From Niabella drilacis (lineage in GTDB: Bacteria; Bacteroidota; Bacteroidia; Chitinophagales; Chitinophagaceae): a stretch of DNA of 64,000 nt. Positions 1 to 64,000 of the stretch are shown here, in pieces (position 1 is the stretch's first letter; each line of letters opens with the position of its first letter). The notes beneath the pieces are model-generated. The model did not search any database. It had not been told where the DNA came from and worked only from the letters and a program-made list of their open reading frames with translations. Where the stretch lies: assembly GCF_900101395.1 (NCBI RefSeq), contig NZ_FMZO01000013.1:62001-126000 (forward strand). The letters run 5' to 3'. Position numbers and translations under genes: made by a program.

Positions 1-540
1 ATCCCTTACCACGTCGATCACAAACTGCTGTACCTGCTTATTGGACGGATTAAAATAACGGGTGGTGCCGTAGGTAACAAACCAATCCGGCCGTTTGCGG
101 ATCATATTATCTGAAGCAACAGAGGACTTTCCGATCGTAAACTCTGCACGATAAGGATTCAGCCATGCATGGAACTCCATTCCGCGTTTATGTGTTTCCT
201 GTATCATAAAGGCCAGGGGATCATAAAACGGCACCGGTGCTCTGCCTTGCACGCCGGTCAGCCACTGGCTCCAGGGCTCGTAGGGGGATGGGTAAAAAGC
301 ATCGCCGCTGGGCCGCACCTGGGCAATAATGGCGTTCATTCCATTGCGCTTATGGAGGTCCAGCTGCCGGATGAATTCAGCCTTTTGTTGTTCCACACTG
401 GCATTCTGCGGAGGCCAGTCAATACCCAGTACCGTAGCGATCCACACACCACGGAATTCATATTGGGGTTGCTGGGCAATGCCGGTACCACCCAGGAAGA
501 AAAGGCAAAGAGCAAAGAGGAAAAAACGGATCGATTTCAT
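1..540 (-). CDS. Secreted family 10 glycosylhydrolase-like protein (GHL10/YngK type), 5'-part only
   Basis: The reverse strand reads without stops from an ATG at 540 to the window edge, giving the first 180 residues of a longer protein. It opens with a signal peptide (MKSIRFFLFALCLFLLGG, then an Ala-Gln cleavage-like site). Typical GHL10 blocks follow: EFRGVWIATVLGIDWP, then MNAIIAQVRPSGDAFYPS, then MEFHAWLNPYRAEF. These proteins have a GH-A-like barrel and are thought to act on cell-wall or surface polysaccharide in the periplasm or outside; the substrate cannot be told here. The C-terminal part lies beyond position 1. It runs in the same direction as the marR-like gene, which ends about 45 bp upstream. 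Confidence 0.85.
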   Translation of the reverse strand, partial: MKSIRFFLFALCLFFLGGTGIAQQPQYEFRGVWIATVLGIDWPPQNASVEQQKAEFIRQLDLHKRNGMNAIIAQVRPSGDAFYPSPYEPWSQWLTGVQGRAPVPFYDPLAFMIQETHKRGMEFHAWLNPYRAEFTIGKSSVASDNMIRKRPDWFVTYGTTRYFNPSNKQVQQFVIDVVRD

Positions 541-585
541 AGCCTGCAAATGTAGCCCAACAGGGTGTAATAAAAAACCGGGGTA

Positions 586-1044
586 TCAGGGATGTAGTTT
601 ATCCAGCATGAGGCTGATGTTTTCCGCTTCCTCTGTAGTAACCTGGCTAAAAAACTCTGCAATACGGTCTTCGGTTTTGTCCAGCAGGGCCAGTTTTTCT
701 AGTCCCTGGGGGGTAATAATGATATCCACCAGCCGGTTGTCAACACTGTTGGTACATTTGGTAACCAGGCTCTTCAATACCAGGCGGTCTACAATGCGAC
801 TGGTATCGCTCATTTTATCCATCATTCTTGTTCTTATCTGCAGTGTGGAGAGTGGATCAGGGTAGTTTCCTCTTAAGATCCTCAGGATATTGTATTGTTG
901 TACGGTCAGGTCTTCCTTTTTAAATCCTGCCTTTAAAAAAGCCTGCAGGTTGCTGGCAGTATAGATCAGGTTTAATGCAAGCTTATGATAGCTACTCCTA
1001 AATTGTCGTTGGTTTATTTTTTCTTCAATGGACATAGATTCCAT
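586..1044 (-). CDS. MarR-family winged-helix transcriptional regulator
   Basis: A 152-residue protein from the ATG at 1044, which has GGGAGGA about 12 bases upstream. An in-frame ATG at 1185 would add 47 residues of low-quality sequence. The core has the MarR layout: a dimerisation helix (SSYHKLALNLIYTASNLQ), LTVQQYNILRILRG, recognition region (LSTLQIRTRMMDKMSDTSRIVDRLV) and wing (NSVDNRLVDIIITPQG). MarR proteins are dimeric cytoplasmic repressors that often respond to phenolics or oxidants. The gene is divergent from the aldo/keto reductase at 1237, sharing a roughly 190-bp intergenic region, so control of that reductase and of itself is a reasonable inference. Confidence 0.85.
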   Translation of the reverse strand: MESMSIEEKINQRQFRSSYHKLALNLIYTASNLQAFLKAGFKKEDLTVQQYNILRILRGNYPDPLSTLQIRTRMMDKMSDTSRIVDRLVLKSLVTKCTNSVDNRLVDIIITPQGLEKLALLDKTEDRIAEFFSQVTTEEAENISLMLDKLHP

Positions 1045-1236
1045 GTTTAGTTTGTTTCCTCCCGGGAGAGGCATTGTCGGGTTAAGCAGGTACAGCAATA
1101 GTTTCCTGCTTAACTTTACCATGGAAATTATAGAAAAAAAGGATACAAACAAGCACACGTAGCGCATTTTAAGGAAACTTTGCATTGTTCCTGTTTCCAG
1201 GCAGCAGCTGTATCCTGATCTTTTAAAATTATTGTT

Positions 1237-2130
1237 ATGGAGTATCGTATTTTAGGGGGTACCGGCCTGTCGGTATCGGCGCTTGGTTTTGGTTGTATGT
1301 CGTTAGCCGGCAGCGCAAAAGAGGAAAGCGTGAGACTGATACAGGAAGCAATAGCCGGGGGCATTAATTTTTTTGATACAGCTGACCTGTATGAAAAGGG
1401 GGAGAACGAAAAACTGGTGGGACAGGCATTAAAGCCTAACCGTAAGAATGTTTTCCTGGCTACCAAGGCGGGCAATCAATGGCGGGCAGATGGCTCCGGC
1501 TGGGACTGGAACCCACGCCGCGACTATATTTTAGCCTGTGCAGAACAGAGCCTGAAACGGCTGGGCACCGACTATATTGATCTGTACCAGCTGCATGGAG
1601 GCACTATTGAAGACAATATCGACGAAACCATAGAGGCATTTGAGCTGCTGAAACAGCAGGGAAAGATCCGGCACTATGGTATCAGCAGCATCCGTCCCAA
1701 TGTGATCCGGGAGTATGTAGACCGCTCTTCCATTGAATCCGTAATGCTGCAATACAGCCTGCTGGACCGGCGGCCGGAAGAAACGGTACTGCCCTTATTA
1801 AAAGAGTACAATAAAGGTGTTTTGGTGCGCGGGGCCCTGGCGCAGGGGTTGCTGATCAACAAACCGGCAAAAGAATATACAGGGCATACAACCGGGGAAG
1901 TTAAAGAAATACAGATGCTGATAAAAGAGCTGGCGGCAAACAACCATACGCCGGAACAACTGGCCTTACATTATGTATGGAGCAACCCGGCGGTAACTAC
2001 GGTAGTGGCCGGTATCAGAACCGCGGAACAGCTGCAACAGCTCCTTGCCGCAATGGAAGGTTCAGATAAAGAACTTACAGATGCACTGCGGAAAAAGGTG
2101 CCTGCAACGTTTTATGAACAGCACCGGTAA
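1237..2130 (+). CDS. Aldo/keto reductase
   Basis: 297 residues, normal for the short-loop bacterial aldo/keto reductases. The catalytic tetrad is visible: Asp47 and Tyr52 (FFDTADLYEKG), Lys77 (FLATKAG) and His120 (DLYQLHGG). It opens with the family's RILGGTGLSVSALGFGCM. Enzymes of this type reduce aldehydes or ketones with NADPH in the cytoplasm; the natural substrate cannot be predicted. It is divergent from the MarR regulator, a common arrangement for inducible detoxification genes. A gap of about 90 bp separates it from the next operon. Confidence 0.9.
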   Translation: MEYRILGGTGLSVSALGFGCMSLAGSAKEESVRLIQEAIAGGINFFDTADLYEKGENEKLVGQALKPNRKNVFLATKAGNQWRADGSGWDWNPRRDYILACAEQSLKRLGTDYIDLYQLHGGTIEDNIDETIEAFELLKQQGKIRHYGISSIRPNVIREYVDRSSIESVMLQYSLLDRRPEETVLPLLKEYNKGVLVRGALAQGLLINKPAKEYTGHTTGEVKEIQMLIKELAANNHTPEQLALHYVWSNPAVTTVVAGIRTAEQLQQLLAAMEGSDKELTDALRKKVPATFYEQHR

Positions 2131-2222
2131 GAGATGCTATATGTATGTATATCAGAAGTTTTGACCTAAAACTGACATAAGACCGCAGCGTTGGCCTGAA
2201 GGAATGGTTATTTTTGTTCAAA

Positions 2223-2770
2223 ATGACGAATAACTGTCTTACAACCTAAATAAAGAGCAGCAGATAACTACTGTTATTGACAGGGATACCTTTAAGGCAC
2301 TGTATAACCGCTATTGGGAGCAGGTATATGCTGTTTGTTACAATAACATCCGGGAAGCGGAAGTAGCAAAGGAAATGGTGCAGGATATTTTTAAATCACT
2401 TTGGGAGCGCAGGGCAGAACTGGTGATGAACAATGCCGAACATTACCTGATCCGTGCTGCAAAGTTTAAAACCTTTGAGTATTTCAGAAACAAGGCGATC
2501 CAGCAAAAGGTAGGTGAACGAACCATGCAGGTTTGTCCGTATGCATCCAACTGTACAGAAGAGCGGGTCTTATATAATGAGCTCTGTTCAAAAGTAAACC
2601 GGGCTGTGGATGATCTGCCCTGCCAGTGCCGGCGGGTATATAAAATGAGCCGTGAACACGGTATGCGGAATAAAGATATTGCCCGGGAGCTGATGATCTC
2701 TGAACGGGCGGTAGAGCTGCATATTTCAAAAGCGTTGAGCTCTTTAAGATTAAAACTGGCGGATCTGTAA
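2223..2770 (+). CDS. ECF-type RNA polymerase sigma factor (FecI-like), possible frameshift near the start
   Basis: The coding frame ending at 2770 has a full region 2 (FKALYNRYWEQVYAVC...EVAKEMVQDIFKSLWERR) and region 4 (LPCQCRRVYKMSREHGMRNKDIARELMISERAVELHISKAL), as in FecI-type sigma factors of Bacteroidetes. The only ATG in this frame, 2375, would remove most of region 2. Upstream the frame is open to a TAA at 2231-2233 but has no ATG, GTG or TTG. In the next frame ATG 2223 reads MTNNCLTT and stops at TAA 2247-2249, exactly where inserting one base would join it to the sigma frame. Either this is a one-base deletion or sequence error, or a rare start (CTG 2234 or ATT 2276) is used. Next comes a FecR-like gene, so the role is control of the iron-uptake genes downstream. 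Confidence 0.75.
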
Positions 2771-2839
2771 AACAGGGTCAACCTGTTTTCAGGGAGAGCA
2801 TATAATTTTACTACATTTGTTCTATAGTACAGCATACGG

Positions 2840-3505
2840 ATGAAGGTCAACGCAGATTTGTTAAAACGGTATCATTTAAACACATGCACTCCTGAGGAAG
2901 AGCAGGCGGTGAATGAATGGCTGTTCAACAATGAAACAGATCCGCTGATCCTGCATAGCCAGGAACGTGCGCAATCTGCAAGGGACGATATGTGGAACGA
3001 GATCGCTTCCATTCTTCCGGAAGCGGATACAACGGAGCCCCCGGTACAACCCGCTCCAAAAAGAAGCGCAACGGTTTATGCCTTTTGGAGAGGAGCCGTA
3101 GCTGCTACACTGCTATTGGCCTTGTTGGGAGCTGCATACATGTATCTGCGCCCCGCTGCAGACCCGGAGCAGGGGCTTCAGGCTTTTCAAAACAATTCCG
3201 ATTCCAGAGTAAGCCATATCAGCGCCCAAACCTATAACCTGGCTGTTGGCCCGGAAACCACCGCCCTTGTTGATGCCCAAAGCGGTGCTATTGATCTGAG
3301 CGGAAGTATTTTAATATCTCCTAAAAAAGATATGGAACTGCATTTTGAGGGCAGTACCCAAACCATAAGACTTAAAAAAGCGCAGACCTATATTATCCTC
3401 AACAGCAAATCCGGAAACCTGGGATTGATTGTGGTAAATGAAAAAAATCTTATTAATTTACCCCCCGGAATTCAGAAAAAAATTATTCATCAGTTTGGTA
3501 TCTAA
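2840..3505 (+). CDS. Short FecR-like anti-sigma protein
   Basis: 221 residues. The N-terminus (LLKRYHLNTCTPEEEQAVNEWLFN) is the usual cytoplasmic sigma-binding part of Bacteroidetes FecR proteins. A membrane segment spans about residues 80-103 (FWRGAVAATLLLALLGAAYMYL). The periplasmic part keeps the start of a FecR domain, with positions resembling a substrate-signalling beta-sandwich. Typical family members have about 320-390 residues and end in a DUF4974 domain, absent here, so the protein is short or degenerate. It lies 70 bp after the sigma factor gene and overlaps the next gene by a few bases (or by 68 if an upstream ATG is used there). The likely job is to relay the TonB receptor signal to the sigma factor. 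Confidence 0.75.
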   Translation: MKVNADLLKRYHLNTCTPEEEQAVNEWLFNNETDPLILHSQERAQSARDDMWNEIASILPEADTTEPPVQPAPKRSATVYAFWRGAVAATLLLALLGAAYMYLRPAADPEQGLQAFQNNSDSRVSHISAQTYNLAVGPETTALVDAQSGAIDLSGSILISPKKDMELHFEGSTQTIRLKKAQTYIILNSKSGNLGLIVVNEKNLINLPPGIQKKIIHQFGI

Positions 3506-4757
3506 AAAAAAGCAGCAACACCTTCTGAGCTTCGGTATACAAAAAAGTTGGTGGAAGGTGATTGTCTGGATCGGTATGGGGTTTGGCGTAGCTGCTTGCC
3601 ATCATGCGCCGGATAAAAAACAGCGGTCATTACCCTATAGCCTGCACCTGCTGGATAAAAATAACCAGGAGTATATCATTGGTGTGGATAACCTGGACAG
3701 CGGCATTATTTACCCGGAACAGGTCACCGAAATGCTGCCGGACTCTGTTTCCCGGAACATTATTATAAGGGACGGATATTATTACCACCTGCGGCGCCGG
3801 TCAAAAATATTTACCAGGTACCAATTGCAGAATGGGCAGCTGAAAGCAATAGCGGCCATACCCCTAAACGATTACGGAGAAGAAAATTACCTGTGGGTGG
3901 GTAAAGACAGCCTGTTGCTAAGCGGACTAAATACCGCGTCTGATGCCGGACGCTATTACCTGCTGAACACGCAAAAAATGACCGTGATCGCTTCCGGCGC
4001 TTTTGATATTACCCGGCCCGAGGGTATTTATAAGTCTGCCTCTATTGGTTTTGTAACAAAAAGAAAGGACCGCTTGCTGGTCGGTTACACGTTTCATCCG
4101 GCAATGGAGAACGGAACCTATACAACAAGCGATACTATGTATGTCGCTACATTAAAGTTTCCTTCCATGGAGCGGATCGCTGTTGAAAAAGAATGGCGGT
4201 CTACCTACCCCGGGGGCATCAACACCATTCAACGCAATGACTTTACAGACGAGCAGGGCAATTTTTATTTTATGACCTGCCCCGGCATTGCCATGGGCCA
4301 CCACCCTACCGCACCAACGGCCATCCTGCGCATACCAGCCAACAGCATGGGAACCGACAAGAACTATTTCTTTAATCTTTCCGCATCTGTAATTCACAAC
4401 CATGCTTACGGGCTTTGGTACCTGGGCAATGGAAGGGCGCTGGTTCGTGCGGAGCGAAAGGATCTGTTCACCGGGTTATCGGACCACTACAGTGTGCCGC
4501 ATTTTGAGTTTTACCTGCTGGATATCGAAAAACAGCAGGTCATCAAAAAATTGCCGCTGCCGCTGGACAAAGGAACCCGGAAGGAATGCGTGCTGGTAAA
4601 CGGCAACACGGCCTACATTGCTGTAAACAACCCGGACTCCGGAAATTACATCTGGAAATACGATATACAGAACGACCGGCTCTCCAAAGGGCTACAGCTT
4701 TCCGGCGTCACCGATTTTATCCTGCGCATAGATCGTTTGCAGCCCGGTACCCGGTAA
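3495..4757 (+). CDS. DUF4374-like beta-propeller lipoprotein, paralogue 1
   Basis: From TTG 3495 the protein starts MVSKKKQQHLLSFG and leads into a lipoprotein signal (WWKVIVWIGMGFGVAAC). An ATG at 3438 in the same frame would overlap the FecR-like gene by 68 bp and add a poor leader. The mature part of about 390 residues is a predicted propeller. It aligns by eye with the protein at 7381: YLGNGRALVRAERKDLF, FYLLDIEKQQVIKKLPLP and the C-terminal GNYIWKYDIQNDRLSKGLQL all have counterparts there. That pairing and the TonB operon suggest a metal- or siderophore-binding lipoprotein. After the lipobox Cys the sequence is HHAPDKK, not an acidic export motif, so it may stay periplasmic. Confidence 0.7.
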   Translation: MVSKKKQQHLLSFGIQKSWWKVIVWIGMGFGVAACHHAPDKKQRSLPYSLHLLDKNNQEYIIGVDNLDSGIIYPEQVTEMLPDSVSRNIIIRDGYYYHLRRRSKIFTRYQLQNGQLKAIAAIPLNDYGEENYLWVGKDSLLLSGLNTASDAGRYYLLNTQKMTVIASGAFDITRPEGIYKSASIGFVTKRKDRLLVGYTFHPAMENGTYTTSDTMYVATLKFPSMERIAVEKEWRSTYPGGINTIQRNDFTDEQGNFYFMTCPGIAMGHHPTAPTAILRIPANSMGTDKNYFFNLSASVIHNHAYGLWYLGNGRALVRAERKDLFTGLSDHYSVPHFEFYLLDIEKQQVIKKLPLPLDKGTRKECVLVNGNTAYIAVNNPDSGNYIWKYDIQNDRLSKGLQLSGVTDFILRIDRLQPGTR

Positions 4758-4978
4758 GCCGTTTCGTACAGACTATTATACAGATCCCTTCCTGCTGGGC
4801 CAGCTTTTAGCCAGCCACGGTGAGAAATCGTTTTATAGATGTGGCGGCATAAAATGCCCCGGACGCCATAGAAATTCCGCTTAAAAGACCGTCTTCAGAC
4901 CGGGAAAAAAAATTTTTCGGACCACCTTCGGTAAACCGTTTCTTATGCTACTACTCAATAAAGCGTAACAGCACAAGA

Positions 4979-7369
4979 ATGATCCGGTTTAAACTATTTT
5001 TATTGACGGGCTTCCTGGGCGCCTTCTTTTGGGGCCGGGCACAGCATATGGCGCAGCTAACGGGTACGGTGACGGATGGTAACACCGTCATTCAGGGCGC
5101 GTCTGTAACTATAGAAAGCACAAAAAAAGGGACCAAAACAGACAAAAATGGCCGGTTTGATATAAAAAATGTTTCTCCGGGGCGCTACATTATTGAGATC
5201 TCTTCTGTCGGGTTTCAGCCGGTGAGTGAGGCTGTTACCCTGGAAGAAAACCAGATCTTGGAACTGCAGTTCACCCTCGGCGCCGGGGTAACAGATCTTG
5301 AGCGGGTGGTGATCAAAAGCAGAACAGCGGTAGCGGAATTGCGCGAATCGGGGTATGCGGTAAACGCCATCGACCTGAAAAGCCTGCAAAATACAACGGC
5401 CGACCTGAACCAGATCTTAAACCGCAGCGTGGGTGTAAAAGTAAGAGAGCAGGGTGGTCTGGGCTCCGATTTCAATTTTTCACTGAATGGGCTTTCCGGC
5501 CGCCAGGTCCGGTTTTTTATTGACGGCGTGCCCATGGAGTCTTTTGGTACTTCTATGGGCCTGAATAATATTCCGGTAAACCTGGCAGAGCGGATCGAGG
5601 TATACAAGGGTGTGGTGCCCGTGGCATTGGGCGCGGATGCTTTGGGAGGGGCGGTAAATATTATTACCAATCAGCAAACGCCGCGCTACCTGGACGCCAG
5701 CTTCAGCTACGGATCCTTTAATACCAGCAGGGCCGCCCTCTCCGGCCGGTACACCGATAAAAAAACCGGCCTTATCTTCAGTCTGAACGGGTACAACAAT
5801 TATTCGGATAATAACTACCTCATGCGCAGCAATCCTAAATACGATGCGGCCATAAAGGTGGAAGAGCATGGCGAGCTGGTTGAAAAAGACGTACGCCGCT
5901 TTCACAGCGCCTACCGTTCTACCATGGGCCAGGCGGGTATTGGTTTGGCCAATAAAAGCTGGGCCGATAAAATTGAGCTGAATGTACTGTATTCTGATAT
6001 GTACAGGGAAATACAGACCGGTGCTACGCAGAATAAAGTAATCGGGGAGGTTACCAATAACGAAACGTATTTTATGCCCTCCATAAAATACAAAAAGCAG
6101 CACTTTCTGATCAGGGGGCTTACTGCCACGTTATTTGCGGCTACTTCCATCCAGCGGTCTTACGTGCCGGATACGGCTAATTATGTGTACTCCTGGAGCG
6201 GAAGAGGACGGGCTGAACCCACAGCCGGAGAACTTTACGGGGTAAAGACCATTTATCATTATCGTAATACAGCAAGCCTGGCAAGAGCCAACTTTAGCTA
6301 CGATATCAATGAAAACAACAGTATCAACGCAAATTACAATTACAGTCATTTTGGAAGAACCGCCACGGAAGATCTGGGCATTATAAAAACCAATTCCTTT
6401 GATCTGCCCAATACCATTGGTAAGCACGTAGCAGGGCTGGCCTATCAAAACAATGCATTGGACAAAAGACTGACCACTACCCTGTTTGGAAAGTTTTATA
6501 ACTACAATGCTTTTGTGCGCGAGGCGGTGTTTTCACAAAATCAAACCTATATTAAAAAAGATGCTGAAATATCAAACAGCTATTATGGGTATGGTATCGC
6601 ATCGCGGTTCCGGCTGAGTGATGCCGCCGGCATTAAATTTTCTTTTGAAAATGCCTACCGCTTACAGGAAGGAGAAGAGCTGTTTGGCAATGGGCTGGAT
6701 ATCACATCCAACATCTACCTGAAGCCGGAGAACAGCAACAATATCAATATTGGAGGGTATTATCATTTACCGGTAAATGATAAACACCGGATCGATGTGG
6801 AAGGCTCCTGGTTTTACAGGAACGCCAAAGACTTTATCTACTTTATGCCCAGTGGCGGCGTATATTCTGTCTATGATAATTTATCGGGAGCGCGTATAAG
6901 CGGAGCAGAAATGGAATTGCGGTATGGGTATAGCAGCCTGCTCAACTTTATGGTCAATGCCACCTATCAAAATGCCGTTAGCCGTCAAAAATATGAACCC
7001 GGTACGCAAATAGCAGATATGACCTATGGAGACCGTATTCCCAATCAGCCCTGGTTTTACGCTAATGCCGGGCTCTCCATGGGGTACAATGATGTATTTA
7101 CCAGCAAAACGCGCCTCCAGCTAACGCTGTCCAGTCAGTTTGTAAACTGGTTTTATCTGAACTGGGAAAGCCGGGGCAGTGTGGAATCAAAAAATAAGAT
7201 ACCTACCCAGCTGGTACATAACGCCGCGCTTTCCTATGCGCTGGATGATGGCCGGTACAATGTGGCAGTAGAGGCCAACAATTTTACCAACGCGCTGGCC
7301 TATGACAATTTCCGGCTGCAAAAGCCGGGACGAGCCGTATTTATAAAATTCAGATACTTCATAAAATAA
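4979..7369 (+). CDS. TonB-dependent outer-membrane receptor (siderophore/iron type, XusA-like)
   Basis: 796 residues. There is a signal peptide (about 1-21), then a carboxypeptidase-regulatory-like domain at about 24-105 (LTGTVTDGNTVIQGASVTIEST). The TonB plug spans about 110-230 (NQILNRSVGVKVREQGGLGSDF...RVRFFIDGVPM, ALGADALGGAVNIIT), and a 22-strand barrel ends in aromatic KFRYFIK. It lacks SusC-type features and has no SusD partner. It sits between two DUF4374 lipoprotein genes and before a PepSY gene, the neighbourhood of the XusABC xenosiderophore system, so iron-siderophore uptake across the outer membrane powered by TonB is the likely role. A 220-bp gap upstream leaves room for a separate promoter. 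Confidence 0.88.
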   Translation: MIRFKLFLLTGFLGAFFWGRAQHMAQLTGTVTDGNTVIQGASVTIESTKKGTKTDKNGRFDIKNVSPGRYIIEISSVGFQPVSEAVTLEENQILELQFTLGAGVTDLERVVIKSRTAVAELRESGYAVNAIDLKSLQNTTADLNQILNRSVGVKVREQGGLGSDFNFSLNGLSGRQVRFFIDGVPMESFGTSMGLNNIPVNLAERIEVYKGVVPVALGADALGGAVNIITNQQTPRYLDASFSYGSFNTSRAALSGRYTDKKTGLIFSLNGYNNYSDNNYLMRSNPKYDAAIKVEEHGELVEKDVRRFHSAYRSTMGQAGIGLANKSWADKIELNVLYSDMYREIQTGATQNKVIGEVTNNETYFMPSIKYKKQHFLIRGLTATLFAATSIQRSYVPDTANYVYSWSGRGRAEPTAGELYGVKTIYHYRNTASLARANFSYDINENNSINANYNYSHFGRTATEDLGIIKTNSFDLPNTIGKHVAGLAYQNNALDKRLTTTLFGKFYNYNAFVREAVFSQNQTYIKKDAEISNSYYGYGIASRFRLSDAAGIKFSFENAYRLQEGEELFGNGLDITSNIYLKPENSNNINIGGYYHLPVNDKHRIDVEGSWFYRNAKDFIYFMPSGGVYSVYDNLSGARISGAEMELRYGYSSLLNFMVNATYQNAVSRQKYEPGTQIADMTYGDRIPNQPWFYANAGLSMGYNDVFTSKTRLQLTLSSQFVNWFYLNWESRGSVESKNKIPTQLVHNAALSYALDDGRYNVAVEANNFTNALAYDNFRLQKPGRAVFIKFRYFIK

Positions 7370-7380
7370 AAATTCAAAAC

Positions 7381-8580
7381 ATGTTAAACGCAATAAAAAA
7401 ACAACGCGTATTATTGATGGCAGCGGCACTGCTGGGATTGGTTTCCTGCTCCAAAGACGATGCTCCCCAGCCGGAACCAGAGGCCGAAAAAAATTATGGC
7501 GTAGTGGTAAGTGCGGGTACGCCGGCGGCAACCTATATCCTCAATACTTCTGACCTGAACCAGGGGGCCTTAACCACCGCAAATAACGGGGCGGAAACCA
7601 ACATCGGCATTATTACGCAGCGGGGAACATTCTTCTACGGCATCAATGATGCAGGCAACCTGGTAAAATTTACCTCCAGCAATAAAGTAAACACGATTGT
7701 AAAAGAGGTTCCGTTTAAGCAGATCTCCTGGGCCAGCTACGCCAGCTTTTTTGCGTGGAAAGATGATAAAACGCTGGTTTTATTCAGCATGAATGATGGG
7801 TTGCGATTCGATTTTGTTTCTGTGAATGTAGAAACAATGGCGGTTGGTGAGCGCAAGAGCATTAACATCCCCGCCCCGGCAGCAGATCATTATTATTGGG
7901 GTAACAGTGTTGCATTTGCCGGTGATAAATTATACCTGTCCTTTAATTTAACCAATGCAACAACAAGTTTGCCCGTGGGTAAAACCTACCTGGCTACGAT
8001 GAATTTCCCCGATGCGGATAATGTAACACTTACGGAAGACACCCGGTTTAACCAACCTGCGCACTATAACCTCAGTGGTCCGGCTACCTTTGTCGATAAT
8101 GGCTATGTATATTTTCTGAACTCCCCGTTAATCTGGATCGCCGGCGAAACCGGGGGCTCTTTTTCCATTTACCGTGTAAAAACCGGTGAAACAGCAATTG
8201 ATAAAACCTATGAGTTTGAACTTACAGACAGAACAAAGGAAGAAGCTTCAAATATGTTTTACCTGGGCAATGGAAAAGCCATTATCAAGATCTTTGATAA
8301 AACGCAGATCGCAACCTGGCAGGACTACAGCGGCAAGTATATTGCCAGCTATTATGTGGTAGATGTGGTAAACAAAACAAAGACCAAATTAAATATCCCC
8401 GCGGCCATTCCCTCGCCCTATGCGTTTGATATCTTAACCGATGGAAATACCGCGCAAATTGCCGCACTAACACAGGAGGGCTATTTTATATACGTGTACA
8501 ATGCCGCAACAGGAGTTATTACAAAGGGAGCCAAACTGGAAGGAGCCAGTACGGTAAGCAGACTGGCAAAATATAACTGA
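7381..8580 (+). CDS. DUF4374 surface lipoprotein (XusB-like siderophore-binding candidate), paralogue 2
   Basis: 399 residues. The signal peptide ends in the lipobox LVSC, followed by SKDD, which fits the K-(D/E)2 export signal known for surface lipoproteins in Bacteroidetes. The rest reads as a seven-bladed beta-propeller with repeated blades such as YGINDAGNLVKFTSS, YLGNGKAIIKIFDKTQ and FIYVYNAATGVITKGAKL. DUF4374 lipoproteins bind ferric siderophores next to a TonB receptor (XusB in Bacteroides thetaiotaomicron, from memory). The gene starts 11 bp after the receptor gene and 8 bp before the PepSY gene, so the three are surely co-transcribed. Confidence 0.82.
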   Translation: MLNAIKKQRVLLMAAALLGLVSCSKDDAPQPEPEAEKNYGVVVSAGTPAATYILNTSDLNQGALTTANNGAETNIGIITQRGTFFYGINDAGNLVKFTSSNKVNTIVKEVPFKQISWASYASFFAWKDDKTLVLFSMNDGLRFDFVSVNVETMAVGERKSINIPAPAADHYYWGNSVAFAGDKLYLSFNLTNATTSLPVGKTYLATMNFPDADNVTLTEDTRFNQPAHYNLSGPATFVDNGYVYFLNSPLIWIAGETGGSFSIYRVKTGETAIDKTYEFELTDRTKEEASNMFYLGNGKAIIKIFDKTQIATWQDYSGKYIASYYVVDVVNKTKTKLNIPAAIPSPYAFDILTDGNTAQIAALTQEGYFIYVYNAATGVITKGAKLEGASTVSRLAKYN

Positions 8581-8588
8581 TCCATCTT

Positions 8589-9719
8589 ATGCTGAAAAAA
8601 CAACTGAAAAAGATCAATGCCTGGTTGCATTTGTGGTTAGGGCTCTCCTCGGGGATCGTGGTAGTAATCTTGGGCATTACCGGTTGTATTTTAGTGTTTG
8701 AGCAGGAAATCAAAAGTATTACCTCCTCCTGGCTGCATGTGGAAAAGCCCGCCAGTGGGGATTATCTGCCACCATCAGTCCTATACCAGGCTGTAAAAAA
8801 AGCATTGCCCGGAAAGGAAATTCATTCCGTATGGTATCATGGGGCGGAGCGTACCGCGCATTTCAGCCTGGACTCCGATTCGATGGTATATGTAAATCCC
8901 TATACTGCGGCCATTATGGCCATGGTAGATCATGAAGATTTCTTTCATTTTATTGATGAGGGACATCGGCATCTTTGGTTGCCCGATCATATCGGAAAGC
9001 CCATTATCGGTTGGGCAACCTTTATTTTCTTTTTGCTGCTGATCACCGGCCTTATTCTTTGGTGGCCCAAAAATTTAAAAAGGGCCAACATGAACAAGAG
9101 CTTTAAAATAAAATGGAGTGCCCGGTGGAAGCGGGTAAACTACGACCTGCACAATGTGTTGGGGTTTTATACGCTATTGCTCGCTCTGTTGATGGCTATT
9201 ACCGGGTTGATCATGAGTTTTTCCTGGTTTAATAAAGGCGTGTACTGGCTTACCGGAGGCAATACACAACCGGTACAGCAGCGCCCGAGAGAAGAGGTAC
9301 TGGAGGCCTCAAAAACGCCCATGCTGGAAAATGTGGATAAAGTATGGCGTATGGTGCAGGATGATATTGCCCTGTATCACAGGAATGAAATTATTGTTTC
9401 GTTCCCCGAAGACGAAACAAAACCTATTTATGCCTGTACGGATATGATCAACGGGCACTGGCGTGATCTTTATTTTAAACAGACCGACCGTACATTTACA
9501 AACAGCACACGCCCTGCATTAAAGGATCTTTCCTTTGCAGATAAAGTGCGAAAGATGAATTACACATTGCATGTAGGTGCTTTTGCAGGAATGTTCAGTA
9601 AAAGCATCTATTTCCTGGCCAGCTTAATATGCGCCAGTTTGCCCATTACCGGGTTTTACATCTGGTGGGGGAAACGAAAAAAATCAAAAAGGAAAACAAG
9701 ATCCGTTCCGGCCTCTTAG
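8589..9719 (+). CDS. PepSY-associated inner-membrane protein (XusC/PiuB-like)
   Basis: 376 residues. Four membrane helices are visible: about 15-38 (LGLSSGIVVVILGITGCILVF), 140-160 (WATFIFFLLLITGLILWW), 190-212 (GFYTLLLALLMAITGLIMSF) and 340-360 (FLASLICASLPITGFYIWWG). Large periplasmic PepSY-like loops lie between them. Conserved His residues in or next to the helices (LHLWLG, HRHLWLP, YDLHNVLGFY, NYTLHVGAF) could bind heme or act in metal reduction, as proposed for PepSY_TM proteins. Members in TonB operons are thought to reduce or release iron from siderophores at the inner membrane. It is tightly packed between paralogue 2 of the lipoprotein and the next barrel gene. Confidence 0.85.
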   Translation: MLKKQLKKINAWLHLWLGLSSGIVVVILGITGCILVFEQEIKSITSSWLHVEKPASGDYLPPSVLYQAVKKALPGKEIHSVWYHGAERTAHFSLDSDSMVYVNPYTAAIMAMVDHEDFFHFIDEGHRHLWLPDHIGKPIIGWATFIFFLLLITGLILWWPKNLKRANMNKSFKIKWSARWKRVNYDLHNVLGFYTLLLALLMAITGLIMSFSWFNKGVYWLTGGNTQPVQQRPREEVLEASKTPMLENVDKVWRMVQDDIALYHRNEIIVSFPEDETKPIYACTDMINGHWRDLYFKQTDRTFTNSTRPALKDLSFADKVRKMNYTLHVGAFAGMFSKSIYFLASLICASLPITGFYIWWGKRKKSKRKTRSVPAS

Positions 9720-9745
9720 GGCGGATATCCATAAAGCATCCGGTT

Positions 9746-12178
9746 ATGATAACGATTTATAAGTGGTTAGTGGCAGCCAATGCCATTAAGGGAGCCGTTT
9801 TTTGTGCTGTTTTCAGTATGGGGATCTGGTGCGGCTGCGTCAAAGCCCAGGTACAGGGCCTTGTACAATCTGAATCGGGAGATCCCGTGCCTTATGCATC
9901 CATAAATGTGATGCAGAAGGATGGAACGGGGATCATGGAGTTAATGGCAGACTCGGTTGGTATATTTATTCTTGCTGCGCTTGCGGATGGCTCCTATCAA
10001 TTAACCGTATCCGGTTCTGGTTACAACAAAAAGCAGATCCCGGCCTTCAATGTAAGCAGAAATACACTTACAACGTCTCCGCTGGTTGTAAAGCTGGAAG
10101 CGAACCATCAGCTGGAAGGTGTTGTGGTACGCAGTAAGAGGAGGATCGTTGAGCAGGGCATTGATAAAATGACATTGAATGTGGAGAACAGCATTCTATC
10201 AGCAGGAAATACCGCGCTGGAACTGCTGGAGCGTGCGCCCGGGGTAAAAGTAGATGCAGAAGGTAAAATATCGCTTAAGGGGAAACCCGGGGTATCTGTT
10301 ATGCTCAATGGAAAACGTACGTATCTCTCTGCATCGGAGCTGGCCATTTTATTAAAGGCAACCAGCGCTTCATCGGTTTCTAAAATTGAGATCATTTCTA
10401 ATCCTTCTGCCAGATACGATGCAGCTGGTAATGCTGGCATCATTAACATCGTAATGAAAAAAAACGTGCAGAAAGGCCTGAACGGAACGGTTACAGCAGA
10501 TGCCGGAGCCGGCCGTAAAGCCCGTTATGGTGCGGGGCTCAACCTGAATTACCGGACGGAAAAATTCAATATCTACGGTAACTATAATTATGCCTTCAGG
10601 GGAGAAACCGAGTACCTCGATTTTGTAAGGTATTTTTATGAGAACGGCCGTGCGGGCCGTACTTCTGTACAGCGTACAGAAACAGATGAGCCGCTTCACA
10701 CGCAGCAGTTCAGCGCGGGGATTGATTTTGCACCGGACAGTATGAACAGTATTGGGGTGCTGGTAAACGGCAATGTGGGTGATTACCGGCATCACAGTCA
10801 AACCACCAATTTGCTCACAGCTGCGGAGGGATTGCTCAGCAATGCCTTTACACAGAATAAAGACCGGCAATACTGGTCCAGCCTTATTTATAACCTCAAC
10901 TATGCGCGGCGGTTTGCCAAAAAAGGAAGGGAATTAACGTTGGACCTGGACGTTGTGCCCAACCGCTTCCGCTCCGATCTGACGCTGGACACGTATACGC
11001 AGCCCAATACCGATTACCCAAGCGGCAGCCTGGAGCAGCGGAGAGGGAATATTCCTTCCCAAACAGACGTGTATGTGGCAAAAGGAGATTATACGGACCG
11101 CATCAACGAAAAAGTAAAATGGGAGCTAGGTGTAAAAAGCTCTTTTACACAGGCCGACAACAATTTGAAGTATGAGAACCGGATCGCGGACGAGTGGCAG
11201 CAGGATGCCACGGCCAGTAATCATTTTAAATACGAGGAGCAGATTCATGCGGGGTATCTTAACGGGATTTTTGAGCGGGGAAAAACCAGTTTGCAGGCCG
11301 GCATCCGGGGGGAGCTGACAAAGACCACCGGCAACCAGCTTACCACAGGACAGGTCTTCAACAGGGATTATTTCCAGCTCTTTCCCAGCCTGGCATTGAG
11401 CCAAAAGATCAATGAAACACACCAGCTGCAAGCCGCCTATAGCCGGAGGATCGAGCGCCCCAATTACGGGTTGCTGAATCCCTTCCGGCTGTTCCGGGAT
11501 CCTTCCCTGTATTACGAGGGCAATCCCTATTTAAAACCGGAGCTTACACAGCATATTACATTGAGTCATGTGCTGAAGAACCGGTACACAACGGCACTTA
11601 ACTACAGTAAGACCACTGATGTCATCACCTGGGTAACGGGTCAGCAGGACGCCACTAATACCACGTATGAGCATCCCCTCAACCTGCAGGCGCTGGTCAA
11701 TTATGGCATCAGTGTTACTGCACAGCTCAATTATACCTCCTGGTGGTCTGCCACCCATTTTGCAAACCTGTTCCGCAACGAATACCAGTTGCCGGATTCC
11801 AGGAACAGCATGACCAGCTTCAGTACTACGATGCAGCACACCTTTATGCTAGGCCGGGGGTTTAGTGCGGAGTGTAATGGCGCTTATTACTCAAAGGCGG
11901 TATATGGTATTCTAACAGAGAAGGCCTATTACGTACTGTCGGCCGCCTTTCAAAAAACCGTACTCAAAGAAAAAGGGAGTCTGAAGCTGGCGGTGAACGA
12001 TCTTTTTCAATCACAGCAATTCCGCAATGAGACGCGTTATCAGAATATCAACATGAGCAGTAAGATCTGGCTGGACAGTCGTGGGGCCATTCTTTCCTTT
12101 ACGTATCGTTTTGGCGGGCAGCAGACGGGCGCCGGGCGCAAAACCGGCAGTGAGGACATTCAAAGCCGTATCCGGTAA
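9746..12178 (+). CDS. Outer-membrane beta-barrel family protein (TonB-receptor-like, PF14905 type)
   Basis: 810 residues from ATG 9746, 26 bp after the PepSY gene; the open frame runs further upstream but inside that gene. It begins with a hydrophobic leader (about 10-32), then a carboxypeptidase-regulatory-like domain (VQGLVQSESGDPVPYASINV) and a plug-like region (LELLERAPGVKVDAEGKISLKGKPGVSVMLNGK...SKIEIISNPSARYDAAGNAGIINIVM). These are hallmarks of the outer membrane beta-barrel family common in Bacteroidetes. The barrel contains the conserved YSRRIERPNYGLLNPF and EGNPYLKPELT. Its ligand is unknown; its place as the last gene of the siderophore operon suggests a related uptake or modification role. 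A roughly 130-bp gap with a strong promoter for the tRNA follows. Confidence 0.85.
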   Translation: MITIYKWLVAANAIKGAVFCAVFSMGIWCGCVKAQVQGLVQSESGDPVPYASINVMQKDGTGIMELMADSVGIFILAALADGSYQLTVSGSGYNKKQIPAFNVSRNTLTTSPLVVKLEANHQLEGVVVRSKRRIVEQGIDKMTLNVENSILSAGNTALELLERAPGVKVDAEGKISLKGKPGVSVMLNGKRTYLSASELAILLKATSASSVSKIEIISNPSARYDAAGNAGIINIVMKKNVQKGLNGTVTADAGAGRKARYGAGLNLNYRTEKFNIYGNYNYAFRGETEYLDFVRYFYENGRAGRTSVQRTETDEPLHTQQFSAGIDFAPDSMNSIGVLVNGNVGDYRHHSQTTNLLTAAEGLLSNAFTQNKDRQYWSSLIYNLNYARRFAKKGRELTLDLDVVPNRFRSDLTLDTYTQPNTDYPSGSLEQRRGNIPSQTDVYVAKGDYTDRINEKVKWELGVKSSFTQADNNLKYENRIADEWQQDATASNHFKYEEQIHAGYLNGIFERGKTSLQAGIRGELTKTTGNQLTTGQVFNRDYFQLFPSLALSQKINETHQLQAAYSRRIERPNYGLLNPFRLFRDPSLYYEGNPYLKPELTQHITLSHVLKNRYTTALNYSKTTDVITWVTGQQDATNTTYEHPLNLQALVNYGISVTAQLNYTSWWSATHFANLFRNEYQLPDSRNSMTSFSTTMQHTFMLGRGFSAECNGAYYSKAVYGILTEKAYYVLSAAFQKTVLKEKGSLKLAVNDLFQSQQFRNETRYQNINMSSKIWLDSRGAILSFTYRFGGQQTGAGRKTGSEDIQSRIR

Positions 12179-12241
12179 TGCTGAAACAGTGAGCGTCAGC
12201 AGATAAAGGAGCGGTATAAAATAAAAAAAGGGGCAAAAAAC

Positions 12242-12272
12242 TTTGATAAAACCAAAAAGGCCCTTATTTTTG
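12242..12272 (+). promoter_or_regulatory. Consensus Bacteroidetes promoter for tRNA-Asn
   Basis: TTTG at 12242-12245, a 19-base spacer, and TATTTTTG at 12265-12272 match the Bacteroidetes -33/-7 consensus exactly. Transcription should begin near 12279, about 29 bases before the tRNA. Confidence 0.8.
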
Positions 12273-12307
12273 CAACCCTTAATAGTACCATGCTGTTAGG
12301 AATATAT

Positions 12308-12381
12308 TCCTCCTTAGCTCAGTTGGTTAGAGCATCTGACTGTTAATCAGAGGGTCGCTGGTTCAAGTCCAGCAGGGGGAG
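12308..12381 (+). tRNA. tRNA-Asn (anticodon GTT)
   Basis: All arms can be folded by hand. The acceptor TCCTCCT pairs with AGGGGGA, with discriminator G. The D stem is GCTC/GAGC, the anticodon stem TCTGA/TCAGA carries loop CTGTTAA, and the T stem GCTGG/CCAGC carries loop TTCAAGT. CCA is not encoded. Its 3' half (from 12338) is shared with the attachment-site copy at 18071-18115, so the 3' end of the present gene is probably supplied by an integrated element. Confidence 0.97.
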
Positions 12382-12382
12382 C
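12338..12382 (+). repeat. attL of island 1 (45-bp core, inside tRNA-Asn)
   Basis: The core runs from GACTGTTAATCAGAGG to GCAGGGGGAGC and is identical to 18071-18115. It spans part of the anticodon arm to one base beyond the tRNA 3' end, as is usual for tyrosine integrases. Confidence 0.93.
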
Positions 12383-12392
12383 GATGATAATC

Positions 12393-12422
12393 AAGCAGTT
12401 ACGTTAACGTAACTGCTTTTTT
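12393..12422 (+). terminator. tRNA-Asn terminator supplied by island 1
   Basis: A perfect 26-bp palindrome (half-site AAGCAGTTACGTT, 12393-12418) is followed by a T run. It lies 11 bp past the attachment core, so it belongs to the island. The preceding bases AATCAAGCAGTTAC recur at the same place in the chromosomal flank (37505-37518). Confidence 0.85.
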
Positions 12423-12431
12423 AATTTAACG

Positions 12432-12451
12432 CTTGCAAACAATTTGCAAAC
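12432..12451 (+). repeat. Left end repeat of island 1, candidate integrase arm site
   Basis: CTTGCAAACAATTTGCAAAC differs by one base from the 20-mer at 17923-17942 near the other end and lies in the same orientation. Each copy has two TTGCAAAC units. Paired end repeats of this kind usually bind integrase or excisionase. Confidence 0.65.
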
Positions 12452-12498
12452 ATCAACCAAATAACGGCTTCCGAAGTTTCCACAAGATGTGGATATAA

Positions 12499-12526
12499 AG
12501 ATTTTTATAAAGCTTTATAAAAATCT
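12499..12526. repeat. 28-bp perfect palindrome before the excisionase-like gene
   Basis: The half-site AGATTTTTATAAAG is followed directly by its exact reverse complement. It is AT-rich, has no T tract, and lies 230 bp upstream of the gene at 12755. An operator or a replication/excision site are both possible. Confidence 0.55.
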
Positions 12527-12700
12527 AAAATTGCATACCGAAATGACGAATTAAGTTCGTTGCGTCATGGCAAACGGCCTTGTTACGGTGGTCATGAATT
12601 GTAGGTCGCCTCGGTGTTGCAGAGACTTCTTAGGTGCAAAAACTATTCCCCGTGCGGAAAATTAGGTGTTGCAATGTATGAAGCGGGCTGCAAAAACGAA

Positions 12701-12751
12701 GTGAATTAAAAATTTTCTAATAGCACGCACGGGTGCGCAATTTTAATTCAC
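12701..12751 (+). promoter_or_regulatory. Leader hairpin ending 3 bases before the excisionase-like start codon
   Basis: The arms GTGAATTAAAAATT (12701-12714) and AATTTTAATTCAC (12739-12751) pair over 13 bp with one bulge. Between them lies a second, GC-rich self-complementary stretch around GCACGCACGGGTGCGC. The helix would bury the translation start at 12755, so it is a candidate translational switch; this is an inference from position. Confidence 0.5.
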
Positions 12752-12754
12752 AGT

Positions 12755-13072
12755 ATGACACCGACATTGTCATTTGATGCCTTGCCGTCAATTTTGGCAG
12801 ACATCAACCAAAAAATCAATTTTATTCTTTCCAAAGAGCCAGTTGACACGTCACAGCAGGAATCTCCGATAAACATTCAACGTGCTGCCGAGATACTCGG
12901 TCTTGCTAAGCAAACCATTTACCAGAAAACTGAAATACCCCGATATAAAAAAGGTGGCAAGCTTTTCTTTTTTGAAAGTGAACTATTAGCGTGGGTGCGA
13001 TCTTCACGGGCAAAAAACTCCTTTGAAATTCAGACAGTGGTCGATTCCGCTATTGCGTCACACAAAAAATAA
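12755..13072 (+). CDS. Helix-turn-helix (excisionase/MerR-like) DNA-binding protein
   Basis: 105 residues. The middle (INIQRAAEILGLAKQTIYQKTEIPRYKKGGKLFFFESELLAWV) is the HTH_17 excisionase-type winged helix used by Bacteroidetes mobile elements. The N-terminus (LPSILADINQKINFIL) is likely a short coiled coil. As the first gene of island 1 it most likely directs excision with the integrase at 16609, or regulates the replication gene behind it. A structured leader directly precedes it. Confidence 0.75.
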   Translation: MTPTLSFDALPSILADINQKINFILSKEPVDTSQQESPINIQRAAEILGLAKQTIYQKTEIPRYKKGGKLFFFESELLAWVRSSRAKNSFEIQTVVDSAIASHKK

Positions 13073-13196
13073 AACGGCATGAGTATATGCATCAATGCCG
13101 TTAATTCCTTTGGAGAAGGACACGGCATGTCTGTTCCAAAATTGCAGCTTCAAATTTTTGGTATGTGCTTTCGACCCTATCGACAATTGATAGGTC
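13073..13196 (+). other. Intergenic hairpins before the Rep-like gene, possible origin or terminator
   Basis: Two stem-loops fall in the 168 bp between the excisionase-like gene and the Rep-like gene. AACGGCAT (13073-13080) pairs with ATGCCGTT (13095-13102). CCTATC (13076+100, that is 13176-13181) pairs with GATAGG (13189-13194) around a 7-base loop. Neither has a clear T tract. A replication origin (nick hairpin) for the adjacent Rep-like protein is possible but not shown. Confidence 0.35.
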
Positions 13197-13240
13197 TCTT
13201 TGGGGACAAGCACGTTTTTTAGACCAGCATCTCTAAAAAA

Positions 13241-14128
13241 ATGCTCGACAACATTAATTTGATGCTGGCGGAACCCCCACCCCTTTCAGTTTTGCGGGCT
13301 GACGGGCGAGTGGTTGAAGATCGGGGGATACTTTGGGTACCCCATTATGCGCGAGGAACATTAACTCGATACGAAACATCGTTGAATAACTTGAAATTAT
13401 TCGCTTATCCCGAAAGAATGGTTTTGAAAAACTCGCTTCACAAGTACGCACACCGTGGCGGCAACTCCGATGATTTTTATTGTAGCGAAATACCGACCGT
13501 GATTCAAAACATTTCAGAGGTGACGCAGGTCGATTGGTCAAGAGCGGAAGTAAAGGCGCTCGAAATCGGTGTAAATGTTGAATGTGACCCTGTAAAAGCA
13601 GTATCGGTTTTGAAAAGCTATAAAGCAAAACCATTTCAGCCAATGACCTATAAGGGAAAAGCCTACGGATCGCGATGCGATTTTCAAAGGTATTCACTTA
13701 AGGGCTACAACAAAAGTTTTGTTGCCCAAAAAGTTGATGGCCTTGCTATTTCAAAGCCTCTATTTCGCTGGGAAAGCCAAATTCATTCAATGCAATTTTT
13801 TGCGCGGTCACTACCGTTACCGATTAAGGTTTCAGATTTATTTAAACTGCAAAATTTAAAAATCATGGCACAATCTTCAGTCGAGCAATTGAAAAATTCG
13901 ATAAAGCTGGAAGGCGTGAATCTTAGTGGATTGACCGCAGAGGAAAAAAAGGTATTGGGCGTTATGATGAATGATGATTTGCGGGAAAACTTCAGACTTA
14001 ATCATCGTGAAGCATTTAAGAAATACCGTCCGATTTTTAAACGAATAATGGAAGCCCAAAAAAACAATTTTGTTTCTGATTTGGAGACTTCTATTAAGCA
14101 AAAATTTATGGAATTATTGACAAACTGA
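13241..14128 (+). CDS. Putative replication initiator-like protein
   Basis: 295 residues, from ATG 13241. I do not recognise it with certainty. The middle resembles the gpII/replication-initiation proteins of filamentous phages and small integrative plasmids: NSLHKYAHRGGNSDDF near 65-80, KALEIGVNVECD near 108-119, and KAYGSRCDFQRYSLKGYNKS near 142-161, where a Tyr could be the nicking residue. The C-terminal third is helical and charged. Gene order (excisionase, this gene, unknown, integrase) fits an integrative element that replicates after excision. Alternatives are a generic helper protein or a DNA-binding regulator. Confidence 0.45.
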   Translation: MLDNINLMLAEPPPLSVLRADGRVVEDRGILWVPHYARGTLTRYETSLNNLKLFAYPERMVLKNSLHKYAHRGGNSDDFYCSEIPTVIQNISEVTQVDWSRAEVKALEIGVNVECDPVKAVSVLKSYKAKPFQPMTYKGKAYGSRCDFQRYSLKGYNKSFVAQKVDGLAISKPLFRWESQIHSMQFFARSLPLPIKVSDLFKLQNLKIMAQSSVEQLKNSIKLEGVNLSGLTAEEKKVLGVMMNDDLRENFRLNHREAFKKYRPIFKRIMEAQKNNFVSDLETSIKQKFMELLTN

Positions 14129-14203
14129 AAAGTCGAAAATACGGCTTGTAATAATAGCCGTAAAAGGGGGTATCAGCATACCCTATCAATAAAATAATTA
14201 TTT

Positions 14204-14797
14204 ATGGAGCAGCGGAAAAATACACGCATTACGAACGAACAGTTTAGGCAACGCTTATTTGATTTGCTCAATGCTGGCGACAAGGCAGCACATAAAAAAA
14301 CCAACTTTTGGCGGCTTTTGAAAACCGATTTTAGAATAGACAAATCGCGAAGCCTTAATTTACACGATCAATTTTATAAAGAATGGGCATCCCTCCAACA
14401 GTCTGCGATCGAAAAAACGACAATCGCCGTAGCTTCAGAGAAGACATATGATGCATTGATAAGCCGGGATGGAAAAATTGATTGGTATGCTTCAGAAATC
14501 CGAAAAATGGAGGCACAACTTCGGGGTGACCAAGCGTTTACTTTTATCATTCACACAAAGACTTTCAACAGCCATAGCCCCGAGGGAAAGTTTCAGGTAC
14601 CAATACAGATTCAGAACGAATTGAGAAGGATGTTAAAAGACTATATTTCTGAACTTTCAAAACTAAGCGGCGAATATGTAACGAAGATCGCAGAATCCAA
14701 CCCCGACGGTGAAGAAAAGTTTAAATTTGATCCCGATGCAATTCCAATCGACGTACTGCTTGAATTGATGAAACACTTGAAACCACAAAACTCTTAA
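14204..14797 (+). CDS. Hypothetical protein of island 1
   Basis: 197 residues, mostly helical and rich in charged residues, with no signal peptide or membrane segment. Segments such as FWRLLKTDFRIDKSRSLNLHDQFYKEW and EKTYDALISRDGKIDWYASEIRKMEAQLRG suggest a DNA-binding or phage-packaging-like protein (small terminase subunits have similar make-up), but I cannot assign a family. It follows the Rep-like gene by 75 bp and ends 40 bp before a strong terminator, so it probably shares that transcript. Confidence 0.6.
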   Translation: MEQRKNTRITNEQFRQRLFDLLNAGDKAAHKKTNFWRLLKTDFRIDKSRSLNLHDQFYKEWASLQQSAIEKTTIAVASEKTYDALISRDGKIDWYASEIRKMEAQLRGDQAFTFIIHTKTFNSHSPEGKFQVPIQIQNELRRMLKDYISELSKLSGEYVTKIAESNPDGEEKFKFDPDAIPIDVLLELMKHLKPQNS

Positions 14798-14837
14798 ACA
14801 GAAATAACGAGGAAATAGAAACTATTTCTTTTGACTT

Positions 14838-14863
14838 AAAGCCGCCCCTACAGGGTGGCTTTT
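14838..14863 (+). terminator. Rho-independent terminator after the Rep-like/unknown gene pair
   Basis: AAAGCCGCCC (14838-14847) pairs with AGGGTGGCTTT around CTAC and is followed by T-rich sequence. Confidence 0.75.
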
Positions 14864-14926
14864 CATTTCTTTAGCTTATTTTTGGCCAATAAAATATTAA
14901 GCGTTAGCTGATATTGGGTAAAAGAA

Positions 14927-15014
14927 ACTGGTAATTTTTAGCACCCCAAAGTGTCATAGCTAAACGCTCACGCTCTGCGTGGGCTTTAGTCTTTTGGGGT
15001 GCAGGCATACCAGT
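14927..15014. repeat. 88-nt nested inverted repeat of unknown role
   Basis: Four successive helices share one axis: ACTGGTA (14927-14933) with TACCAGT (15008-15014); GCACCCCAAA (14941-14950) with TTTGGGGTGC (14993-15002); CTAAA (14960-14964) with TTTAG (14985-14989); and GCTCACGC (14966-14973) with GCGTGGGC (14977-14984), closing a TCT loop. The order is a single long hairpin with internal loops. It lies between two transcription units, has no T tract, and stands in an element that encodes a Rep-like protein. Confidence 0.7.
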
Positions 15015-15099
15015 GCCTTTTTACCATTGGCTATATGTCCCACGCTTTTTTAATTTTCAACTAAATGCTTTTGGGACTGGAGCAACCAAAATTTTTAAA

Positions 15100-15528
15100 A
15101 TGAAAAATTCGCTATTACTGTTCAGCTTAGTTATCACGCTGTTTCTCTCATGTAGCAAAAACGAAAACCTTGGACCATCTGAAAAAGAACGTAACACGAT
15201 GGAACTTCAATCGTCTGCTTTTATTTCTAACAAATACAGTTATACGGACCCGGGTCTTACTTTCAATGGGGTTGTGATCGTTCCCGCAAGTCAAAAGGAG
15301 CGTCATACAGCTATCGTATTTAACAATGATGGGAAGACTTACAAAACTTATTTTTCTTCAAGCGGCGCTGTTGGCTTTCCATACGATGAAGATGCAATTT
15401 CGTTGCCGTACTCAATCGATTTCCCAAAATTGTTTATTAAGGGGCAGACCGTAAATGTCTACCGAAATAACAGCGGAATTCTGGAATTTAGTTTGGAGAA
15501 TTTAACCTTTACCGCAAGACCAAAATAA
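15100..15528 (+). CDS. Small lipoprotein of island 1
   Basis: 142 residues from ATG 15100, chosen because it begins directly with a signal peptide (MKNSLLLFSLVITLF) and lipobox LSC. The open frame continues upstream to a GTG at 15013 inside the long hairpin. The mature protein (CSKNENLGPSEKER...) is a short, beta-rich domain without a family I recognise. It is followed by the SHOCT protein gene after 7 bp, so the two are probably made and exported together. Confidence 0.7.
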   Translation: MKNSLLLFSLVITLFLSCSKNENLGPSEKERNTMELQSSAFISNKYSYTDPGLTFNGVVIVPASQKERHTAIVFNNDGKTYKTYFSSSGAVGFPYDEDAISLPYSIDFPKLFIKGQTVNVYRNNSGILEFSLENLTFTARPK

Positions 15529-15535
15529 AAAAATC

Positions 15536-16108
15536 ATGAGATACTTCTTTATATTTTTAGCCCTTATATCAAACCAAGTGTTTGCACAAAAGATATATGT
15601 CGATTGTGAAGATCAAAAGCCAAAAGGTTCAATTGAAAAGAAAATAGGTGAACTAAATTTTATTGTTGTCCAAGATTCAACAAAGGCAGACATTAAAGCA
15701 CGATTTGTTTATCAAAAAGCAAAAACTGCTATGTCATTCAAGGTAAAGCCAAACATTTACGCCAAGATACTTTTCTATTCAAAAGATGATCAGTTTCTTT
15801 CAGCAACCGAAGAAGTAGGTGGTTTGACAGCGGCGTGGTCCGGTTATAATCCCCGTGTAGATGCCGCATGGAAAATACTTTCCCGCGATTTTGAAAATTC
15901 GCTGAAGAGTGCTATAACGATAATTTATAAAAATGAAAAGGTAGCTGATTCTCCTTTGGAAAAAGAGACTAAAGCCGATTCAAAAGTTGACGACGAAAAA
16001 TCTCTTTCGGCTGAACTTATTAAGTTGAAAAAGTTATATGATGACGGTGCTCTTTCAGAAGACGAATACAAAGCGGCAAAGAAAAAATTATTGGATCCTA
16101 AAAAGTGA
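15536..16108 (+). CDS. Secreted protein with C-terminal SHOCT-like domain
   Basis: 190 residues. A signal peptide (MRYFFIFLALISNQVFAQ) precedes a roughly 120-residue domain containing DSTKADIKARFVYQKAKTAM, WSGYNPRVDAAWKILSRDFE. A charged linker leads to a C-terminal SHOCT-type helix pair (LIKLKKLYDDGALSEDEYKAAKKKLL, about 161-186). SHOCT domains are short oligomerisation modules found at protein ends. It sits 7 bp after the lipoprotein gene, so both may form an envelope complex of the element. A bidirectional terminator ends the unit. Confidence 0.75.
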   Translation: MRYFFIFLALISNQVFAQKIYVDCEDQKPKGSIEKKIGELNFIVVQDSTKADIKARFVYQKAKTAMSFKVKPNIYAKILFYSKDDQFLSATEEVGGLTAAWSGYNPRVDAAWKILSRDFENSLKSAITIIYKNEKVADSPLEKETKADSKVDDEKSLSAELIKLKKLYDDGALSEDEYKAAKKKLLDPKK

Positions 16109-16284
16109 ATGTCTCAAAAGTAAGTGTATCTTTGAGATGTCTGAAAGTATTCAGATATTTGGTGCGGTGTGTTTTGGTTGGGCGGGGCTTGGATGGATAA
16201 GGTCTGGCAGGGTTGGTTTGAAAGTTGTAGATAACAGAAGCCGCAAAAAACAACCAACATAATTTACAATAAGATTGATTTTTC

Positions 16285-16306
16285 AACCGCTTCATTTGAA
16301 GCGGTT
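16285..16306. terminator. Bidirectional terminator between convergent genes
   Basis: AACCGCTTC (16285-16293) pairs perfectly with GAAGCGGTT (16298-16306), with A and T runs on either side. It serves the SHOCT gene on the plus strand and the small gene at 16308 on the minus strand. Confidence 0.85.
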
Positions 16307-16307
16307 T

Positions 16308-16544
16308 TTATTTGTAGTTCTTTTCATCAGACACCAAGTTATACAAAGTAAGGGCGCCCAACGCCAGACAATCAGCTTTACCTGTTGGGTCCAGATTATC
16401 CCATGCTCCCCCGTTTGCATGGAACAAATCGAGGCCGCGGCGAATGGCAACTTCCAGTTCTTCGACTGTCATACTTCTTAAATGACCTGTATTATCAGCC
16501 TTGTTAATCCGGGCTATAATTTCTTTAGTAAGGTTTATTTTCAT
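16308..16544 (-). CDS. Hypothetical small protein of island 1
   Basis: 78 residues from ATG 16544; an in-frame ATG at 16571 would add nine residues. It is soluble and helical (INLTKEIIARINKADNTGHLRSMTVEELEVAIRRGLDLFHANGGAWDN) with no family I know. It lies 65 bp downstream of the integrase gene on the same strand, and may be expressed with it. Confidence 0.55.
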   Translation of the reverse strand: MKINLTKEIIARINKADNTGHLRSMTVEELEVAIRRGLDLFHANGGAWDNLDPTGKADCLALGALTLYNLVSDEKNYK

Positions 16545-16608
16545 AAATAAAGTTGAATTAGGTTGTCGCATTTATCGCAATGCGATGTTTGTGATGCCGT
16601 GAGATGCT

Positions 16609-17895
16609 TTATTTCACCTCGCGTATTGGAATTATTTTGTCTGTTAGATCTTTAATTGCGTCGTTTTCAAAGCTGCCCAAATAGGCCGCGGTTGTTTTGC
16701 TTGAAGTATGCCCCAATGACTTTTGTATGAACGCGACATTGGCCCCGTTTTGCATAAGGCGCGTTGCAAATGAATGCCGCGCCGCGTATGTTGTGATTTT
16801 GGGAATCTTCAAGTCCTTACAAATCTTCGCAAGATTTTTATTGATATGGTGAACGAAATTTTGAATTTTCATGTATTGTCTTTCGGCATCCATTTTATCA
16901 GAAAGGACAGGGAATACAAGGCTTTCAGGCGACAGGCTTTTAACGCCGTATTTGCGAATGATCGCCATTGCTTCAGGTTTTAGGTGGGCTATAATAGGTT
17001 CAGAAACATCCTTGGTGTCGCTGGTTTTGGAACGTTCAAATTTTATAAAGTCTCCATCAACGTTTTTCCATTTAAGGGTCAAAAGGTCTTTTATGTTCAT
17101 ACCATTGCAAAGGAATGATAACTTCCAAAAATCGGCAGCCTGCTGTATCGCTTTTATTTCGCTTCGATAGTAGAACAATTTCGACAGGTCTTCTGCGGAC
17201 ATAGCCTTTTTAATATTCCGACTTGTAGGGATTGTATACTTTCCCTTTTCTGATTTCGCTTTTCGGAATGGGTACAATGATTTGTCAAGCCGCCCGTCGG
17301 CTATAGTTTCATTCATTATCACCCGTAAAGAACGAAGGTAAATGCCGATGGTACTTTTGCTTTTTCCGTTATCCAACATGTGCCTTTCGTATGTCTTCAG
17401 AAATGCCGGCGTAACATCCGCGAGCCTCAATCCTTTTTTGTGTTTTTCAATGCTTCTAATGCAGCATTCAAAATTTACCGCGCTGCTTACTTTTCCGCCT
17501 GCCCGCAACTCTTTTGCCTTTTCGTCAAAAGCGATCTTCAAAGAATCTTTGGCCCCCCGGTTGATCATGTATAGTTTTTCAAATCCTTCAAAGCTGAAAA
17601 CCGGCAAAGCATTGATGCATTCGACGGCCTTTGCTTCAAAGCTGGCAAATGCCTGCCGGTATTCTTTTTGTTTGTCCGTAAGGCGTTTTCCGTTCATTAT
17701 GGCCTCAAATTCTCTTTGGGTGAACTTCCGGTTCAATTCGAGGGTGTCAGCGATTTTATTCCCTTTTAATGCGTCCTTTTTGTGGCCGGTTGAGAAATAT
17801 TTGCTTTTCCGATCATCTGTGACCCGGAGTTTAACCACATACCCGCCGTCCGGACTTTCATAACGTTTGTCCAAAATGATTTTTGCGACTGCCAT
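16609..17895 (-). CDS. Tyrosine site-specific integrase of island 1
   Basis: 428 residues from ATG 17895 (MAVAKIILDKRY, a start typical of the family); ATG 17913 is an alternative. It has an N-terminal Arm-type domain, a SAM-like core-binding domain (about 120-220), and a catalytic domain with ARHSFATRLM, LGHTSSKTTAAY and the nucleophile Tyr. The first Arg of the catalytic set (in NGMNIKDLL) is not Arg, which is common in this Bacteroidetes branch. It recombines the 45-bp tRNA-Asn core and reads leftward from the right end of the island, 175 bp from the attachment site. Confidence 0.9.
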   Translation of the reverse strand: MAVAKIILDKRYESPDGGYVVKLRVTDDRKSKYFSTGHKKDALKGNKIADTLELNRKFTQREFEAIMNGKRLTDKQKEYRQAFASFEAKAVECINALPVFSFEGFEKLYMINRGAKDSLKIAFDEKAKELRAGGKVSSAVNFECCIRSIEKHKKGLRLADVTPAFLKTYERHMLDNGKSKSTIGIYLRSLRVIMNETIADGRLDKSLYPFRKAKSEKGKYTIPTSRNIKKAMSAEDLSKLFYYRSEIKAIQQAADFWKLSFLCNGMNIKDLLTLKWKNVDGDFIKFERSKTSDTKDVSEPIIAHLKPEAMAIIRKYGVKSLSPESLVFPVLSDKMDAERQYMKIQNFVHHINKNLAKICKDLKIPKITTYAARHSFATRLMQNGANVAFIQKSLGHTSSKTTAAYLGSFENDAIKDLTDKIIPIREVK

Positions 17896-17922
17896 AGCTG
17901 AATTTGTTTGCAATTTAGGTCA

Positions 17923-17942
17923 CTTGCAAACAAATTGCAAAC
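17923..17942 (+). repeat. Right end repeat of island 1, candidate integrase arm site
   Basis: CTTGCAAACAAATTGCAAAC is the partner of 12432-12451 (19 of 20 bases). It lies in the upstream region of the integrase gene, so binding there could also control integrase expression. Confidence 0.65.
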
Positions 17943-18070
17943 AAAAATTATAAAAGGAGGTAAAAATGTATAAAAATGGATTGTCCTGAAAGTATTGAAA
18001 ATACTGGTATTACGGGCACCGGCCTATGTTTTGTGTATTTTTATTTATGAATTTTTATGCGCTATTTTCC

Positions 18071-18115
18071 GACTGTTAATCAGAGGGTCGCTGGTTCAAG
18101 TCCAGCAGGGGGAGC
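18071..18115 (+). repeat. Attachment site shared by islands 1 and 2 (attR of 1, attL of 2)
   Basis: This is a perfect 45-bp copy of the tRNA-Asn 3' half. The 5' half of the tRNA is missing here, so it is not a functional tRNA gene. Different DNA follows each copy, which marks the border between two separately integrated elements. Confidence 0.9.
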
Positions 18116-18149
18116 TGAAGACGAATCGAAAAGACGTCAATGAACGCTG

Positions 18150-18172
18150 AAACCCGCTACTATAGCGGGTTT
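18150..18172 (+). terminator. Terminator-like hairpin at the left end of island 2
   Basis: AACCCGCT pairs with AGCGGGTT around a short loop and is followed by TTCGTC. It lies about 35 bp beyond the attachment core, where it would have ended tRNA-Asn transcription before island 1 arrived. Confidence 0.6.
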
Positions 18173-18226
18173 CGTCATTTTGACACCCGATGTAATTTCC
18201 GCCGAAATCCGCCCATTTCCGTTGGT

Positions 18227-18268
18227 TTGTTTGCACTTTTATTTGCCATTTTGTTTGCCATTTGCACG
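18227..18268 (+). repeat. TTTGC-type direct repeats, candidate arm sites of integrase 2
   Basis: The stretch contains TTTGCAC, TTTGCCATT, TTTGCCATT and TTTGCAC in one orientation within 42 bases, between the attachment site and the integrase gene. Confidence 0.45.
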
Positions 18269-18338
18269 GGTTTTGATACTCCCTGTCAGGAAAATGCTGG
18301 AGTAATATCAGCGATTGTGAACCAAAAGGGAGGACATC

Positions 18339-19580
18339 ATGGCAGTATCTATCGGTATTATAATTAACTATCGGAATCGGAAAAACAAGAAAGGGCTCTA
18401 CCCTGTCCATATGCGTGTTACGATTGACAACGTGCACAGGTATTATCCGGTACCTCTTCCCGTAAAGGTCAGCATGGAAGACTGGACCGGCAATGACCTT
18501 TTCTGGGTGGCCGAAACCAATCCGTATAACCTTGAAATCAACGAAGCCATTAATCAAACCCGCACCAGGATCATCGATATCCACCGAAGCCTGTATTCCC
18601 AGAAAAGGAAGCTCTCTTTTTATCATGTTGATAAGGCACTGGGTTTTAAAGGAAACCGGGAAATTTTCAACGATTATTTCAAAAACTATATGAGAAAACC
18701 GCCACCAACGGTGGTTCTTACCGATATCACCTGGGAAAAGTATGACGCGTTTATTAAGCATCTGGATAAGTTCAACCCTGCCCTGCGCTTTGATGAAATT
18801 GATTGGGAAATGGTCGCCCGCATCCGCAATTACCTGGCTGAGCAGCGCGGACGGAAAAATGAGCTCCTGGCCCCTGCTACTATCAAATCTTACTTCGACA
18901 AGTTTAAAGTGGTGCTGGAATATGCCGCCAAGAGGGATGGAATGTTGGATATTAAACAGGTAGAGTCTTTCTTTGAAGATGTAAAAATTTCAGTGCCGGA
19001 TAAGGAAGAAGGGCTGCATCTGGAGATCACCGAGATCCAGGCCTTCAAAAAAGTGGTAACAGATAAGCAATACCCGGCGCAAAAACGAGATCAAAAACTA
19101 TTTCTTTTCCAAATTTATACCGGATACTACTATAACGACCTGAAAACGCTTAAGCGAAAGCATGTAAGAAAGGATTTCGAACACGGGTATTATATCATTG
19201 GGGAGCGGGATAAAAACGGGAACGCCACCATCATCCCGCTGTGGAAATTTCCGGATGGAGTTGCCACGCTGGAAGAATTTATGGATCCCAATACCGAAAG
19301 CGAGTATTGGTTCCGAAGAAACATCTTTGTAGACCCACAGGTGTATAACCGGAACGTAAAGGTGATCGCAAAGGCGGCGGGAATTAACAGAGAGATCTCC
19401 AATAAAATTGCGCGCCACACCAATATACAAATGTGGATACGCCTGGGTGCTAAGCGGCCGGTGGTTTCTAAAATGGCCGGACATGAAAAAGAAGCCACTA
19501 CCGAAAACTATTATAAGGTAAATATTGCAGAGGTAATCGCAGGAACCGAAAATGTAAGCTTTGCTGCGCTGGGTATATAA
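18339..19580 (+). CDS. Tyrosine site-specific integrase of island 2
   Basis: 413 residues from ATG 18339, 224 bp inside the attachment site. An Arm-type N-domain (INYRNRKNKKGLYPVHMRVTI) is followed by a SAM-like core-binding domain (about 120-225) and a catalytic domain with KIARHTNIQMWIRLG, MAGHEKEATTENYYKV and the Tyr nucleophile. As in the other integrase the first catalytic Arg is replaced (TGYYYNDLKTLK), a known trait of this group. It differs clearly in sequence from integrase 1, so the two islands arrived independently at the same tRNA. Confidence 0.9.
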   Translation: MAVSIGIIINYRNRKNKKGLYPVHMRVTIDNVHRYYPVPLPVKVSMEDWTGNDLFWVAETNPYNLEINEAINQTRTRIIDIHRSLYSQKRKLSFYHVDKALGFKGNREIFNDYFKNYMRKPPPTVVLTDITWEKYDAFIKHLDKFNPALRFDEIDWEMVARIRNYLAEQRGRKNELLAPATIKSYFDKFKVVLEYAAKRDGMLDIKQVESFFEDVKISVPDKEEGLHLEITEIQAFKKVVTDKQYPAQKRDQKLFLFQIYTGYYYNDLKTLKRKHVRKDFEHGYYIIGERDKNGNATIIPLWKFPDGVATLEEFMDPNTESEYWFRRNIFVDPQVYNRNVKVIAKAAGINREISNKIARHTNIQMWIRLGAKRPVVSKMAGHEKEATTENYYKVNIAEVIAGTENVSFAALGI

Positions 19581-19664
19581 ATGATCAAAATTCCCACATA
19601 ACAGTATCTCACCGTTTTAACATTTGACAGGGAATAGTTTGCGGGTTTAAATGCAAACCTAAAG

Positions 19665-19964
19665 ATGAACCCGGTAAAGCCTTATACATTGGTCATGATC
19701 CCTGCGGAAGAATGGCAGGCCCAGAAGGATCTGCTGCAGCAAATCCGGGAAGAACTGCGCCATCAAAGGGAACAATATAAAGAACCAGGAATTACTGCCG
19801 ATTATATCCTTGCTACGGAATTTATGAAAGCCGTGGGCATTAAAAAAAGCAAATTATATGAGCTGATTGCTGAAAACAAAATAAAGACGGTGAAGAAAAG
19901 CAGGCATTTATATGTGCTTGCCACGGAAGTAAAAAGGTATTTTACTGATCCGGATATTCGTTAG
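19665..19964 (+). CDS. Helix-turn-helix excisionase-like protein of island 2
   Basis: 99 residues. The C-terminal half (ILATEFMKAVGIKKSKLYELIAENKIKTVKKSRHLYVLATEVKRYF) is a winged helix of the excisionase type. The N-terminal part (EEWQAQKDLLQQIREELRHQREQYKE) is a coiled coil. Upstream, GTTTGC (19637-19642) and GCAAAC (19653-19658) form an inverted repeat in the promoter area that could be its own operator. It lies 84 bp behind the integrase gene. Confidence 0.72.
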   Translation: MNPVKPYTLVMIPAEEWQAQKDLLQQIREELRHQREQYKEPGITADYILATEFMKAVGIKKSKLYELIAENKIKTVKKSRHLYVLATEVKRYFTDPDIR

Positions 19965-20026
19965 CGATCCATCTTTTATTTTGAACAAATTTCTTTCTTT
20001 AGCAGTATAGTGGTTGAAGATTTCCC

Positions 20027-21064
20027 CTATAATGATAAGGAATACGACAACAGTTTTCCGGAGCTGTGGCGCGCCAGTAAGCGGTTGGGAGCAACAAATT
20101 TTAATTCTGTAAGATCCGATGCATAATCATAAATTTTTTCAGGATCCCGGGTTTCTTGTCCGCCTTCATCATAACCTTTTGGTTCCAATTCCTGCAGGGT
20201 TAATTCTGTTACAATCTTTCCGGTGTCGATATTTATTAGCAGTATCCGGCCAAATCTTGTTAAAACCGCGATTATCTTATCTGCAATAAAAAGGGTTTGG
20301 TAATTTAATGAATCAGGTTCTTCTGCCGGCAGCGGATCTACATTATTAAAGATCTCGGACTGGGAAATTTCTCCTGCACGGTTTACCAATGGAAAGGAAA
20401 ACCATTCAATTCCTTCATCATAATGTGGGGCAGTAACAAACAGGCCTCCATCAGGGGAAAAGCCGCCCATGATCCGGTCATTGCACACCTTCAGTTCCTC
20501 AATTGTTATATTCCCCGTGGATTGTTTAATAAGAAACAGTGTACAATCATCCTGCCCAGCGGCAGCTTCCAGCAATATCATTTCAGGATGTGGCGTGCGA
20601 TGGAATGTATAATTGTTTTCCTGCCTACCTGGAAGCTCAATGGTGGAAATAATTTTAAAATTGGAAAGCTCCATCATTGTCAGCCGGTCTTTTTCCGGTC
20701 CGGGAGTTACAAATAGCACATGGTTTTCCGTAAAAAACAGATCGCCTCCCAGGAAAGCATCCCAGGCCTCGTGCTCCTGCCGGAAGAGTACAGTTCCGTC
20801 AATGGTGGCCAAACGTATGGCATTTATTTCCGCAATTCCGATTAATAAATCATCCGGGCTAATGGTAATGCGTGGCGGAACATATTTACCCCAATGCAAT
20901 AAAAAATTACGCTTCCAAAGAAATGTAAGATCATTATTGAGCGCAATGATCTCGGGTTTGTCCTTAGTAATAGCCAGTATTTTATTATTACCAACTGTAA
21001 AGCCCGATATCTTTTCCGGAGATTGATATTGGTGCGCTGCTGCTATAAATACGGAATGTTTCAT
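20027..21064 (-). CDS. Cytoplasmic beta-propeller protein of unknown function
   Basis: 345 residues, no signal peptide or membrane segment. Repeated blade-like strands are visible (GNNKILAITKDKPEIIALNNDLTFLWKRN, PRITISPDDLLIGIAEINAIRLATIDG, TLFIADKIIAVLTRFGRILLINIDTGKIV), as in WD40/PQQ-type propellers. I cannot assign a family. Proteins of this form are often binding partners or immunity proteins. It is convergent with the excisionase-like gene and stands alone, followed upstream by about 1.1 kb of decayed DNA. Confidence 0.65.
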   Translation of the reverse strand: MKHSVFIAAAHQYQSPEKISGFTVGNNKILAITKDKPEIIALNNDLTFLWKRNFLLHWGKYVPPRITISPDDLLIGIAEINAIRLATIDGTVLFRQEHEAWDAFLGGDLFFTENHVLFVTPGPEKDRLTMMELSNFKIISTIELPGRQENNYTFHRTPHPEMILLEAAAGQDDCTLFLIKQSTGNITIEELKVCNDRIMGGFSPDGGLFVTAPHYDEGIEWFSFPLVNRAGEISQSEIFNNVDPLPAEEPDSLNYQTLFIADKIIAVLTRFGRILLINIDTGKIVTELTLQELEPKGYDEGGQETRDPEKIYDYASDLTELKFVAPNRLLARHSSGKLLSYSLSL

Positions 21065-21165
21065 AGAAATGCTGAATACTTTTACTAATATAATTGCGAA
21101 TTTATTATCAAATTTAGAAACAACCGCAGAACTATTTACCCGGATGCAGGAAGCACATAATAGAT

Positions 21166-21186
21166 AACAACAACAACAACAACAAA
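21166..21186 (+). repeat. (AAC)n microsatellite
   Basis: Six to seven AAC units lie in the non-coding DNA upstream of the beta-propeller gene. No coding role is seen. Confidence 0.85.
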
Positions 21187-21690
21187 TATCCCTAATGGTA
21201 AACTAACCCGGCCGGAATAAAACCCTGTTGAGCGAAAATAAACCCCGGAAAATTAGCAATGGAAATAACCCTTAAAAAAGACTCTATTGCTGCCATTATG
21301 ACAAGATATGCGGTAACTGTTCCTCTTTATGGTTCTGGCAGCGTTTTCGAACGCGCTTCAACGCATTCAGCAAGATGTGTAGTTGTGCACAACTATAATT
21401 CCACGCCTTCGGAGCGGGCGTGGCAAAAAGCCTCCGGTGTCGGCTTTTTTGTCAGTGCAGTAACTATTGCGAACACAGGTAAGCGCGTTCAGCAAGAGGT
21501 ACAATTGCTGACAATTAAATTTTTGTTCCGTTGGTATGGACGTAGTAGAAAACCGGGTTTTGGCATTTAGCGATAGAAAGTCCAAAAGAAAATCAGCACA
21601 TCCTGTGAAGTAACACCAGGCGAAATATGAAAAACCCGAAGACTTTTAAACTGCAAGAGCAGCAGTAGCCGCCGGAAAATAAGGATGCAG
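21187..21690. other. Gene-free stretch with palindromes and a terminator-like hairpin
   Basis: I see no credible gene here. It contains a perfect 16-bp palindrome TAGTTGTGCACAACTA (21380-21395), a stem CCACGCC/GGCGTGG (21401-21423), and AAAAAGCC/GGCTTTTTT (21425-21450), which looks like a plus-strand terminator. A similar 16-mer, GCRTTCAGCAAGAKGT, occurs at about 21363 and 21486. Together they could mark a small RNA or a decayed element. Confidence 0.4.
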
Positions 21691-21695
21691 AATTT

Positions 21696-21860
21696 ATGCC
21701 GGAACAGGGGAAAGGATTTGCTTTTGTCGGTCGTCAATCCCTGGTACCCGTTGGGGAAACTGATTATTATATTGACCTGTTGTTTTACCATACCCACCTT
21801 AAATGCTACGTGGTTATAGAGCTAAAAAATACAAAGTTTATTCCTGAATATGCCGGGATA
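21696..21860 (+). pseudogene. Remnant of a DUF1016/YhcG-type PD-(D/E)XK nuclease gene
   Basis: About 55 codons match the conserved core of DUF1016 nucleases: GKGFAFVGRQ, DYYIDLLFYHTHLKCYVVIELK (containing the D...ExK active site) and FIPEYAG. Family members have 300 or more residues. Here the frame decays on both sides: stops occur upstream and unrelated codons follow after 21861. It is probably a leftover of an older restriction- or defence-related cargo gene. Confidence 0.75.
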
Positions 21861-22169
21861 AAAATAATATTGAAGCAGAATTTGCATTGCGTCATATTAA
21901 CATTCCGAAAAATCGCATACAAAAGAAAGGCCCGCAAACATTATTTGCTGTTAAGCCCAAAGACACTCGTTTACATAAAATCAGCAGCCTGTAATGTTAG
22001 GCAGCGCTATTATTAATTAATGGACAGATGGTGCAGCAATTTTTTTCATTTTACTTCCTTTTTTGTTTCTTGCTACTGCAAAATATTTTTAATTTGCTCA
22101 TTGGGCTGGTGAACCAGATGTTGGTCTCCGAATCTCCGAAATACTTTTAAATCAACCTATTTAGAATTT

Positions 22170-22511
22170 CTATTTTCTTTTGTAGTATCTATCCTTAGAT
22201 ATTTTATCCTTTTTTCTTCCGTTTTTGATTTTCTTTTTACTCCATTTATTTGCAAATTTTACTTCATTATTAATTATCCAATAATGACTTTGACATTCAA
22301 AACTCCAATTGCCAATGGATGGCCAAAGGGAAACCGTTTTGCCATCAAAAATCAGCTTCCAGTCAGTAGGCGTAAGCGGCGTTACAACTTTATTACCGCA
22401 GCCGCAAACACAATTATGTACTGCGGTTCGGTACTCCATTGAAATGTACAATACTTCTTCTTGTATTGTATTAGGAATGAATTCAACAAATTTATATTGG
22501 ATAGTCTTCAT
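22170..22511 (-). CDS. DUF6527-like zinc-binding protein of the ubiquitin-like operon
   Basis: 113 residues. Cys34, Cys36, Cys38 (CVCGCG) with Cys73 and His76 (FECQSHYWI) give a compact metal site, set in the DUF6527 pattern with PSIGNW and a basic C-terminal tail (KWSKKKIKNGRKKDK). Such genes sit next to ThiF and multiubiquitin genes in many bacteria; a treble-clef or RING-like helper of conjugation is a reasonable guess but unproven. Its start overlaps the end of the E1-like gene by 20 bp, so translation is coupled. It is the last gene of the operon. Confidence 0.75.
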   Translation of the reverse strand: MKTIQYKFVEFIPNTIQEEVLYISMEYRTAVHNCVCGCGNKVVTPLTPTDWKLIFDGKTVSLWPSIGNWSFECQSHYWIINNEVKFANKWSKKKIKNGRKKDKISKDRYYKRK

Positions 22512-23229
22512 TTAACAATTTACTGGTATTGATAAAATAAAGGGTATTATGCTCCTTCTTTAAATCCTGGTAAAATCCGCTAAGTTTCTTCCATTTGATC
22601 ACCGCCAGCATTGCATTAAGAGCGTTTAAATCGGCGATCTGAATATTGGTACTATAATCGTTTTCATCAAACTCTTCCGATCCGATTCTATTGCCAATAT
22701 GATCTTGCTTTGATTTCGTAACCGTAGTAACCCTTAGCGTACCGATAAGGTTGTCTTCAAGCATATTTACACCCAAACCCACGTCAATAAAACTAATTCC
22801 CATGCTCGAAAAGGTTTGTGATAACAGATGCCGGGTTTTATTTTTATCAACGCTGATAAATACATAATCAAATTCTCGAAATAGGTTCGTATTGCTTTCT
22901 GAGACAAACTCATCGTGCGTTATTATTCCATTATGCATACGAGAATATTCTCCATAGTAATAGTCTACCTTTTTCAGTCCGCCCGGCAAATCCAGCATTG
23001 CTGCGGATATTGCACCTGGTGCTCTGAAGGCGTTGTGTAGCTGAAAATAATCTGCATCAAAAATATGAATCTCTTTAACTGGCGTTTTGGCTACCTGATC
23101 CAGAATATACCCACCGGTGCCTCCCATGCCAATAATTGCGATTTTTTGATCTCTAAATTTTCTATTAAGATATTCAATGTTTGCCCGAGATGAATTCGTG
23201 TCGGGATATTTAAATATTTCCTTTTTCAT
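22492..23229 (-). CDS. ThiF/E1-like adenylyltransferase
   Basis: 245 residues. The nucleotide-binding loop GMGGTGG (about 35-41) with IFDADYFQLHNAFRAPG behind it and FIDVGLGV later are the E1/ThiF signatures. This enzyme should adenylate the C-terminus of a ubiquitin-like protein. No CxxC zinc pairs and no evident catalytic Cys in the usual place are seen, so transfer may involve the E2-like partner or go by an unusual route. It begins 2 bases after the stop of the E2-like gene; in many relatives the E2-like and ThiF parts are one polypeptide. Confidence 0.85.
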   Translation of the reverse strand: MKKEIFKYPDTNSSRANIEYLNRKFRDQKIAIIGMGGTGGYILDQVAKTPVKEIHIFDADYFQLHNAFRAPGAISAAMLDLPGGLKKVDYYYGEYSRMHNGIITHDEFVSESNTNLFREFDYVFISVDKNKTRHLLSQTFSSMGISFIDVGLGVNMLEDNLIGTLRVTTVTKSKQDHIGNRIGSEEFDENDYSTNIQIADLNALNAMLAVIKWKKLSGFYQDLKKEHNTLYFINTSKLLNEDYPI

Positions 23230-23231
23230 AA

Positions 23232-23681
23232 TTATGCTGCTTTTATCCTTTTGGGCCTTGCTGTTACACCACCGTCTATGCTTTTTGCTTGCGCACTTAA
23301 TATTTCTGCATAGGTTCTTATTTTATCATAGTAGTTGTTGTAGTAGCCCGAAGGGGGTTTGCTTGAGAAATAATGATTAACGGTAATGGTCTCAGTTAAT
23401 CTCTGGGTCGTACTGTTATTAATAATAGCAGTCAACGGAACGCCGTTTATATTACAGGGAGTCTCTCCACAAAAATATACGGTATGGTCTTGTGGTCGAC
23501 CAACTCTAGTGGAACTGGCTAACGTTAAAGCACAAACGAATATGCCATATTTAATTTGCTTATCAGAATTGACGAAAGGGATGCGATGGACAAGTAAATG
23601 TCCACCGCATATTTCCAGGTCATAGCCTTCGTCCCAAAGTTGCTTTAGGTCGGGGTTAAGATTTATCAGTTGCTGTTGCAT
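23232..23681 (-). CDS. E2-like (DUF6791-type) protein of the ubiquitin-like operon
   Basis: 149 residues. Landmarks are GYDLEICGGHLLVHRIPFVN, CGETPCNINGVPL (Cys71, Cys76) and HYFSSKPPSGYYNNYYDK (His103), the pattern of the domain that precedes ThiF in bacterial multiubiquitin loci, thought to be an E2-type fold. Cys71 or Cys76 are the candidates for a thioester, but this is inference. The gene overlaps the tandem Ubl gene by 26 bp and is followed by the E1 gene after two bases, so the set is translated as a unit. Confidence 0.75.
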   Translation of the reverse strand: MQQQLINLNPDLKQLWDEGYDLEICGGHLLVHRIPFVNSDKQIKYGIFVCALTLASSTRVGRPQDHTVYFCGETPCNINGVPLTAIINNSTTQRLTETITVNHYFSSKPPSGYYNNYYDKIRTYAEILSAQAKSIDGGVTARPKRIKAA

Positions 23682-24357
23682 GGAAAATCATTTTATTTTT
23701 TACAACGACATTTTGACCTTTAATCATAGACCCTTCGGGGTTTTCTTTTGGTCCATCCTCATAGGCAACTGTATAAACCATTGTGGGCTTATCAACGTAA
23801 CCATTATATGCCAATACAATGATTTCTACAAAGCTTATTTGTTTTTTATCCCATTTGTGTGGAGTTCCGTTAATAATAATAGTAACCTCAGTCTGTTTTT
23901 CTTTAGAATAAAAGCGCTCTTTACCTGGTCGAGCTAAATCCACTACTTCATCATCCGTTATCGGGTCATCCTGCCAACCTTCTTTGATATCTAGGAAAAT
24001 TTCATGTTCCGGAGGAATATTACCTAATTCCCGGATTTCACTTCCCTTGATATACTGCTTGTACCAGGTGAAAGGCTGATGATTTATAAAGAACTGAAGC
24101 TTCTTTTTAACAAAGAAATGCTCTATCTCCGGCCGAGCAAGGTTTACCTGCTTTTCATTCTCGATCAGTTCGTCACTGTATGGCTTTTGAACTGACAAAT
24201 ACAAATCCGTATCCAACGGGATTCCTGCCAGTTGTTTCAATTCTACACCAGTTATATACTGCTTGCTCCAGCTATAGCCTTTTGCTTCAATTACTAGTTG
24301 AAGTGGGGGGAGGCCTACATTATGCCCTTTTTCATTTTCAAAAGTCTCTTTTTTCAT
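23656..24357 (-). CDS. Tandem ubiquitin-like (multiubiquitin) protein
   Basis: 233 residues made of three beta-grasp repeats at about 15-84, 85-155 and 156-233. The first two share an obvious pattern: a strand pair, W(S/Y)KQYI(T/K)G, an ELxxLxxIPxxxxxxL segment, then VxLARPxxExFxxK. The third keeps HKWDKKQISFVEI and ends in the characteristic MIFHATATDKS, with no Gly-Gly tail. Multiubiquitin proteins are the modifiers or scaffolds of bacterial ubiquitin-like pathways, several of which protect against phage. It is the first gene of the four-gene operon; divergent AT-rich DNA upstream holds its promoter. Confidence 0.88.
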   Translation of the reverse strand: MKKETFENEKGHNVGLPPLQLVIEAKGYSWSKQYITGVELKQLAGIPLDTDLYLSVQKPYSDELIENEKQVNLARPEIEHFFVKKKLQFFINHQPFTWYKQYIKGSEIRELGNIPPEHEIFLDIKEGWQDDPITDDEVVDLARPGKERFYSKEKQTEVTIIINGTPHKWDKKQISFVEIIVLAYNGYVDKPTMVYTVAYEDGPKENPEGSMIKGQNVVVKNKMIFHATATDKS

Positions 24358-24459
24358 TTTAATTATTTTTTTGTTTTTTCTCCAATAAAACCGCGATGAA
24401 CTTAATGGGAGTTATTAAATCATCGATACAGCAATAATTCGATGTATGGTATAATAAAA

Positions 24460-24590
24460 AGAAACTTATACTTTCGCAATCGAATAAAAGGGGAGAATCA
24501 GGTGATCAGCCTGAGATGAGTCCGCTAAAACTTTAGTCCCTTATTTAACCCCAATCAACCACTGTATCAGTTGATTGGGGTTTTTATTTC
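24460..24590 (+). ncRNA. Candidate small RNA ending in a perfect terminator
   Basis: AACCCCAATCAAC (24547-24559) and GTTGATTGGGGTT (24570-24582) form a 13-bp perfect stem with a 10-base loop, followed by T5: a strong plus-strand terminator. No plus-strand gene lies upstream for it to serve, because both flanking genes start by pointing away. A -7-like TATACTTTCG sits at about 24466-24475, and the 60 bases between hold short self-complementary segments. A small RNA of roughly 110 nt is the simplest reading. Confidence 0.4.
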
Positions 24591-24690
24591 TGATCGGCAT
24601 ACTATTTTCTATTGAGAACAGAACAAAAGTAAAACAAAAATCTAAATATATCAAGCAAAGATAGATAAATTTACCAAAAACTTAGCAATA

Positions 24691-24722
24691 TTTGCTTTGT
24701 AACGCAGAAGTGTGTATTTTTG
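24691..24722 (+). promoter_or_regulatory. Promoter of the XRE/ImmA pair
   Basis: TTTG (24691-24694), 20-base spacer, TATTTTTG (24715-24722). The TTG at 24720 lies inside the -7 box, so it cannot be the start codon; ATG 24738 is. Confidence 0.75.
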
Positions 24723-24737
24723 CGAAAAATTAATTCC

Positions 24738-25073
24738 ATGAAATCGTTAGGAAAAACCTTAAAGGATTCTCGCGAATTGATTTCTCTTACATTAAGGCAA
24801 GTTGAAGAAGCTACTGGTATTTCAAATGCCTATTTAAGTCAATTGGAGAATGACAAGATTAAGAAACCGTCCGCCAATGTTTTATATAAATTAGCAAGCT
24901 TGTATAATGTTGAGCTGGATAGTCTTCTTTATGCAGCCGGAATAATCGAGCAAGAATCCCCCCAAAAAAATAAGCTATTGAATACAATAGCACTGTCGGC
25001 GGAAAAATTAACAAATGACGAGGAGCAAGCTTTATTAGATTATTTGAAGTATCTAAGATTTAGTAAAAAATGA
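24738..25073 (+). CDS. XRE-family helix-turn-helix regulator
   Basis: 111 residues from ATG 24738. The first 65 residues are a typical Cro/CI-type HTH (LGKTLKDSRELISLTLRQVEEATGISNAYLSQLENDKIKKPSANVLYKLASLYNV). The C-terminal helices (LSAEKLTNDEEQALLDYLKYLRF) may bind the partner protease. It shares an ATGA overlap with the ImmA gene. In known pairs ImmA cleaves the XRE repressor upon DNA damage or phage signals, releasing nearby genes; that role is inferred here. Confidence 0.85.
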   Translation: MKSLGKTLKDSRELISLTLRQVEEATGISNAYLSQLENDKIKKPSANVLYKLASLYNVELDSLLYAAGIIEQESPQKNKLLNTIALSAEKLTNDEEQALLDYLKYLRFSKK

Positions 25074-25975
25074 CGGAGCTTCATTCCTCTAAAGACATCG
25101 AGAAAATATCATATGATATTTTAAAAAGCTGCAAGGGGCTTGGGGTTTTTCCGACGCCAATAGATACTATTGTGGATTATTCTGAGTTGATCGTCAATAA
25201 TCAGGTTGATATCTCAAGGATTCACGATAGTTATTTGAGCAAAGCTACTAATGCATTATTCAAAGCGCTGTCAAAGGTGCGTGGTTTACTAGATAGAAGA
25301 AAAAAAACAATTTACTTAGATTTGTCTCAGCTTCCGACACGGAGAAATTTTGTAAAACTTCATGAAGTGGGACATGGTATTCTGCCTTGGCAAGCGAAAG
25401 TGCATGACGTACTGGACGACGACGATGATAGCTTAAGCCCTTATGTTATTGATGAGTTTGAAGCAGAAGCAAACTATTTCGCTTCCGTAACTTTATTTCA
25501 GCATGATATCTTCATAGAAGAACTTAAGAAACTGAATTTAAGTATGGAGTCCAACATGCAACTTGCGAAATTGTTTGGAGGTTCTATACATGCGACCTTG
25601 AGAAGGTATATTCAATGCTCTCCTAAAAGGTGCGCTTTATTAGTTTTGGAAAACAAATCATCGTTGAATTCGAATCGGGGTTGTTTTAAAAAAGCTTTTT
25701 TCGCCTCTACTAAATTTATCGAAACCTTTGGCGATATAGATTGGCCCGCTACATTTGATTTTAAATGGGCTTTTGCCAGTTCTTATTTGATTGGTAGGAA
25801 GGGCGTTCTTTCCGATAGTATAAAGTTGCAAACATTAAATGGTAATACAGAATTTAATTATCAATTTTTTAACAACTCATATAACGGATTTGTTCTTTTG
25901 TATCCTAATGGAGAAAAACAGAGATCAAGAACAAACATCATTATTACTGAAAGTTCTTCTGTAGGAAAAGTATAA
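25070..25975 (+). CDS. ImmA/IrrE-family zinc metallopeptidase
   Basis: 301 residues. HEVGH at 98-102 and the downstream DEFEAEANYFA (Glu131/Glu133) give the zinc site of the COG2856 peptidases. The N-terminal part (SYDILKSCKGLGVFPTPIDTIVDYSELIV) is the usual helical lead. The C-terminal 120 residues are beta-rich and may sense a ligand. It is translationally coupled to the XRE gene and converges on the dCTP deaminase gene, with only 11 bp between the stops. Confidence 0.85.
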   Translation: MTELHSSKDIEKISYDILKSCKGLGVFPTPIDTIVDYSELIVNNQVDISRIHDSYLSKATNALFKALSKVRGLLDRRKKTIYLDLSQLPTRRNFVKLHEVGHGILPWQAKVHDVLDDDDDSLSPYVIDEFEAEANYFASVTLFQHDIFIEELKKLNLSMESNMQLAKLFGGSIHATLRRYIQCSPKRCALLVLENKSSLNSNRGCFKKAFFASTKFIETFGDIDWPATFDFKWAFASSYLIGRKGVLSDSIKLQTLNGNTEFNYQFFNNSYNGFVLLYPNGEKQRSRTNIIITESSSVGKV

Positions 25976-25986
25976 GTCGGACAGAT

Positions 25987-26595
25987 TTAAGTAACATAAT
26001 TATTTTGCTTCCAAATTGACTGTAAACGTTTCAAGTCACTGTCTGCTGCAACCGCCGACATTACAGGTCGAACTTGGCACATATACTTTCTCTTTTTTTC
26101 AAAGTAATTAATCGATTCGCTTATTTCGAACAATCTTGCTTGAATTATCGCGGCGCCCACTGTTAGATTAATGGGGACTTTATTTATATTGGTTAACTCC
26201 ATTGAAATACACCCGCAATAGCCGGGTTGTACAATTGCTGAAATTGTTAGGCCTAGTCTTAGATATGAACTGCGAAGAGTTAGTTCGGCATATGTGTTTG
26301 ATGGCAATTTTATGTATTCTAAGCTACTGACTAAAACTGTTTGATTTGGGTGGAGTAGAAAAGTTTCTCCCAGTTTTCTCCGAGTTTCTTGAAAGCTATT
26401 CTTAATTGGAAATTTGTCATTATTGTTCAACGAGGCATCAATAAACGGGTTACTTCCATTAATGGTAACTAAAAAATCTGTGCCAATTCGAAAATCGATA
26501 GTTAAATCGCCGATTTGATCTTCCTCTAATAGAGGGCTTATTGACAAGTTTTCACTTTTTATAAGCGCCTTAATTTGTGTTTTTGTCAATGTCAT
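25987..26595 (-). CDS. dcd: dCTP deaminase-family enzyme
   Basis: 202 residues from ATG 26595, which starts 4 bp after the zincin gene ends; the open frame from 26646 would overlap that gene. The family core is intact: LRSSYLRLGL (Ser109/110, Arg113), QPGYCGCISMELTN with the presumed catalytic Glu133, and PINLTVGAAIIQARLFE. Cellular Dcd deaminates dCTP to dUTP. Relatives in defence islands deplete dCTP during phage infection. Its place in an island, behind a protease gene, argues for the latter. The N-terminus is longer than in housekeeping Dcd and may be regulatory. Confidence 0.85.
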   Translation of the reverse strand: MTLTKTQIKALIKSENLSISPLLEEDQIGDLTIDFRIGTDFLVTINGSNPFIDASLNNNDKFPIKNSFQETRRKLGETFLLHPNQTVLVSSLEYIKLPSNTYAELTLRSSYLRLGLTISAIVQPGYCGCISMELTNINKVPINLTVGAAIIQARLFEISESINYFEKKRKYMCQVRPVMSAVAADSDLKRLQSIWKQNNYVT

Positions 26596-26599
26596 AAAC

Positions 26600-27772
26600 T
26601 TATTTTGGTATGCTGTTCCATTCTTTGGTAATGATAAAATTACCAATCGATTTTTCTATCAGATTGTTTATTACCTCATATACATTAAAGCTTGATAAAG
26701 AAAATTTTATTCCAGAAGCGGAGTTGATGTTCTTCCAATCATCAAGCCAAACCTTCCACCCATATATAAACAAACCATGAAGCTCTTGGGGATCTGTTAC
26801 ATCGAAAGGAATCAATTTTTCAAAATTTTGTGAAGAAAAATCTTTGCTTCTGTTTTCAATTTCCCGGCCTGTTATGTCTTTTATTATTCGTTTGTACTCA
26901 TTTATGACATATCCTGACTTGCCAGTTAAGTGGTTATTAATAAATATAATCCGATTTACAGTTGATGGGTGTGAAGAGCTATATTTGACACTGTTTAAGG
27001 TTATGTATTCGAGATAATAGTTAGCGCAATCCTTGATGTATTGGCTGGCAAAAAGGTCACAAAAATATTCGCATATGTGCATTGCAAAGATATTTCCTGG
27101 TCCATAGTTTTTTTCAAGCTCATCTACAAGATCAGGATCGCTTAGATATGGAAAATATTGGATAACATCCCTCTCATCGTTAGGAGGTAGTCCGCTTTTC
27201 ATAGCCTTAAGCAATTCTAGATAAATTACTCTACCGATAACATACGTCTTTTCTATAAAATGACCAAGTTCATGATACAACACTACGTTAGCTAAGTAGT
27301 CTTTAGATATTGTTTTAGGAAGATTTATTTGTATTAGTTTTTGTTTGAACGTCACTCCATACAATAATTCAATAACTTTATAAAGAAGGTCAGCAGAAGT
27401 TAAAGTATTATCAAAGCTGAATCCATTTAATTCATTAACTAAGGAAGTGACAATGAGGTATTGATCTGATGACGACCAGTCATTTAATGCCAGCTCTAAT
27501 ACATAAACTAGCTCGAAAGGAATTGTTGATGTTGTACTATGGTTAAGAAACTCTAAGCTTTTGAAGACAAAGTTGATTATGTAAAACCTTTGACTTAATT
27601 CGCTTCCAGTCATGCTCGAAAAATCTTCGAGTTCTAGTTTTTGTATAATTATAGCGAGATTATCATGATATTCCTTTTTTCTAACGTCCGAATAGCTATT
27701 GTATTTTGATGTTTTCCACTCGGCAAGAAGCTGCGAAAAGTGAAGCTCAAATAGTTTTGGTAGCATTGGCAA
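26600..27772 (-). CDS. HELGH zincin metallopeptidase-like protein partnered with dCTP deaminase
   Basis: 390 residues. HELGH at 167-171 (VVLYHELGHFIEK) and Glu235 (EYFCDLFASQYI) form a gluzincin-like metal site. There is no signal peptide or membrane helix, so it should act in the cytoplasm. The flanking domains match no family I know. It ends 4 bp before the deaminase gene and starts 12 bp after the 103-aa gene, making a tight three-gene operon. A protease that activates or releases the deaminase, or senses infection, is an inference. Confidence 0.75.
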   Translation of the reverse strand: MPMLPKLFELHFSQLLAEWKTSKYNSYSDVRKKEYHDNLAIIIQKLELEDFSSMTGSELSQRFYIINFVFKSLEFLNHSTTSTIPFELVYVLELALNDWSSSDQYLIVTSLVNELNGFSFDNTLTSADLLYKVIELLYGVTFKQKLIQINLPKTISKDYLANVVLYHELGHFIEKTYVIGRVIYLELLKAMKSGLPPNDERDVIQYFPYLSDPDLVDELEKNYGPGNIFAMHICEYFCDLFASQYIKDCANYYLEYITLNSVKYSSSHPSTVNRIIFINNHLTGKSGYVINEYKRIIKDITGREIENRSKDFSSQNFEKLIPFDVTDPQELHGLFIYGWKVWLDDWKNINSASGIKFSLSSFNVYEVINNLIEKSIGNFIITKEWNSIPK

Positions 27773-27784
27773 TTCTATTACGCA

Positions 27785-28096
27785 TTAATAATAAGTAGCT
27801 TCTTTTGAGCTAGCTATAATATCTAACACTTTAGAATATGTTTGTTTATTGTAATCGTGAGGACTAATCGATAATTGCTGAAAGTATGATTTGTCTAGGT
27901 CTGTCAATAATAAAATAATATTAATGGCATCTCTATTGATATCATATAAGCTCTTCTCCCCGACTGTATATTGATGCGTTTCATGAATTACATCATTAAC
28001 AGCAGAAGCATAGTTAATATTTCCCTCCACAGCATGGGTAAGAAAAATAGTAAACAGTTTAAGTTTTTCGTTTTCTTGATTATGCGAATACAACAT
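27785..28096 (-). CDS. Small helical protein, first gene of the zincin/deaminase operon
   Basis: 103 residues, acidic and helical (NEKLKLFTIFLTHAVEGNINYASAVNDVIHETHQYTVGEKSLYDINRDAINIILLLTDLDKSYF). No family is recognised. It starts at ATG 28096 and is followed after 12 bp by the zincin gene. Its small size and lead position suit an inhibitor, adaptor or sensor for the protease/deaminase pair; none of this is shown by sequence. Confidence 0.65.
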   Translation of the reverse strand: MLYSHNQENEKLKLFTIFLTHAVEGNINYASAVNDVIHETHQYTVGEKSLYDINRDAINIILLLTDLDKSYFQQLSISPHDYNKQTYSKVLDIIASSKEATYY

Positions 28097-28526
28097 AACG
28101 CTTATTTTTCAGATTAAATAACTTAGAAAGAGCAATAAGATTATAAACGCCAAATTTGGTTTCAGTAGTGGCTATTAAATTGGCACAGTACACAAGATTG
28201 ATGTTAAGTTATAATTAATAATCAAATATAGGAGAATAAATAACGCAAAATAATTAACAGGTGTTAATAACTTGTATATGTAGCAGTATTTCATATATTT
28301 AGCTATTGTTCCTAATTTGATGAACATATGTAAACAGCTGAATAGGCACGCCCAAAAGTTTTTTTGAGTTTAAGAAAAGTAGATTGTGGGTATAATGAAT
28401 TATCCTTTTGTCTTAAGACATCCACTTTGTCGATTGATTCCCGATTGTCTGGTTTTAGTTGTATTGAGTTTTCATAGAACGCTACAGCCGCTTTTTTAGT
28501 AATGCCTGATCAGATTTTCTAACATA
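28097..28526. other. AT-rich intergenic stretch upstream of the zincin operon
   Basis: 28097-28310 is very AT-rich and probably holds the promoter of the 27785-28096 gene; I see no clear consensus box. The rest contains the TPR-gene remnant listed separately. Confidence 0.4.
28312..28500 (-). pseudogene. Remnant of a TPR-protein gene (3' end)
   Basis: The minus strand reads TKKAAVAFYENSIQLKPDNRES, a tetratricopeptide-repeat signature, continues through DVLRQKDNSLYPQSTFLKLKKTFG and stops at TAG 28314-28312. No start or upstream repeats remain. It is probably the tail of a lost gene. Confidence 0.5.
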
Positions 28527-28847
28527 TCAATTTTTCTTCCCCGTCCTCTTTCCCTTTTCAGCAATTACCGCCAACTCTTTAAGCAGTTTTTTCTTTTCCT
28601 CGCCCTCGATGTCTTTAGAGGAAATAAAAAAGTCCTTCAGATCCCGGTTGATGGTAAGCGCAATGCGGAAGAAGGTAGCAAGTGGGGGTTGTATGGTATT
28701 TGTAGCCCATTTTGATACGGTTGCCGGCTCATAACCTAACGCTTCTGCAAGATCCTTGTTAGATACTCGTTCCTCTTTTAAAACAACAGCCAGCCTGTTC
28801 ATGACCAGATGGGCAGATTTTCTTTTAGGGGTCATTATTTTACTCAT
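28527..28847 (-). CDS. XRE-family helix-turn-helix regulator
   Basis: 106 residues. The HTH is clear (MNRLAVVLKEERVSNKDLAEALGYEPATVSKWATNTIQPPLATFFRIALTINRDLKDFF). Basic tails lie at both ends. Start at 28847, with ATG 28835 as alternative. It is divergent from the HEPN cluster at 29239, across 390 bp containing a complex inverted-repeat structure, and may control that transcript. Confidence 0.82.
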   Translation of the reverse strand: MSKIMTPKRKSAHLVMNRLAVVLKEERVSNKDLAEALGYEPATVSKWATNTIQPPLATFFRIALTINRDLKDFFISSKDIEGEEKKKLLKELAVIAEKGKRTGKKN

Positions 28848-29238
28848 CGGGTAAATAAATTGTTCTTATGGAACACAATTTACAAGATTGTAACAAATTG
28901 ATTTTTAACTAAAAGAGTTGTTGTGAAAAATAAAATTGTTATTGTGTAACAATTGTGTTATATTGCATAACAATTTTATAAAAACTTTTTTATGACATAG
29001 AAAATTATACAATAACGTATAAAAGCGTATTTGCTTTATTCCCGATTCTGAAATTACGACAAATCATTGATCTCGGGAGGATAAGGTAAATCGCTCGCGT
29101 TTTCCTTATTTTTAAGGTTCAGGCGTGGGCGTTCTTATTTGAGATCAAGGGTGTCGTAACCCTCAGAATCATTAAGGACCAACCCACGTCTTTTTTATGC
29201 ATGTTTGGTTGGTCTGTATGCATATTCTTCACCTTTAA
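28848..29238. other. Gene-free regulatory region between divergent units
   Basis: 28848-29040 is highly AT-rich with several TTGTT/AACAA half-sites (for example ATTGTTACAC-like stretches near 28930-28975) and probably contains the promoter of the XRE gene. 29044-29214 holds the structured element listed next. Confidence 0.4.
29044..29214 (+). ncRNA. Structured element of unknown function before the HEPN cluster
   Basis: Three colinear helices nest: GATTCTGA (29044-29051) with TCAGAATC (29163-29170); TTACGACA (29054-29061) with TGTCGTAA (29152-29159); TTGATCTC (29067-29074) with GAGATCAA (29141-29148). The 66-base interior has its own stem (ATAAGG/CCTTAT). Downstream, GACCAACC (29077+100, that is 29177-29184) pairs with GGTTGGTC (29207-29214), and CCCACGTCTTTTTT at 29183-29196 is terminator-like. 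It could be a non-coding RNA, an RNA antitoxin or a leader; the strand is assumed. Confidence 0.5.
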
Positions 29239-29709
29239 ATGCTTTCCGCCATGCAAAAGACATCCACCCGCAAACAAAAACAACACAAGCCCAAGCCGGA
29301 ACTAAAATGGCAAACCGGTGCCTATGAGCGTTTTGCTGATTTCAACTTCATTCTCCCATATCAATTCCTGCTGCTCTGCCGCCTGATGGACGTAACGCCC
29401 CGGGAGGCTTTAACCGATTTTATGGATAACCTGTCCTGCGGCAGTTGGAACCGTAAGGGCCGGGACTCAGCCAAAGAACACCTCATCAATTATTTTATTG
29501 CACACGGTTACGGACAGGAGCATTATACAGAAGCCAACATTCGCCAAATTTTTAAGGAAATGGATGCCGTTGGCCTGCTGTTTCCACGAGAAAGCAATGG
29601 TAAAATGGTAGACCGGTACGCTAAATGGCGGGATAAGCACCAAAACTGGTGGTTTAAAAAATGGTACCGCAAACCCAGGCATACACCATTAAAAAAGGAG
29701 GCGCAATGA
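29239..29709 (+). CDS. Hypothetical island protein, first gene of the HEPN cluster
   Basis: 156 residues, very basic and Trp/Tyr-rich (KWRDKHQNWWFKKWYRKPRHTPLKKEAQ at the end), with LPYQFLLLCRLMDVTPREALTDFMDNLS in the middle. No family is recognised; relatives appear to be common next to HEPN genes on Bacteroidetes mobile elements, from memory. ATG 29239 is used; ATG 29251 is an alternative. Its stop overlaps the HEPN gene start by ATGA, so the products are probably needed together. Confidence 0.65.
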   Translation: MLSAMQKTSTRKQKQHKPKPELKWQTGAYERFADFNFILPYQFLLLCRLMDVTPREALTDFMDNLSCGSWNRKGRDSAKEHLINYFIAHGYGQEHYTEANIRQIFKEMDAVGLLFPRESNGKMVDRYAKWRDKHQNWWFKKWYRKPRHTPLKKEAQ

Positions 29710-30590
29710 ACCCGTTTAGCATTTACCACCTGTGCCCGGAGGGATTTCCCCGTTTTCAACAGCAGCTTACGGATGTGATCATAAAAACTACTACTCCGGA
29801 TATGATCTTTTTGCTGGGAGCAATGCTGCACCGTAAAAGAAGCGAAAGCATATTTAATGAATCGGCCCCATACAGCCAGCAACTGTCTGATTGTACTCTC
29901 CTCATTTTGCTGCCCAACCTTGCCAATAAAGAGCTGCATGAATGGCAGGATAAAATAGAAAACCATTGCGGCGCCATTCTGCCGGTTACCACACTTGTAT
30001 TGGCTACACCCACTTTTGTGGAGTGGCTGCAGGCCTGTCTGCCCTTTGCTCTGTCCGTATGGCGACACGCCCCTGTGCTGTATGATACTGGGCACATTTG
30101 CCGGGAGGATATCCCGGAGCTGAAAGCCCCCATCAGTAATAAGGACGCGATTAAACAATGGGAGGATGGATTATCAAAAGCCAGGGAGTTTTTGGCGGGG
30201 GCAGAACTATACCGAGTGCGCAAACAGCATAAAATGGCGGCTTTTATGCTGCATCAATCGGCGGAGCAGGCATTACGGGCGCTGCTGAAAGCGGGAACCG
30301 GTTACCATGCAAATACGCATAGTATTGACCGGCTGCTCCGTTATAGCAGCCTGGTGGCGCATCAACTGCCGGAAATATTTCCCCGGCAAACGGAGCAGGA
30401 CAAGCGCCTGTTTAATCTTTTGCAAAAAGCTTATATAGACACGCGGTATAAGGAAGATTATAAAATTACGGATGAAGAATTGTTGACCCTTACCGGAAAG
30501 GTCCGGTGCGTACATGAGTTGTTATCCGATGCCAGAAACTGCTTTAAAAATGCACCGTTACAGTCTGAATTACAAAATACTTCCCAATAA
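29706..30590 (+). CDS. HEPN-domain protein with N-terminal nucleotidyltransferase-like part
   Basis: 294 residues from ATG 29706 (coupled to the previous gene). The C-terminal half is a HEPN domain of the MNT-associated type: LYRVRKQHKMAAFMLHQSAEQALRALLKAG (about 165-195) and HSIDRLLRYSSLV. The N-terminal 130 residues (TLLILLPNLANKELHEWQDKIENHC...) look like a degenerate nucleotidyltransferase or a binding domain without clear catalytic residues. HEPN proteins are often RNases in toxin-antitoxin and defence systems. Here the Rx4-6H motif is not obvious, so activity is uncertain. Confidence 0.75.
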   Translation: MNPFSIYHLCPEGFPRFQQQLTDVIIKTTTPDMIFLLGAMLHRKRSESIFNESAPYSQQLSDCTLLILLPNLANKELHEWQDKIENHCGAILPVTTLVLATPTFVEWLQACLPFALSVWRHAPVLYDTGHICREDIPELKAPISNKDAIKQWEDGLSKAREFLAGAELYRVRKQHKMAAFMLHQSAEQALRALLKAGTGYHANTHSIDRLLRYSSLVAHQLPEIFPRQTEQDKRLFNLLQKAYIDTRYKEDYKITDEELLTLTGKVRCVHELLSDARNCFKNAPLQSELQNTSQ

Positions 30591-30603
30591 AAACACCCAA
30601 TTT

Positions 30604-31182
30604 ATGAAAGCCAACACCACCGGCAGACAGCGTTTTTACAAATCCTGGCATTTTCTTAACCAGGGAGGTAAACGGCCGTTGCGCATCCTATGGGAAGTAT
30701 TTTATAATTATCACCTGGATGAACTGCGGGATGAGCTTCAATGCTGGCAGCAGTGTGCTTTATGTAATGACAATAGTGCGTATAGTGAAGAGGGCGCAAG
30801 GGAAGACCTGATGGATTTTATCCGGCACCTGCTCCGGCTTATTGAAGCCTATTATATATTGAATGAATGTAAAAATTCCGGCAAAAAGCGCAGGCAGCAA
30901 AAAGGATTGTCAAAAGAGGCGCGGCAAATGATTGCTAAAATGAGCACTCCGGTTTTACTGACCGCCAATGAAAAGAAAGATCCGGGGCAAGTCATTACCC
31001 AATTTTGCAAAACCTTTCGCCAGTCATATGTGCAAATGGAACTGCTGGATATGCTGGACGCGGTGATTACCTATAAGGGATATAAAGAAGTATATAAAGG
31101 AAACCTGGTACTATTCTATGAGCATTTGCATTGTTTAGTAAGGCTGGCGTATGGCTCTTGTAAACATAAAAGGAAGGTATAA
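30604..31182 (+). CDS. Hypothetical helical protein, third gene of the HEPN cluster
   Basis: 192 residues from ATG 30604, chosen because the upstream frame overlaps the HEPN gene. All-helical, with RILWEVFYNYHLDELRDELQCWQQCAL, DLMDFIRHLLRLIEAYYILNE and YKGNLVLFYEHLHCLVRLAY. No family is recognised; the length and helical content resemble HEPN-like or helper proteins. It starts 13 bp after the HEPN gene and ends with a basic tail (KHKRKV). Confidence 0.65.
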   Translation: MKANTTGRQRFYKSWHFLNQGGKRPLRILWEVFYNYHLDELRDELQCWQQCALCNDNSAYSEEGAREDLMDFIRHLLRLIEAYYILNECKNSGKKRRQQKGLSKEARQMIAKMSTPVLLTANEKKDPGQVITQFCKTFRQSYVQMELLDMLDAVITYKGYKEVYKGNLVLFYEHLHCLVRLAYGSCKHKRKV

Positions 31183-31247
31183 AAGTATTAAATTATTATG
31201 CTTTATAGTCAATGCATAAGCAAACCATCGATCCGTGCGTTTTTTAA

Positions 31248-31280
31248 GTTGTCGCAAATTTTTACTAAATTTGCGACAAC
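31248..31280 (+). promoter_or_regulatory. Inverted-repeat operator over the promoter of the AbiE pair
   Basis: GTTGTCGCAAATTT (31248-31261) and AAATTTGCGACAAC (31267-31280) are exact reverse complements separated by 5 bases. The -7-type box TAAATTTG (31266-31273) lies inside the right arm. AbiEi antitoxins bind inverted repeats to repress their own operon, so this fits as the autoregulatory site. Confidence 0.75.
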
Positions 31281-31294
31281 AATATAATAGAATA

Positions 31295-31909
31295 ATGCCT
31301 GAAAGTATTGAAATACAAATACTTGATAAAATAAAAAAAGCCAAGAGGGGTTCGCTGTTTTTCGTGGAAAATTTTGTCAACATAGCAAATGCAAAATCAG
31401 CCAATAAAGCATTGGAACGATTGGTGAATACGGGAGAATTAGAACGCCTTGCTATGGGAATTTATTATCGTCCCGCAACGAACGATTTGATAGGAAAATT
31501 AACACCAAATCTTGAATCGGTTGCGATTGCTATTGCCAGGCGGGATAGGGCAAGAATTGTTCCGACAGGCGCGTATGCACTCAACCGGTTAGGGATTTCC
31601 ACACAAGTACCTATGAACGTTGTTTATCTTACAGACGGCTCTGCACGAAAAATAAAAATCGGCAAGCGAAGCATCTTATTCAAAAAGGCAAGCCCCAAAA
31701 ATGTGGCCGCTGTTGGTGAAATAAGCGGTTTGGCCATTCAGGCATTAAAAGCAATCGGAAAAGATAATGTTCTTGACGCGGAGATAAAACACATCCAGCA
31801 TCTATTGAAAAAAGAAAAACCAACACGGCTTGAGCACGATATACGCCTTGCACCAGCCTGGATTAGAGAAATAATGTTACCTGTTCTAAAACAGTTAGTG
31901 GATGGATAG
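31295..31909 (+). CDS. AbiEi-type antitoxin (DUF6088 family)
   Basis: 204 residues from ATG 31295, 15 bp after the operator. The N-terminal winged helix (ILDKIKKAKRGSLFFVENFVNIANAKSANKALERLVNTGELERLAMGIYYRP) binds DNA. The rest (RIVPTGAYALNRLGISTQVPMNVVYLTDGSARKIKIGKRSILFKKA) is the AbiEi core. It should repress the operon and neutralise the neighbouring toxin. Its 3' end overlaps the toxin gene by 8 bp. Confidence 0.88.
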   Translation: MPESIEIQILDKIKKAKRGSLFFVENFVNIANAKSANKALERLVNTGELERLAMGIYYRPATNDLIGKLTPNLESVAIAIARRDRARIVPTGAYALNRLGISTQVPMNVVYLTDGSARKIKIGKRSILFKKASPKNVAAVGEISGLAIQALKAIGKDNVLDAEIKHIQHLLKKEKPTRLEHDIRLAPAWIREIMLPVLKQLVDG

Positions 31910-32912
31910 AAATAAAATATCATATTGGCTTCAGTTATCGGAGCAAGATCGTCAGGATATTTTTGAAGAATCGGCAACACAAAAGGGATTGTCCGCAGCA
32001 GCAATAGAAAAAGATTGGTGGGTGGTGCAAACATTATCCATGATCTTTTCAATGAGCTATGCCAATGTTTTGGTTTTTAAAGGCGGCACATCGTTGAGCA
32101 AAGGGTGGAATTTAATACAACGTTTTTCGGAAGATATTGATTTGGCGCTGGATAGGGAATTTCTTGGCTTTACAGGCAAATTGAGCAAGGGTGATATCAA
32201 AAAGCTAAGGAGAAAATCCTATGAGTTCATAACAGAAACTTTTACTGAAGAACTGAAAGAAAAGTTTGCTGAATTGGGTTTTGACAATGTTTTGATAAAA
32301 TACCGGGAGGTAGAGAATCATGACCAGGATCCATTGATTATTGAAATTTATTATCCTACGGTAATTGCAAAAGACAGCTATTTAAAACCCGCGGTATTAG
32401 TGGAATTAGGTAGTCGGTCTCTGAAAGAGCCGTTTTCAAAAAGAAGTTTTGGTACCATCGTTTCAGAAGTATTTGCTGATCGGCCTTTTTCGGATATGCC
32501 GATAACTATTCCTGTTGTAAATCCTGAACGAACATTTTTGGAAAAGATATTTTTGCTGCATGAAGAATTTCAGAAAGCACCCGATAAAATACGCGTGGAA
32601 CGGTTAAGCAGACACCTTTACGATATTGAGAAACTAAGCAGGACGGAATATGCTGAAATTGCTTTGCAAAACGCGGAACTATATAATACAATAGTTGTGC
32701 ATCGTAGTAAATTTACACCAATTTCAGGAATTGACTATGCCAATCATTCGCCGGATAAAATCAACTTTATTCCACCCACGGAAATAATAAAACATTGGGA
32801 GCGGGATTATGGAACAATGACTCAGACAATGATTTACGATAATCCGTTACGCTTTGATGAACTCATAAAACGACTTATCCAATTGCAAAAAAGAATAAAT
32901 GAGATAGGCTAA
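31902..32912 (+). CDS. AbiEii-type nucleotidyltransferase toxin
   Basis: 336 residues. The polymerase-beta-like nucleotidyltransferase motif is intact: FKGGTSLSKGWNLIQRFSEDIDLALDRE (GGTS plus SEDIDL). Later come VLVELGSRS and VNPERTFLEKIFLLHE, also typical. AbiEii toxins transfer nucleotides to RNA (tRNA acceptor ends in studied cases) and cause abortive infection. The gene is translationally coupled to the antitoxin and followed by a 9-bp hairpin and the TOTE helicase gene. Confidence 0.9.
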   Translation: MDRNKISYWLQLSEQDRQDIFEESATQKGLSAAAIEKDWWVVQTLSMIFSMSYANVLVFKGGTSLSKGWNLIQRFSEDIDLALDREFLGFTGKLSKGDIKKLRRKSYEFITETFTEELKEKFAELGFDNVLIKYREVENHDQDPLIIEIYYPTVIAKDSYLKPAVLVELGSRSLKEPFSKRSFGTIVSEVFADRPFSDMPITIPVVNPERTFLEKIFLLHEEFQKAPDKIRVERLSRHLYDIEKLSRTEYAEIALQNAELYNTIVVHRSKFTPISGIDYANHSPDKINFIPPTEIIKHWERDYGTMTQTMIYDNPLRFDELIKRLIQLQKRINEIG

Positions 32913-32936
32913 CTTATACACAAGGGAGTGTATAAG
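32913..32936 (+). repeat. Hairpin between the AbiE pair and the helicase gene
   Basis: CTTATACAC (32913-32921) pairs with GTGTATAAG (32928-32936) around 6 bases, directly after the toxin stop codon. There is no T tract, so an operator or RNA-stability element is as likely as a terminator. Confidence 0.5.
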
Positions 32937-32958
32937 CCGTGTACAAGTTCTATAAAGG

Positions 32959-35900
32959 TTGATTAAAAATGCATCACTGAATTTGTCTGAACAGGAGATC
33001 AATAAAAAAATTGCATTATTCCGTTCCCTTTTTAAAGGTCGGGATGATGTATTTGCAACTCGTTGGGAGATCCCAGCCCGTTCACCAGGCGATGAAGTCA
33101 AAAGTGGTTACATGCCCGCTTATTTATATGACCCCTATCGGTATCGGGCGCATAAAATGAAAGGCGGCACTTTTCAAAATTACGCAGATAAAAAATATTT
33201 GCAGCTTACAGATGATCAGCTTACTAAACATTTAAACGGAGAGCAACTTATTGGAATATACCCTTTATTGCAAAACAACACCTCCTGGTTTATTGCTGCG
33301 GACTTTGATGAACAGAACTGGATAGCCGATAGTAAAAAATTTTTGGAATGCTGCAAAGCAAAAAAAATACCGGTCTACCTGGAGCGTTCCCGCTCAGGAA
33401 AGGGCGGGCATGTATGGATATTTTTCAAGGAGCCTTATCCTGCCATCAAAGGCAGAAAGATATTCCTGTTGCTCCTCAATGAATCGGGCGCGGTTTCTGT
33501 TTTTGATAAAAACTCAAGCTTTGACCGGTTATTCCCAAACCAGGATACGCTTTCGGGGAAAGGATTGGGTAACCTGATAGCATTGCCGTTACATAAGACC
33601 GCTTGGGATCAGGGAAACAGTTGCTTTATTGATCCGCAGACCTTGTTGCCATTTCCTGATCAATGGAGTTTTTTGTCAGGGATTCAAAAAGTGGATAGTG
33701 AAACGCTGGATGAAATCTATCATTCGATATCTGCTGGAAAACCCGCTGATACAACTATTATTAAAAAAGAAGCAACTGATCATTTAACCATATCTCTAAA
33801 CAATACGCTGCAATTGAACCGATCAGCAATACCACTTTCACTTATCAACTTTCTTAAAGAAGAATTGAATTTTACGAACACGGCATTTCTCATCAAAAAG
33901 AAGATCGGCAAGAATACATTTGGCACGGAGCGGTATTTTCGGTTTATTGAAGAAACAGAAAACGATGTTATTGTACCAAAGGGATTTGCTGGCAGGTTAT
34001 TGCGGTTTTGCAGAAATGCCGGCATTACTTTTAGTTTTGAAGACCGTAGAGAAAAGAAAGCATCCTTACAATTCAACTTTCAAGCGGAGTTAAGAAATTA
34101 CCAGGCTCCGGCCGTGGAAGCTGCTGACAAAAAAGATATGGGCGTAATTGTGGCTCCTCCTGGCGCAGGCAAAACAATTATGGGATTAAAGATCATTGCA
34201 GACAAGCAGCAACCGGCTTTAATCGTTGTGCACCGGAAACAATTGATGGATCAATGGATGGATCGGATTGAAGCATTTCTTGGTATCTCAAGGCAAAAAA
34301 TCGGGAAAATTGGCCAGGGGAAATTGAAAATTGGAGAACATGTGACAGTTGCTACTATTCAAAGTCTTGCTAAAGAATTAGCGAAAAATGAAAGTGCCGA
34401 AATTAAAGACGCATTTGGCACAATACTTATAGATGAGTGTCATCATATTCCTGCCGAGACCTACCGAAATACCATCCAACAATTCAATAGCTATTACTTG
34501 TATGGATTTACAGCAACTCCTTTTAGAAAATACAATGATGGTCGATTAATTTTTATTCACCTGGGAGAAATTATTGCAGAAATAACTGCACAACAAACGG
34601 GCAAACACAAACATGCCACCATTATTGTGCGAAATACAGATCTGGACGTGCCCTTCAATTCAAAAACAGACCGGTTTGAAACGCTGTCCAGAATCCTGGT
34701 ACATGATTCTGCCCGGAACAAACTGGTTTTACAGGATATTACCAGTGAATTGAACACAGGCAAGAAGGTAGTTATTCTTACAGAGCGAAAAGAACATATT
34801 GATTCTTTAGAGCAATACCTGAAGCAATCTTACGAAGTTGTTACATTAAGTGGTGACGATATGGAAAGCAGTCGCGCCGCGAAATGGAAACTATTAAATG
34901 CCGGTAGTTATCAGGCTTTGATAACAACCGGGCAATTCTTCGGTGAAGGAACGGACCTCCAGAATGCGAACTGCTTATTCCTGGTGTACCCTTTTTCTTT
35001 TGAAGGGAAATTGATACAGTATATAGGCCGGGTGCAACGATCAGAACTTACGCCAATCGTATACGATTATCGTGATATTAAAATTGACTACCTGAACAGA
35101 ATGTTCCTGAAGCGGAATACTTATTACAGGAAATTAATCCGCCAGTCAACTTTGTTTGATGATCCGGTAGAGGACGAAGCTCCTGTTCCCCAAAAAAGTG
35201 AATTGGTGACGATCGACAAGGAAATAAGTGTGCCGATTGAGTCGCTGGAATTCAGATATGGAAGCATTGCTTTCTCATATACAACCGATGCAGCTATAAA
35301 AATGGAGTTGGAAATACCGCATGATGATATTCGACCTGAATTTGAAGTGCTGAAGCCCTATTTTGAAAAAGCGCTGAAGTCAAAACATATTAGAGTGGCT
35401 ATTTACGCAGAGATAGAAAAAGGACAACTGGTAGCACAATTGGCATCTTCAGATGATCTTCAAAAGATAAACCGGCAAATTATTGATGGTGTTCGATTTC
35501 AATTCATTGCTAAACCACTTTTTGGAAAAGCAAACCCGGATAATAAAAATGGGTTAGGGCAGCAGTTACAAACGAAACATCCTTTATACGAATCAGGCGA
35601 AGAGCTGCTGGACGATGCATTAAAATATACTCAATACAAACACCATAAGCATCTTCGGTACCTTGCCGATAATCACGCGGGACATTTGGTAAAGATCCGG
35701 TTTGTATTGCAGCCATTCTCCTTTGTATTTCTTTTGGAAGGTATGGAGCAATTTCATATGATCCTGGAAACACTGGATACAGAAGAGGCAAGTTATCTTT
35801 GGCATTTTCCAAAAAGCGTTTCGGAATTACCACAACGACTAACAGAGATCGATAGAAACCTGGATATTATCCGGAAGCAAGGGCGACAGGGATTTTTGAC

Positions 35901-36000
35901 GGCTCCGCCGGAAAATTTCAGCCGGGTATTGCATGATTATGCTGATGAGCAAAAGGGATTTGTCCTTTGGAAACATGCGTTGGAAGAGCAGTTGGTTTAA
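32959..36000 (+). CDS. TOTE-type primase-helicase fusion (defence/conflict effector)
   Basis: 1013 residues. N-terminal archaeo-eukaryotic primase domain (about 35-230) with the DxD pair (FIAADFDEQ, Asp115/Asp117) and SGKGGHVWIFF (His151). SF2 helicase (about 370-740) with Walker A APPGAGKT (about 397-404), DECHH (about 492-496), FTATPFR and YIGRVQRS. The C-terminal 270 residues are uncharacterised. TOTE systems join a primase, a helicase and nuclease parts in phage or plasmid conflict; I see no nuclease motif here. No ATG lies in the first 60 codons; TTG 32959 or TTG 32983 must start it. The position behind AbiE suggests shared cargo. Confidence 0.85.
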   Translation: MIKNASLNLSEQEINKKIALFRSLFKGRDDVFATRWEIPARSPGDEVKSGYMPAYLYDPYRYRAHKMKGGTFQNYADKKYLQLTDDQLTKHLNGEQLIGIYPLLQNNTSWFIAADFDEQNWIADSKKFLECCKAKKIPVYLERSRSGKGGHVWIFFKEPYPAIKGRKIFLLLLNESGAVSVFDKNSSFDRLFPNQDTLSGKGLGNLIALPLHKTAWDQGNSCFIDPQTLLPFPDQWSFLSGIQKVDSETLDEIYHSISAGKPADTTIIKKEATDHLTISLNNTLQLNRSAIPLSLINFLKEELNFTNTAFLIKKKIGKNTFGTERYFRFIEETENDVIVPKGFAGRLLRFCRNAGITFSFEDRREKKASLQFNFQAELRNYQAPAVEAADKKDMGVIVAPPGAGKTIMGLKIIADKQQPALIVVHRKQLMDQWMDRIEAFLGISRQKIGKIGQGKLKIGEHVTVATIQSLAKELAKNESAEIKDAFGTILIDECHHIPAETYRNTIQQFNSYYLYGFTATPFRKYNDGRLIFIHLGEIIAEITAQQTGKHKHATIIVRNTDLDVPFNSKTDRFETLSRILVHDSARNKLVLQDITSELNTGKKVVILTERKEHIDSLEQYLKQSYEVVTLSGDDMESSRAAKWKLLNAGSYQALITTGQFFGEGTDLQNANCLFLVYPFSFEGKLIQYIGRVQRSELTPIVYDYRDIKIDYLNRMFLKRNTYYRKLIRQSTLFDDPVEDEAPVPQKSELVTIDKEISVPIESLEFRYGSIAFSYTTDAAIKMELEIPHDDIRPEFEVLKPYFEKALKSKHIRVAIYAEIEKGQLVAQLASSDDLQKINRQIIDGVRFQFIAKPLFGKANPDNKNGLGQQLQTKHPLYESGEELLDDALKYTQYKHHKHLRYLADNHAGHLVKIRFVLQPFSFVFLLEGMEQFHMILETLDTEEASYLWHFPKSVSELPQRLTEIDRNLDIIRKQGRQGFLTAPPENFSRVLHDYADEQKGFVLWKHALEEQLV

Positions 36001-36080
36001 ATGGTCGCGAATGTTTATAAATTAAACATTTTACCGTAAAATCGTTGGGTTTTAATCGTTTTACAGGGGCTTTAATTGAT

Positions 36081-36100
36081 TTACAGGTTTTTGCCTGTAA
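36081..36100 (+). terminator. Hairpin after the TOTE gene, shared with the convergent fic gene
   Basis: TTACAGG pairs with CCTGTAA around TTTTTG. Just upstream, two degenerate copies of TTTAAT-TTTACAGG occur. The T run is inside the loop, so termination is likely weak. Confidence 0.4.
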
Positions 36101-36122
36101 TGTTTAGCAGGAAGATCAATGC

Positions 36123-37220
36123 TTAAAATGCTGCCAGTTCGTAATTTGTACTGCGGCCACCTCCCTGCTCTTGCTGTAAAATTCCTTTTTCTATTAGGTC
36201 CTTTATATCCCGTAAAGCGGTATCCGGAGAGCATTTTGCTATTTTAGCCCATTTGGAAGATTTTAATTTTCCATCAAACCCATCCAGGAGCTTGTTCAAT
36301 ACAAGGCGCTGTCTTTCATTTAAGCTGATATGCTCGTGTACTTTCCAAAACGTAGCTTTCTGCAGAATTTTTTGTGTTGTTTTTTCCGTAGCTGACAACG
36401 CATTTTTGAGACAATGAAGAAACCAGCTTAACCATTCCGTAATGTCTCCGCTGCTGTGCTGAACTTTTTGTAATACTGCATAATATTGTTTTCTTTCGAT
36501 CATTATCTGACTTGACATACTATAGAATCGTTCAGCGCTATTTTCTGCACGGGCCAGGAACATATCTGTAATAGCTCTTGCTATTCTTCCGTTGCCATCA
36601 TCAAATGGGTGAATGATGATAAACCAAAAATGGGCGATTGCCGCCTTCAGTACCGGGTCAGTGGCCGTATCATCGTTAAACCATTGAATGAATTTATCCA
36701 TTTCCGGTTTTACCAGGTTGGCCGCCACTGCTTCATAGTGAATTTTTTCCTTACCCATTGCCCCCGAAACTACCTGCATTTCTTCTGTACGATATTTCCC
36801 GGCCTCAATCCTGTACATACCACTATAACCTGTTGGGAATAGGGCCGCATGCCAGCCAAATAATCGTTCTTCGGTCATTGGTTTTTTATAGTTCTGGCTG
36901 GCATCCAGCATCATCTCTACAACACCTTCAACACTTCTGCTGGAAGGAACAAGCCCGGCTGCATTTATGCCCAATCGTCTTGCGATGGAAGATCGAACCT
37001 GTTCATAATTCAGTTGCTCCCCTTCAATTTCCGAGGATTTTACCACATCAAGTGTAAGCGTAGTGAGTGCTGCCTCCTCTTTTGAAGAGAATCCAAGACC
37101 GCTCATCTGTCCGGATATCTTCCCTTGCAAATGGCGTACTTCACCAAATACTGGGTTGATTACTTCATCCTTCCAGGTAAAGTTTGTCCAGTTCTTGTGC
37201 TGATAAATATATTTTGCCAC
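36123..37220 (-). CDS. Fic-family AMP-transferase with N-terminal inhibitory helix
   Basis: 365 residues. The Fic motif is complete, HPFDDGNGRIAR at 204-215, so transfer of AMP (or another NMP) from NTP to a target hydroxyl is expected. The N-terminal DUF4172 region holds the class II self-inhibition motif SSEIEG at 62-67. The C-terminus (WAKIAKCSPDTALRDIKDLIEKGILQQEQGGGRSTNYEL) is a winged helix that can bind DNA. It is a single gene at the right end of island 2, reading inward, under a strong palindromic operator. Confidence 0.9.
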   Translation of the reverse strand: MAKYIYQHKNWTNFTWKDEVINPVFGEVRHLQGKISGQMSGLGFSSKEEAALTTLTLDVVKSSEIEGEQLNYEQVRSSIARRLGINAAGLVPSSRSVEGVVEMMLDASQNYKKPMTEERLFGWHAALFPTGYSGMYRIEAGKYRTEEMQVVSGAMGKEKIHYEAVAANLVKPEMDKFIQWFNDDTATDPVLKAAIAHFWFIIIHPFDDGNGRIARAITDMFLARAENSAERFYSMSSQIMIERKQYYAVLQKVQHSSGDITEWLSWFLHCLKNALSATEKTTQKILQKATFWKVHEHISLNERQRLVLNKLLDGFDGKLKSSKWAKIAKCSPDTALRDIKDLIEKGILQQEQGGGRSTNYELAAF

Positions 37221-37255
37221 GCTTGATAGAATGGTGATGCGGCAAATATACTAAT

Positions 37256-37281
37256 TATTCTCCGCAAATTTGCGGAGAATA
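37256..37281. promoter_or_regulatory. 26-bp perfect palindrome, probable fic operator
   Basis: The half-site TATTCTCCGCAAA is followed by its exact reverse complement. It lies just upstream of the minus-strand -7 box and 36 bp from the fic start. The winged helix at the Fic C-terminus is a candidate for binding it. Confidence 0.65.
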
Positions 37282-37487
37282 GAGTAGCTAATCTCCGCAG
37301 GTGTTGAATTTGAAAATACCACCTAAAGAAAATATCTTCGGAAAATTTAGCAGATTGCCCGCCAAAAGGGACGTATTTTCACTGGTTCAAACTGCCTGGT
37401 TCATCCCCATTTTTCCGCAATTTTGGCAGAAATTGAATTATTGGCCAGTTTTTCATAAGTTTTTGATTATCAGAGAGAATGTTTCCT

Positions 37488-37500
37488 CAGCAGGGGGAGC
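37488..37500 (+). repeat. attR of island 2 (13-bp tRNA-Asn 3' remnant)
   Basis: CAGCAGGGGGAGC equals the last 13 bases of the 45-bp core. It is short, but the following AATCAAGCAGTTAC and terminator hairpin match the DNA behind the tRNA, supporting a real junction. Only the acceptor end is shared, so this integrase probably crosses over there. Confidence 0.65.
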
Positions 37501-37508
37501 AAAAAATC

Positions 37509-37541
37509 AAGCAGTTACATATTAAAGTGTAGCTGCTTTTT
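37509..37541 (+). terminator. Original chromosomal tRNA-Asn terminator
   Basis: AAGCAGTTACA pairs with TGTAGCTGCTT (one mismatch) and T6 follows. It lies 8 bp past the attachment remnant, now 25 kb away from the tRNA it would have served. Confidence 0.7.
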
Positions 37542-37781
37542 TCATTTGAGACATGTTGACTTTTGTGAATAAAATTTCGAGATTTTATGGGGCTGAGTGG
37601 GGGTTAACTTCTGTTTAATACTTTGCGTCTAATAATTCTTGCTCCAGAATCAACCAAATTTTGCTTCTCTTGCCCATGTACTTTCTTCCAACTCTAAGTC
37701 ATGTATAAAGAGCGCTCTTATTTTATTTGCGATTTCATGCCTGTTAATCGTGCCCTTATCCCCGCTTTCGGCAATACCTTA

Positions 37782-38459
37782 TTATCTGCCGGCGTTCTTA
37801 TCATCGCTATTATACGCTTCCATTTCCTTATAAAATGTCATTGCTTTTATTACTGATTTACCGCCCGAACCTGCAATCAGATCCCTGAACCATTTTTTGT
37901 CTAAGTTTTCCGGTTTGTGGTTTTTGTATAACCAAAAGCTGAAATAAATAAAGGAGCCTGTCAGGACTGCCTGAAAAACTATGTATCCCAATCCGACTTC
38001 CTGCGGAAACCATTTATTGGTTAAATAGAACGTGGTGTAAAAGGGGAACTGAAAACACATTGTTTTTGCGTGGCTGATTATGGATAATTGCAATCGTGAT
38101 AATTGTTGCTGAATTTCTATTATGCTGCCATTATAATTGATATGGTTAGCCCAAACAAGATGTTTAACGTAGTCTGCAAAGCCTTTTATGTTCACTAAAG
38201 TGATTACTGAAATGGAAACAATAAAATAATTCCAGGCAGAGGAATAGTGGAACAAAGCATAAACCAATGCGTAACTTAAAAGAAGTAGGTAAAGTGCAAA
38301 AGCAATAATTCCTGCTGTTTTTAATTTTATCAATGACGTCAAAGAAGTCCGGGCTTTGTCATTAATGGCTTCTTTCAATAGAAACTCATTAATGGCTACT
38401 ATTTTTTCGATTTTGGCATTTTGTTGTTTCCAAATGTTAATCAATTCTGTATTTTCCAT
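37782..38459 (-). CDS. Membrane protein encoded with a sigma factor
   Basis: 225 residues. Hydrophobic segments are near 48-66 (TAGIIAFALYLLLLSYALVYALF), 73-92 (WNYFIVSISVITLVNI) and 155-180 (GYIVFQAVLTGSFIYFSFWLY). The soluble N-terminus starts MENTELINIWKQQNAKIEKIVAINEFLLKEAIN. No family name is certain, but such genes commonly follow sigma-70-like genes in Bacteroidetes and may act as anti-sigma or stress-response membrane proteins. It starts one base after the sigma factor stop, so they are co-expressed. Confidence 0.75.
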   Translation of the reverse strand: MENTELINIWKQQNAKIEKIVAINEFLLKEAINDKARTSLTSLIKLKTAGIIAFALYLLLLSYALVYALFHYSSAWNYFIVSISVITLVNIKGFADYVKHLVWANHINYNGSIIEIQQQLSRLQLSIISHAKTMCFQFPFYTTFYLTNKWFPQEVGLGYIVFQAVLTGSFIYFSFWLYKNHKPENLDKKWFRDLIAGSGGKSVIKAMTFYKEMEAYNSDDKNAGR

Positions 38460-38460
38460 T

Positions 38461-38973
38461 TTATTGATTTTTAAGGTGCATAAATTTTTGTCTGAAGCTG
38501 CTTTTGATGCGGTTTATTTTGGTGGCAACATTGGTTTCTGAAATACCTATGATTTGGGAAATTTCTTTGTGACTCTTTTCTTCCAAATAAAGGAGCATTA
38601 ATGCTTTATCCAAATCTTTTAGTTGGGAAATCATCCGTTGTAAAACACCCAAATCAGTTTCTTTATCTCCAAAACCGTCATTGTCCGGGAAATTGATAAT
38701 TCCGTCTGTTAAAGGAGTTGCTATTTTCTTCCTGCTATTCTCTTTTCGGTAAAATGATATAGCAACGTTCAATGAAATTCGATATATCCAGGTTGAATAC
38801 CTGAAATGGTCGTCATAATCGTCAAACGATTTCCATAATTGAACAATGATTTCCTGAACGAGGTCTTTTCGGTCTTCAGCATTTTTGCAATACGAGTTTG
38901 CTATCTTGTAAAGGATCCCTTTATTAGATTGAACAACGGAGAGAAATATGTCGGATTTATCAGTTTCGTCCAT
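38461..38973 (-). CDS. ECF-type RNA polymerase sigma factor
   Basis: 170 residues with region 2 (LYKIANSYCKNAEDRKDLVQEIIVQLWKSFDDYDDHFRYSTWIYRISLNVAISFYRK) and region 4 (LKDLDKALMLLYLEEKSHKEISQIIGISETNVATKINRIKSSFRQKF). It would direct RNA polymerase to a small stress regulon. A membrane protein follows, and a small lipoprotein gene overlaps its 5' end by 14 bp. Confidence 0.9.
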   Translation of the reverse strand: MDETDKSDIFLSVVQSNKGILYKIANSYCKNAEDRKDLVQEIIVQLWKSFDDYDDHFRYSTWIYRISLNVAISFYRKENSRKKIATPLTDGIINFPDNDGFGDKETDLGVLQRMISQLKDLDKALMLLYLEEKSHKEISQIIGISETNVATKINRIKSSFRQKFMHLKNQ

Positions 38974-39157
38974 TCTTGTTATCTATGGGTGTATTAACAA
39001 AGCCGTTGATTTGTGCTTCTTTCTTGTTTGATTTTTTTACACTTTGATCCGGATAAGCATAGTAGTGGTTTCTTGTGATGGTTATTCCACATCCTGTTGC
39101 CAGGGTCAGTGTCGAGATAATTGCGATTACAAAGGCGCTGTTTTTTCTGCTACCCAT
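38960..39157 (-). CDS. Small predicted lipoprotein upstream of the sigma factor
   Basis: 65 residues from ATG 39157 (ATG 39181 would add eight). A signal peptide ends in lipobox ATGC; the mature part is GITITRNHYYAYPDQSVKKSNKKEAQ, short and unstructured. It overlaps the sigma gene by 14 bp, so it may be the first gene of that operon. It is small enough that coding status is likely but not certain. Confidence 0.5.
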   Translation of the reverse strand: MGSRKNSAFVIAIISTLTLATGCGITITRNHYYAYPDQSVKKSNKKEAQINGFVNTPIDNKNGRN

Positions 39158-39298
39158 TTGATTAAATAATTGGATGCTCAACTTTCTATTTTCCTAATTA
39201 TTCGCACAAGTGGTCAAAATATCACAGTCCGCAAAAAATATTTTTCAAGCGACTGTCCTGATGTGTGTCAGGGCCGGTCCTGCGCATGCACATAACGA

Positions 39299-39640
39299 TT
39301 AAATATACACCGCTTTCCGCTCTTTTAACGGGTATCGTAGTCCTTTCAGGCTATTCAATTCGCCCAGGAATTCATAGCATATCGACTTTTTATAATCCCG
39401 TTTTGTTGCTATATGTACAAGGGCGGCAAATGAATGTACCCGGTTATCGTAAGTTACGTCTTTCTGATGTACTTCCGTCATTCCGTAACCCGAGTTGTCC
39501 GTGGCTGTTACATCATAACTTAATTCAGCCATTATGTGATCAAAAATCATATCCACGTCACAACCGGCCAATATATGTTGTCGAATGGATTGTGTTTTTG
39601 CTGGTTCAAACTGCCAGGAAAAACCTGCTATAACGAGCAT
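39299..39640 (-). CDS. Hypothetical protein, 113 residues
   Basis: The reading frame has a protein-like composition (AELSYDVTATDNSGYGMTEVHQKDVTYDNRVHSFAALVHIATKRDYKKSICYEF) and sensible codon use, unlike the overlapping plus-strand frame. No family is recognised and no signal peptide is clear; ATG 39547 is a possible shorter start. It stands alone between the sigma cluster and the polysaccharide locus. Confidence 0.4.
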   Translation of the reverse strand: MLVIAGFSWQFEPAKTQSIRQHILAGCDVDMIFDHIMAELSYDVTATDNSGYGMTEVHQKDVTYDNRVHSFAALVHIATKRDYKKSICYEFLGELNSLKGLRYPLKERKAVYI

Positions 39641-39868
39641 GAATCATACTTCACATTAAAGTATACTATTTTAAAGAATCTTCTTTGCTGTTTACAGGAA
39701 AGAATTCCATCAGCCGGTCTGCTCTTGTGTACTTTTCGTTCCGGGAACGGTTTCGGCAACGTTCCCGATACATCTTGTTTATTGGTTAGCAAATTTGCAT
39801 ACTAATTCCAACTAAATTGCTTTTAGTTGTGATAACAACGAAACCTAAAGTATATAACGATTTTGTTT

Positions 39869-42800
39869 ATGAAAAGAACAAACTTAAACTTGCCGGGCAT
39901 TTTCCGTGCCGTATTATCAACCTTACTGGTTGTTTTTCTGGCAGCAGCCTCCTATGGTCAAGACCAGACCATAAAAGGAAAGATTATCGATGAAAATGCC
40001 CTGCCTATTAGTGGCGCTACAATCCGGGTAAAGGGAACATCAATAGGCCTCCTGTCTGAGAGCGATGGCTCTTTTACTTTAAATAACGTTTCCCCGGGAA
40101 GCGTATTATTGATCAGCTATTCAGGATACCTGGAAAAAGAGGTCAATGCTGAAAGCGCCGGAATAACGTCTATTCAGCTACAAAGGGCCAATATCAGTTT
40201 GGATGAAGTCATGGTGGTTGGTTATGGTTCCCGTAAAAAAAGTGAGATTACCGGGGCCATCACGTCTGTGAAAGCCTCCGAGCTCACACAAACGCCTATT
40301 GCTAACCTGGCTCAGGGTTTACAAGGCAGGGTGCCGGGATTACAAATTACACAAAACAATGCCGCGCCGGGTGGCAGCATTAGTGTACGTCTCCGGGGTA
40401 CCAATTCTATTAATGGATCGTCAGAGCCATTGTATATTGTAGATGGAGTACAAATCCAGAACTCAACAGCAAGCGGTGTTACAGGTCCTCCTACTTTAGG
40501 TAACATCAGTGGTGTAGGTGGATTTGCCAACCAGGTGAGTTCCCTTTCATTTCTGAATCCTAATGACATTGAATCGATACAGGTTTTGAAGGACGCTTCT
40601 GCAGCCGCAATCTATGGTTCACAGGCTGCCAACGGGGTAATTATCATCACCACAAAAAAAGGTAAGGCAGGATCTTCTTTGATTAACTATGACGGTTATT
40701 ATGGGGTGCAAAACATCACTAAAACGATTCCTGTTCTGAATGCTGCCGAGTTTGCAAAAATCGAGAACGAAATCTATAAAACCAATCGTTTTACCCAGCC
40801 CGATTCTTTTGGAGTAGGAACCGACTGGCAGGATGTTCTTTTCAGAACAGCGTCTATCCAAAACCACCAGCTTAGCTTTTCCGGAGGTACTGATAAAACC
40901 CAGGTATTAATGGCCCTGAACTATTTTGGCCAGGAGGGTATTGTACAGAAGTCTAAATTTGACCGCTATTCTGTTCGGCTCAATATTGACCATGCTGTTA
41001 AAAGCTGGCTGAAAGTAGGAACTACGACTACGTTTTCACGCTCTGTAAATGACCGTGTACAAACCGGCTCTATCAATAACGATGGAGGGGGCCTTACCCA
41101 ATCGTTGATTGGCGCTGCTTTAAGTGCACCGCCTACATTGAAGCCCTATCATACCGACGGGAGTGTATATATGTGGCGCGAGCAGCCTTATGGTTCGTTT
41201 TATAGTGAGCTGAGAAACCCGGTTCAGGGCCTGCAAACCATGGATGTGACCAGAACCAACATGTTATTAAGTAATTTCTACATAGACCTGTCCATTTTAA
41301 AGGGGCTTAAATACCGAATGAACCTAAGCGCCAATACCAATAACGCCTTAAATGATTATTATTTCCCGGCTTCTGCTTTTACTGCGGGCGAAATTTCAGT
41401 GGCAGGAGGTCTTGGTGGCTACGGCATGAAGATGAATACCAATTTTATCAGGCTGATGCACGAAAGCATTCTTACTTATGATAAAACATTTGCAGAAGAT
41501 CATGCTTTCAAATTCACCGGTGTTTTCAGCGCTTTGGAAAATAATAACAATTACAATTATGCCATCGGCTATGGTTTTGCCAATGATGCTACTACGAATG
41601 AAGCATTACAGTTAGCAAGAAATTTTTCGGTCAACTCGGGCAGAACAAAAGACAACCTCATCTCTTACCTCGGGAGGATCAACTATAATTTCAGGGGTAA
41701 GTATTTTCTCGATCTGACGGCCAGGGCGGATGGCAGCAGTAAGTTTGGCGCTAACAATAAGTATGGTTTTTTCCCGGCCGCGGCTATTGCCTGGAACGTA
41801 TCGCGCGAAAGCTTCCTGGCGAACCAGGAGGCCATCTCCAATTTACGTCTTAGAGCGAGTATTGGAAAAACAGGAAACCAGGCGGCTGTTGATCCTTACC
41901 AGTCGCTTGCTATTGTATCAGCCGGGAATGATTATATTTTCAACAATGCGCTTACTAAAGCTATTTTACCTGTGGGCGTACCTAATCCTGACTTAAGATG
42001 GGAGACATCTGTTCAATCAAATATAGGATTGGAGCTTGACCTGTTTGATAGCCGGCTGAATTTCGTAGCAGATGTTTATAATAAAAAGACTACAGATCTC
42101 ATCTTTAAGAAAAACCTGCCGTTATCTTCCGGCTATGAAACGGTTACCGGCAACTTCGCATCCATCCTGAACAAAGGGATCGAACTATCATTAGGCGGAG
42201 ACATCATCCGGTCAAATGATATCCGGTGGAACCTGAATGCCAATCTTACCATTAACCGCAATAAGTTACTGGCACTGGCGGGTGATTCTACCAGGGAAGT
42301 GGCCATTAATAACTACAATATCCTTAAAATTGGAGAACCTCTGGGCTTGTTCAAAACCTATGTATATGATGGTCAGTTCCAGGAAGGTGATGTCATCATT
42401 CCCGGTCAGCCGGTGACCGCTCCCCGCCCTGGCGCCCAGCGTGTGAAGGATGTGAATGGAGATGGTAAGATATCTGATGCGGACAGGGTTATAACCGGCA
42501 ACGCCAACCCCAAGTTCATTTATGGTTTTTCCACCACGCTGAACATTTACAAGTTTGACCTGAATGCCTTTTTCTCCGGTGTGCAGGGCAACAAGATCTT
42601 CAACCTGGCCAGATGGTCACTCGAAAATCCCGTAGGCGGGCGCAATGTGCTGGCAGGACTGGCCGACAGGTGGACCACTACCAATACCGGCGGGCAATAC
42701 CAGGTGGCCGTAGGAAGCCAGGGAGGCCGGCTCCCTTTATCGGATCGTTATCTTGAAGACGGATCCTTCCTGCGTTGTAAAAACATTTCATTGGGCTACA

Positions 42801-42991
42801 CTTTTAAGCCGAAAGGGTTTAACAACATAAGGGCATATGTAAGCGGGAATAACCTGTTTACCATAACCAAGTATACCGGGTTTGATCCGGAGGTTGGCTC
42901 TTTTGGTAATTCGAATACTCAGTTTGGTGTTGACAATATTGTTTACCCTCTTTCTCGCTCTATTCTTGGTGGCGTACAAATTACTTTCTAA
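39869..42991 (+). CDS. SusC-family TonB-linked outer-membrane receptor
   Basis: 1040 residues from ATG 39869 (TTG 39863 is not needed). Signal peptide to about 30, then the carboxypeptidase-regulatory-like domain (IKGKIIDENALPISGATIRVKGTS), the SusC hallmark LDEVMVVGYGSRKKSEITGAI, and the plug (LQGRVPGLQITQNNAAPGGSISVRLRGTNSI...PLYIVDGVQ). The barrel follows, ending in SILGGVQITF. It imports oligosaccharides across the outer membrane together with the SusD lipoprotein encoded 11 bp downstream. It heads a polysaccharide utilisation locus. Confidence 0.95.
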   Translation: MKRTNLNLPGIFRAVLSTLLVVFLAAASYGQDQTIKGKIIDENALPISGATIRVKGTSIGLLSESDGSFTLNNVSPGSVLLISYSGYLEKEVNAESAGITSIQLQRANISLDEVMVVGYGSRKKSEITGAITSVKASELTQTPIANLAQGLQGRVPGLQITQNNAAPGGSISVRLRGTNSINGSSEPLYIVDGVQIQNSTASGVTGPPTLGNISGVGGFANQVSSLSFLNPNDIESIQVLKDASAAAIYGSQAANGVIIITTKKGKAGSSLINYDGYYGVQNITKTIPVLNAAEFAKIENEIYKTNRFTQPDSFGVGTDWQDVLFRTASIQNHQLSFSGGTDKTQVLMALNYFGQEGIVQKSKFDRYSVRLNIDHAVKSWLKVGTTTTFSRSVNDRVQTGSINNDGGGLTQSLIGAALSAPPTLKPYHTDGSVYMWREQPYGSFYSELRNPVQGLQTMDVTRTNMLLSNFYIDLSILKGLKYRMNLSANTNNALNDYYFPASAFTAGEISVAGGLGGYGMKMNTNFIRLMHESILTYDKTFAEDHAFKFTGVFSALENNNNYNYAIGYGFANDATTNEALQLARNFSVNSGRTKDNLISYLGRINYNFRGKYFLDLTARADGSSKFGANNKYGFFPAAAIAWNVSRESFLANQEAISNLRLRASIGKTGNQAAVDPYQSLAIVSAGNDYIFNNALTKAILPVGVPNPDLRWETSVQSNIGLELDLFDSRLNFVADVYNKKTTDLIFKKNLPLSSGYETVTGNFASILNKGIELSLGGDIIRSNDIRWNLNANLTINRNKLLALAGDSTREVAINNYNILKIGEPLGLFKTYVYDGQFQEGDVIIPGQPVTAPRPGAQRVKDVNGDGKISDADRVITGNANPKFIYGFSTTLNIYKFDLNAFFSGVQGNKIFNLARWSLENPVGGRNVLAGLADRWTTTNTGGQYQVAVGSQGGRLPLSDRYLEDGSFLRCKNISLGYTFKPKGFNNIRAYVSGNNLFTITKYTGFDPEVGSFGNSNTQFGVDNIVYPLSRSILGGVQITF

Positions 42992-43002
42992 AAACGGCAT
43001 AT

Positions 43003-44490
43003 ATGAAACGCTTTAGTTATCTTATACTATTATTAGCATCTTTTACAGCCTGTAAAAGATCACTCGATGAAAAGGCTTTTTCGGCTATTTATACACAGGA
43101 CTTTTATAAAAGCGCCGGCGACGCAGAAGCTGCCATCTCGGCCGCATATGGCAGCCTTTATGTGATGTACAGCAGTGGCGCGCCCCTGTTTGCTTCAGAC
43201 TGGTCGGCCGACCAAACCTTCCCCCGTAATGTGGTCGGCAGGAATAGTCTGCCCATGTTTACCTATGATGCGCCCTACTCTGTACAAACCAGTTTCGGCA
43301 GATCTAATGAATCCCCGATGGAAATATGGAAAAGAGCTTACCAGGGGATCGAAAGCGCTAACTGGGTAATCGACAAAGTACCGGCCATTACAATGGACAC
43401 CGTGAGACGTAACAGCATTGTGGGAGAGGCCTATTTTCTCCGTGGGTTCTATCACTGGATGTTGACTAAAAACTTCGGTAGTATCGTTGTAAAAACGGCG
43501 CCCACCAATTCTATTGATGGCGCTTTTGTAGGAAGCAGTCCGATCAGCGAAGTGTATAACCAGATCATATCAGACCTGTCAACAGCAGAAAGGCTATTGT
43601 CCGACTACAGCGCTTCTTTTGTAAAGGGCCGTGTATCTAAGCAATCCGCACAATTACTTCATGCTAAAGCAGCCTTGTACAATGAACGATGGGATGAGGC
43701 CCAGAAGAGCGCCCAGGCTGTAATCAATTCAGGGAAATATACGCTGATGCCTTCCTTCGTTGATCTTTTTACCGCGGCAAAAAAAGACCAGGCGCGCCAG
43801 GAGGTTTTATTTGATGTGGAGCTGAACAATACGACCAACCCCATCCGGCAATCGCAGGTACATTATTTCTATGCGCCTTTAGGAGTGTCGGACTACAATA
43901 AAGGCGGCGCCGGTGGTATTTATGTATTCAGTGCCTTTTATAATTCGTTCGCCGCAAATGATGCCAGGAAGCAACTATTGGCTACCAGCTATACCAATGG
44001 CAGCGGCGTGGTAGTGCCGCAGGCAAATATTGATACAAGGCTGGCAACCAAAGACCTTGTACTGATGGGTAAATACAAAGATCCTAATTCTGTAGGTGCC
44101 TATGCCAGCAATAATCTGTACCTGTTAAGACTGGCCGATGCCTATCTGATTGCCGCAGAAGCGGAAGCACGTGCTACCGGGCCATCTACCAGTGCGTATA
44201 CCAATGTAAACGCTATCAGAACAAGAGCCGGCCTGCCGAATCTTACTGAGGGCCTGGGCAAAGAGGCCTTTATTGATTCGGTGTTGGTGGAGCGATCGAA
44301 AGAGTTTTATGGAGAAGGCGACCGCTGGTATGACCTCACACGCACCGGTAAATTCCTTACCGTAATATCTACGGCTGTAAACGCAGATTACCCGGAAAGA
44401 ACAGTAACGGCCAGGAATAAATACTTCCCGATACCGCAGGTAGAAATTAATGCAAACCCCAAACTGGAACAAAACCCGGATTGGAAATAA
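43003..44490 (+). CDS. SusD/RagB-family surface glycan-binding lipoprotein
   Basis: 495 residues. Lipobox FTAC followed by KRSLDEKAF; then the SusD helices with GEAYFLRGFYHWMLTKNFGSIVVKTAP, LHAKAALYNERWDEAQKSAQAVINSGKYTLM and the C-terminal RLADAYLIAAEAEARATG...RSKEFYGEGDRWYDLTRTGKF and NPNPDW-like end. It caps the SusC receptor and captures the glycan at the cell surface. Gene spacing of 11 bp confirms the pair. Confidence 0.95.
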   Translation: MKRFSYLILLLASFTACKRSLDEKAFSAIYTQDFYKSAGDAEAAISAAYGSLYVMYSSGAPLFASDWSADQTFPRNVVGRNSLPMFTYDAPYSVQTSFGRSNESPMEIWKRAYQGIESANWVIDKVPAITMDTVRRNSIVGEAYFLRGFYHWMLTKNFGSIVVKTAPTNSIDGAFVGSSPISEVYNQIISDLSTAERLLSDYSASFVKGRVSKQSAQLLHAKAALYNERWDEAQKSAQAVINSGKYTLMPSFVDLFTAAKKDQARQEVLFDVELNNTTNPIRQSQVHYFYAPLGVSDYNKGGAGGIYVFSAFYNSFAANDARKQLLATSYTNGSGVVVPQANIDTRLATKDLVLMGKYKDPNSVGAYASNNLYLLRLADAYLIAAEAEARATGPSTSAYTNVNAIRTRAGLPNLTEGLGKEAFIDSVLVERSKEFYGEGDRWYDLTRTGKFLTVISTAVNADYPERTVTARNKYFPIPQVEINANPKLEQNPDWK

Positions 44491-44523
44491 ACGCTATTCA
44501 AAAATTTTGCAGATATATATTTT

Positions 44524-46794
44524 ATGATAGAAGACAAAGGCGGTCATGCCAGAAACTTTCCCAGCCATACCGTCCACGCTGACCTGGTAATTATTGGTGG
44601 TGGTATAAGCGGTGTATGCTGTGCTATTACTGCAGCGCGTGAAGGGGTACAGGTAGCGCTGGTGCAGGACCGCCCGGTATTGGGTGGCAACGCGTCAAGC
44701 GAAGTGAGGCTTTGGATACTCGGTGCTACTTCACATATGGGTAATAACAACCGGTGGTCCCGCGAGGGTGGTGTAATGGATGAGCTGCTTGTAGAAAATA
44801 TCTATCGCAATCCGGAAGGCAACCCGGTAATTTTTGACACCGTCCTTTTGGAAAAAGTAATGCAGGAGGCCAACATCCGGCTTTTCCTCAATACAGCTGT
44901 TCATGAAGTGATAAAAGGTGATAGCGATACCATACAAACGGTAAATGCATTTTGCAGCCAGAACCAGACGCTCTATACGTTTACGGCGCCCTATTTCTGT
45001 GATGCTTCGGGCGATGGCGTGGTGGCCTTTTTAGCCGGTGCTCCCTTTAGAATGGGCGCTGAATCTAAAGCAGAGTTTGGTGAAAGATTTGCCCCTTCTC
45101 AACAATATGGTGAATTGCTGGGGCATAGTATCTACTTCTACTCAAAAGATACAGGCAAACCGGTACGCTTTGTGCCGCCTTCCTTTGCGATTGCTGATAT
45201 TGCGTCCATTCCCCGGTACAAAATGTTTAATGTAAAGGATCAGGGATGCAAGCTATGGTGGATTGAATATGGAGGACGGCTGGACACCGTGCACGAAACC
45301 GAAACCATCAAATGGCAGCTTTGGCAGGTAGTGTATGGTGTATGGGACTATATCAAAAATTCCGGTAACTTTCCCGAGGCGGCTGATTATACACTTGAAT
45401 GGGTTGGTACCATTCCGGGTAAAAGAGAAAGCCGGCGTTTCAACGGCGATTATATGCTCATACAGCAGGACATTGTTGAACAACGGATGCATACGGACGC
45501 CGTATCTTACGGAGGATGGTCTATTGACCTTCATCCTGCCGATGGCGTATTTAGCGAACTGCCCGGTTGTAACCAATGGCATAGTAAGGGTATTTACCAG
45601 ATCCCCTACCGAAGTCTGTACAGCAATAGCATCTCTAACCTGTTTCTTGCCGGGCGCATCATCAGCGCTTCACATGTGGCTTTTGGCTCTACCAGGGTAA
45701 TGGCTACATCCGCCAATAGCGCGCAGGCGGTAGCTATGGCTGCCGTACTGGCTGTAAAATATGGAATATCTGCCCGGCAGGTCAATGATCACATCACGGA
45801 ACTGCAGCAAAGCCTGATGAAAACAGGCCAGTTTATTCCCGGTGTAAAGGCGCGGGATGAGCAGGACCTGGTCCAGTTAGCCTGCATTACCGCCAGCAGC
45901 GAATACGAACTGAAAGCCTTATCGCAAAGCGATCAGTTGCATCACCTGGAAATAGGGATGGCGCAAATGATCCCGGCTGTTGCGGGTTTGCTTCCGGTAA
46001 TGGAACTGGCTGTTGTTGCAACTGCATCTACCAGCCTTGTTGTACAACTGGCCGTATCCTCGCGCAACGGTAATTTTACGCCGGATATCGTGCTGGAAGA
46101 AAAAACACTGGCAGTAGCGGAGGGGAGCAGTACGCTAAGTTTACAATTCAACACCGATCCTGGAAGCAACGGATATATTTTTCTCATCTTCAGGAAAAAC
46201 CCTCACATTAAAATCGTGTTATCTGACGAAAGGCTGACGGGGGTATTATCACTCTTCCAGGCAGAGAATAAAGCAGTATCCAATAGCGGGGTACAAACTC
46301 CTCCGGCAGATATCGGAATGGATAGCTTTGAATTTTGGACACCACAAAGAAGGCCTTCCGGCCAGAATATGGCTTTTGCATTTGCCGCTCCTGTCTACTC
46401 TTTCAGGGCAGAAAGTATAAAGAACGGTTATGCAAGGCCCTTTATCATCCCCAATGCATGGGTAGCTAAAAAAGAAGATGCAGCGCCCCGCATTACGCTG
46501 CAATGGGAAAAAACGGTCACCATCCGCACCATCCTGTTAAGCTTTGATACAGACTTCGATCATCCTATGGAATCGGTGCTTATGCAGCACCCGGAAACGG
46601 TTATGCCGTTCTGTATACGCAGCTATAAAATACTGGATGGTAAAAGCAACCTGGTACAAAAAGTTAGCGGTAATTACCAGACAAGAAATATCATTAAATT
46701 AGAAGCGCCTCTTGTAACCGACCGACTGGTTATTGAAGCAGCACATCCAAACGAACAGGTTCCGGCCGCTATTTTTGAAATCAGATGCTATTAA
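44524..46794 (+). CDS. FAD-dependent oxidoreductase of the polysaccharide locus
   Basis: 756 residues. The dinucleotide fold is at the N-terminus: ADLVIIGGGISGVCCAITAAREG, then RPVLGGNASSEVRLW with the family's conserved GGNASSE. Further FAD signature: FLAGRIISASHVAFGSTRVMATSA. The C-terminal 300 residues look like beta-sandwich carbohydrate-binding modules. It has no signal peptide, so it acts in the cytoplasm on imported sugar, perhaps by oxidising a hydroxyl to aid bond cleavage; the substrate is unknown. It follows susD by 33 bp. Confidence 0.88.
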   Translation: MIEDKGGHARNFPSHTVHADLVIIGGGISGVCCAITAAREGVQVALVQDRPVLGGNASSEVRLWILGATSHMGNNNRWSREGGVMDELLVENIYRNPEGNPVIFDTVLLEKVMQEANIRLFLNTAVHEVIKGDSDTIQTVNAFCSQNQTLYTFTAPYFCDASGDGVVAFLAGAPFRMGAESKAEFGERFAPSQQYGELLGHSIYFYSKDTGKPVRFVPPSFAIADIASIPRYKMFNVKDQGCKLWWIEYGGRLDTVHETETIKWQLWQVVYGVWDYIKNSGNFPEAADYTLEWVGTIPGKRESRRFNGDYMLIQQDIVEQRMHTDAVSYGGWSIDLHPADGVFSELPGCNQWHSKGIYQIPYRSLYSNSISNLFLAGRIISASHVAFGSTRVMATSANSAQAVAMAAVLAVKYGISARQVNDHITELQQSLMKTGQFIPGVKARDEQDLVQLACITASSEYELKALSQSDQLHHLEIGMAQMIPAVAGLLPVMELAVVATASTSLVVQLAVSSRNGNFTPDIVLEEKTLAVAEGSSTLSLQFNTDPGSNGYIFLIFRKNPHIKIVLSDERLTGVLSLFQAENKAVSNSGVQTPPADIGMDSFEFWTPQRRPSGQNMAFAFAAPVYSFRAESIKNGYARPFIIPNAWVAKKEDAAPRITLQWEKTVTIRTILLSFDTDFDHPMESVLMQHPETVMPFCIRSYKILDGKSNLVQKVSGNYQTRNIIKLEAPLVTDRLVIEAAHPNEQVPAAIFEIRCY

Positions 46795-46801
46795 GACCAT
46801 T

Positions 46802-48466
46802 ATGAGTAAACTTGACTTTATAGTAATTTGCGTTTTTGCCATTTTAATGGTCATCATCGGGCTGGTGTTTACAGCTCAAAGCAGTAAAAGCTCCAAATCC
46901 TTTTTTGAGGCGGGCGGCAGTACGCCCTGGTGGATCAATGGCCTGTCCTTATTTATTTCCTATTTCTCTGCAGCAACCTTTGTAGTATGGGGGTCCATTG
47001 CCTATAAACATGGCCTGGTAGCCAATACCATACAATTTACCATGTGTTTAAGTGGCATCGTAACCGCCCTGTGGATAGCAGGCCGGTGGAAAAAAACAGG
47101 CGCCACAACAGCCGCCGAATACCTGGGCAAACGATACGGGAAATCGGCCAAACAGTACTTTAGCTATATGGTACTGTTATATAGCCTGGTTAGTACAGCA
47201 GCCATACTCTATGCAGTGGGAAAGATTGTGTATGTAGCCACCCCGTTTTCTTTAGAAACCTGTATTATCGCCATTGGCATCACGATCATTGTGTACACAA
47301 CAGGCGGTGGCCTTTGGGGGGTATTGGTTACAGATGTGGTACAATTTGTAATTCTTTCGGCTGCCGTCATCATTATTATTCCTCTTTCTTTAAGTGAAGT
47401 GGGCGGTATGACGCAGTTTCTGCAAAAAACACCCGACCGGTTCTTTGACCCCGTAAATGATGAATACACATTCGGCTTTATGTGCTCCTTCTTTATATAC
47501 CAGGTAGTTTATATAGCCGGCAACTGGAGCTATGTACAACGTTACACTTCCGTATCTTCTGCCAGGAATGCCAAAAAAGTAGCCTGGCTCTTCTCCGGGC
47601 TTTACCTGGTAGCGCCCATTATCTGGATGCTTCCACCGATGATCTACCGGGTCATCAACCCGGGCCTGGATGGCGCCGGAGCAGAAGGTGCTTATATGAT
47701 GTTATGCCAAAAAGTATTGCCGGCCGGTTTAATAGGCCTGGTACTTTCAGGTATGATTGCTGCCACATCAAGCAAAGCAAATACAACCATTAATACCGCT
47801 GCAATCATCTTTGCGCAGGATATTTATAAAGGCGTTTTCTTTAAGCACACCTCTGATAAAAAGCAAATACTGGTAGCCCGCATTTTTACTATACTTTTCG
47901 GCGCTGCTACAGTATTTCTGGCTATTCTTGTTCCCGCTGCAGGTGGTATTGTAGAAGTAGTATTGAGCACGGCCGCTATTGCCGGTGGCAGTTTGTTTGG
48001 GCCGGTCATATTTTCATTGTTCTCCAGGCGTCAAACAGAAAGTTCCCTCATCGTTATTTCAATCGTCTCGGTTGTTGTAAGTCTTTTCTTTAAAGCACTG
48101 GCTCCTTCCCTGCTGGACATTAAACTTTCCCGGACGGTAGAAACGATCCTCGGTGTTGGCCTGCCCCTGGTACTGCTTGCTTTTTTTGAATTATATGCTG
48201 CAATAAAAGGAATAAAAGTACCTTATTTTATCACCGAAGCAGGAGAAAGCGGGCTGTCGCCGGATATTGAATCTGCAAAACAAAATATATTCGGCACCAG
48301 GGTAATTGCCTGGAGTGCGGGGTTTGTGGGCGTTGGCATCAGCCTTTTAGGATTTCTGGCCGAAAACGGAAGTGTTGCCGTTGTTGTTGGCGCAGGCATC
48401 GTCATTATTTCAGCCTTAATTTTAATCCGTCAAAAAAGGGCTGCCGCGGTGGCAGGTACCTCCTGA
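46802..48466 (+). CDS. Sodium:solute symporter (SSS family)
   Basis: 554 residues from ATG 46802, 7 bp after the oxidoreductase gene; the longer frame from 46733 overlaps that gene. About 13-14 membrane helices, with family marks FFEAGGSTPWWINGLSLFISYFSAATFVVWG and GLIGLVLSGMIAATSSKANTTINTAAIIFAQDIYK (sodium site). It should import the sugar or sugar acid released by this locus across the inner membrane. Confidence 0.92.
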   Translation: MSKLDFIVICVFAILMVIIGLVFTAQSSKSSKSFFEAGGSTPWWINGLSLFISYFSAATFVVWGSIAYKHGLVANTIQFTMCLSGIVTALWIAGRWKKTGATTAAEYLGKRYGKSAKQYFSYMVLLYSLVSTAAILYAVGKIVYVATPFSLETCIIAIGITIIVYTTGGGLWGVLVTDVVQFVILSAAVIIIIPLSLSEVGGMTQFLQKTPDRFFDPVNDEYTFGFMCSFFIYQVVYIAGNWSYVQRYTSVSSARNAKKVAWLFSGLYLVAPIIWMLPPMIYRVINPGLDGAGAEGAYMMLCQKVLPAGLIGLVLSGMIAATSSKANTTINTAAIIFAQDIYKGVFFKHTSDKKQILVARIFTILFGAATVFLAILVPAAGGIVEVVLSTAAIAGGSLFGPVIFSLFSRRQTESSLIVISIVSVVVSLFFKALAPSLLDIKLSRTVETILGVGLPLVLLAFFELYAAIKGIKVPYFITEAGESGLSPDIESAKQNIFGTRVIAWSAGFVGVGISLLGFLAENGSVAVVVGAGIVIISALILIRQKRAAAVAGTS

Positions 48467-48493
48467 CGGGTTTTTTTAATAAAACAGTAAGAA

Positions 48494-50890
48494 ATGCTTC
48501 TGCTCAAAAAAGCTGATACTTTCTATTTCCTGGCCAGGCAAGTACTTTTGTCACTGTTATCTGTCTATAGCATTACGGGTACCGCTCAACCTCCTGAGCT
48601 TGTTTTTTTACGGGGCGACGAACAGGTATTGTTTAACTGGCGCTTTGGCTATAGCGAATTCCCCTTTCCATCCGGATCACCGGCCGCACAGGAGGATGCC
48701 GGAAGAGGTATCTATGGCTGGTACGATGGCACACTTTGGTCGCAGGCCTATAAGTCCTGGGATAGCAGCATCACACACGGGGTACAATTACTATTCAGGG
48801 GAGGTTCTCCTTATGCCCGGCAGGTTAAATGCATCAGTTCAATAGTTCCTTATAGCAAAGCAGGTGAACCGGTTTCCTTCCTGATCCCCTATATGTATAC
48901 CATCGGCTCAGAGGAAAATATTTCTTTTGCCTTAACCGTTAAGGGAAAAACAGAGGAAACCCTGGTCTGTAAATTACAACCAAAAGCACAGGCGGCCTTT
49001 ACCGGAGGTATGATAAAGGCCAACTTTATCACGCTGAAGCTATCCGAGCCAACAGGTACAAAACCCATTATAACGGCAATAGGGCTGTTGCATGTTCGCG
49101 TATATCCCACCCTGCTTAACTATGGTGATCGGATGGAATTTATTTTTAGTTCCACTACCCAACACATGGATGTAGAGTCTTCCCTGGTATTAGGTTCAAT
49201 TTTCAATCATCAACCACTACCAAGCCCTTATCCGCTTCAAAACAATTACCAGCCCGCAGATATCTTTTTCCGGGAAGCCCGGCAGCATCACGCACAAAAG
49301 CTGGAGAACTGGAGAAAAACAACAGCAGCCCTATCTCAGCAATTGCAGCAAAAGGCAACCATTGAAGTGTTTTGCAGCGGGCCCGGGATGCCACGTAACA
49401 GAGGCGAACTGAGGGTAATGGCTTATTCCGGAAATCCTGTAAAAGATTTTCAATATGGGGCACCTGCACAACAGATCCCTGAAATAGCTGCAGCTGTAAC
49501 AAAAGCCCTGGGCCGGCGCTTCTCCCTGTTCAGGTACCAGCACCATTATCTGCCCTGGCGCGCCGAAGATCCATCAACGTTAGACAGCACGCAAATACCT
49601 TACCTGGAACAATGGTTAACAACCGCCAATAATTTTGCGGATACGGTAATGCTCGACTTCCAGCTATCACCCGTTATCAAGCTATATAAGCAATACAGCA
49701 AAATGGGACAATCAGCGCTTCCGCCGGAAGGCATACCCGGCGCAGAGTGGAGTAAAATAACACAGGGCTATATTACTGCTTTACGATTCGCCCGGCAGGT
49801 TTGCCCCAACCTGAAGATTGTGCAAATGCCCTACGAGCTGGATAATATTGCCCATACCGAAGTGCACAGCGATGCACATTACCGGTTTTATAAATGTTTA
49901 TATAAAGCGGTGGCCGTGCTTAACAAAGAGTTGCCGGCCGGTCAGCAACTTCTTGTTGCAGGATTAGGCGCCAATAACGCCAACAGCAGGTGGGACTTTA
50001 TTGAGGGCTTTTTACGCCGCTATAGCCAGGATCATGATCCTGATAAGCAACTGGATTATATAACCTGGCATACGTACCTGTTCCCCGGCAATTATCCGTC
50101 GATGATGAAAGGCGTAAATGATAGCCTGCAAAAACTATTAACAAAATACAAATCAGATCAAAAACTAAAAGTGATAGTGGATGAAATGGGATTAGCAGAA
50201 CCATCAACTATTGAAGACCTGAGTGATTTAAGTGGTGCGATGAAAAAAGAAGCGGCAATGGCCAGCTATTCAGCCATTTTGCAGGATTACTATGAAAAAG
50301 AAAAAGGGCCTTTTATACCCATTAGCGGGGCCGGCTGGCATTTTGCATTATTAACTTATGGGCAGCAAAACATACTTTCTGCCTACACTAAAGGTATGGT
50401 TTTAAGGAACAGACTGGGCGATATGAAGATACCTGTGAAAGCAGGTCCGCAGGATGACCAGGGATTCGGGCTTCATGCAGTAGCTACAAAAACGGATCAA
50501 AAAATAAGCATACTCGTATCCGCCGCCGCTCCTTCTATCTTTTATGAGCAGGCGGCACCGCTGGAATATAAAACAATCAATATCTCTTTAAAAAAACTGC
50601 CCGTTAGTTTTCAAAAAAAGAAACTGAGGGTCACGCAATGGTATAGCACTCCCAATGATCCTGTTTTTACCGGTATATTATCACAGGACAAATACCAGAC
50701 CTTACCATTGACAAGGGGAGCCGACCGTTATACAAAAAATTTCTCGCTCGCCGAAGCAGCAACATTGAATCAAATCAACAAGACATCAACGGTGATTACC
50801 GCTTCTTCAAAAGACGATCTGTCTTTAACCGTTAACCTGGATGCCTACGGTATGAAATTGATCGAAATTGAAGCCGACACCGGAAAATAA
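48494..50890 (+). CDS. Secreted GH39-like glycoside hydrolase
   Basis: 798 residues with signal peptide (to about 31, TGTAQ). After a roughly 280-residue beta-sandwich lead domain a (beta/alpha)8-like region follows: FSLFRYQHHYLPWRAED, LKIVQMPYELDNIAHTE (acid/base area), DYITWHTYLFPG, and VIVDEMGLAE with Glu564 as likely nucleophile. A C-terminal beta domain closes it. This order is that of clan GH-A enzymes, closest by eye to GH39-type xylosidases/iduronidases; the exact family needs a search. It is exported to the periplasm or surface. Confidence 0.6.
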   Translation: MLLLKKADTFYFLARQVLLSLLSVYSITGTAQPPELVFLRGDEQVLFNWRFGYSEFPFPSGSPAAQEDAGRGIYGWYDGTLWSQAYKSWDSSITHGVQLLFRGGSPYARQVKCISSIVPYSKAGEPVSFLIPYMYTIGSEENISFALTVKGKTEETLVCKLQPKAQAAFTGGMIKANFITLKLSEPTGTKPIITAIGLLHVRVYPTLLNYGDRMEFIFSSTTQHMDVESSLVLGSIFNHQPLPSPYPLQNNYQPADIFFREARQHHAQKLENWRKTTAALSQQLQQKATIEVFCSGPGMPRNRGELRVMAYSGNPVKDFQYGAPAQQIPEIAAAVTKALGRRFSLFRYQHHYLPWRAEDPSTLDSTQIPYLEQWLTTANNFADTVMLDFQLSPVIKLYKQYSKMGQSALPPEGIPGAEWSKITQGYITALRFARQVCPNLKIVQMPYELDNIAHTEVHSDAHYRFYKCLYKAVAVLNKELPAGQQLLVAGLGANNANSRWDFIEGFLRRYSQDHDPDKQLDYITWHTYLFPGNYPSMMKGVNDSLQKLLTKYKSDQKLKVIVDEMGLAEPSTIEDLSDLSGAMKKEAAMASYSAILQDYYEKEKGPFIPISGAGWHFALLTYGQQNILSAYTKGMVLRNRLGDMKIPVKAGPQDDQGFGLHAVATKTDQKISILVSAAAPSIFYEQAAPLEYKTINISLKKLPVSFQKKKLRVTQWYSTPNDPVFTGILSQDKYQTLPLTRGADRYTKNFSLAEAATLNQINKTSTVITASSKDDLSLTVNLDAYGMKLIEIEADTGK

Positions 50891-50896
50891 AATGAA

Positions 50897-53857
50897 ATGA
50901 TGATCCAACCCTACAATAATAAAGAACGGTCATTTGGGATAACAGGAAAGCAAGCCCCAAAGGTGTCCTGCATCGTGCTGCTCCTGATCTGTTTAGCAAC
51001 GCTGCAGGGCCAGTCACAAACATATATTGAAAACCCCGTTTACCGTATTCGTCCTGCTGCTGATTTTGAAACAAGCCCTGCATTTATCATTGAACATAAA
51101 GCTTCGCATACCCAAAGGCGGTTAACTCCGACCCTGCAGCTCATTTATGCAGCCCTGCAGCCTAAAATTACTAGTACCTTAATGGATGGTCAACCGGGCA
51201 TTGTACAATGGGAAACGGCGCAAGGCAGCACAACCGATATCGGGGAATTAGGATCGGAACAGCGGGTAGCCTCATCCTACAGGGTCGGCAAAAACCAGAT
51301 CGAATTTCTTTTTAAGCCAACGCCGCGGGCAAACGTTTCGCTGGTGGTTAAGCTGCTGCCGCAACAAACGGAACCCATACTAACCATGTCGATGACAGCC
51401 CGGATGCCTGGGCATTATTCCTTAGGATTTACCGGTATGCCGAAGATAGATACTTCCGACATCGACTTCGTATACCAGCCTTTAACCTGGACCTGGAAGC
51501 GGTTCCCCACAAAATTTGCTTTAACCGAGGAGGCATTTGCCAATACAGCGGCGGTGTTTACCAACCATCATCATATCACGGAGGGGCTTGCCGTGTCTCC
51601 TGCAGCTATCCCCTACCGGTATGCACTGTCTGCCCAATGGAACAATTCCGGAGATCCTAAAAATGCTTTCTGGTCTGTGTTTCCTTCCAATGGCCCCAAA
51701 GGTAACAGCCTGTTTGGCATGGCGATCAGGAATCCTGAGGGTAAGGCACAACCCAGGATCTACGCACCGCTCCCGGGTACAATGCCTTCCGCTATGCAGC
51801 AGGGGCAAAACTACCGGTGCTCTTTAGTATACTTCCTTTACCCGGGAAACTGGCAGGATGGTGTGGCCCGGCTACTGCCTTCTGTATTTAAGTATAAGAA
51901 TGAACGGGAAAATGCCACCACCTCTTTAAATGGAACCATCAACAATATGCTGCAATTTGCAATGAACGATCTTTATAGCGGATGGAATGCTGAACTCAAG
52001 GCCTCCAACTACCAGTTTGATGTTCCGGGCACCGTAAAAAATGTTTCTGCGTTGCACCCGCTAAGTATTGCGCTGGTGACCGGCGACCCCGATATATTAA
52101 AAAGAAGGGCGATCCCAATGATCGAATATGTAATGAGCCGGGAGAAGTTCCTGTACACCACGAGCGATACACCGCACCAGGCGCAGGCGCCATCCCGTTT
52201 GCTAAACGGGCCCTGCGTGGATATTGGCGAGTTGGCCGGGCTGAACGAACTGACCCATCATCAAACGCCGGCCTTTATACAGGAGGCCTCCCGCATTTTT
52301 GGTGTAAGCCGTAAGCTAAATATGAATACGGAAACAGGCGGCGGCAGCTGGCAGGATTACCTTGCCCGGTTCCGCATGCTTCATGATTCCGGCGATCTGA
52401 AAAAAGCTGTTCAGGGAGCGAATGCATACCTGGCATTAGTTTACGACCAGTATTCGCATACATTTTTTGACAGCCCCGGGCTCAGAGACAAAGGCGCAGG
52501 CTTTACTACCGACTATGGTCTCCGCATTTATGATTTACTGGAGTTATACGAGCAGACAAAAATTGCGCGGTACCTGCAGGCAGCTACAGCCGGAGCCCAA
52601 CAGTTCCTGCTCTGGACAAGAAGCACTCCCTTACCTCCCGCCGGAAATATCATTGTAAATAAAGGAGGCTCTGTACCAGGTATCTTTCCGGGGAGAAGGA
52701 CCAGCGGTATTGAAGGCGCTGGTTTTGTACCCATGAATGTGGTCAGTGATGTAAAACAGGAAATGATACCAGCCTGGAGAACGTCGTTAAACGGTCTTGT
52801 TCCCGAAGCACCCAACACCTATGCCTTTGGCCCGGTTATGCTGGCCCATCATGCGGCCTGGTTGCTGCGATTAGCAAAATACACCGGAGATACACTGTTG
52901 AGGAATGCGGCATACAATAGTGTTATAGGCAGATACGCCAACTTTCCGGGTTACTACTTTACCTCGCTGCATACAAATGTATACCAGCAGGCCGGCTACT
53001 CCAATCATCCCTATGAGCAGGTGAAGTACAACGCCATTTTTTATAACCACGTGTGGCCGCACCTGGCCTTGCTTTTCGACTTCCTGGTAAGCGACTTTTA
53101 TTACCGCTCTAAGGGAGCCATTGACTTTCCCGCAACCTATGCGCCGGGCTACGCATTTTTGACCAGTAACGTTTACGGTGCCAAAACAGGTGAAATGATG
53201 GGGCATAAAAATATAAGGCTCTGGATGCCACGCAACGCGCTGCAATCTGATGGTATTGCCTGTAATTATTTAATGGGATACAATAAGGAAGGGCTTTTTA
53301 TAGCCTTTGCCAATACTTCAAAAACAAGCATAAAAGAAACGTTTCAGCTCAATTCTGAAGTCATCGCCTACAACCGGCAGCACCGGTATGCGATCCTCCG
53401 GCAAGGTTCCCAAACAAAGCAAACCAGCATTATGAAAGATGGAAAATTCATGATAACAGTGCCCGCCAATGGGCTGGTGTGTATACAAATAGCCGGGCTG
53501 GGCAAAGACCCCGGCACCCTTCATTCCAACCAGCCTGTGCCACAAAACAGATTTATCCGGTATGCCGCAGTATCAGATAGCCAGGCTAAAGCTACCGCAA
53601 TGATTATTCAGCCAACAAACCAGGTGGCGGTATTTTATTTGTACAGCAATCAGACAGAAAAGAACTGGAGGCAATGCCGTTTGCGTTATCGCATCAACAA
53701 CGAACAAAACTGGATCTCCAAAACAGATTACAGCTATCCATTTGAATTTGATGTGGAACTGCCACGGGTTTCCGATGTAATCAGCTTTGAGCTGACAGGT
53801 ACCGATCAAAAAGGGAATGCAGTAACATTCCCTGTACAACAAATTAATAAGCCATAA
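50897..53857 (+). CDS. Large secreted protein, possible (alpha/alpha)-toroid glycan-active enzyme
   Basis: 986 residues; signal-anchor or signal peptide at about 20-42 (KVSCIVLLLICLATLQGQSQ). A beta-rich N-terminal half (about 45-330) precedes a helical section (330-720) with repeats such as PLSIALVTGDPDILKRRAIPMIEYVM, DLLELYEQTKIARYLQAATAGAQQFLLW and MLAHHAAWLLRLAKYTGDTLLRNAAY, the style of six-hairpin glycosidases and polysaccharide lyases. A C-terminal beta domain ends it. I do not recognise the family. Context says it acts on the glycan of this locus. It starts 6 bp after the GH39-like gene. Confidence 0.6.
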   Translation: MMIQPYNNKERSFGITGKQAPKVSCIVLLLICLATLQGQSQTYIENPVYRIRPAADFETSPAFIIEHKASHTQRRLTPTLQLIYAALQPKITSTLMDGQPGIVQWETAQGSTTDIGELGSEQRVASSYRVGKNQIEFLFKPTPRANVSLVVKLLPQQTEPILTMSMTARMPGHYSLGFTGMPKIDTSDIDFVYQPLTWTWKRFPTKFALTEEAFANTAAVFTNHHHITEGLAVSPAAIPYRYALSAQWNNSGDPKNAFWSVFPSNGPKGNSLFGMAIRNPEGKAQPRIYAPLPGTMPSAMQQGQNYRCSLVYFLYPGNWQDGVARLLPSVFKYKNERENATTSLNGTINNMLQFAMNDLYSGWNAELKASNYQFDVPGTVKNVSALHPLSIALVTGDPDILKRRAIPMIEYVMSREKFLYTTSDTPHQAQAPSRLLNGPCVDIGELAGLNELTHHQTPAFIQEASRIFGVSRKLNMNTETGGGSWQDYLARFRMLHDSGDLKKAVQGANAYLALVYDQYSHTFFDSPGLRDKGAGFTTDYGLRIYDLLELYEQTKIARYLQAATAGAQQFLLWTRSTPLPPAGNIIVNKGGSVPGIFPGRRTSGIEGAGFVPMNVVSDVKQEMIPAWRTSLNGLVPEAPNTYAFGPVMLAHHAAWLLRLAKYTGDTLLRNAAYNSVIGRYANFPGYYFTSLHTNVYQQAGYSNHPYEQVKYNAIFYNHVWPHLALLFDFLVSDFYYRSKGAIDFPATYAPGYAFLTSNVYGAKTGEMMGHKNIRLWMPRNALQSDGIACNYLMGYNKEGLFIAFANTSKTSIKETFQLNSEVIAYNRQHRYAILRQGSQTKQTSIMKDGKFMITVPANGLVCIQIAGLGKDPGTLHSNQPVPQNRFIRYAAVSDSQAKATAMIIQPTNQVAVFYLYSNQTEKNWRQCRLRYRINNEQNWISKTDYSYPFEFDVELPRVSDVISFELTGTDQKGNAVTFPVQQINKP

Positions 53858-53861
53858 GCGC

Positions 53862-54557
53862 ATGAACAAACAATTTCAAACCTCCTGTTACTGGTTCTTC
53901 CTGTTGTTTTTTTTGCCCGCATGTGCCGGTTCATCCTGGTCTGCAAAAACAACCTCTCCCCAAAAGATCACGATCTTAGGGTTGGGCGACTCTATAACGG
54001 AAGGCGGCCCGGGATTTGACAGCTATCTTTTTCCGCTGGATTCTATGCTAAAAGCAGCAGGATACCCAGTAGTTTTTACCGGTCCCAGGCAAACGACCCG
54101 CAATAACAAAACGCTACACCATGCCGGGTTTAGCGGCAAAACCGCCGAATACATTGCCAAGCAAATAGACAGTATCTATACAGCTTTTCCGGCAGATATC
54201 GTATTGCTGCACTCCGGTCACAATCACTTTGCGGAGGAGCAGCCCGTTAAAGGGATTATTGCTGCTCAAAATAAGATCATTGATGTTATTACGCAAAAGA
54301 ATCCTGACGCGATCATTTTTGTGGCAGCTGTTATTACCAGCGGCAAGCTTCCGAAGTATTCTTATATACCCCGGCTTAACAGGGAAATAAAAAACATGGT
54401 AATATCCCGGCGTAATTCCCGTATTATATTCGTTAATCAGCAAAAGGACTGGGACTGGACCCGGTATACGATATCGGACAACGTACATCCCAATGCCGCC
54501 GGAGCGATCCACATTGCAAAAAACTGGTTTACCGCCATCAAAAAACACAAAAACTGA
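53862..54557 (+). CDS. SGNH/GDSL-type esterase lipoprotein
   Basis: 231 residues. Signal with lipobox LPAC; then block I GLGDSITEGG (catalytic Ser), block III-like LHSGHNHFAEEQ and block V DNVHPNAAG (Asp/His). SGNH hydrolases of polysaccharide loci remove acetyl or similar esters from the glycan. It starts 4 bp after the previous gene and is followed after 1 bp by a second esterase gene. Confidence 0.85.
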   Translation: MNKQFQTSCYWFFLLFFLPACAGSSWSAKTTSPQKITILGLGDSITEGGPGFDSYLFPLDSMLKAAGYPVVFTGPRQTTRNNKTLHHAGFSGKTAEYIAKQIDSIYTAFPADIVLLHSGHNHFAEEQPVKGIIAAQNKIIDVITQKNPDAIIFVAAVITSGKLPKYSYIPRLNREIKNMVISRRNSRIIFVNQQKDWDWTRYTISDNVHPNAAGAIHIAKNWFTAIKKHKN

Positions 54558-54558
54558 T

Positions 54559-55809
54559 ATGAATAAGTTGAACATGATCCTTGCAGCTTTTATATGCTTT
54601 TCAGGTATCAGTATTTCCTCTTTTGCCCAAACAGACTCTTTGCTGCCTGCCCGGGAAATGACGGTCAGGGCTGGGTTGCCCAATTTTTATAAAAAGCTGA
54701 AAGCAGGAAAACCAGTAAAGATCGCCTTCCTGGGCGGAAGCATCACCAGGGCCGGTAACGGCTACCGCGACCAGCTATTAAAATCCATACGTGAACAAAA
54801 TCCATCCAACACAATTACAGAGATCATGGCCGCGGTAAGTGGAACCGGTTCCGATTTTGGCGCCTGCCGTGTAGACGATCATGTGATCCGACATCATCCC
54901 GACCTTCTTTTTGTGGAGTTTGCGGTAAATGATAATAAAATGCTTATGAAGCTGGTAAGAGAAACCATGGAGGGCATCGTTCGCAAAACATGGAAGGCAA
55001 ATGCAGCCACAGATATTTGTTTTATCTATACTTTTTCCAGTGAAAATCTTTCTACGCTGCAAAAAGGATTATTTCCTCCTTCGGTATCCGCAATGGAAGC
55101 CGTAGCCGGGCATTACGGAATACCCAGTATTCATATGGGCCTGACGGTGGTAGACGAGATCAGCAAAGGCCGCATGCTGATCATGGGCAAAAAAGATGAA
55201 ACGGATAGCAGGCCATTATTTTCTTATGATGGCGTACACCCGCTGCCAGAAACCGGGCACCGTGTTTATACCAGCGTTCTTTTAAAAAACCTGGGAAGAT
55301 TGGCTACTTCCGGCAAAGCGGGCAAACATAGGCTCCGGATACCTTTGGAAGCGAAAAACTGGAGCGATGCCGGGATGTTATCCCTTGGAAAAAATGTTCA
55401 ATTCTCGGGGCATTGGGCAACCACAGATTCCGTAACTAAAGGAAAAGAATACTACTCCCTCCTTCCCCAGGTATATGTAACAAACGACACCAATGCGGTT
55501 ATCATTGCAACATTTAACGGTACCCGATTTGGTATGGCCGATATTATGGGACCCGGAACTGCGGCCGTTGAAATTACCATCGACAATCAACCTCCAAAAA
55601 TTATTGACCGGTTTGATGCTTTCAGTACGTACTATCGGTTAAACTTTTTCATAATCCCGGGATTATCCCCCGGCAAGCATACCGCCAAAATAAGACTGGT
55701 TAAAGGACGGTTGAATAAGGCCGGGATCTTAAAAACAAGAAACAACAATATTAAAGACTGGAGCCCTTATAAAAACGAGGTTCTTTATGCAGGAGCTCTT
55801 TTATACTAA
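54559..55809 (+). CDS. Secreted SGNH/GDSL-type esterase with C-terminal beta domain
   Basis: 416 residues from ATG 54559 (frame open upstream in the previous gene). Signal peptide [24 protein letters not shown]; block [12 protein letters not shown] (Ser), [10 protein letters not shown] (block III Asn) and [12 protein letters not shown] (catalytic Asp/His). The last 130 residues are beta-rich and may bind carbohydrate. Two different esterases in one locus suggest a multiply esterified glycan. Confidence 0.85.
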
Positions 55810-55831
55810 TTATCTATATACGACCATTGTT

Positions 55832-56011
55832 ATGATGAATCGCAGATCTGTATTTCGAATTTTTGTAATTACATGCTGTATGACCTGTATGGCTATGCCC
55901 TATACAAAGGCCCAATCTTACCAGGCCAATTGGGCTTCATTAGATCAGCGCTCAACTCCGCAATGGTTCAGGGATGCCAAGTTTGGGATATTTATACACT
56001 GGGGCATTTAA
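55832..56011 (+). pseudogene. Truncated GH29 alpha-L-fucosidase gene (5' end only)
   Basis: A signal peptide ([21 protein letters not shown]...AQ) is followed by [27 protein letters not shown] and then a stop. W(F)[12 protein letters not shown] is the N-terminal motif of GH29 fucosidases, which have over 400 residues. About 80 bp later the LacI gene starts, so the rest has been deleted. The loss of this enzyme could limit what the locus can digest. Confidence 0.8.
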
Positions 56012-56089
56012 TTTTAACGGGGGAGGTATAACCAGTAACACTTGTTCTGTACCAAAATTATCGTTAATTTAGGGAACTACTGATTATCG

Positions 56090-57271
56090 ATGATCAAGTG
56101 CATAAAATGTAACGAAGTAAGCGGCATTTCCAAATCTGGTAAACTAAGAGGGAGGCAACGTTATCATTGCCGCCACTGTGATTATTATTTTACAATTCCC
56201 CGGCATGAAGTTGGTAATACCGATAATAATAATAATAATCCAAGGCATCATGCGACTATTATAGATATTGCCCGTCAACTAAAAATCTCAAAGTCTACAG
56301 TATCAAGGGCACTCAGGAACAGCATTGATATAAAAAAGGAAACCAGGGAAGCCGTCTTATCGCTGGCTAAAGAACTCAACTACGTACCTAATCATTTTGC
56401 TTCGGCGCTTGTAAAAAAGAAAAGCCATTCTATTGGCATTGTGGTTCCTGAACTGATCACGAACTTCTTTCCACAGTTTATTATTGCAGCACAAAATGCT
56501 GCTGCCCTTGCGGGTTATGAGGTGGTTATCTGTCATTCCAATGAATGTTATAGTAATGAAGTAGATATTATCAAGAGGCTTTTTGCCTACCAGGTCGATG
56601 GTATACTATTATCCGTAACAAGCGAAACAAAAAACCTGGATCACTTAACTGCCTTTTCGCGCGCAGGCATTCCTGTTATATTATTTAATCGTGTTCTTAA
56701 TAAACCGGGCCTGCCCAAAGTATTGGTTGACGATCATGACGGAGCTTTTACTGGTGTAGAACATTTAATAAAAAACGGCTATTATAAAATAGCACATATT
56801 GCCGGTCCGCAACATTTACAAATAAGCAAAAACCGGTTAAGAGGGTATGTAGATGCTTTGCATAAACACAATTTAACGTTTAACCCGGAATGGGTTTTCT
56901 ATCATGACCTGAGCGATGAGGGCGCAAAAAAATGTGCCGTGCAATTGCTCGATCAGAAAGAAAGGCCCGATGCTGTTTTTGCAGTGAATGATCCCGCTGC
57001 AATCCAGGTAATAATTGAAGCAAAGAAAAGAGCGATTAAAATAGGCCGGGGGCTGGGCATTGTGGGCTTTAGTAACGATTCCCGTTCCGCGATAATCGAC
57101 CCTCCGCTGACAACGCTCGAACAGCCTATTGGAAAGATGGCAGAGTCCTGCATTCATTTGCTGACCAGTAAAATTAGCAATCCGGCATTTATTATTCCTT
57201 CTTCAACTGTTTTAAAAACCCAGCTGATTCAGCGGGCTTCTTCCTCAAAGGACAGGCACTCAAAAAGCTAA
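56090..57271 (+). CDS. LacI-family regulator with N-terminal transposase-like zinc ribbon
   Basis: 393 residues. Residues 1-36 hold CIKC (Cys4, Cys7), RGRQRYHCRHCDYYFT (Cys27, Cys30), the zinc ribbon of IS1-like transposases. An Asn-rich linker coded by an AAT repeat (56223-56239) follows, then a LacI HTH (ATIIDIARQLKISKSTVSRALRNS) and a periplasmic-binding-protein-like sensor (IGIVVPELITNFF to LEQPIGKMAESC). It lies at the end of the polysaccharide locus and should repress it until a sugar binds. The added zinc ribbon may extend the DNA contacts. Confidence 0.85.
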   Translation: MIKCIKCNEVSGISKSGKLRGRQRYHCRHCDYYFTIPRHEVGNTDNNNNNPRHHATIIDIARQLKISKSTVSRALRNSIDIKKETREAVLSLAKELNYVPNHFASALVKKKSHSIGIVVPELITNFFPQFIIAAQNAAALAGYEVVICHSNECYSNEVDIIKRLFAYQVDGILLSVTSETKNLDHLTAFSRAGIPVILFNRVLNKPGLPKVLVDDHDGAFTGVEHLIKNGYYKIAHIAGPQHLQISKNRLRGYVDALHKHNLTFNPEWVFYHDLSDEGAKKCAVQLLDQKERPDAVFAVNDPAAIQVIIEAKKRAIKIGRGLGIVGFSNDSRSAIIDPPLTTLEQPIGKMAESCIHLLTSKISNPAFIIPSSTVLKTQLIQRASSSKDRHSKS

Positions 57272-58067
57272 AGTAATCCCTGGCCGGAGTTTTTTCCGAA
57301 GGTAGTTCCGGGTCCGATAGTGATGGTCAATAACAATACCTGGAATTGACTATAGTAACAAAATAGTCAATGGTAGCTTTTTCTATTACAGATTTGAGAA
57401 AATGCCAGCCGTAAGTCCACAAGGGCTATGATAAAAATATTTGTTGCTGAGCTTTTTATCATCGGGGCAGCACTTCGTTACCAGGTACATCACTGCGGTT
57501 TTAACCGGAGCTATTTTGCGGGAGTGCAAGCGTTCAAAGGGTTTGAGCATAAAAACCGTATGGGACAGGATGAAAATTTCTTGTTCGTCATTAATTGCCA
57601 GTTGTCTGAGAGTAAGCCTTTCCATTTTCAAAATTGGACAAGGTGCAAAAGTTCTATTTAACATGCTGTGGTATTAGAATCTACGGTGATTATAGCCCGG
57701 GCGGGTACTTCAAACAGCCCGGCATGTTATACTTTTTTCTTTCATGAATAACGCATTTGTTATCTGTGGCTTAACACAACTGAAAACTGGAAATAACAGG
57801 AAGCGCGGTTCCTCCCGAGCTTTTACGGGCCCAATATGATCCGTAAACAGGAGGATTTTCCCATCCGTCAATATCACATAATCCTCGTGTGGCAAAGGGT
57901 TTCGATTTTTTATTGGTTTTAACAATAACCTGTTAAGCGGTTGAGAGTATGAAAGCAAGTTCCCCAGTGAAAATTACGGACCAAACGGAAGCAATGCCCG
58001 CTGTACCTGTTATCATTCATTGAATGTGGTTTAAAAAAGAAAAAATATTCTTTTCAAATACGGCTAC
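57272..58067. other. About 800 bp without a recognisable gene
   Basis: Two short minus-strand frames occur (57386-57664 and 57710-57958), the second with a protein-like stretch EDYVILTDGKILLFTDHI, but neither has a known family or complete domain. The DNA may be decayed coding sequence. No clear terminator or repeat is seen. Confidence 0.4.
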
Positions 58068-60311
58068 TTAACGTTGTTCTTTTAAGGACCAACCGGTTTT
58101 TAACCCTACAATGAAAACTACCAGTAACAACTCTCCCACAGCAAGTATGGCATCACCCGGAACACGCAGCCATCTTAACACCTGCATTATATCGGTATGC
58201 ATAAATTCAGCGGAGCGGGCATACCAGTATCCTTCCTGTATGGAAGCTACCGCCTGCATGATACCGATGGGCAGCATGCTAACGGTTACCATCACTAATA
58301 ACCCGATATTGATCAGCCAGAAGGCCCATCCGATTAACCGGTCATTCCATTGCCGCTCGGGGTATAATCCCCGCAGGACGAATAGCATCAGCCCCATTCC
58401 CAGAATGCCATATACACCGAAAAGTGCCGCATGACCGTGAACAGCTGTAGTATTTAAGCCCTGTATGTAATAGAGCGCTATCGGCGGATTGATCGCAAAG
58501 CCAAAGATACCTGCTCCCAGGAAATTCCAGAAGGACATTGCTATAAAGCAGTAAATAGGCCACTTATATGCTTTAATCCATTTGGTGGATTTGCTAAGCT
58601 GGTAATTTTGATAGGCTTCATATCCGATCAGTACTAGTGGCACAATTTCCAGAGCGCTAAAGGTGGCACCTAATGCTAAAACCGCAGTGGGGGTAGCGCT
58701 AAAATACAAATGATGAAAAGTGCCCACAATGCCCCCTGAAAGAAAAATGATTGTTGAAAAAAGCACGGCTGTTGTTGCAGTTTTGAGCCTCAACAGCCCC
58801 AGCCGGGTAAACAGAAATGCAGCCACAACCGTAGCAAATACTTCAAAAAAGCCTTCAACCCAAAGATGGACCACCCACCAGCGCCAGTATTCTGCAATGG
58901 CCATATTTGTTTGCTGCCCGTACATTAAGCCTGCACCGTAGAACAAAGCAATAGCAACAGATGATAGAACGAACAATAGTAGTAAATGCCGGTCCCCGTC
59001 TTTTCTTTTTAATGCCGGAAGTAATGCCCGTATCATAAGGATCAGCCACAGAACCAGGCCAATCAATAAAAGGATCTGCCATACCCGTCCCAGCTCAACA
59101 TATTCATATCCCTGATGCCCCCAAAGAAAGTTTTCTGTCAGTCCCAGCTTTTGCATCACGCCCAGCCATTGGCCTGCTAACGACCCCAACACCACGATCA
59201 GCAAAGCAATAAACAGGATATTTACCCCCAGCTTCTGGAATTTAGGCTCATGCCCGGAAACGGCCGGGGCAATATACAGCCCGGTTGCCAGCCAGGAAGT
59301 TGCAATCCAGAATATTGCCAGCTGCACATGCCAGCTCCTGGAAACGGCCTGGGGCAATACCTTATCCAGGGGTATCCCATAAAAAGCGCTCCCCTCCACA
59401 CCATAGTGGGCGGTAATGACACCGGAAAGCATTTGTATTAAAATAAGAAAAGCAACGATCCAGATATATTTTAAAGTAGCCCTCATAGAAGGAGTCGGCT
59501 TCATATTACGCAGTGGATCTTCCTTCGGCATCTGTTCACTTATTTCCTCTTCTTTATTTCTTGCATGATAGAATACCAGCAGCCCTACACAGGTCAGCAG
59601 CAGTAATACGCTGAATCCTGACCATAAGTGTAAGGATGGAGACGGAATATTCCCTATAAGCTCATCGTGGGGCCAGTTATTGGTATAGGTCACTTTACTA
59701 CCCGGACGTTCCGTAATACAAACCCAGGAGGCCCAGGCGAAAAAAGCACTCATCTTGGCCATACGGGCCGTGTCCTTTACGGTATTTTCAGCAATTGCGT
59801 ACTGGTTGCGGAGCTGGGCCATTTGGGGGTCATTCATGAACAGGCTGGCATAGTACCGGCCAAGGGCATTATATACGCGCGCTCTTTCAGCGCTAAATGA
59901 AATCTCATTCTTGGACTCGTCGAACGTATTTGTCCGAAGTGCTGACTTTAAACGTACCAGATAGCGCGCCTGTTCTTCATCGCTAAGATCCTTATAGACC
60001 CTGCCCTCTTTTTTTGCCAGTTCTTCCAGTAAAAGAAGGGATTCCCGGTGAAGATAGTCCGCCGTCCAATCGGGTGCTATATAGGCGCCATGTCCCCAAA
60101 CACTGCCAACAGTTTGTCCGCCAATTGATTGCCATACGTTTTGACCCTCCCTGATATCCTGGCCTGTTGCCAAAACGGTACCATCTGTGGATACAATCCG
60201 CTCTGGAACAGGAGGCGCTGTTCTATAGATTTCGGTTCCAAAAAAGATGAGAATCGTAAAAGAACCAATAATAACAGCAGCTAATCCCATCCAGAGTTTT
60301 TTGGGCGTCAT
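58068..60311 (-). CDS. norZ: Quinol-dependent nitric oxide reductase (qNor)
   Basis: 747 residues. The N-terminal extension with WQSIGGQTVGSVWGHGAYIAPDWTADYLHRE is the NorC-like part that marks the quinol-oxidising single-subunit form. About 14 membrane helices follow. Metal-site residues appear in order: SWHVQLAIFW, VHLWVEGFFEVF (His with the conserved Glu pair), FHHLYF and HGHAALFGVYG. It reduces 2 NO to N2O at the inner membrane with electrons from quinol, for NO detoxification or respiration. It is a single gene here. Confidence 0.93.
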   Translation of the reverse strand: MTPKKLWMGLAAVIIGSFTILIFFGTEIYRTAPPVPERIVSTDGTVLATGQDIREGQNVWQSIGGQTVGSVWGHGAYIAPDWTADYLHRESLLLLEELAKKEGRVYKDLSDEEQARYLVRLKSALRTNTFDESKNEISFSAERARVYNALGRYYASLFMNDPQMAQLRNQYAIAENTVKDTARMAKMSAFFAWASWVCITERPGSKVTYTNNWPHDELIGNIPSPSLHLWSGFSVLLLLTCVGLLVFYHARNKEEEISEQMPKEDPLRNMKPTPSMRATLKYIWIVAFLILIQMLSGVITAHYGVEGSAFYGIPLDKVLPQAVSRSWHVQLAIFWIATSWLATGLYIAPAVSGHEPKFQKLGVNILFIALLIVVLGSLAGQWLGVMQKLGLTENFLWGHQGYEYVELGRVWQILLLIGLVLWLILMIRALLPALKRKDGDRHLLLLFVLSSVAIALFYGAGLMYGQQTNMAIAEYWRWWVVHLWVEGFFEVFATVVAAFLFTRLGLLRLKTATTAVLFSTIIFLSGGIVGTFHHLYFSATPTAVLALGATFSALEIVPLVLIGYEAYQNYQLSKSTKWIKAYKWPIYCFIAMSFWNFLGAGIFGFAINPPIALYYIQGLNTTAVHGHAALFGVYGILGMGLMLFVLRGLYPERQWNDRLIGWAFWLINIGLLVMVTVSMLPIGIMQAVASIQEGYWYARSAEFMHTDIMQVLRWLRVPGDAILAVGELLLVVFIVGLKTGWSLKEQR

Positions 60312-60786
60312 GGCATTTGAATTTTTATATGATGAACTTAATATCTTTTCTTCCCAGAGAACCAGGCATCATTTCACATAAATGGGTGCAAACTATTTAT
60401 AGTCAAACCACGTATTTGCAACCTTTAACAAATTCAGCACGAGTACAACCGCTCGGAATGTTTAACATCAATATAAGGCTTGTATAAGAGCGAACGATCC
60501 TCTTCACCCTTTGTTAATTCCGTTTACAGGGTACTAAGTTAAAAAAAAGATATAACATCCGTTGTATTTGTGGGGCGTATTCCTGGTTGGCTTATTGATA
60601 AGGCAGTCAGCACAGTCCTGTTGTTCAGGGTCCGGCAAAGGCCCCTTGCCCTGTAAGTATTTCCTGTTGCTTTCTTCTGATGTCAAAGTCATTGCAATGA
60701 ATATTCGCCGGGAGCTTTAGCGCGCAGATGAGTGTACAAGACAACGATACAGCGCATTGAAGGAAAAAGATGCTATGCCGGTCCCT
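60312..60786. other. Intergenic region upstream of norZ
   Basis: 475 bp with no credible gene. The part next to norZ must carry its promoter; GGTTTGACTATAAATAGTTTG-like sequence on the minus strand near 60390-60410 is only a partial match. I see no clear FNR- or NsrR-like site. Confidence 0.35.
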
Positions 60787-61755
60787 TCACCCTTTTCCGC
60801 TTTTAATGGGCCCGATGTATCTTTTTGCAATGACGAGGTTGGAAAATTTGATATGATGGGAGGCCCCTTCGGGCGTGGTATCGTCGTAAAACTCGATCCA
60901 GATATAATTGAGATTTAATTTTTCATTGGTTCTCCAGCGAAATCCCTCAAAGGGCGGGCCTGTTTTGTCGTTCATCCAGGAATCGGCCAGCCACTTCCCG
61001 TTTGGAAAACCGGGGCCCCAATGCCCCACTACCGCGCCATCCTGCCAAACCTGCAGCTCCCCGTTTGATGCGGTTGCGGGGTGGTTGAGGCGGATCATCA
61101 GTTCCACGCACATCCATTGATCCCAGGGAATCTTTTTCGACTGCGGGCTGCCGTTTATCATATCATTGCCATAGCATTTGCCCCGGGCGCCTGCCCGCAT
61201 ATCGCCCCAGTAAAGATAGGTGTCCATATCATCCAGGGGGCCAACGGGTTCATAGGCTATGGAAATCCGCTGATCTCCAAGCGCGCAGGTACCGGCCCGG
61301 GGATTAGGATACCGGGTGGCGGGGCGATAGCCGCCGATCCAAACCGATTCATGGTGAATGTATCCTTTCGAACCGGAGGGGTATTTCACATAATACCTTA
61401 TGTAGAGGACACTATCGAACCCCGGGTCAAACATCCGGAATAAATGCCCTCCGTCGTTTTTTCCTCCCTGGTTGGTCATTTTAAGAGCAATGCAGCCTTT
61501 GGCCGGAACATCAACGCTATCCAGGCTCATTCCTCCGCTGTTGACAACATCGGTATACCGGGCCAGTATATTGGACATACCATCGCTGAATTTTTCTGCA
61601 TAAAGTACATCGGGATCCTGCTCAATACCCCTGTCATTAGGATATTGTGCCGCCAGGGAGCCGCCGGGGTAGTGCCGGGCAGGCCCGTGCGGCGGTTTGA
61701 AGCCGGCAATAGCGGCCAGGACCACCAGGGTGCAGGTAAGTTGTTTCACTGTCAT
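60787..61755 (-). CDS. Secreted jelly-roll-like protein, possibly a polysaccharide lyase
   Basis: 322 residues with signal peptide (MTVKQLTCTLVVLAAIAGF). The mature part reads as a beta-sandwich: LYIRYYVKYPSG, HHESVWIGGYRPATRYPNP, WDQWMCVELMIRLN, GELQVWQDGAVVGHWGPGF, LNLNYIWIEFYDD. This is the style of concanavalin-like lectins and of polysaccharide lyase families such as PL14, but no catalytic set is certain. It stands alone, facing away from the metallophosphoesterase. Confidence 0.6.
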   Translation of the reverse strand: MTVKQLTCTLVVLAAIAGFKPPHGPARHYPGGSLAAQYPNDRGIEQDPDVLYAEKFSDGMSNILARYTDVVNSGGMSLDSVDVPAKGCIALKMTNQGGKNDGGHLFRMFDPGFDSVLYIRYYVKYPSGSKGYIHHESVWIGGYRPATRYPNPRAGTCALGDQRISIAYEPVGPLDDMDTYLYWGDMRAGARGKCYGNDMINGSPQSKKIPWDQWMCVELMIRLNHPATASNGELQVWQDGAVVGHWGPGFPNGKWLADSWMNDKTGPPFEGFRWRTNEKLNLNYIWIEFYDDTTPEGASHHIKFSNLVIAKRYIGPIKSGKG

Positions 61756-62230
61756 AAATAGGGATAGAACGTTCCGACGGAGTTCGGTACCCGGTCTGCT
61801 AAATATACATAAAATTCAGGGGTTGATGATAAAGCAAAACAGCAGCTTGAAGATAAGCGTTTTCGTTCCTGCCGTAATTTTTAAGCCGGGTCCGTAACGG
61901 GCTCCCGCAGCTAACCATCATCCGCTTGCAGGTGGGCGCTGTCTTTAAAATACGTCTTGTTTTCTTCTTCTGCAAAAGCTGATCTGCCTCCTAACACTTT
62001 GTTTTAAAAAGTTTTATGTATATTAGCGATGGATTTAAACCTCTGACCGGAATGATTGTTGCCAATTGCCGCCTGAATGAGACGATGTGCTTAGGGAGCC
62101 TCTTTACTGTAGTTGCCTGTTCAACCCCTTTAAAAAATGTTCAAAAAACAATCTTTTTAGCGGATGGTCAATGTTGTTTGAATATTGATGTGCGGAACAT
62201 TTATTTTAAAACCCTCAAAAATAAACCACA
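61756..62230. other. Intergenic region between divergent genes
   Basis: 475 bp. It must hold the promoters of the lyase-like gene (minus) and the metallophosphoesterase (plus). I see no strong consensus box, terminator or gene. Confidence 0.35.
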
Positions 62231-64000
62231 ATGTCTTCAAGCTTTCAAAATCCCAGGAACCCTCTTGCCGCCTTATGGGCCTCCGCCACCGAATCGTACC
62301 TGCGCAGGCAACATCCCGATCTCAGCATCCGGGAGATCCGGCAACTGCCCTTCATGCAGGGCGTATTTGAACACCTGGACCAGTTGAAACAAAAAAAACG
62401 GGTGCCAAAACCACCGGACCAGGCAGCTGCAAAAGAAACGGGCAATGCGCTGAGTATCGCCCGGGCGGCGTATTATTCCCAGGCGTTCTTTGATGTTGCA
62501 GTAACCGGTGCTGCGTACAAAGAAAATTCCCGGGATGAAATATATGAGCTGTATATAGCGGGTCTGGAACTCTGTCATAGTGTGGACAATACCGTAGATT
62601 TTAGTACCGATGACTTGATCGGTTTTGCATTGTGCGTGCTGGTATATATCTGGATGCTGGGTGGCCCGGAAAATTTGAGCAGGCTCGAAGAAGCCCTGCT
62701 CAACAGCCTTCTGAACTCGTCCAAACTAACACAGGAGCAGCGGGATAAGGTCCAGGCTTTCTGGGATCAGCCTCACTACGGCCTTACCGAAATGCAGTAC
62801 CGGGATGCAGGGGACTCCGCCTATAAAAATTATGGCGTTATCAACTGGCGGATCCCGGATAATGCACAGATCGTGATGATCGGGGACTGGGGCACTTCGA
62901 TGGACGATGCCCGGGAGTTTTTAAAAGCCCTCTGGAAACAAGCCTACCGGCAATACCCGGGGCGCAAGATCGTTTTCCTGCACCTCGGCGATATCTACTA
63001 TTGCGGATTACCCTATGAATGTTATTATAACTTCCAGGATGTATTTGCCCGGGTGAGTGCGGAGCTGCAGCAGGACCGGGATATCGATCCCAATAAATTT
63101 GATCCGCACCCTCCCATCTTTACCATACCCGGCAATCATGAATACTATTCCTATGGGTATGGATATTTCGAGTTACTCGATAATTTAAAACAGGGGCAAC
63201 AATGCAGTTTCTTTTGCCTGCGTACCGAAAACAATCACTGGCAGTTCCTGGGTATGGACACCGGCCAGGCCGATGGAAACGGACTGCTGTCCTTCCTGCA
63301 AAGTTTTAGCGATTTTGTAAAAAGCACGGTCCTGGACAAATTACCCCACTGGAACTGGGTTACCTGGGTTTCCAACCTGGTAGTAACCACCTACGAAGAT
63401 TTTGTGGGGCCTTTTGAACCCGAATTGCGCAATAATGAACTCAAATGGATCAAGGACCGGTTAAACGAATTCGGCGGCAAGACGATCATGCTCTCGCATC
63501 ACCAGCTGTTTTCCCGCAAGGCGATGATCGATCACAAATCCCCGCAATACCAGAATACCTGGCTGGATGCTCATTTTAGTCCCTACTTTAAAGACCAGAT
63601 TGCCGCCTGGTACTGGGGGCACGAACATGCTTTTGCCGTGTACTACGATGGCCTGCTGGGGTTGAATAAAGGGCGCCTGCTGGGCAGCAGCAGCTACGAG
63701 GTAACGGACAAAGCAGACGATCCCTATGAAAAAAATTATCCCATGGTGGCGTTTGCTCCCAATATGAATGAGCATCTTGTTGACCAAACAGGTAGTGATG
63801 AAAAGAAAAAACTGTATTCCCATGTGGGGGCCATTATGTCGTTAAAAGATACGGAGATCGACGTAAAGTACTACCAGTTCCCGGCATGGTCACAGCTGGT
63901 TGAAATGCCTGCCAATGCGCAATTGAAGGAAATTCCGCAGGTGGCCGAAACCATTAAACCGGCTCCGTTTATGAACCTTAAACCCTACTGGATAGGAAAT
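62231..64000 (+). CDS. Calcineurin-like metallophosphoesterase, 3' end outside the window
   Basis: 590 residues visible from ATG 62231, no stop reached. A helical N-terminal domain (about 1-210) precedes the phosphoesterase fold, whose metal ligands appear in order: GDWGT (about 218), HLGDIYYC, IPGNHEYYS, LSHHQLFS and WGHEHAF. No signal peptide is seen, so it is probably cytoplasmic. The substrate could be a nucleotide, a phosphoprotein or a phospholipid; the long helical lead is unusual. Confidence 0.85.
   Translation, partial: MSSSFQNPRNPLAALWASATESYLRRQHPDLSIREIRQLPFMQGVFEHLDQLKQKKRVPKPPDQAAAKETGNALSIARAAYYSQAFFDVAVTGAAYKENSRDEIYELYIAGLELCHSVDNTVDFSTDDLIGFALCVLVYIWMLGGPENLSRLEEALLNSLLNSSKLTQEQRDKVQAFWDQPHYGLTEMQYRDAGDSAYKNYGVINWRIPDNAQIVMIGDWGTSMDDAREFLKALWKQAYRQYPGRKIVFLHLGDIYYCGLPYECYYNFQDVFARVSAELQQDRDIDPNKFDPHPPIFTIPGNHEYYSYGYGYFELLDNLKQGQQCSFFCLRTENNHWQFLGMDTGQADGNGLLSFLQSFSDFVKSTVLDKLPHWNWVTWVSNLVVTTYEDFVGPFEPELRNNELKWIKDRLNEFGGKTIMLSHHQLFSRKAMIDHKSPQYQNTWLDAHFSPYFKDQIAAWYWGHEHAFAVYYDGLLGLNKGRLLGSSSYEVTDKADDPYEKNYPMVAFAPNMNEHLVDQTGSDEKKKLYSHVGAIMSLKDTEIDVKYYQFPAWSQLVEMPANAQLKEIPQVAETIKPAPFMNLKPYWIGN

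Follow-up and report, generated by a model that had tools for sequence, protein, structure and literature searches.

A zincin-Dcd gene trio in Niabella drilacis and other bacteria as a candidate defence cassette

Known deaminases and regulator-protease pairs

An anti-phage dCTP deaminase, AvcD (dCTPdeaminase in DefenseFinder), was reportedly described by Hsueh et al. and Tal et al. in 2022, and we know of no AvcD with a zincin partner. An earlier note on the DNA studied here had named the known defence dCTP deaminase as the precedent for a Dcd-like protein encoded in a gene trio with a small protein and a zincin. This precedent could not be upheld. The AvcD-type enzymes are zinc-binding cytidine deaminases (PF00383, PADLOC dCTPase), whereas the Dcd of the trio belongs to the dUTPase superfamily (PF22769); what the two would share is the nucleotide pool. 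The Dcd in the window (the whole stretch of 64,000 nt that was analysed: Niabella drilacis GCF_900101395.1, NZ_FMZO01000013.1, 62,001-126,000, forward strand, to which all coordinates refer) matched neither PF00383 nor PADLOC dCTPase, and PADLOC gave no match for the Dcds of loci L034, L037 and L099; the positive control (L037:622-2244, 541 aa) matched both. On the Rhizobium plasmid L037, an AvcD-type gene and the trio are some 5 kb apart.

In the regulator-protease pairs of the CapH/CapP or ImmA type, too, a protease is encoded next to a small protein within a defence island. By contrast, the zincin of the trio did not match M78/ImmA, and the small protein of the window has no helix-turn-helix match. 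The housekeeping Dcd shares with the trio Dcd a common family above the curated cut-offs (PF22769, TIGR02274) and the catalytic Ser, Arg and Glu; however, the trio Dcd forms a separate clade, has lost three residues of the dTTP loop, has Gln in place of Asp, and has a zincin alongside. This loop mediates the dTTP inhibition of DCDs and also carries their base-binding Ala (PMC4827122).

Gene layout and the three proteins

The three genes, as read from the open reading frames, are all on the minus strand:

27785-28096, minus strand: first gene, small protein of 103 aa, predicted four-helix bundle of no known family
26600-27772, minus strand: second gene, M48-like zincin of 390 aa, with a start at TTG (27772) or ATG (27766)
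27260-27274, minus strand: HELGH zinc-binding motif of the zincin (residues 167-171), invariant in 53/53 aligned zincins
27056-27070, minus strand: E235xFxD239, likely third zinc ligand motif, with E235, F237 and D239 invariant in 53/53
25987-26595, minus strand: third gene, 202-aa Dcd-like protein with its ATG at 26595 (PF22769, TIGR02274)
26257-26274, minus strand: RSS (108-110) and Arg113 of the Dcd, equivalent to E. coli R110-S112 and R115 in the alignment of operon Dcds
26227-26247, minus strand: allosteric/base-binding loop TISAIVQ, shortened by three residues relative to E. coli Dcd, with Gln123 for Asp128
26197-26199, minus strand: catalytic Glu133 of the Dcd, equivalent to E. coli Glu138, present in 57/57 operon Dcds

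The earlier note had claimed three genes on one strand spaced by 12 and 4 bp, a zincin with HELGH and a downstream Glu, and a deaminase that retains RSS, Arg113 and Glu133. The frames are present at these coordinates, the Glu is E235, and the deaminase residues are all at those positions. The 12 bp lie between the end of the small frame (27785) and the start of the zincin frame (27772), and the 4 bp between the zincin end (26600) and the Dcd ATG (26595). A comparable trio (L099), on a Rhizobium phaseoli plasmid, encodes a 138-aa protein, a 416-aa HELGH protein and a Dcd in the same order as in the window, and has Gln at the Asp site. Its first two frames overlap, its Dcd loop is one residue shorter than that of E. 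coli, and its zincin is distantly related to the trio zincin (hhalign 92.5 % and 88.9 %).

The zincin was confidently modelled (pLDDT 95.1, pTM 0.93) and appears to be M48-like. The trio zincins share HExxH, ExFxD and HPxxxxR with M48, and HExxH with a downstream ExxxD occurs in 53/53; whereas the window zincin scored 15.9 bits against the M48 family PF01435, under the cut-off of 20.3, and no transmembrane-like stretch was found in the aligned zincins (0/53). Among five zincins of the family (window, L034, L037, L043 and L068), only L068 passed this cut-off (21.1). The closest PDB fold match of the model was 3c37, a putative Zn-dependent peptidase (E 0.53), which we take to be an M48 peptidase; none was found at E<=0.001, and the PDB sequence search returned designed helical proteins only. 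A relationship with ImmA/IrrE was rejected, as PF06114 (M78) fits only the neighbouring gene at 25070-25975. The zincin alignment (A4) holds 53 of 66 rows (65 loci and the window); L059, L070, L071, L072, L074, L075, L081, L084, L086, L087, L095, L096 and L097 were omitted because their frames are interrupted or truncated or their starts ambiguous, or, in one case each, as a near-duplicate and a degenerate copy.

The window Dcd scored 98.8 bits for PF22769 (cut-off 27) and 116.6 bits for TIGR02274 (cut-off 92.8). Arg110, Ser111 and Arg115 (E. coli numbers) are intact in 57/57 operon Dcds, and Ser112 in 56/57; we take Ser111, Arg115 and Glu138 to have the catalytic roles assigned to them in Dcd. 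The feedback loop has been rebuilt: the three-residue deletion is found in 57/57 operon Dcds and Gln replaces Asp128 in 54/57, so that the HVTA-type allosteric loop with its base-binding Ala is not kept, whereas His121, Ala124 and Asp128 are retained in 31/31 housekeeping Dcds. The Dcd alignment (A6) holds the 57 operon rows and L099, with L039, L059, L070, L071, L072, L087, L094, L096 and L097 omitted.

The 57 operon Dcds form one clade separate from the housekeeping Dcd (SH-aLRT 99), and the N. drilacis genome has its own housekeeping Dcd copy and a dUTPase-like gene. The earlier note had set against its proposal a deaminase that groups with housekeeping Dcd in a host with no other copy; neither was found, and a housekeeping operon is thus ruled out. 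A further Dcd was present in 27 host genomes and none was found in 10, a split read from the result table for 37 hand-picked genomes of 56, whose completeness is not stated.

The small protein is predicted to be a four-helix bundle (AlphaFold2, pLDDT 86.6, pTM 0.77). It has no Pfam family match, and the fold search against the PDB gave nothing at E<=0.001. Its alignment (A5) has low identity over 58/66 rows (L039, L059, L069, L070, L072, L092, L096 and L097 omitted), and the identity to the window's small protein is 9-55 % across phyla (alignment A8). Because the sequences are so dissimilar between phyla, the homology of the small proteins is the weakest link.

Distribution, mobility and genomic neighbourhood

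A pattern scan with the zincin only, in one genome per species over 84,980 species, found 56 loci, mostly in Bacteroidota and Proteobacteria. The Dcd gene directly follows the zincin gene in 56/56, which rules out a chance adjacency of the genes; the outcome that the earlier note had set against its proposal, zincin homologues mostly without Dcd, was thus not found. A small gene precedes the zincin in 52/56 loci, where gene starts were picked by script and the L072 row, a zincin fragment, was scored as a miss. The zincin and Dcd distance matrices are also correlated, with r 0.72 for 32 Bacteroidota-type rows and 0.98 for 14 Alphaproteobacteria, a correlation reached by 0 of 2000 permutations. 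The arrangement is more than chance, since order and strand are preserved in distant loci and the catalytic residues are invariant.

The zincin BLAST search matched 1/395 genomes of the phylum, namely the window's own. When 398 Pseudomonadota and 395 Bacteroidota genomes were searched with profiles, the two centre genomes and three weak matches (L140, L137 and L138) were found. The trio is also plasmid-borne; most loci are on genome-assembly contigs without a plasmid label. The downstream flank of a P1-like phage-plasmid trio was matched by 119 records, 48 of them over at least 80 % of the flank; the zincin is carried by 10 E. coli/Salmonella records (P1-like phage-plasmids), and four hand-picked flank-bearing plasmids have none of the three genes at that site. 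The trio is thus optional cargo of P1-like phage-plasmids. No zincin relative was found in 50,697 phage records. In viral contigs, the single zincin query had no match, and the alignment query gave two loci, one of which is degenerate and without Dcd (L097). Judged from these sequences, the trio is a conserved, horizontally spread unit that moves between very different bacteria.

The trio of the window is located in an integrase/tRNA-linked island with AbiEii, HEPN, TOTE and Fic genes, so the defence-island setting implied in the earlier note is real. The nearest features are:

23656-24357, minus strand: multiubiquitin
23232-23681, minus strand: DUF6791
22492-23229, minus strand: ThiF/E1
22170-22511, minus strand: DUF6527
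22170-24357, minus strand: the multiubiquitin module made up by these four genes (Pfam scan), probably a separate system
24738-25975, plus strand: XRE regulator and ImmA/IrrE-type peptidase, transcribed away from the multiubiquitin genes and towards the trio

The ImmA adjoining the window trio is CapP-like, and an ImmA was found near the trio in 13/65 loci. As in the window, a multiubiquitin gene is present in the flanks of 17/65 trio loci, in both Bacteroidota and Alphaproteobacteria and in varying gene orders; none was detected in 48/65, where 22/65 loci have a flank of less than 6.5 kb on one side and diverged versions would escape. The multiubiquitin family occurs anywhere in 22/395 Bacteroidota genomes, 21 of which have no zincin of the trio family (both counts taken as the same 395-genome sample). 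By these counts, the trio is not an obligatory component of the multiubiquitin system.

The neighbours across the 56 loci are mixed and include ordinary genes. PADLOC/Pfam scanning (E<=1e-5) of 111 neighbours chosen of 239 gave, among the matches listed (25 families each, out of totals of 200 and 162), ThiF 5, M78/CapP-like 4, mad2 4, phage integrase 4, JAB 3 and type I methylase 2; since the tallies come only from the matches listed, no enrichment is claimed. Ribonucleotide reductase genes are situated upstream of the trio in L044 and L046, which are from related hosts, and this link was taken as local chance. Rfam had no match in 24300-29300, although an RNA antitoxin, as would be expected beside an AvcD-type gene, need not be represented there.

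Proposed function and alternative explanations

A defence cassette for which no earlier description was found would be the best reading of the trio. The lack of prior description, which the earlier note had claimed for this gene set, holds for PADLOC-DB 2.0.0 (2023), Pfam, NCBIfam and the top-ranked open-licence papers; current DefenseFinder models and most preprints are outside this scope. Tentatively, and as quite possible, we propose a self-contained mobile three-gene cassette against phages or other invaders. The Dcd would be kept inactive by the small helical protein as long as the cell is healthy; the zincin might be an infection-triggered switch that cleaves the small protein or another restraint. 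The released Dcd, as the effector, would deaminate a cytosine deoxynucleotide, with dCTP to dUTP as the most probable reaction, unstopped by dTTP, and this would drain the nucleotide pool required for phage replication. The earlier note had proposed that the protease and the small protein may sense infection or restrain the deaminase. In favour of the cassette are the constant pairing and correlated divergence of zincin and Dcd, the rare and patchy occurrence, the carriage on plasmids, on phage-plasmids and in the island described above, the additional Dcd of N. drilacis and of 27/37 hosts, and the intact catalytic residues together with the altered feedback loop. However, dCTP may not be the substrate, or the activity may be lost, because the base-binding loop is altered and Asp128 is replaced by Gln in most operon Dcds. 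The 10/37 hosts with no other Dcd found, the mixed neighbours, the dissimilar small proteins, and the failure of PADLOC to recognise any of the three proteins also argue against a defence cassette.

The roles might instead be swapped, which we regard as possible but somewhat doubtful: the Dcd-like protein would sense dCTP, dUTP, dTTP or a phage-modified nucleotide, the zincin would be an effector protease freed by a pool change, and the small protein would be an adaptor. The base-binding and feedback loop is rebuilt in every operon Dcd and the conserved Asp in almost every one, while the family profile still fits; this and the invariant zincin core (53/53) are consistent with swapped roles. 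A distantly related zincin of this type is the last gene of a series on one strand that includes a class II Argonaute and a Cas4-like nuclease but no Dcd; such zincins may therefore join other defence proteins, although an accessory role is there more probable for the zincin than that of effector. The Ser111, Arg115 and Glu138 kept in 57/57 are likewise beyond the need of a pure sensor. As a precedent, dUTPase-fold proteins act on the SaPI repressor Stl as switches that are gated by nucleotides (PMC5608427).

A toxin-antitoxin or addiction module, which stabilises plasmids and islands and has little direct anti-phage role, is unlikely. The leading small gene, the overlapping frames and the carriage by plasmids and phage-plasmids would fit; however, most loci lack a plasmid label, two conserved enzymes with a small protein would be an unusual layout, and HigA/RelE pairs are already present on the two P1-like elements examined. 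It is still less probable that the trio is the mobile element's own nucleotide-supply or anti-defence module, making dUTP for its own DNA or removing a host nucleotide signal. The trio does occur on conjugative plasmids and P1-like elements, and some phages make dU-DNA with a dCTP deaminase that belongs to the dCMP-deaminase family (PMC12697855); but no zincin relative was found in the phage records, the window copy is amid defence genes, and multiubiquitin genes adjoin on the three plasmids examined. A larger machine, in which the zincin would be the protease of the multiubiquitin conjugation module and XRE-ImmA, is very improbable despite the flank count of 17/65 against 22/395 genomes overall, given the 48/65 loci (22/65 short-flanked) and the phage-plasmid cassettes examined without multiubiquitin, the 21/22 multiubiquitin genomes without the zincin, and the clustering of defence genes that happens anyway.

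Returning to the defence cassette, a more general view, which we consider possible but doubtful, is that a Dcd of the dUTPase superfamily, once biosynthetic and now a nucleotide sensor or feedback-proof effector, works only with its own cytosolic zinc protease, and that zincins of this family serve widely in defence, here coupled to a nucleotide enzyme and elsewhere to an Argonaute. The clade-wide change of the dTTP loop gives a sharp prediction, namely a dTTP-proof enzyme or a sensor; and since a natural E. coli version is present on P1-like elements, the cassette is directly testable in laboratory strains. To our knowledge, a protease is not a component of any known nucleotide-depletion system. 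If the trio is a defence system, a second, unrelated deaminase family would join nucleotide-pool immunity, coupled to a protease.

The gene set and its surroundings

The following features were read in the window, those from the tRNA to the XRE-ImmA pair being located near the trio:

12308-12382, tRNA-Asn
16609-17913, integrase
22170-24357, multiubiquitin/DUF6791/ThiF/DUF6527 module
24738-25975, XRE-ImmA pair
25987-26595, minus strand, Dcd-like protein (202 aa from the ATG at 26595), third gene of the trio
26600-27772, minus strand, HELGH zincin (390 aa), second gene of the trio
27785-28096, minus strand, small protein (103 aa), first gene of the trio
29661-37220, HEPN gene, AbiEii and its partner (31235-31909, called AbiEi by position only), TOTE primase-helicase and Fic/SoFic-like gene
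from 39863, TonB-receptor-type gene, beyond the island genes

The earlier note had described the trio at 28096-25987 as three genes on one strand, separated by 12 and 4 bp, and this arrangement was borne out. The genes at 29661-37220 are the rest of a defence island. The genes at 22170-24357 form a bacterial ubiquitin-like conjugation module and run divergently from the XRE-ImmA pair.

The Dcd-like protein matched the dCTP deaminase families PF22769 (98.8 bits, cut-off 27) and TIGR02274 (116.6 bits, cut-off 92.8). The zincin scored 15.9 bits against M48, below the cut-off of 20.3; the small protein had no family match in the profile scan, and none of the three window proteins was matched in the PADLOC scan. 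Eight zincin residues (H167, E168, H171, E235, D239, H268, P269 and R274) are invariant in all 53 aligned sequences, and the zincin is therefore likely to be an active protease. No transmembrane-like stretch was found in any of the 53. The AlphaFold2 model of the zincin was confident (pLDDT 95.1, pTM 0.93); Foldseek returned no PDB match for it at E<=0.001, and the top match, the putative Zn-dependent peptidase 3c37, was not significant (E 0.53). The small protein was predicted to be a four-helix bundle (pLDDT 86.6), with no significant match in the fold search; the small proteins have a median pI of 5.2 (range 4.2-9.1).

Constancy and mobility of the trio

Outside the window's own genome, BLAST with the zincin found no relative in the 'relatives' sample (58 genomes), the phylum sample (394 genomes, some shared with the former) or 50,697 phage records. 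Among 72,556 plasmids, 15 records matched, and the trio was present in all seven inspected, from Emticicia (flanked by type I restriction genes), Bradyrhizobium, Shinella, Rhizobium, Agrobacterium and two P1-like elements of E. coli. In a pattern scan with the zincin alignment that covered the genomes of 84,980 species, 56 loci were recognised among 99 stretches. With neighbours called by profiles made from the window trio and its seven plasmid counterparts, a Dcd lies immediately 3' of the zincin in 56/56 loci; the earlier note had named zincin homologues mostly without Dcd as an outcome that would refute its reading, and the opposite was seen. A small gene lies 5' of the zincin in 52 of the 56 (37 by profile, 15 by position and start pattern), its homology across phyla being weak by identity. 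The four exceptions are L059, L070, L072 and L092, in which the zincin frame is either disrupted or truncated at the end of the contig. Stop/start overlaps of 1, 4 or 14 bases are common in the trio (starts picked by script), and pairwise distances of the three proteins are strongly correlated, both among the Bacteroidota-type rows and among those from Alphaproteobacteria.

Decayed copies were also observed. The zincin or Dcd frame is broken in five loci (L059, L071, L072, L087 and L094); of two loci on viral contigs, L096 is complete and L097 has a degenerate zincin without Dcd. A tblastn search of the plasmids with the Dcd gave 16 records at >=41% identity (60 of 71 records listed), namely the 15 zincin-bearing plasmids and a Sinorhizobium plasmid. 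The latter (L098, 4265-5498) carries a zincin remnant and a split Dcd that has lost the catalytic Glu, as if zincin and Dcd of a former trio were decaying together. Thus, among the records listed, the plasmid collection showed no intact Dcd of the trio clade without a zincin.

In E. coli, near-identical Dcd and zincin genes occur in the same eight of 5426 complete genomes, in a megablast search that would miss diverged copies; all eight copies are on plasmids of 90-109 kb and none is chromosomal. Two inspected elements carry Ref, Icd-like, maturation control and baseplate genes, which marks them as P1-like phage-plasmids. The downstream flank of the trio matched 119 plasmid records (48 over >=80% of the flank), whereas 10 E. 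coli/Salmonella records bear the zincin. A profile check of four chosen flank-bearing plasmids in all six frames found no trio; in two of them the downstream neighbour abuts a different small gene (sites compared without alignment). The trio is therefore an optional insert, and the multiubiquitin module need not accompany it. Queries taken from the window's proteins detected multiubiquitin in the flanks (up to 8 kb, one side being <6.5 kb in 22 loci) of 17 of the 65 trio loci, and ImmA in 13. The multiubiquitin-positive loci comprise 12 from Alphaproteobacteria, partly near-relatives, and five of Bacteroidota type, L064 included; the gene order of trio and module varies by lineage. The multiubiquitin family is present in 22/395 Bacteroidota genomes. 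The association is real, and not obligatory.

A separate Dcd clade with an altered loop

In a quick-search tree of 93 Dcds without bootstrap (57 operon, 31 housekeeping and five other rows), the operon Dcds formed one clade (SH-aLRT 99, branch 2.34), and the 31 housekeeping Bacteroidota Dcds, including the host's own, formed another (SH-aLRT 100). Grouping with housekeeping Dcds in a host lacking another copy, the second adverse outcome named by the earlier note, was thus not observed: beyond the trio's Dcd, the 6.1 Mb host genome, which its relatives place in Bacteroidota, has a housekeeping Dcd at C29:583389-583814, together with a dUTPase-like match of lesser length (C30). In a search of 37 host genomes, out of the 56, a separate or double-domain Dcd was read in 27. 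The other ten, comprising six Flavobacteriaceae/Weeksellaceae, one Geobacter and three further Bacteroidota, were read as having the trio Dcd only, in some cases alongside a dUTPase-like match; for these the 'extra copy' argument fails, and patchy presence still holds.

Ser111, Arg115 and Glu138 (E. coli numbering) are retained in 57/57 operon Dcds, all of which have a three-residue deletion (124-126 in the alignment). The His121 position is Ser or Asn in 54 (Gly in two, Ala in one), and the Asp128 position is Gln in 54 (Glu in two, His in one); all 31 housekeeping Dcds retain His121, Ala124 and Asp128. In DCDs the HVTA peptide of the allosteric loop shifts on dTTP binding and its Ala bonds the base, according to PMC4827122, which also gives the equivalent loop of eukaryotic dUTPases as shorter by 2-3 residues. 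From this role and the altered loop, we infer that dTTP feedback would be lost and the base pocket changed in the operon Dcds.

Related cassettes and possible function

The trio architecture is repeated, with a diverged zincin, on a Rhizobium phaseoli plasmid (L099) and in R. aethiopicum (L143), which also has the main-type trio. The L099-type zincin aligned with hhalign probabilities of 92.5% (alignment A1) and 88.9% (A4). In the L099 Dcd, Gln likewise occupies the Asp position, and the loop is shorter than that of E. coli by one residue; the place of this Dcd in the tree is unsure because of a long-branch warning among the five other rows. Genes for an S8 peptidase, a trypsin-like protein and an AAA ATPase follow this trio (L099 4243-12486). 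In a Bacteroidota genome (L141 4834-9773), a class II Argonaute and a Cas4-like nuclease precede a more distant HEIGH zincin (hhalign 94.8%) and a 148 aa protein on one strand, with no Dcd found in the 11 kb around; such zincins may be a defence component used in common. On a Salinibaculum plasmid (L100 3092-5570), an archaeal Dcd that keeps the canonical Asp lies after two proteins whose similarity was judged by eye; this may be a further cassette linked to Dcd.

The earlier note had likened the trio to defence dCTP deaminases, and this likeness did not hold at the family level: the known anti-phage dCTP deaminase belongs to a different protein family. A gene of that known type, on a Rhizobium plasmid some 5 kb away from its trio (L037 619-2244), matches PF00383 and PADLOC dCTPase; neither model is matched by the operon Dcds tested. 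The trio is not a member of that family. The anti-phage enzyme is described, in PMC12409349, as depleting dCTP upon a block of host transcription; the trio may work in a like manner. The conservation and mobility of the gene set are convincing, no description of it turned up in the literature and databases searched, and its genomic context makes it a likely candidate defence system. Since the Dcd catalytic residues are kept, we lean slightly towards the Dcd as effector with the protease as switch, over the reverse roles.
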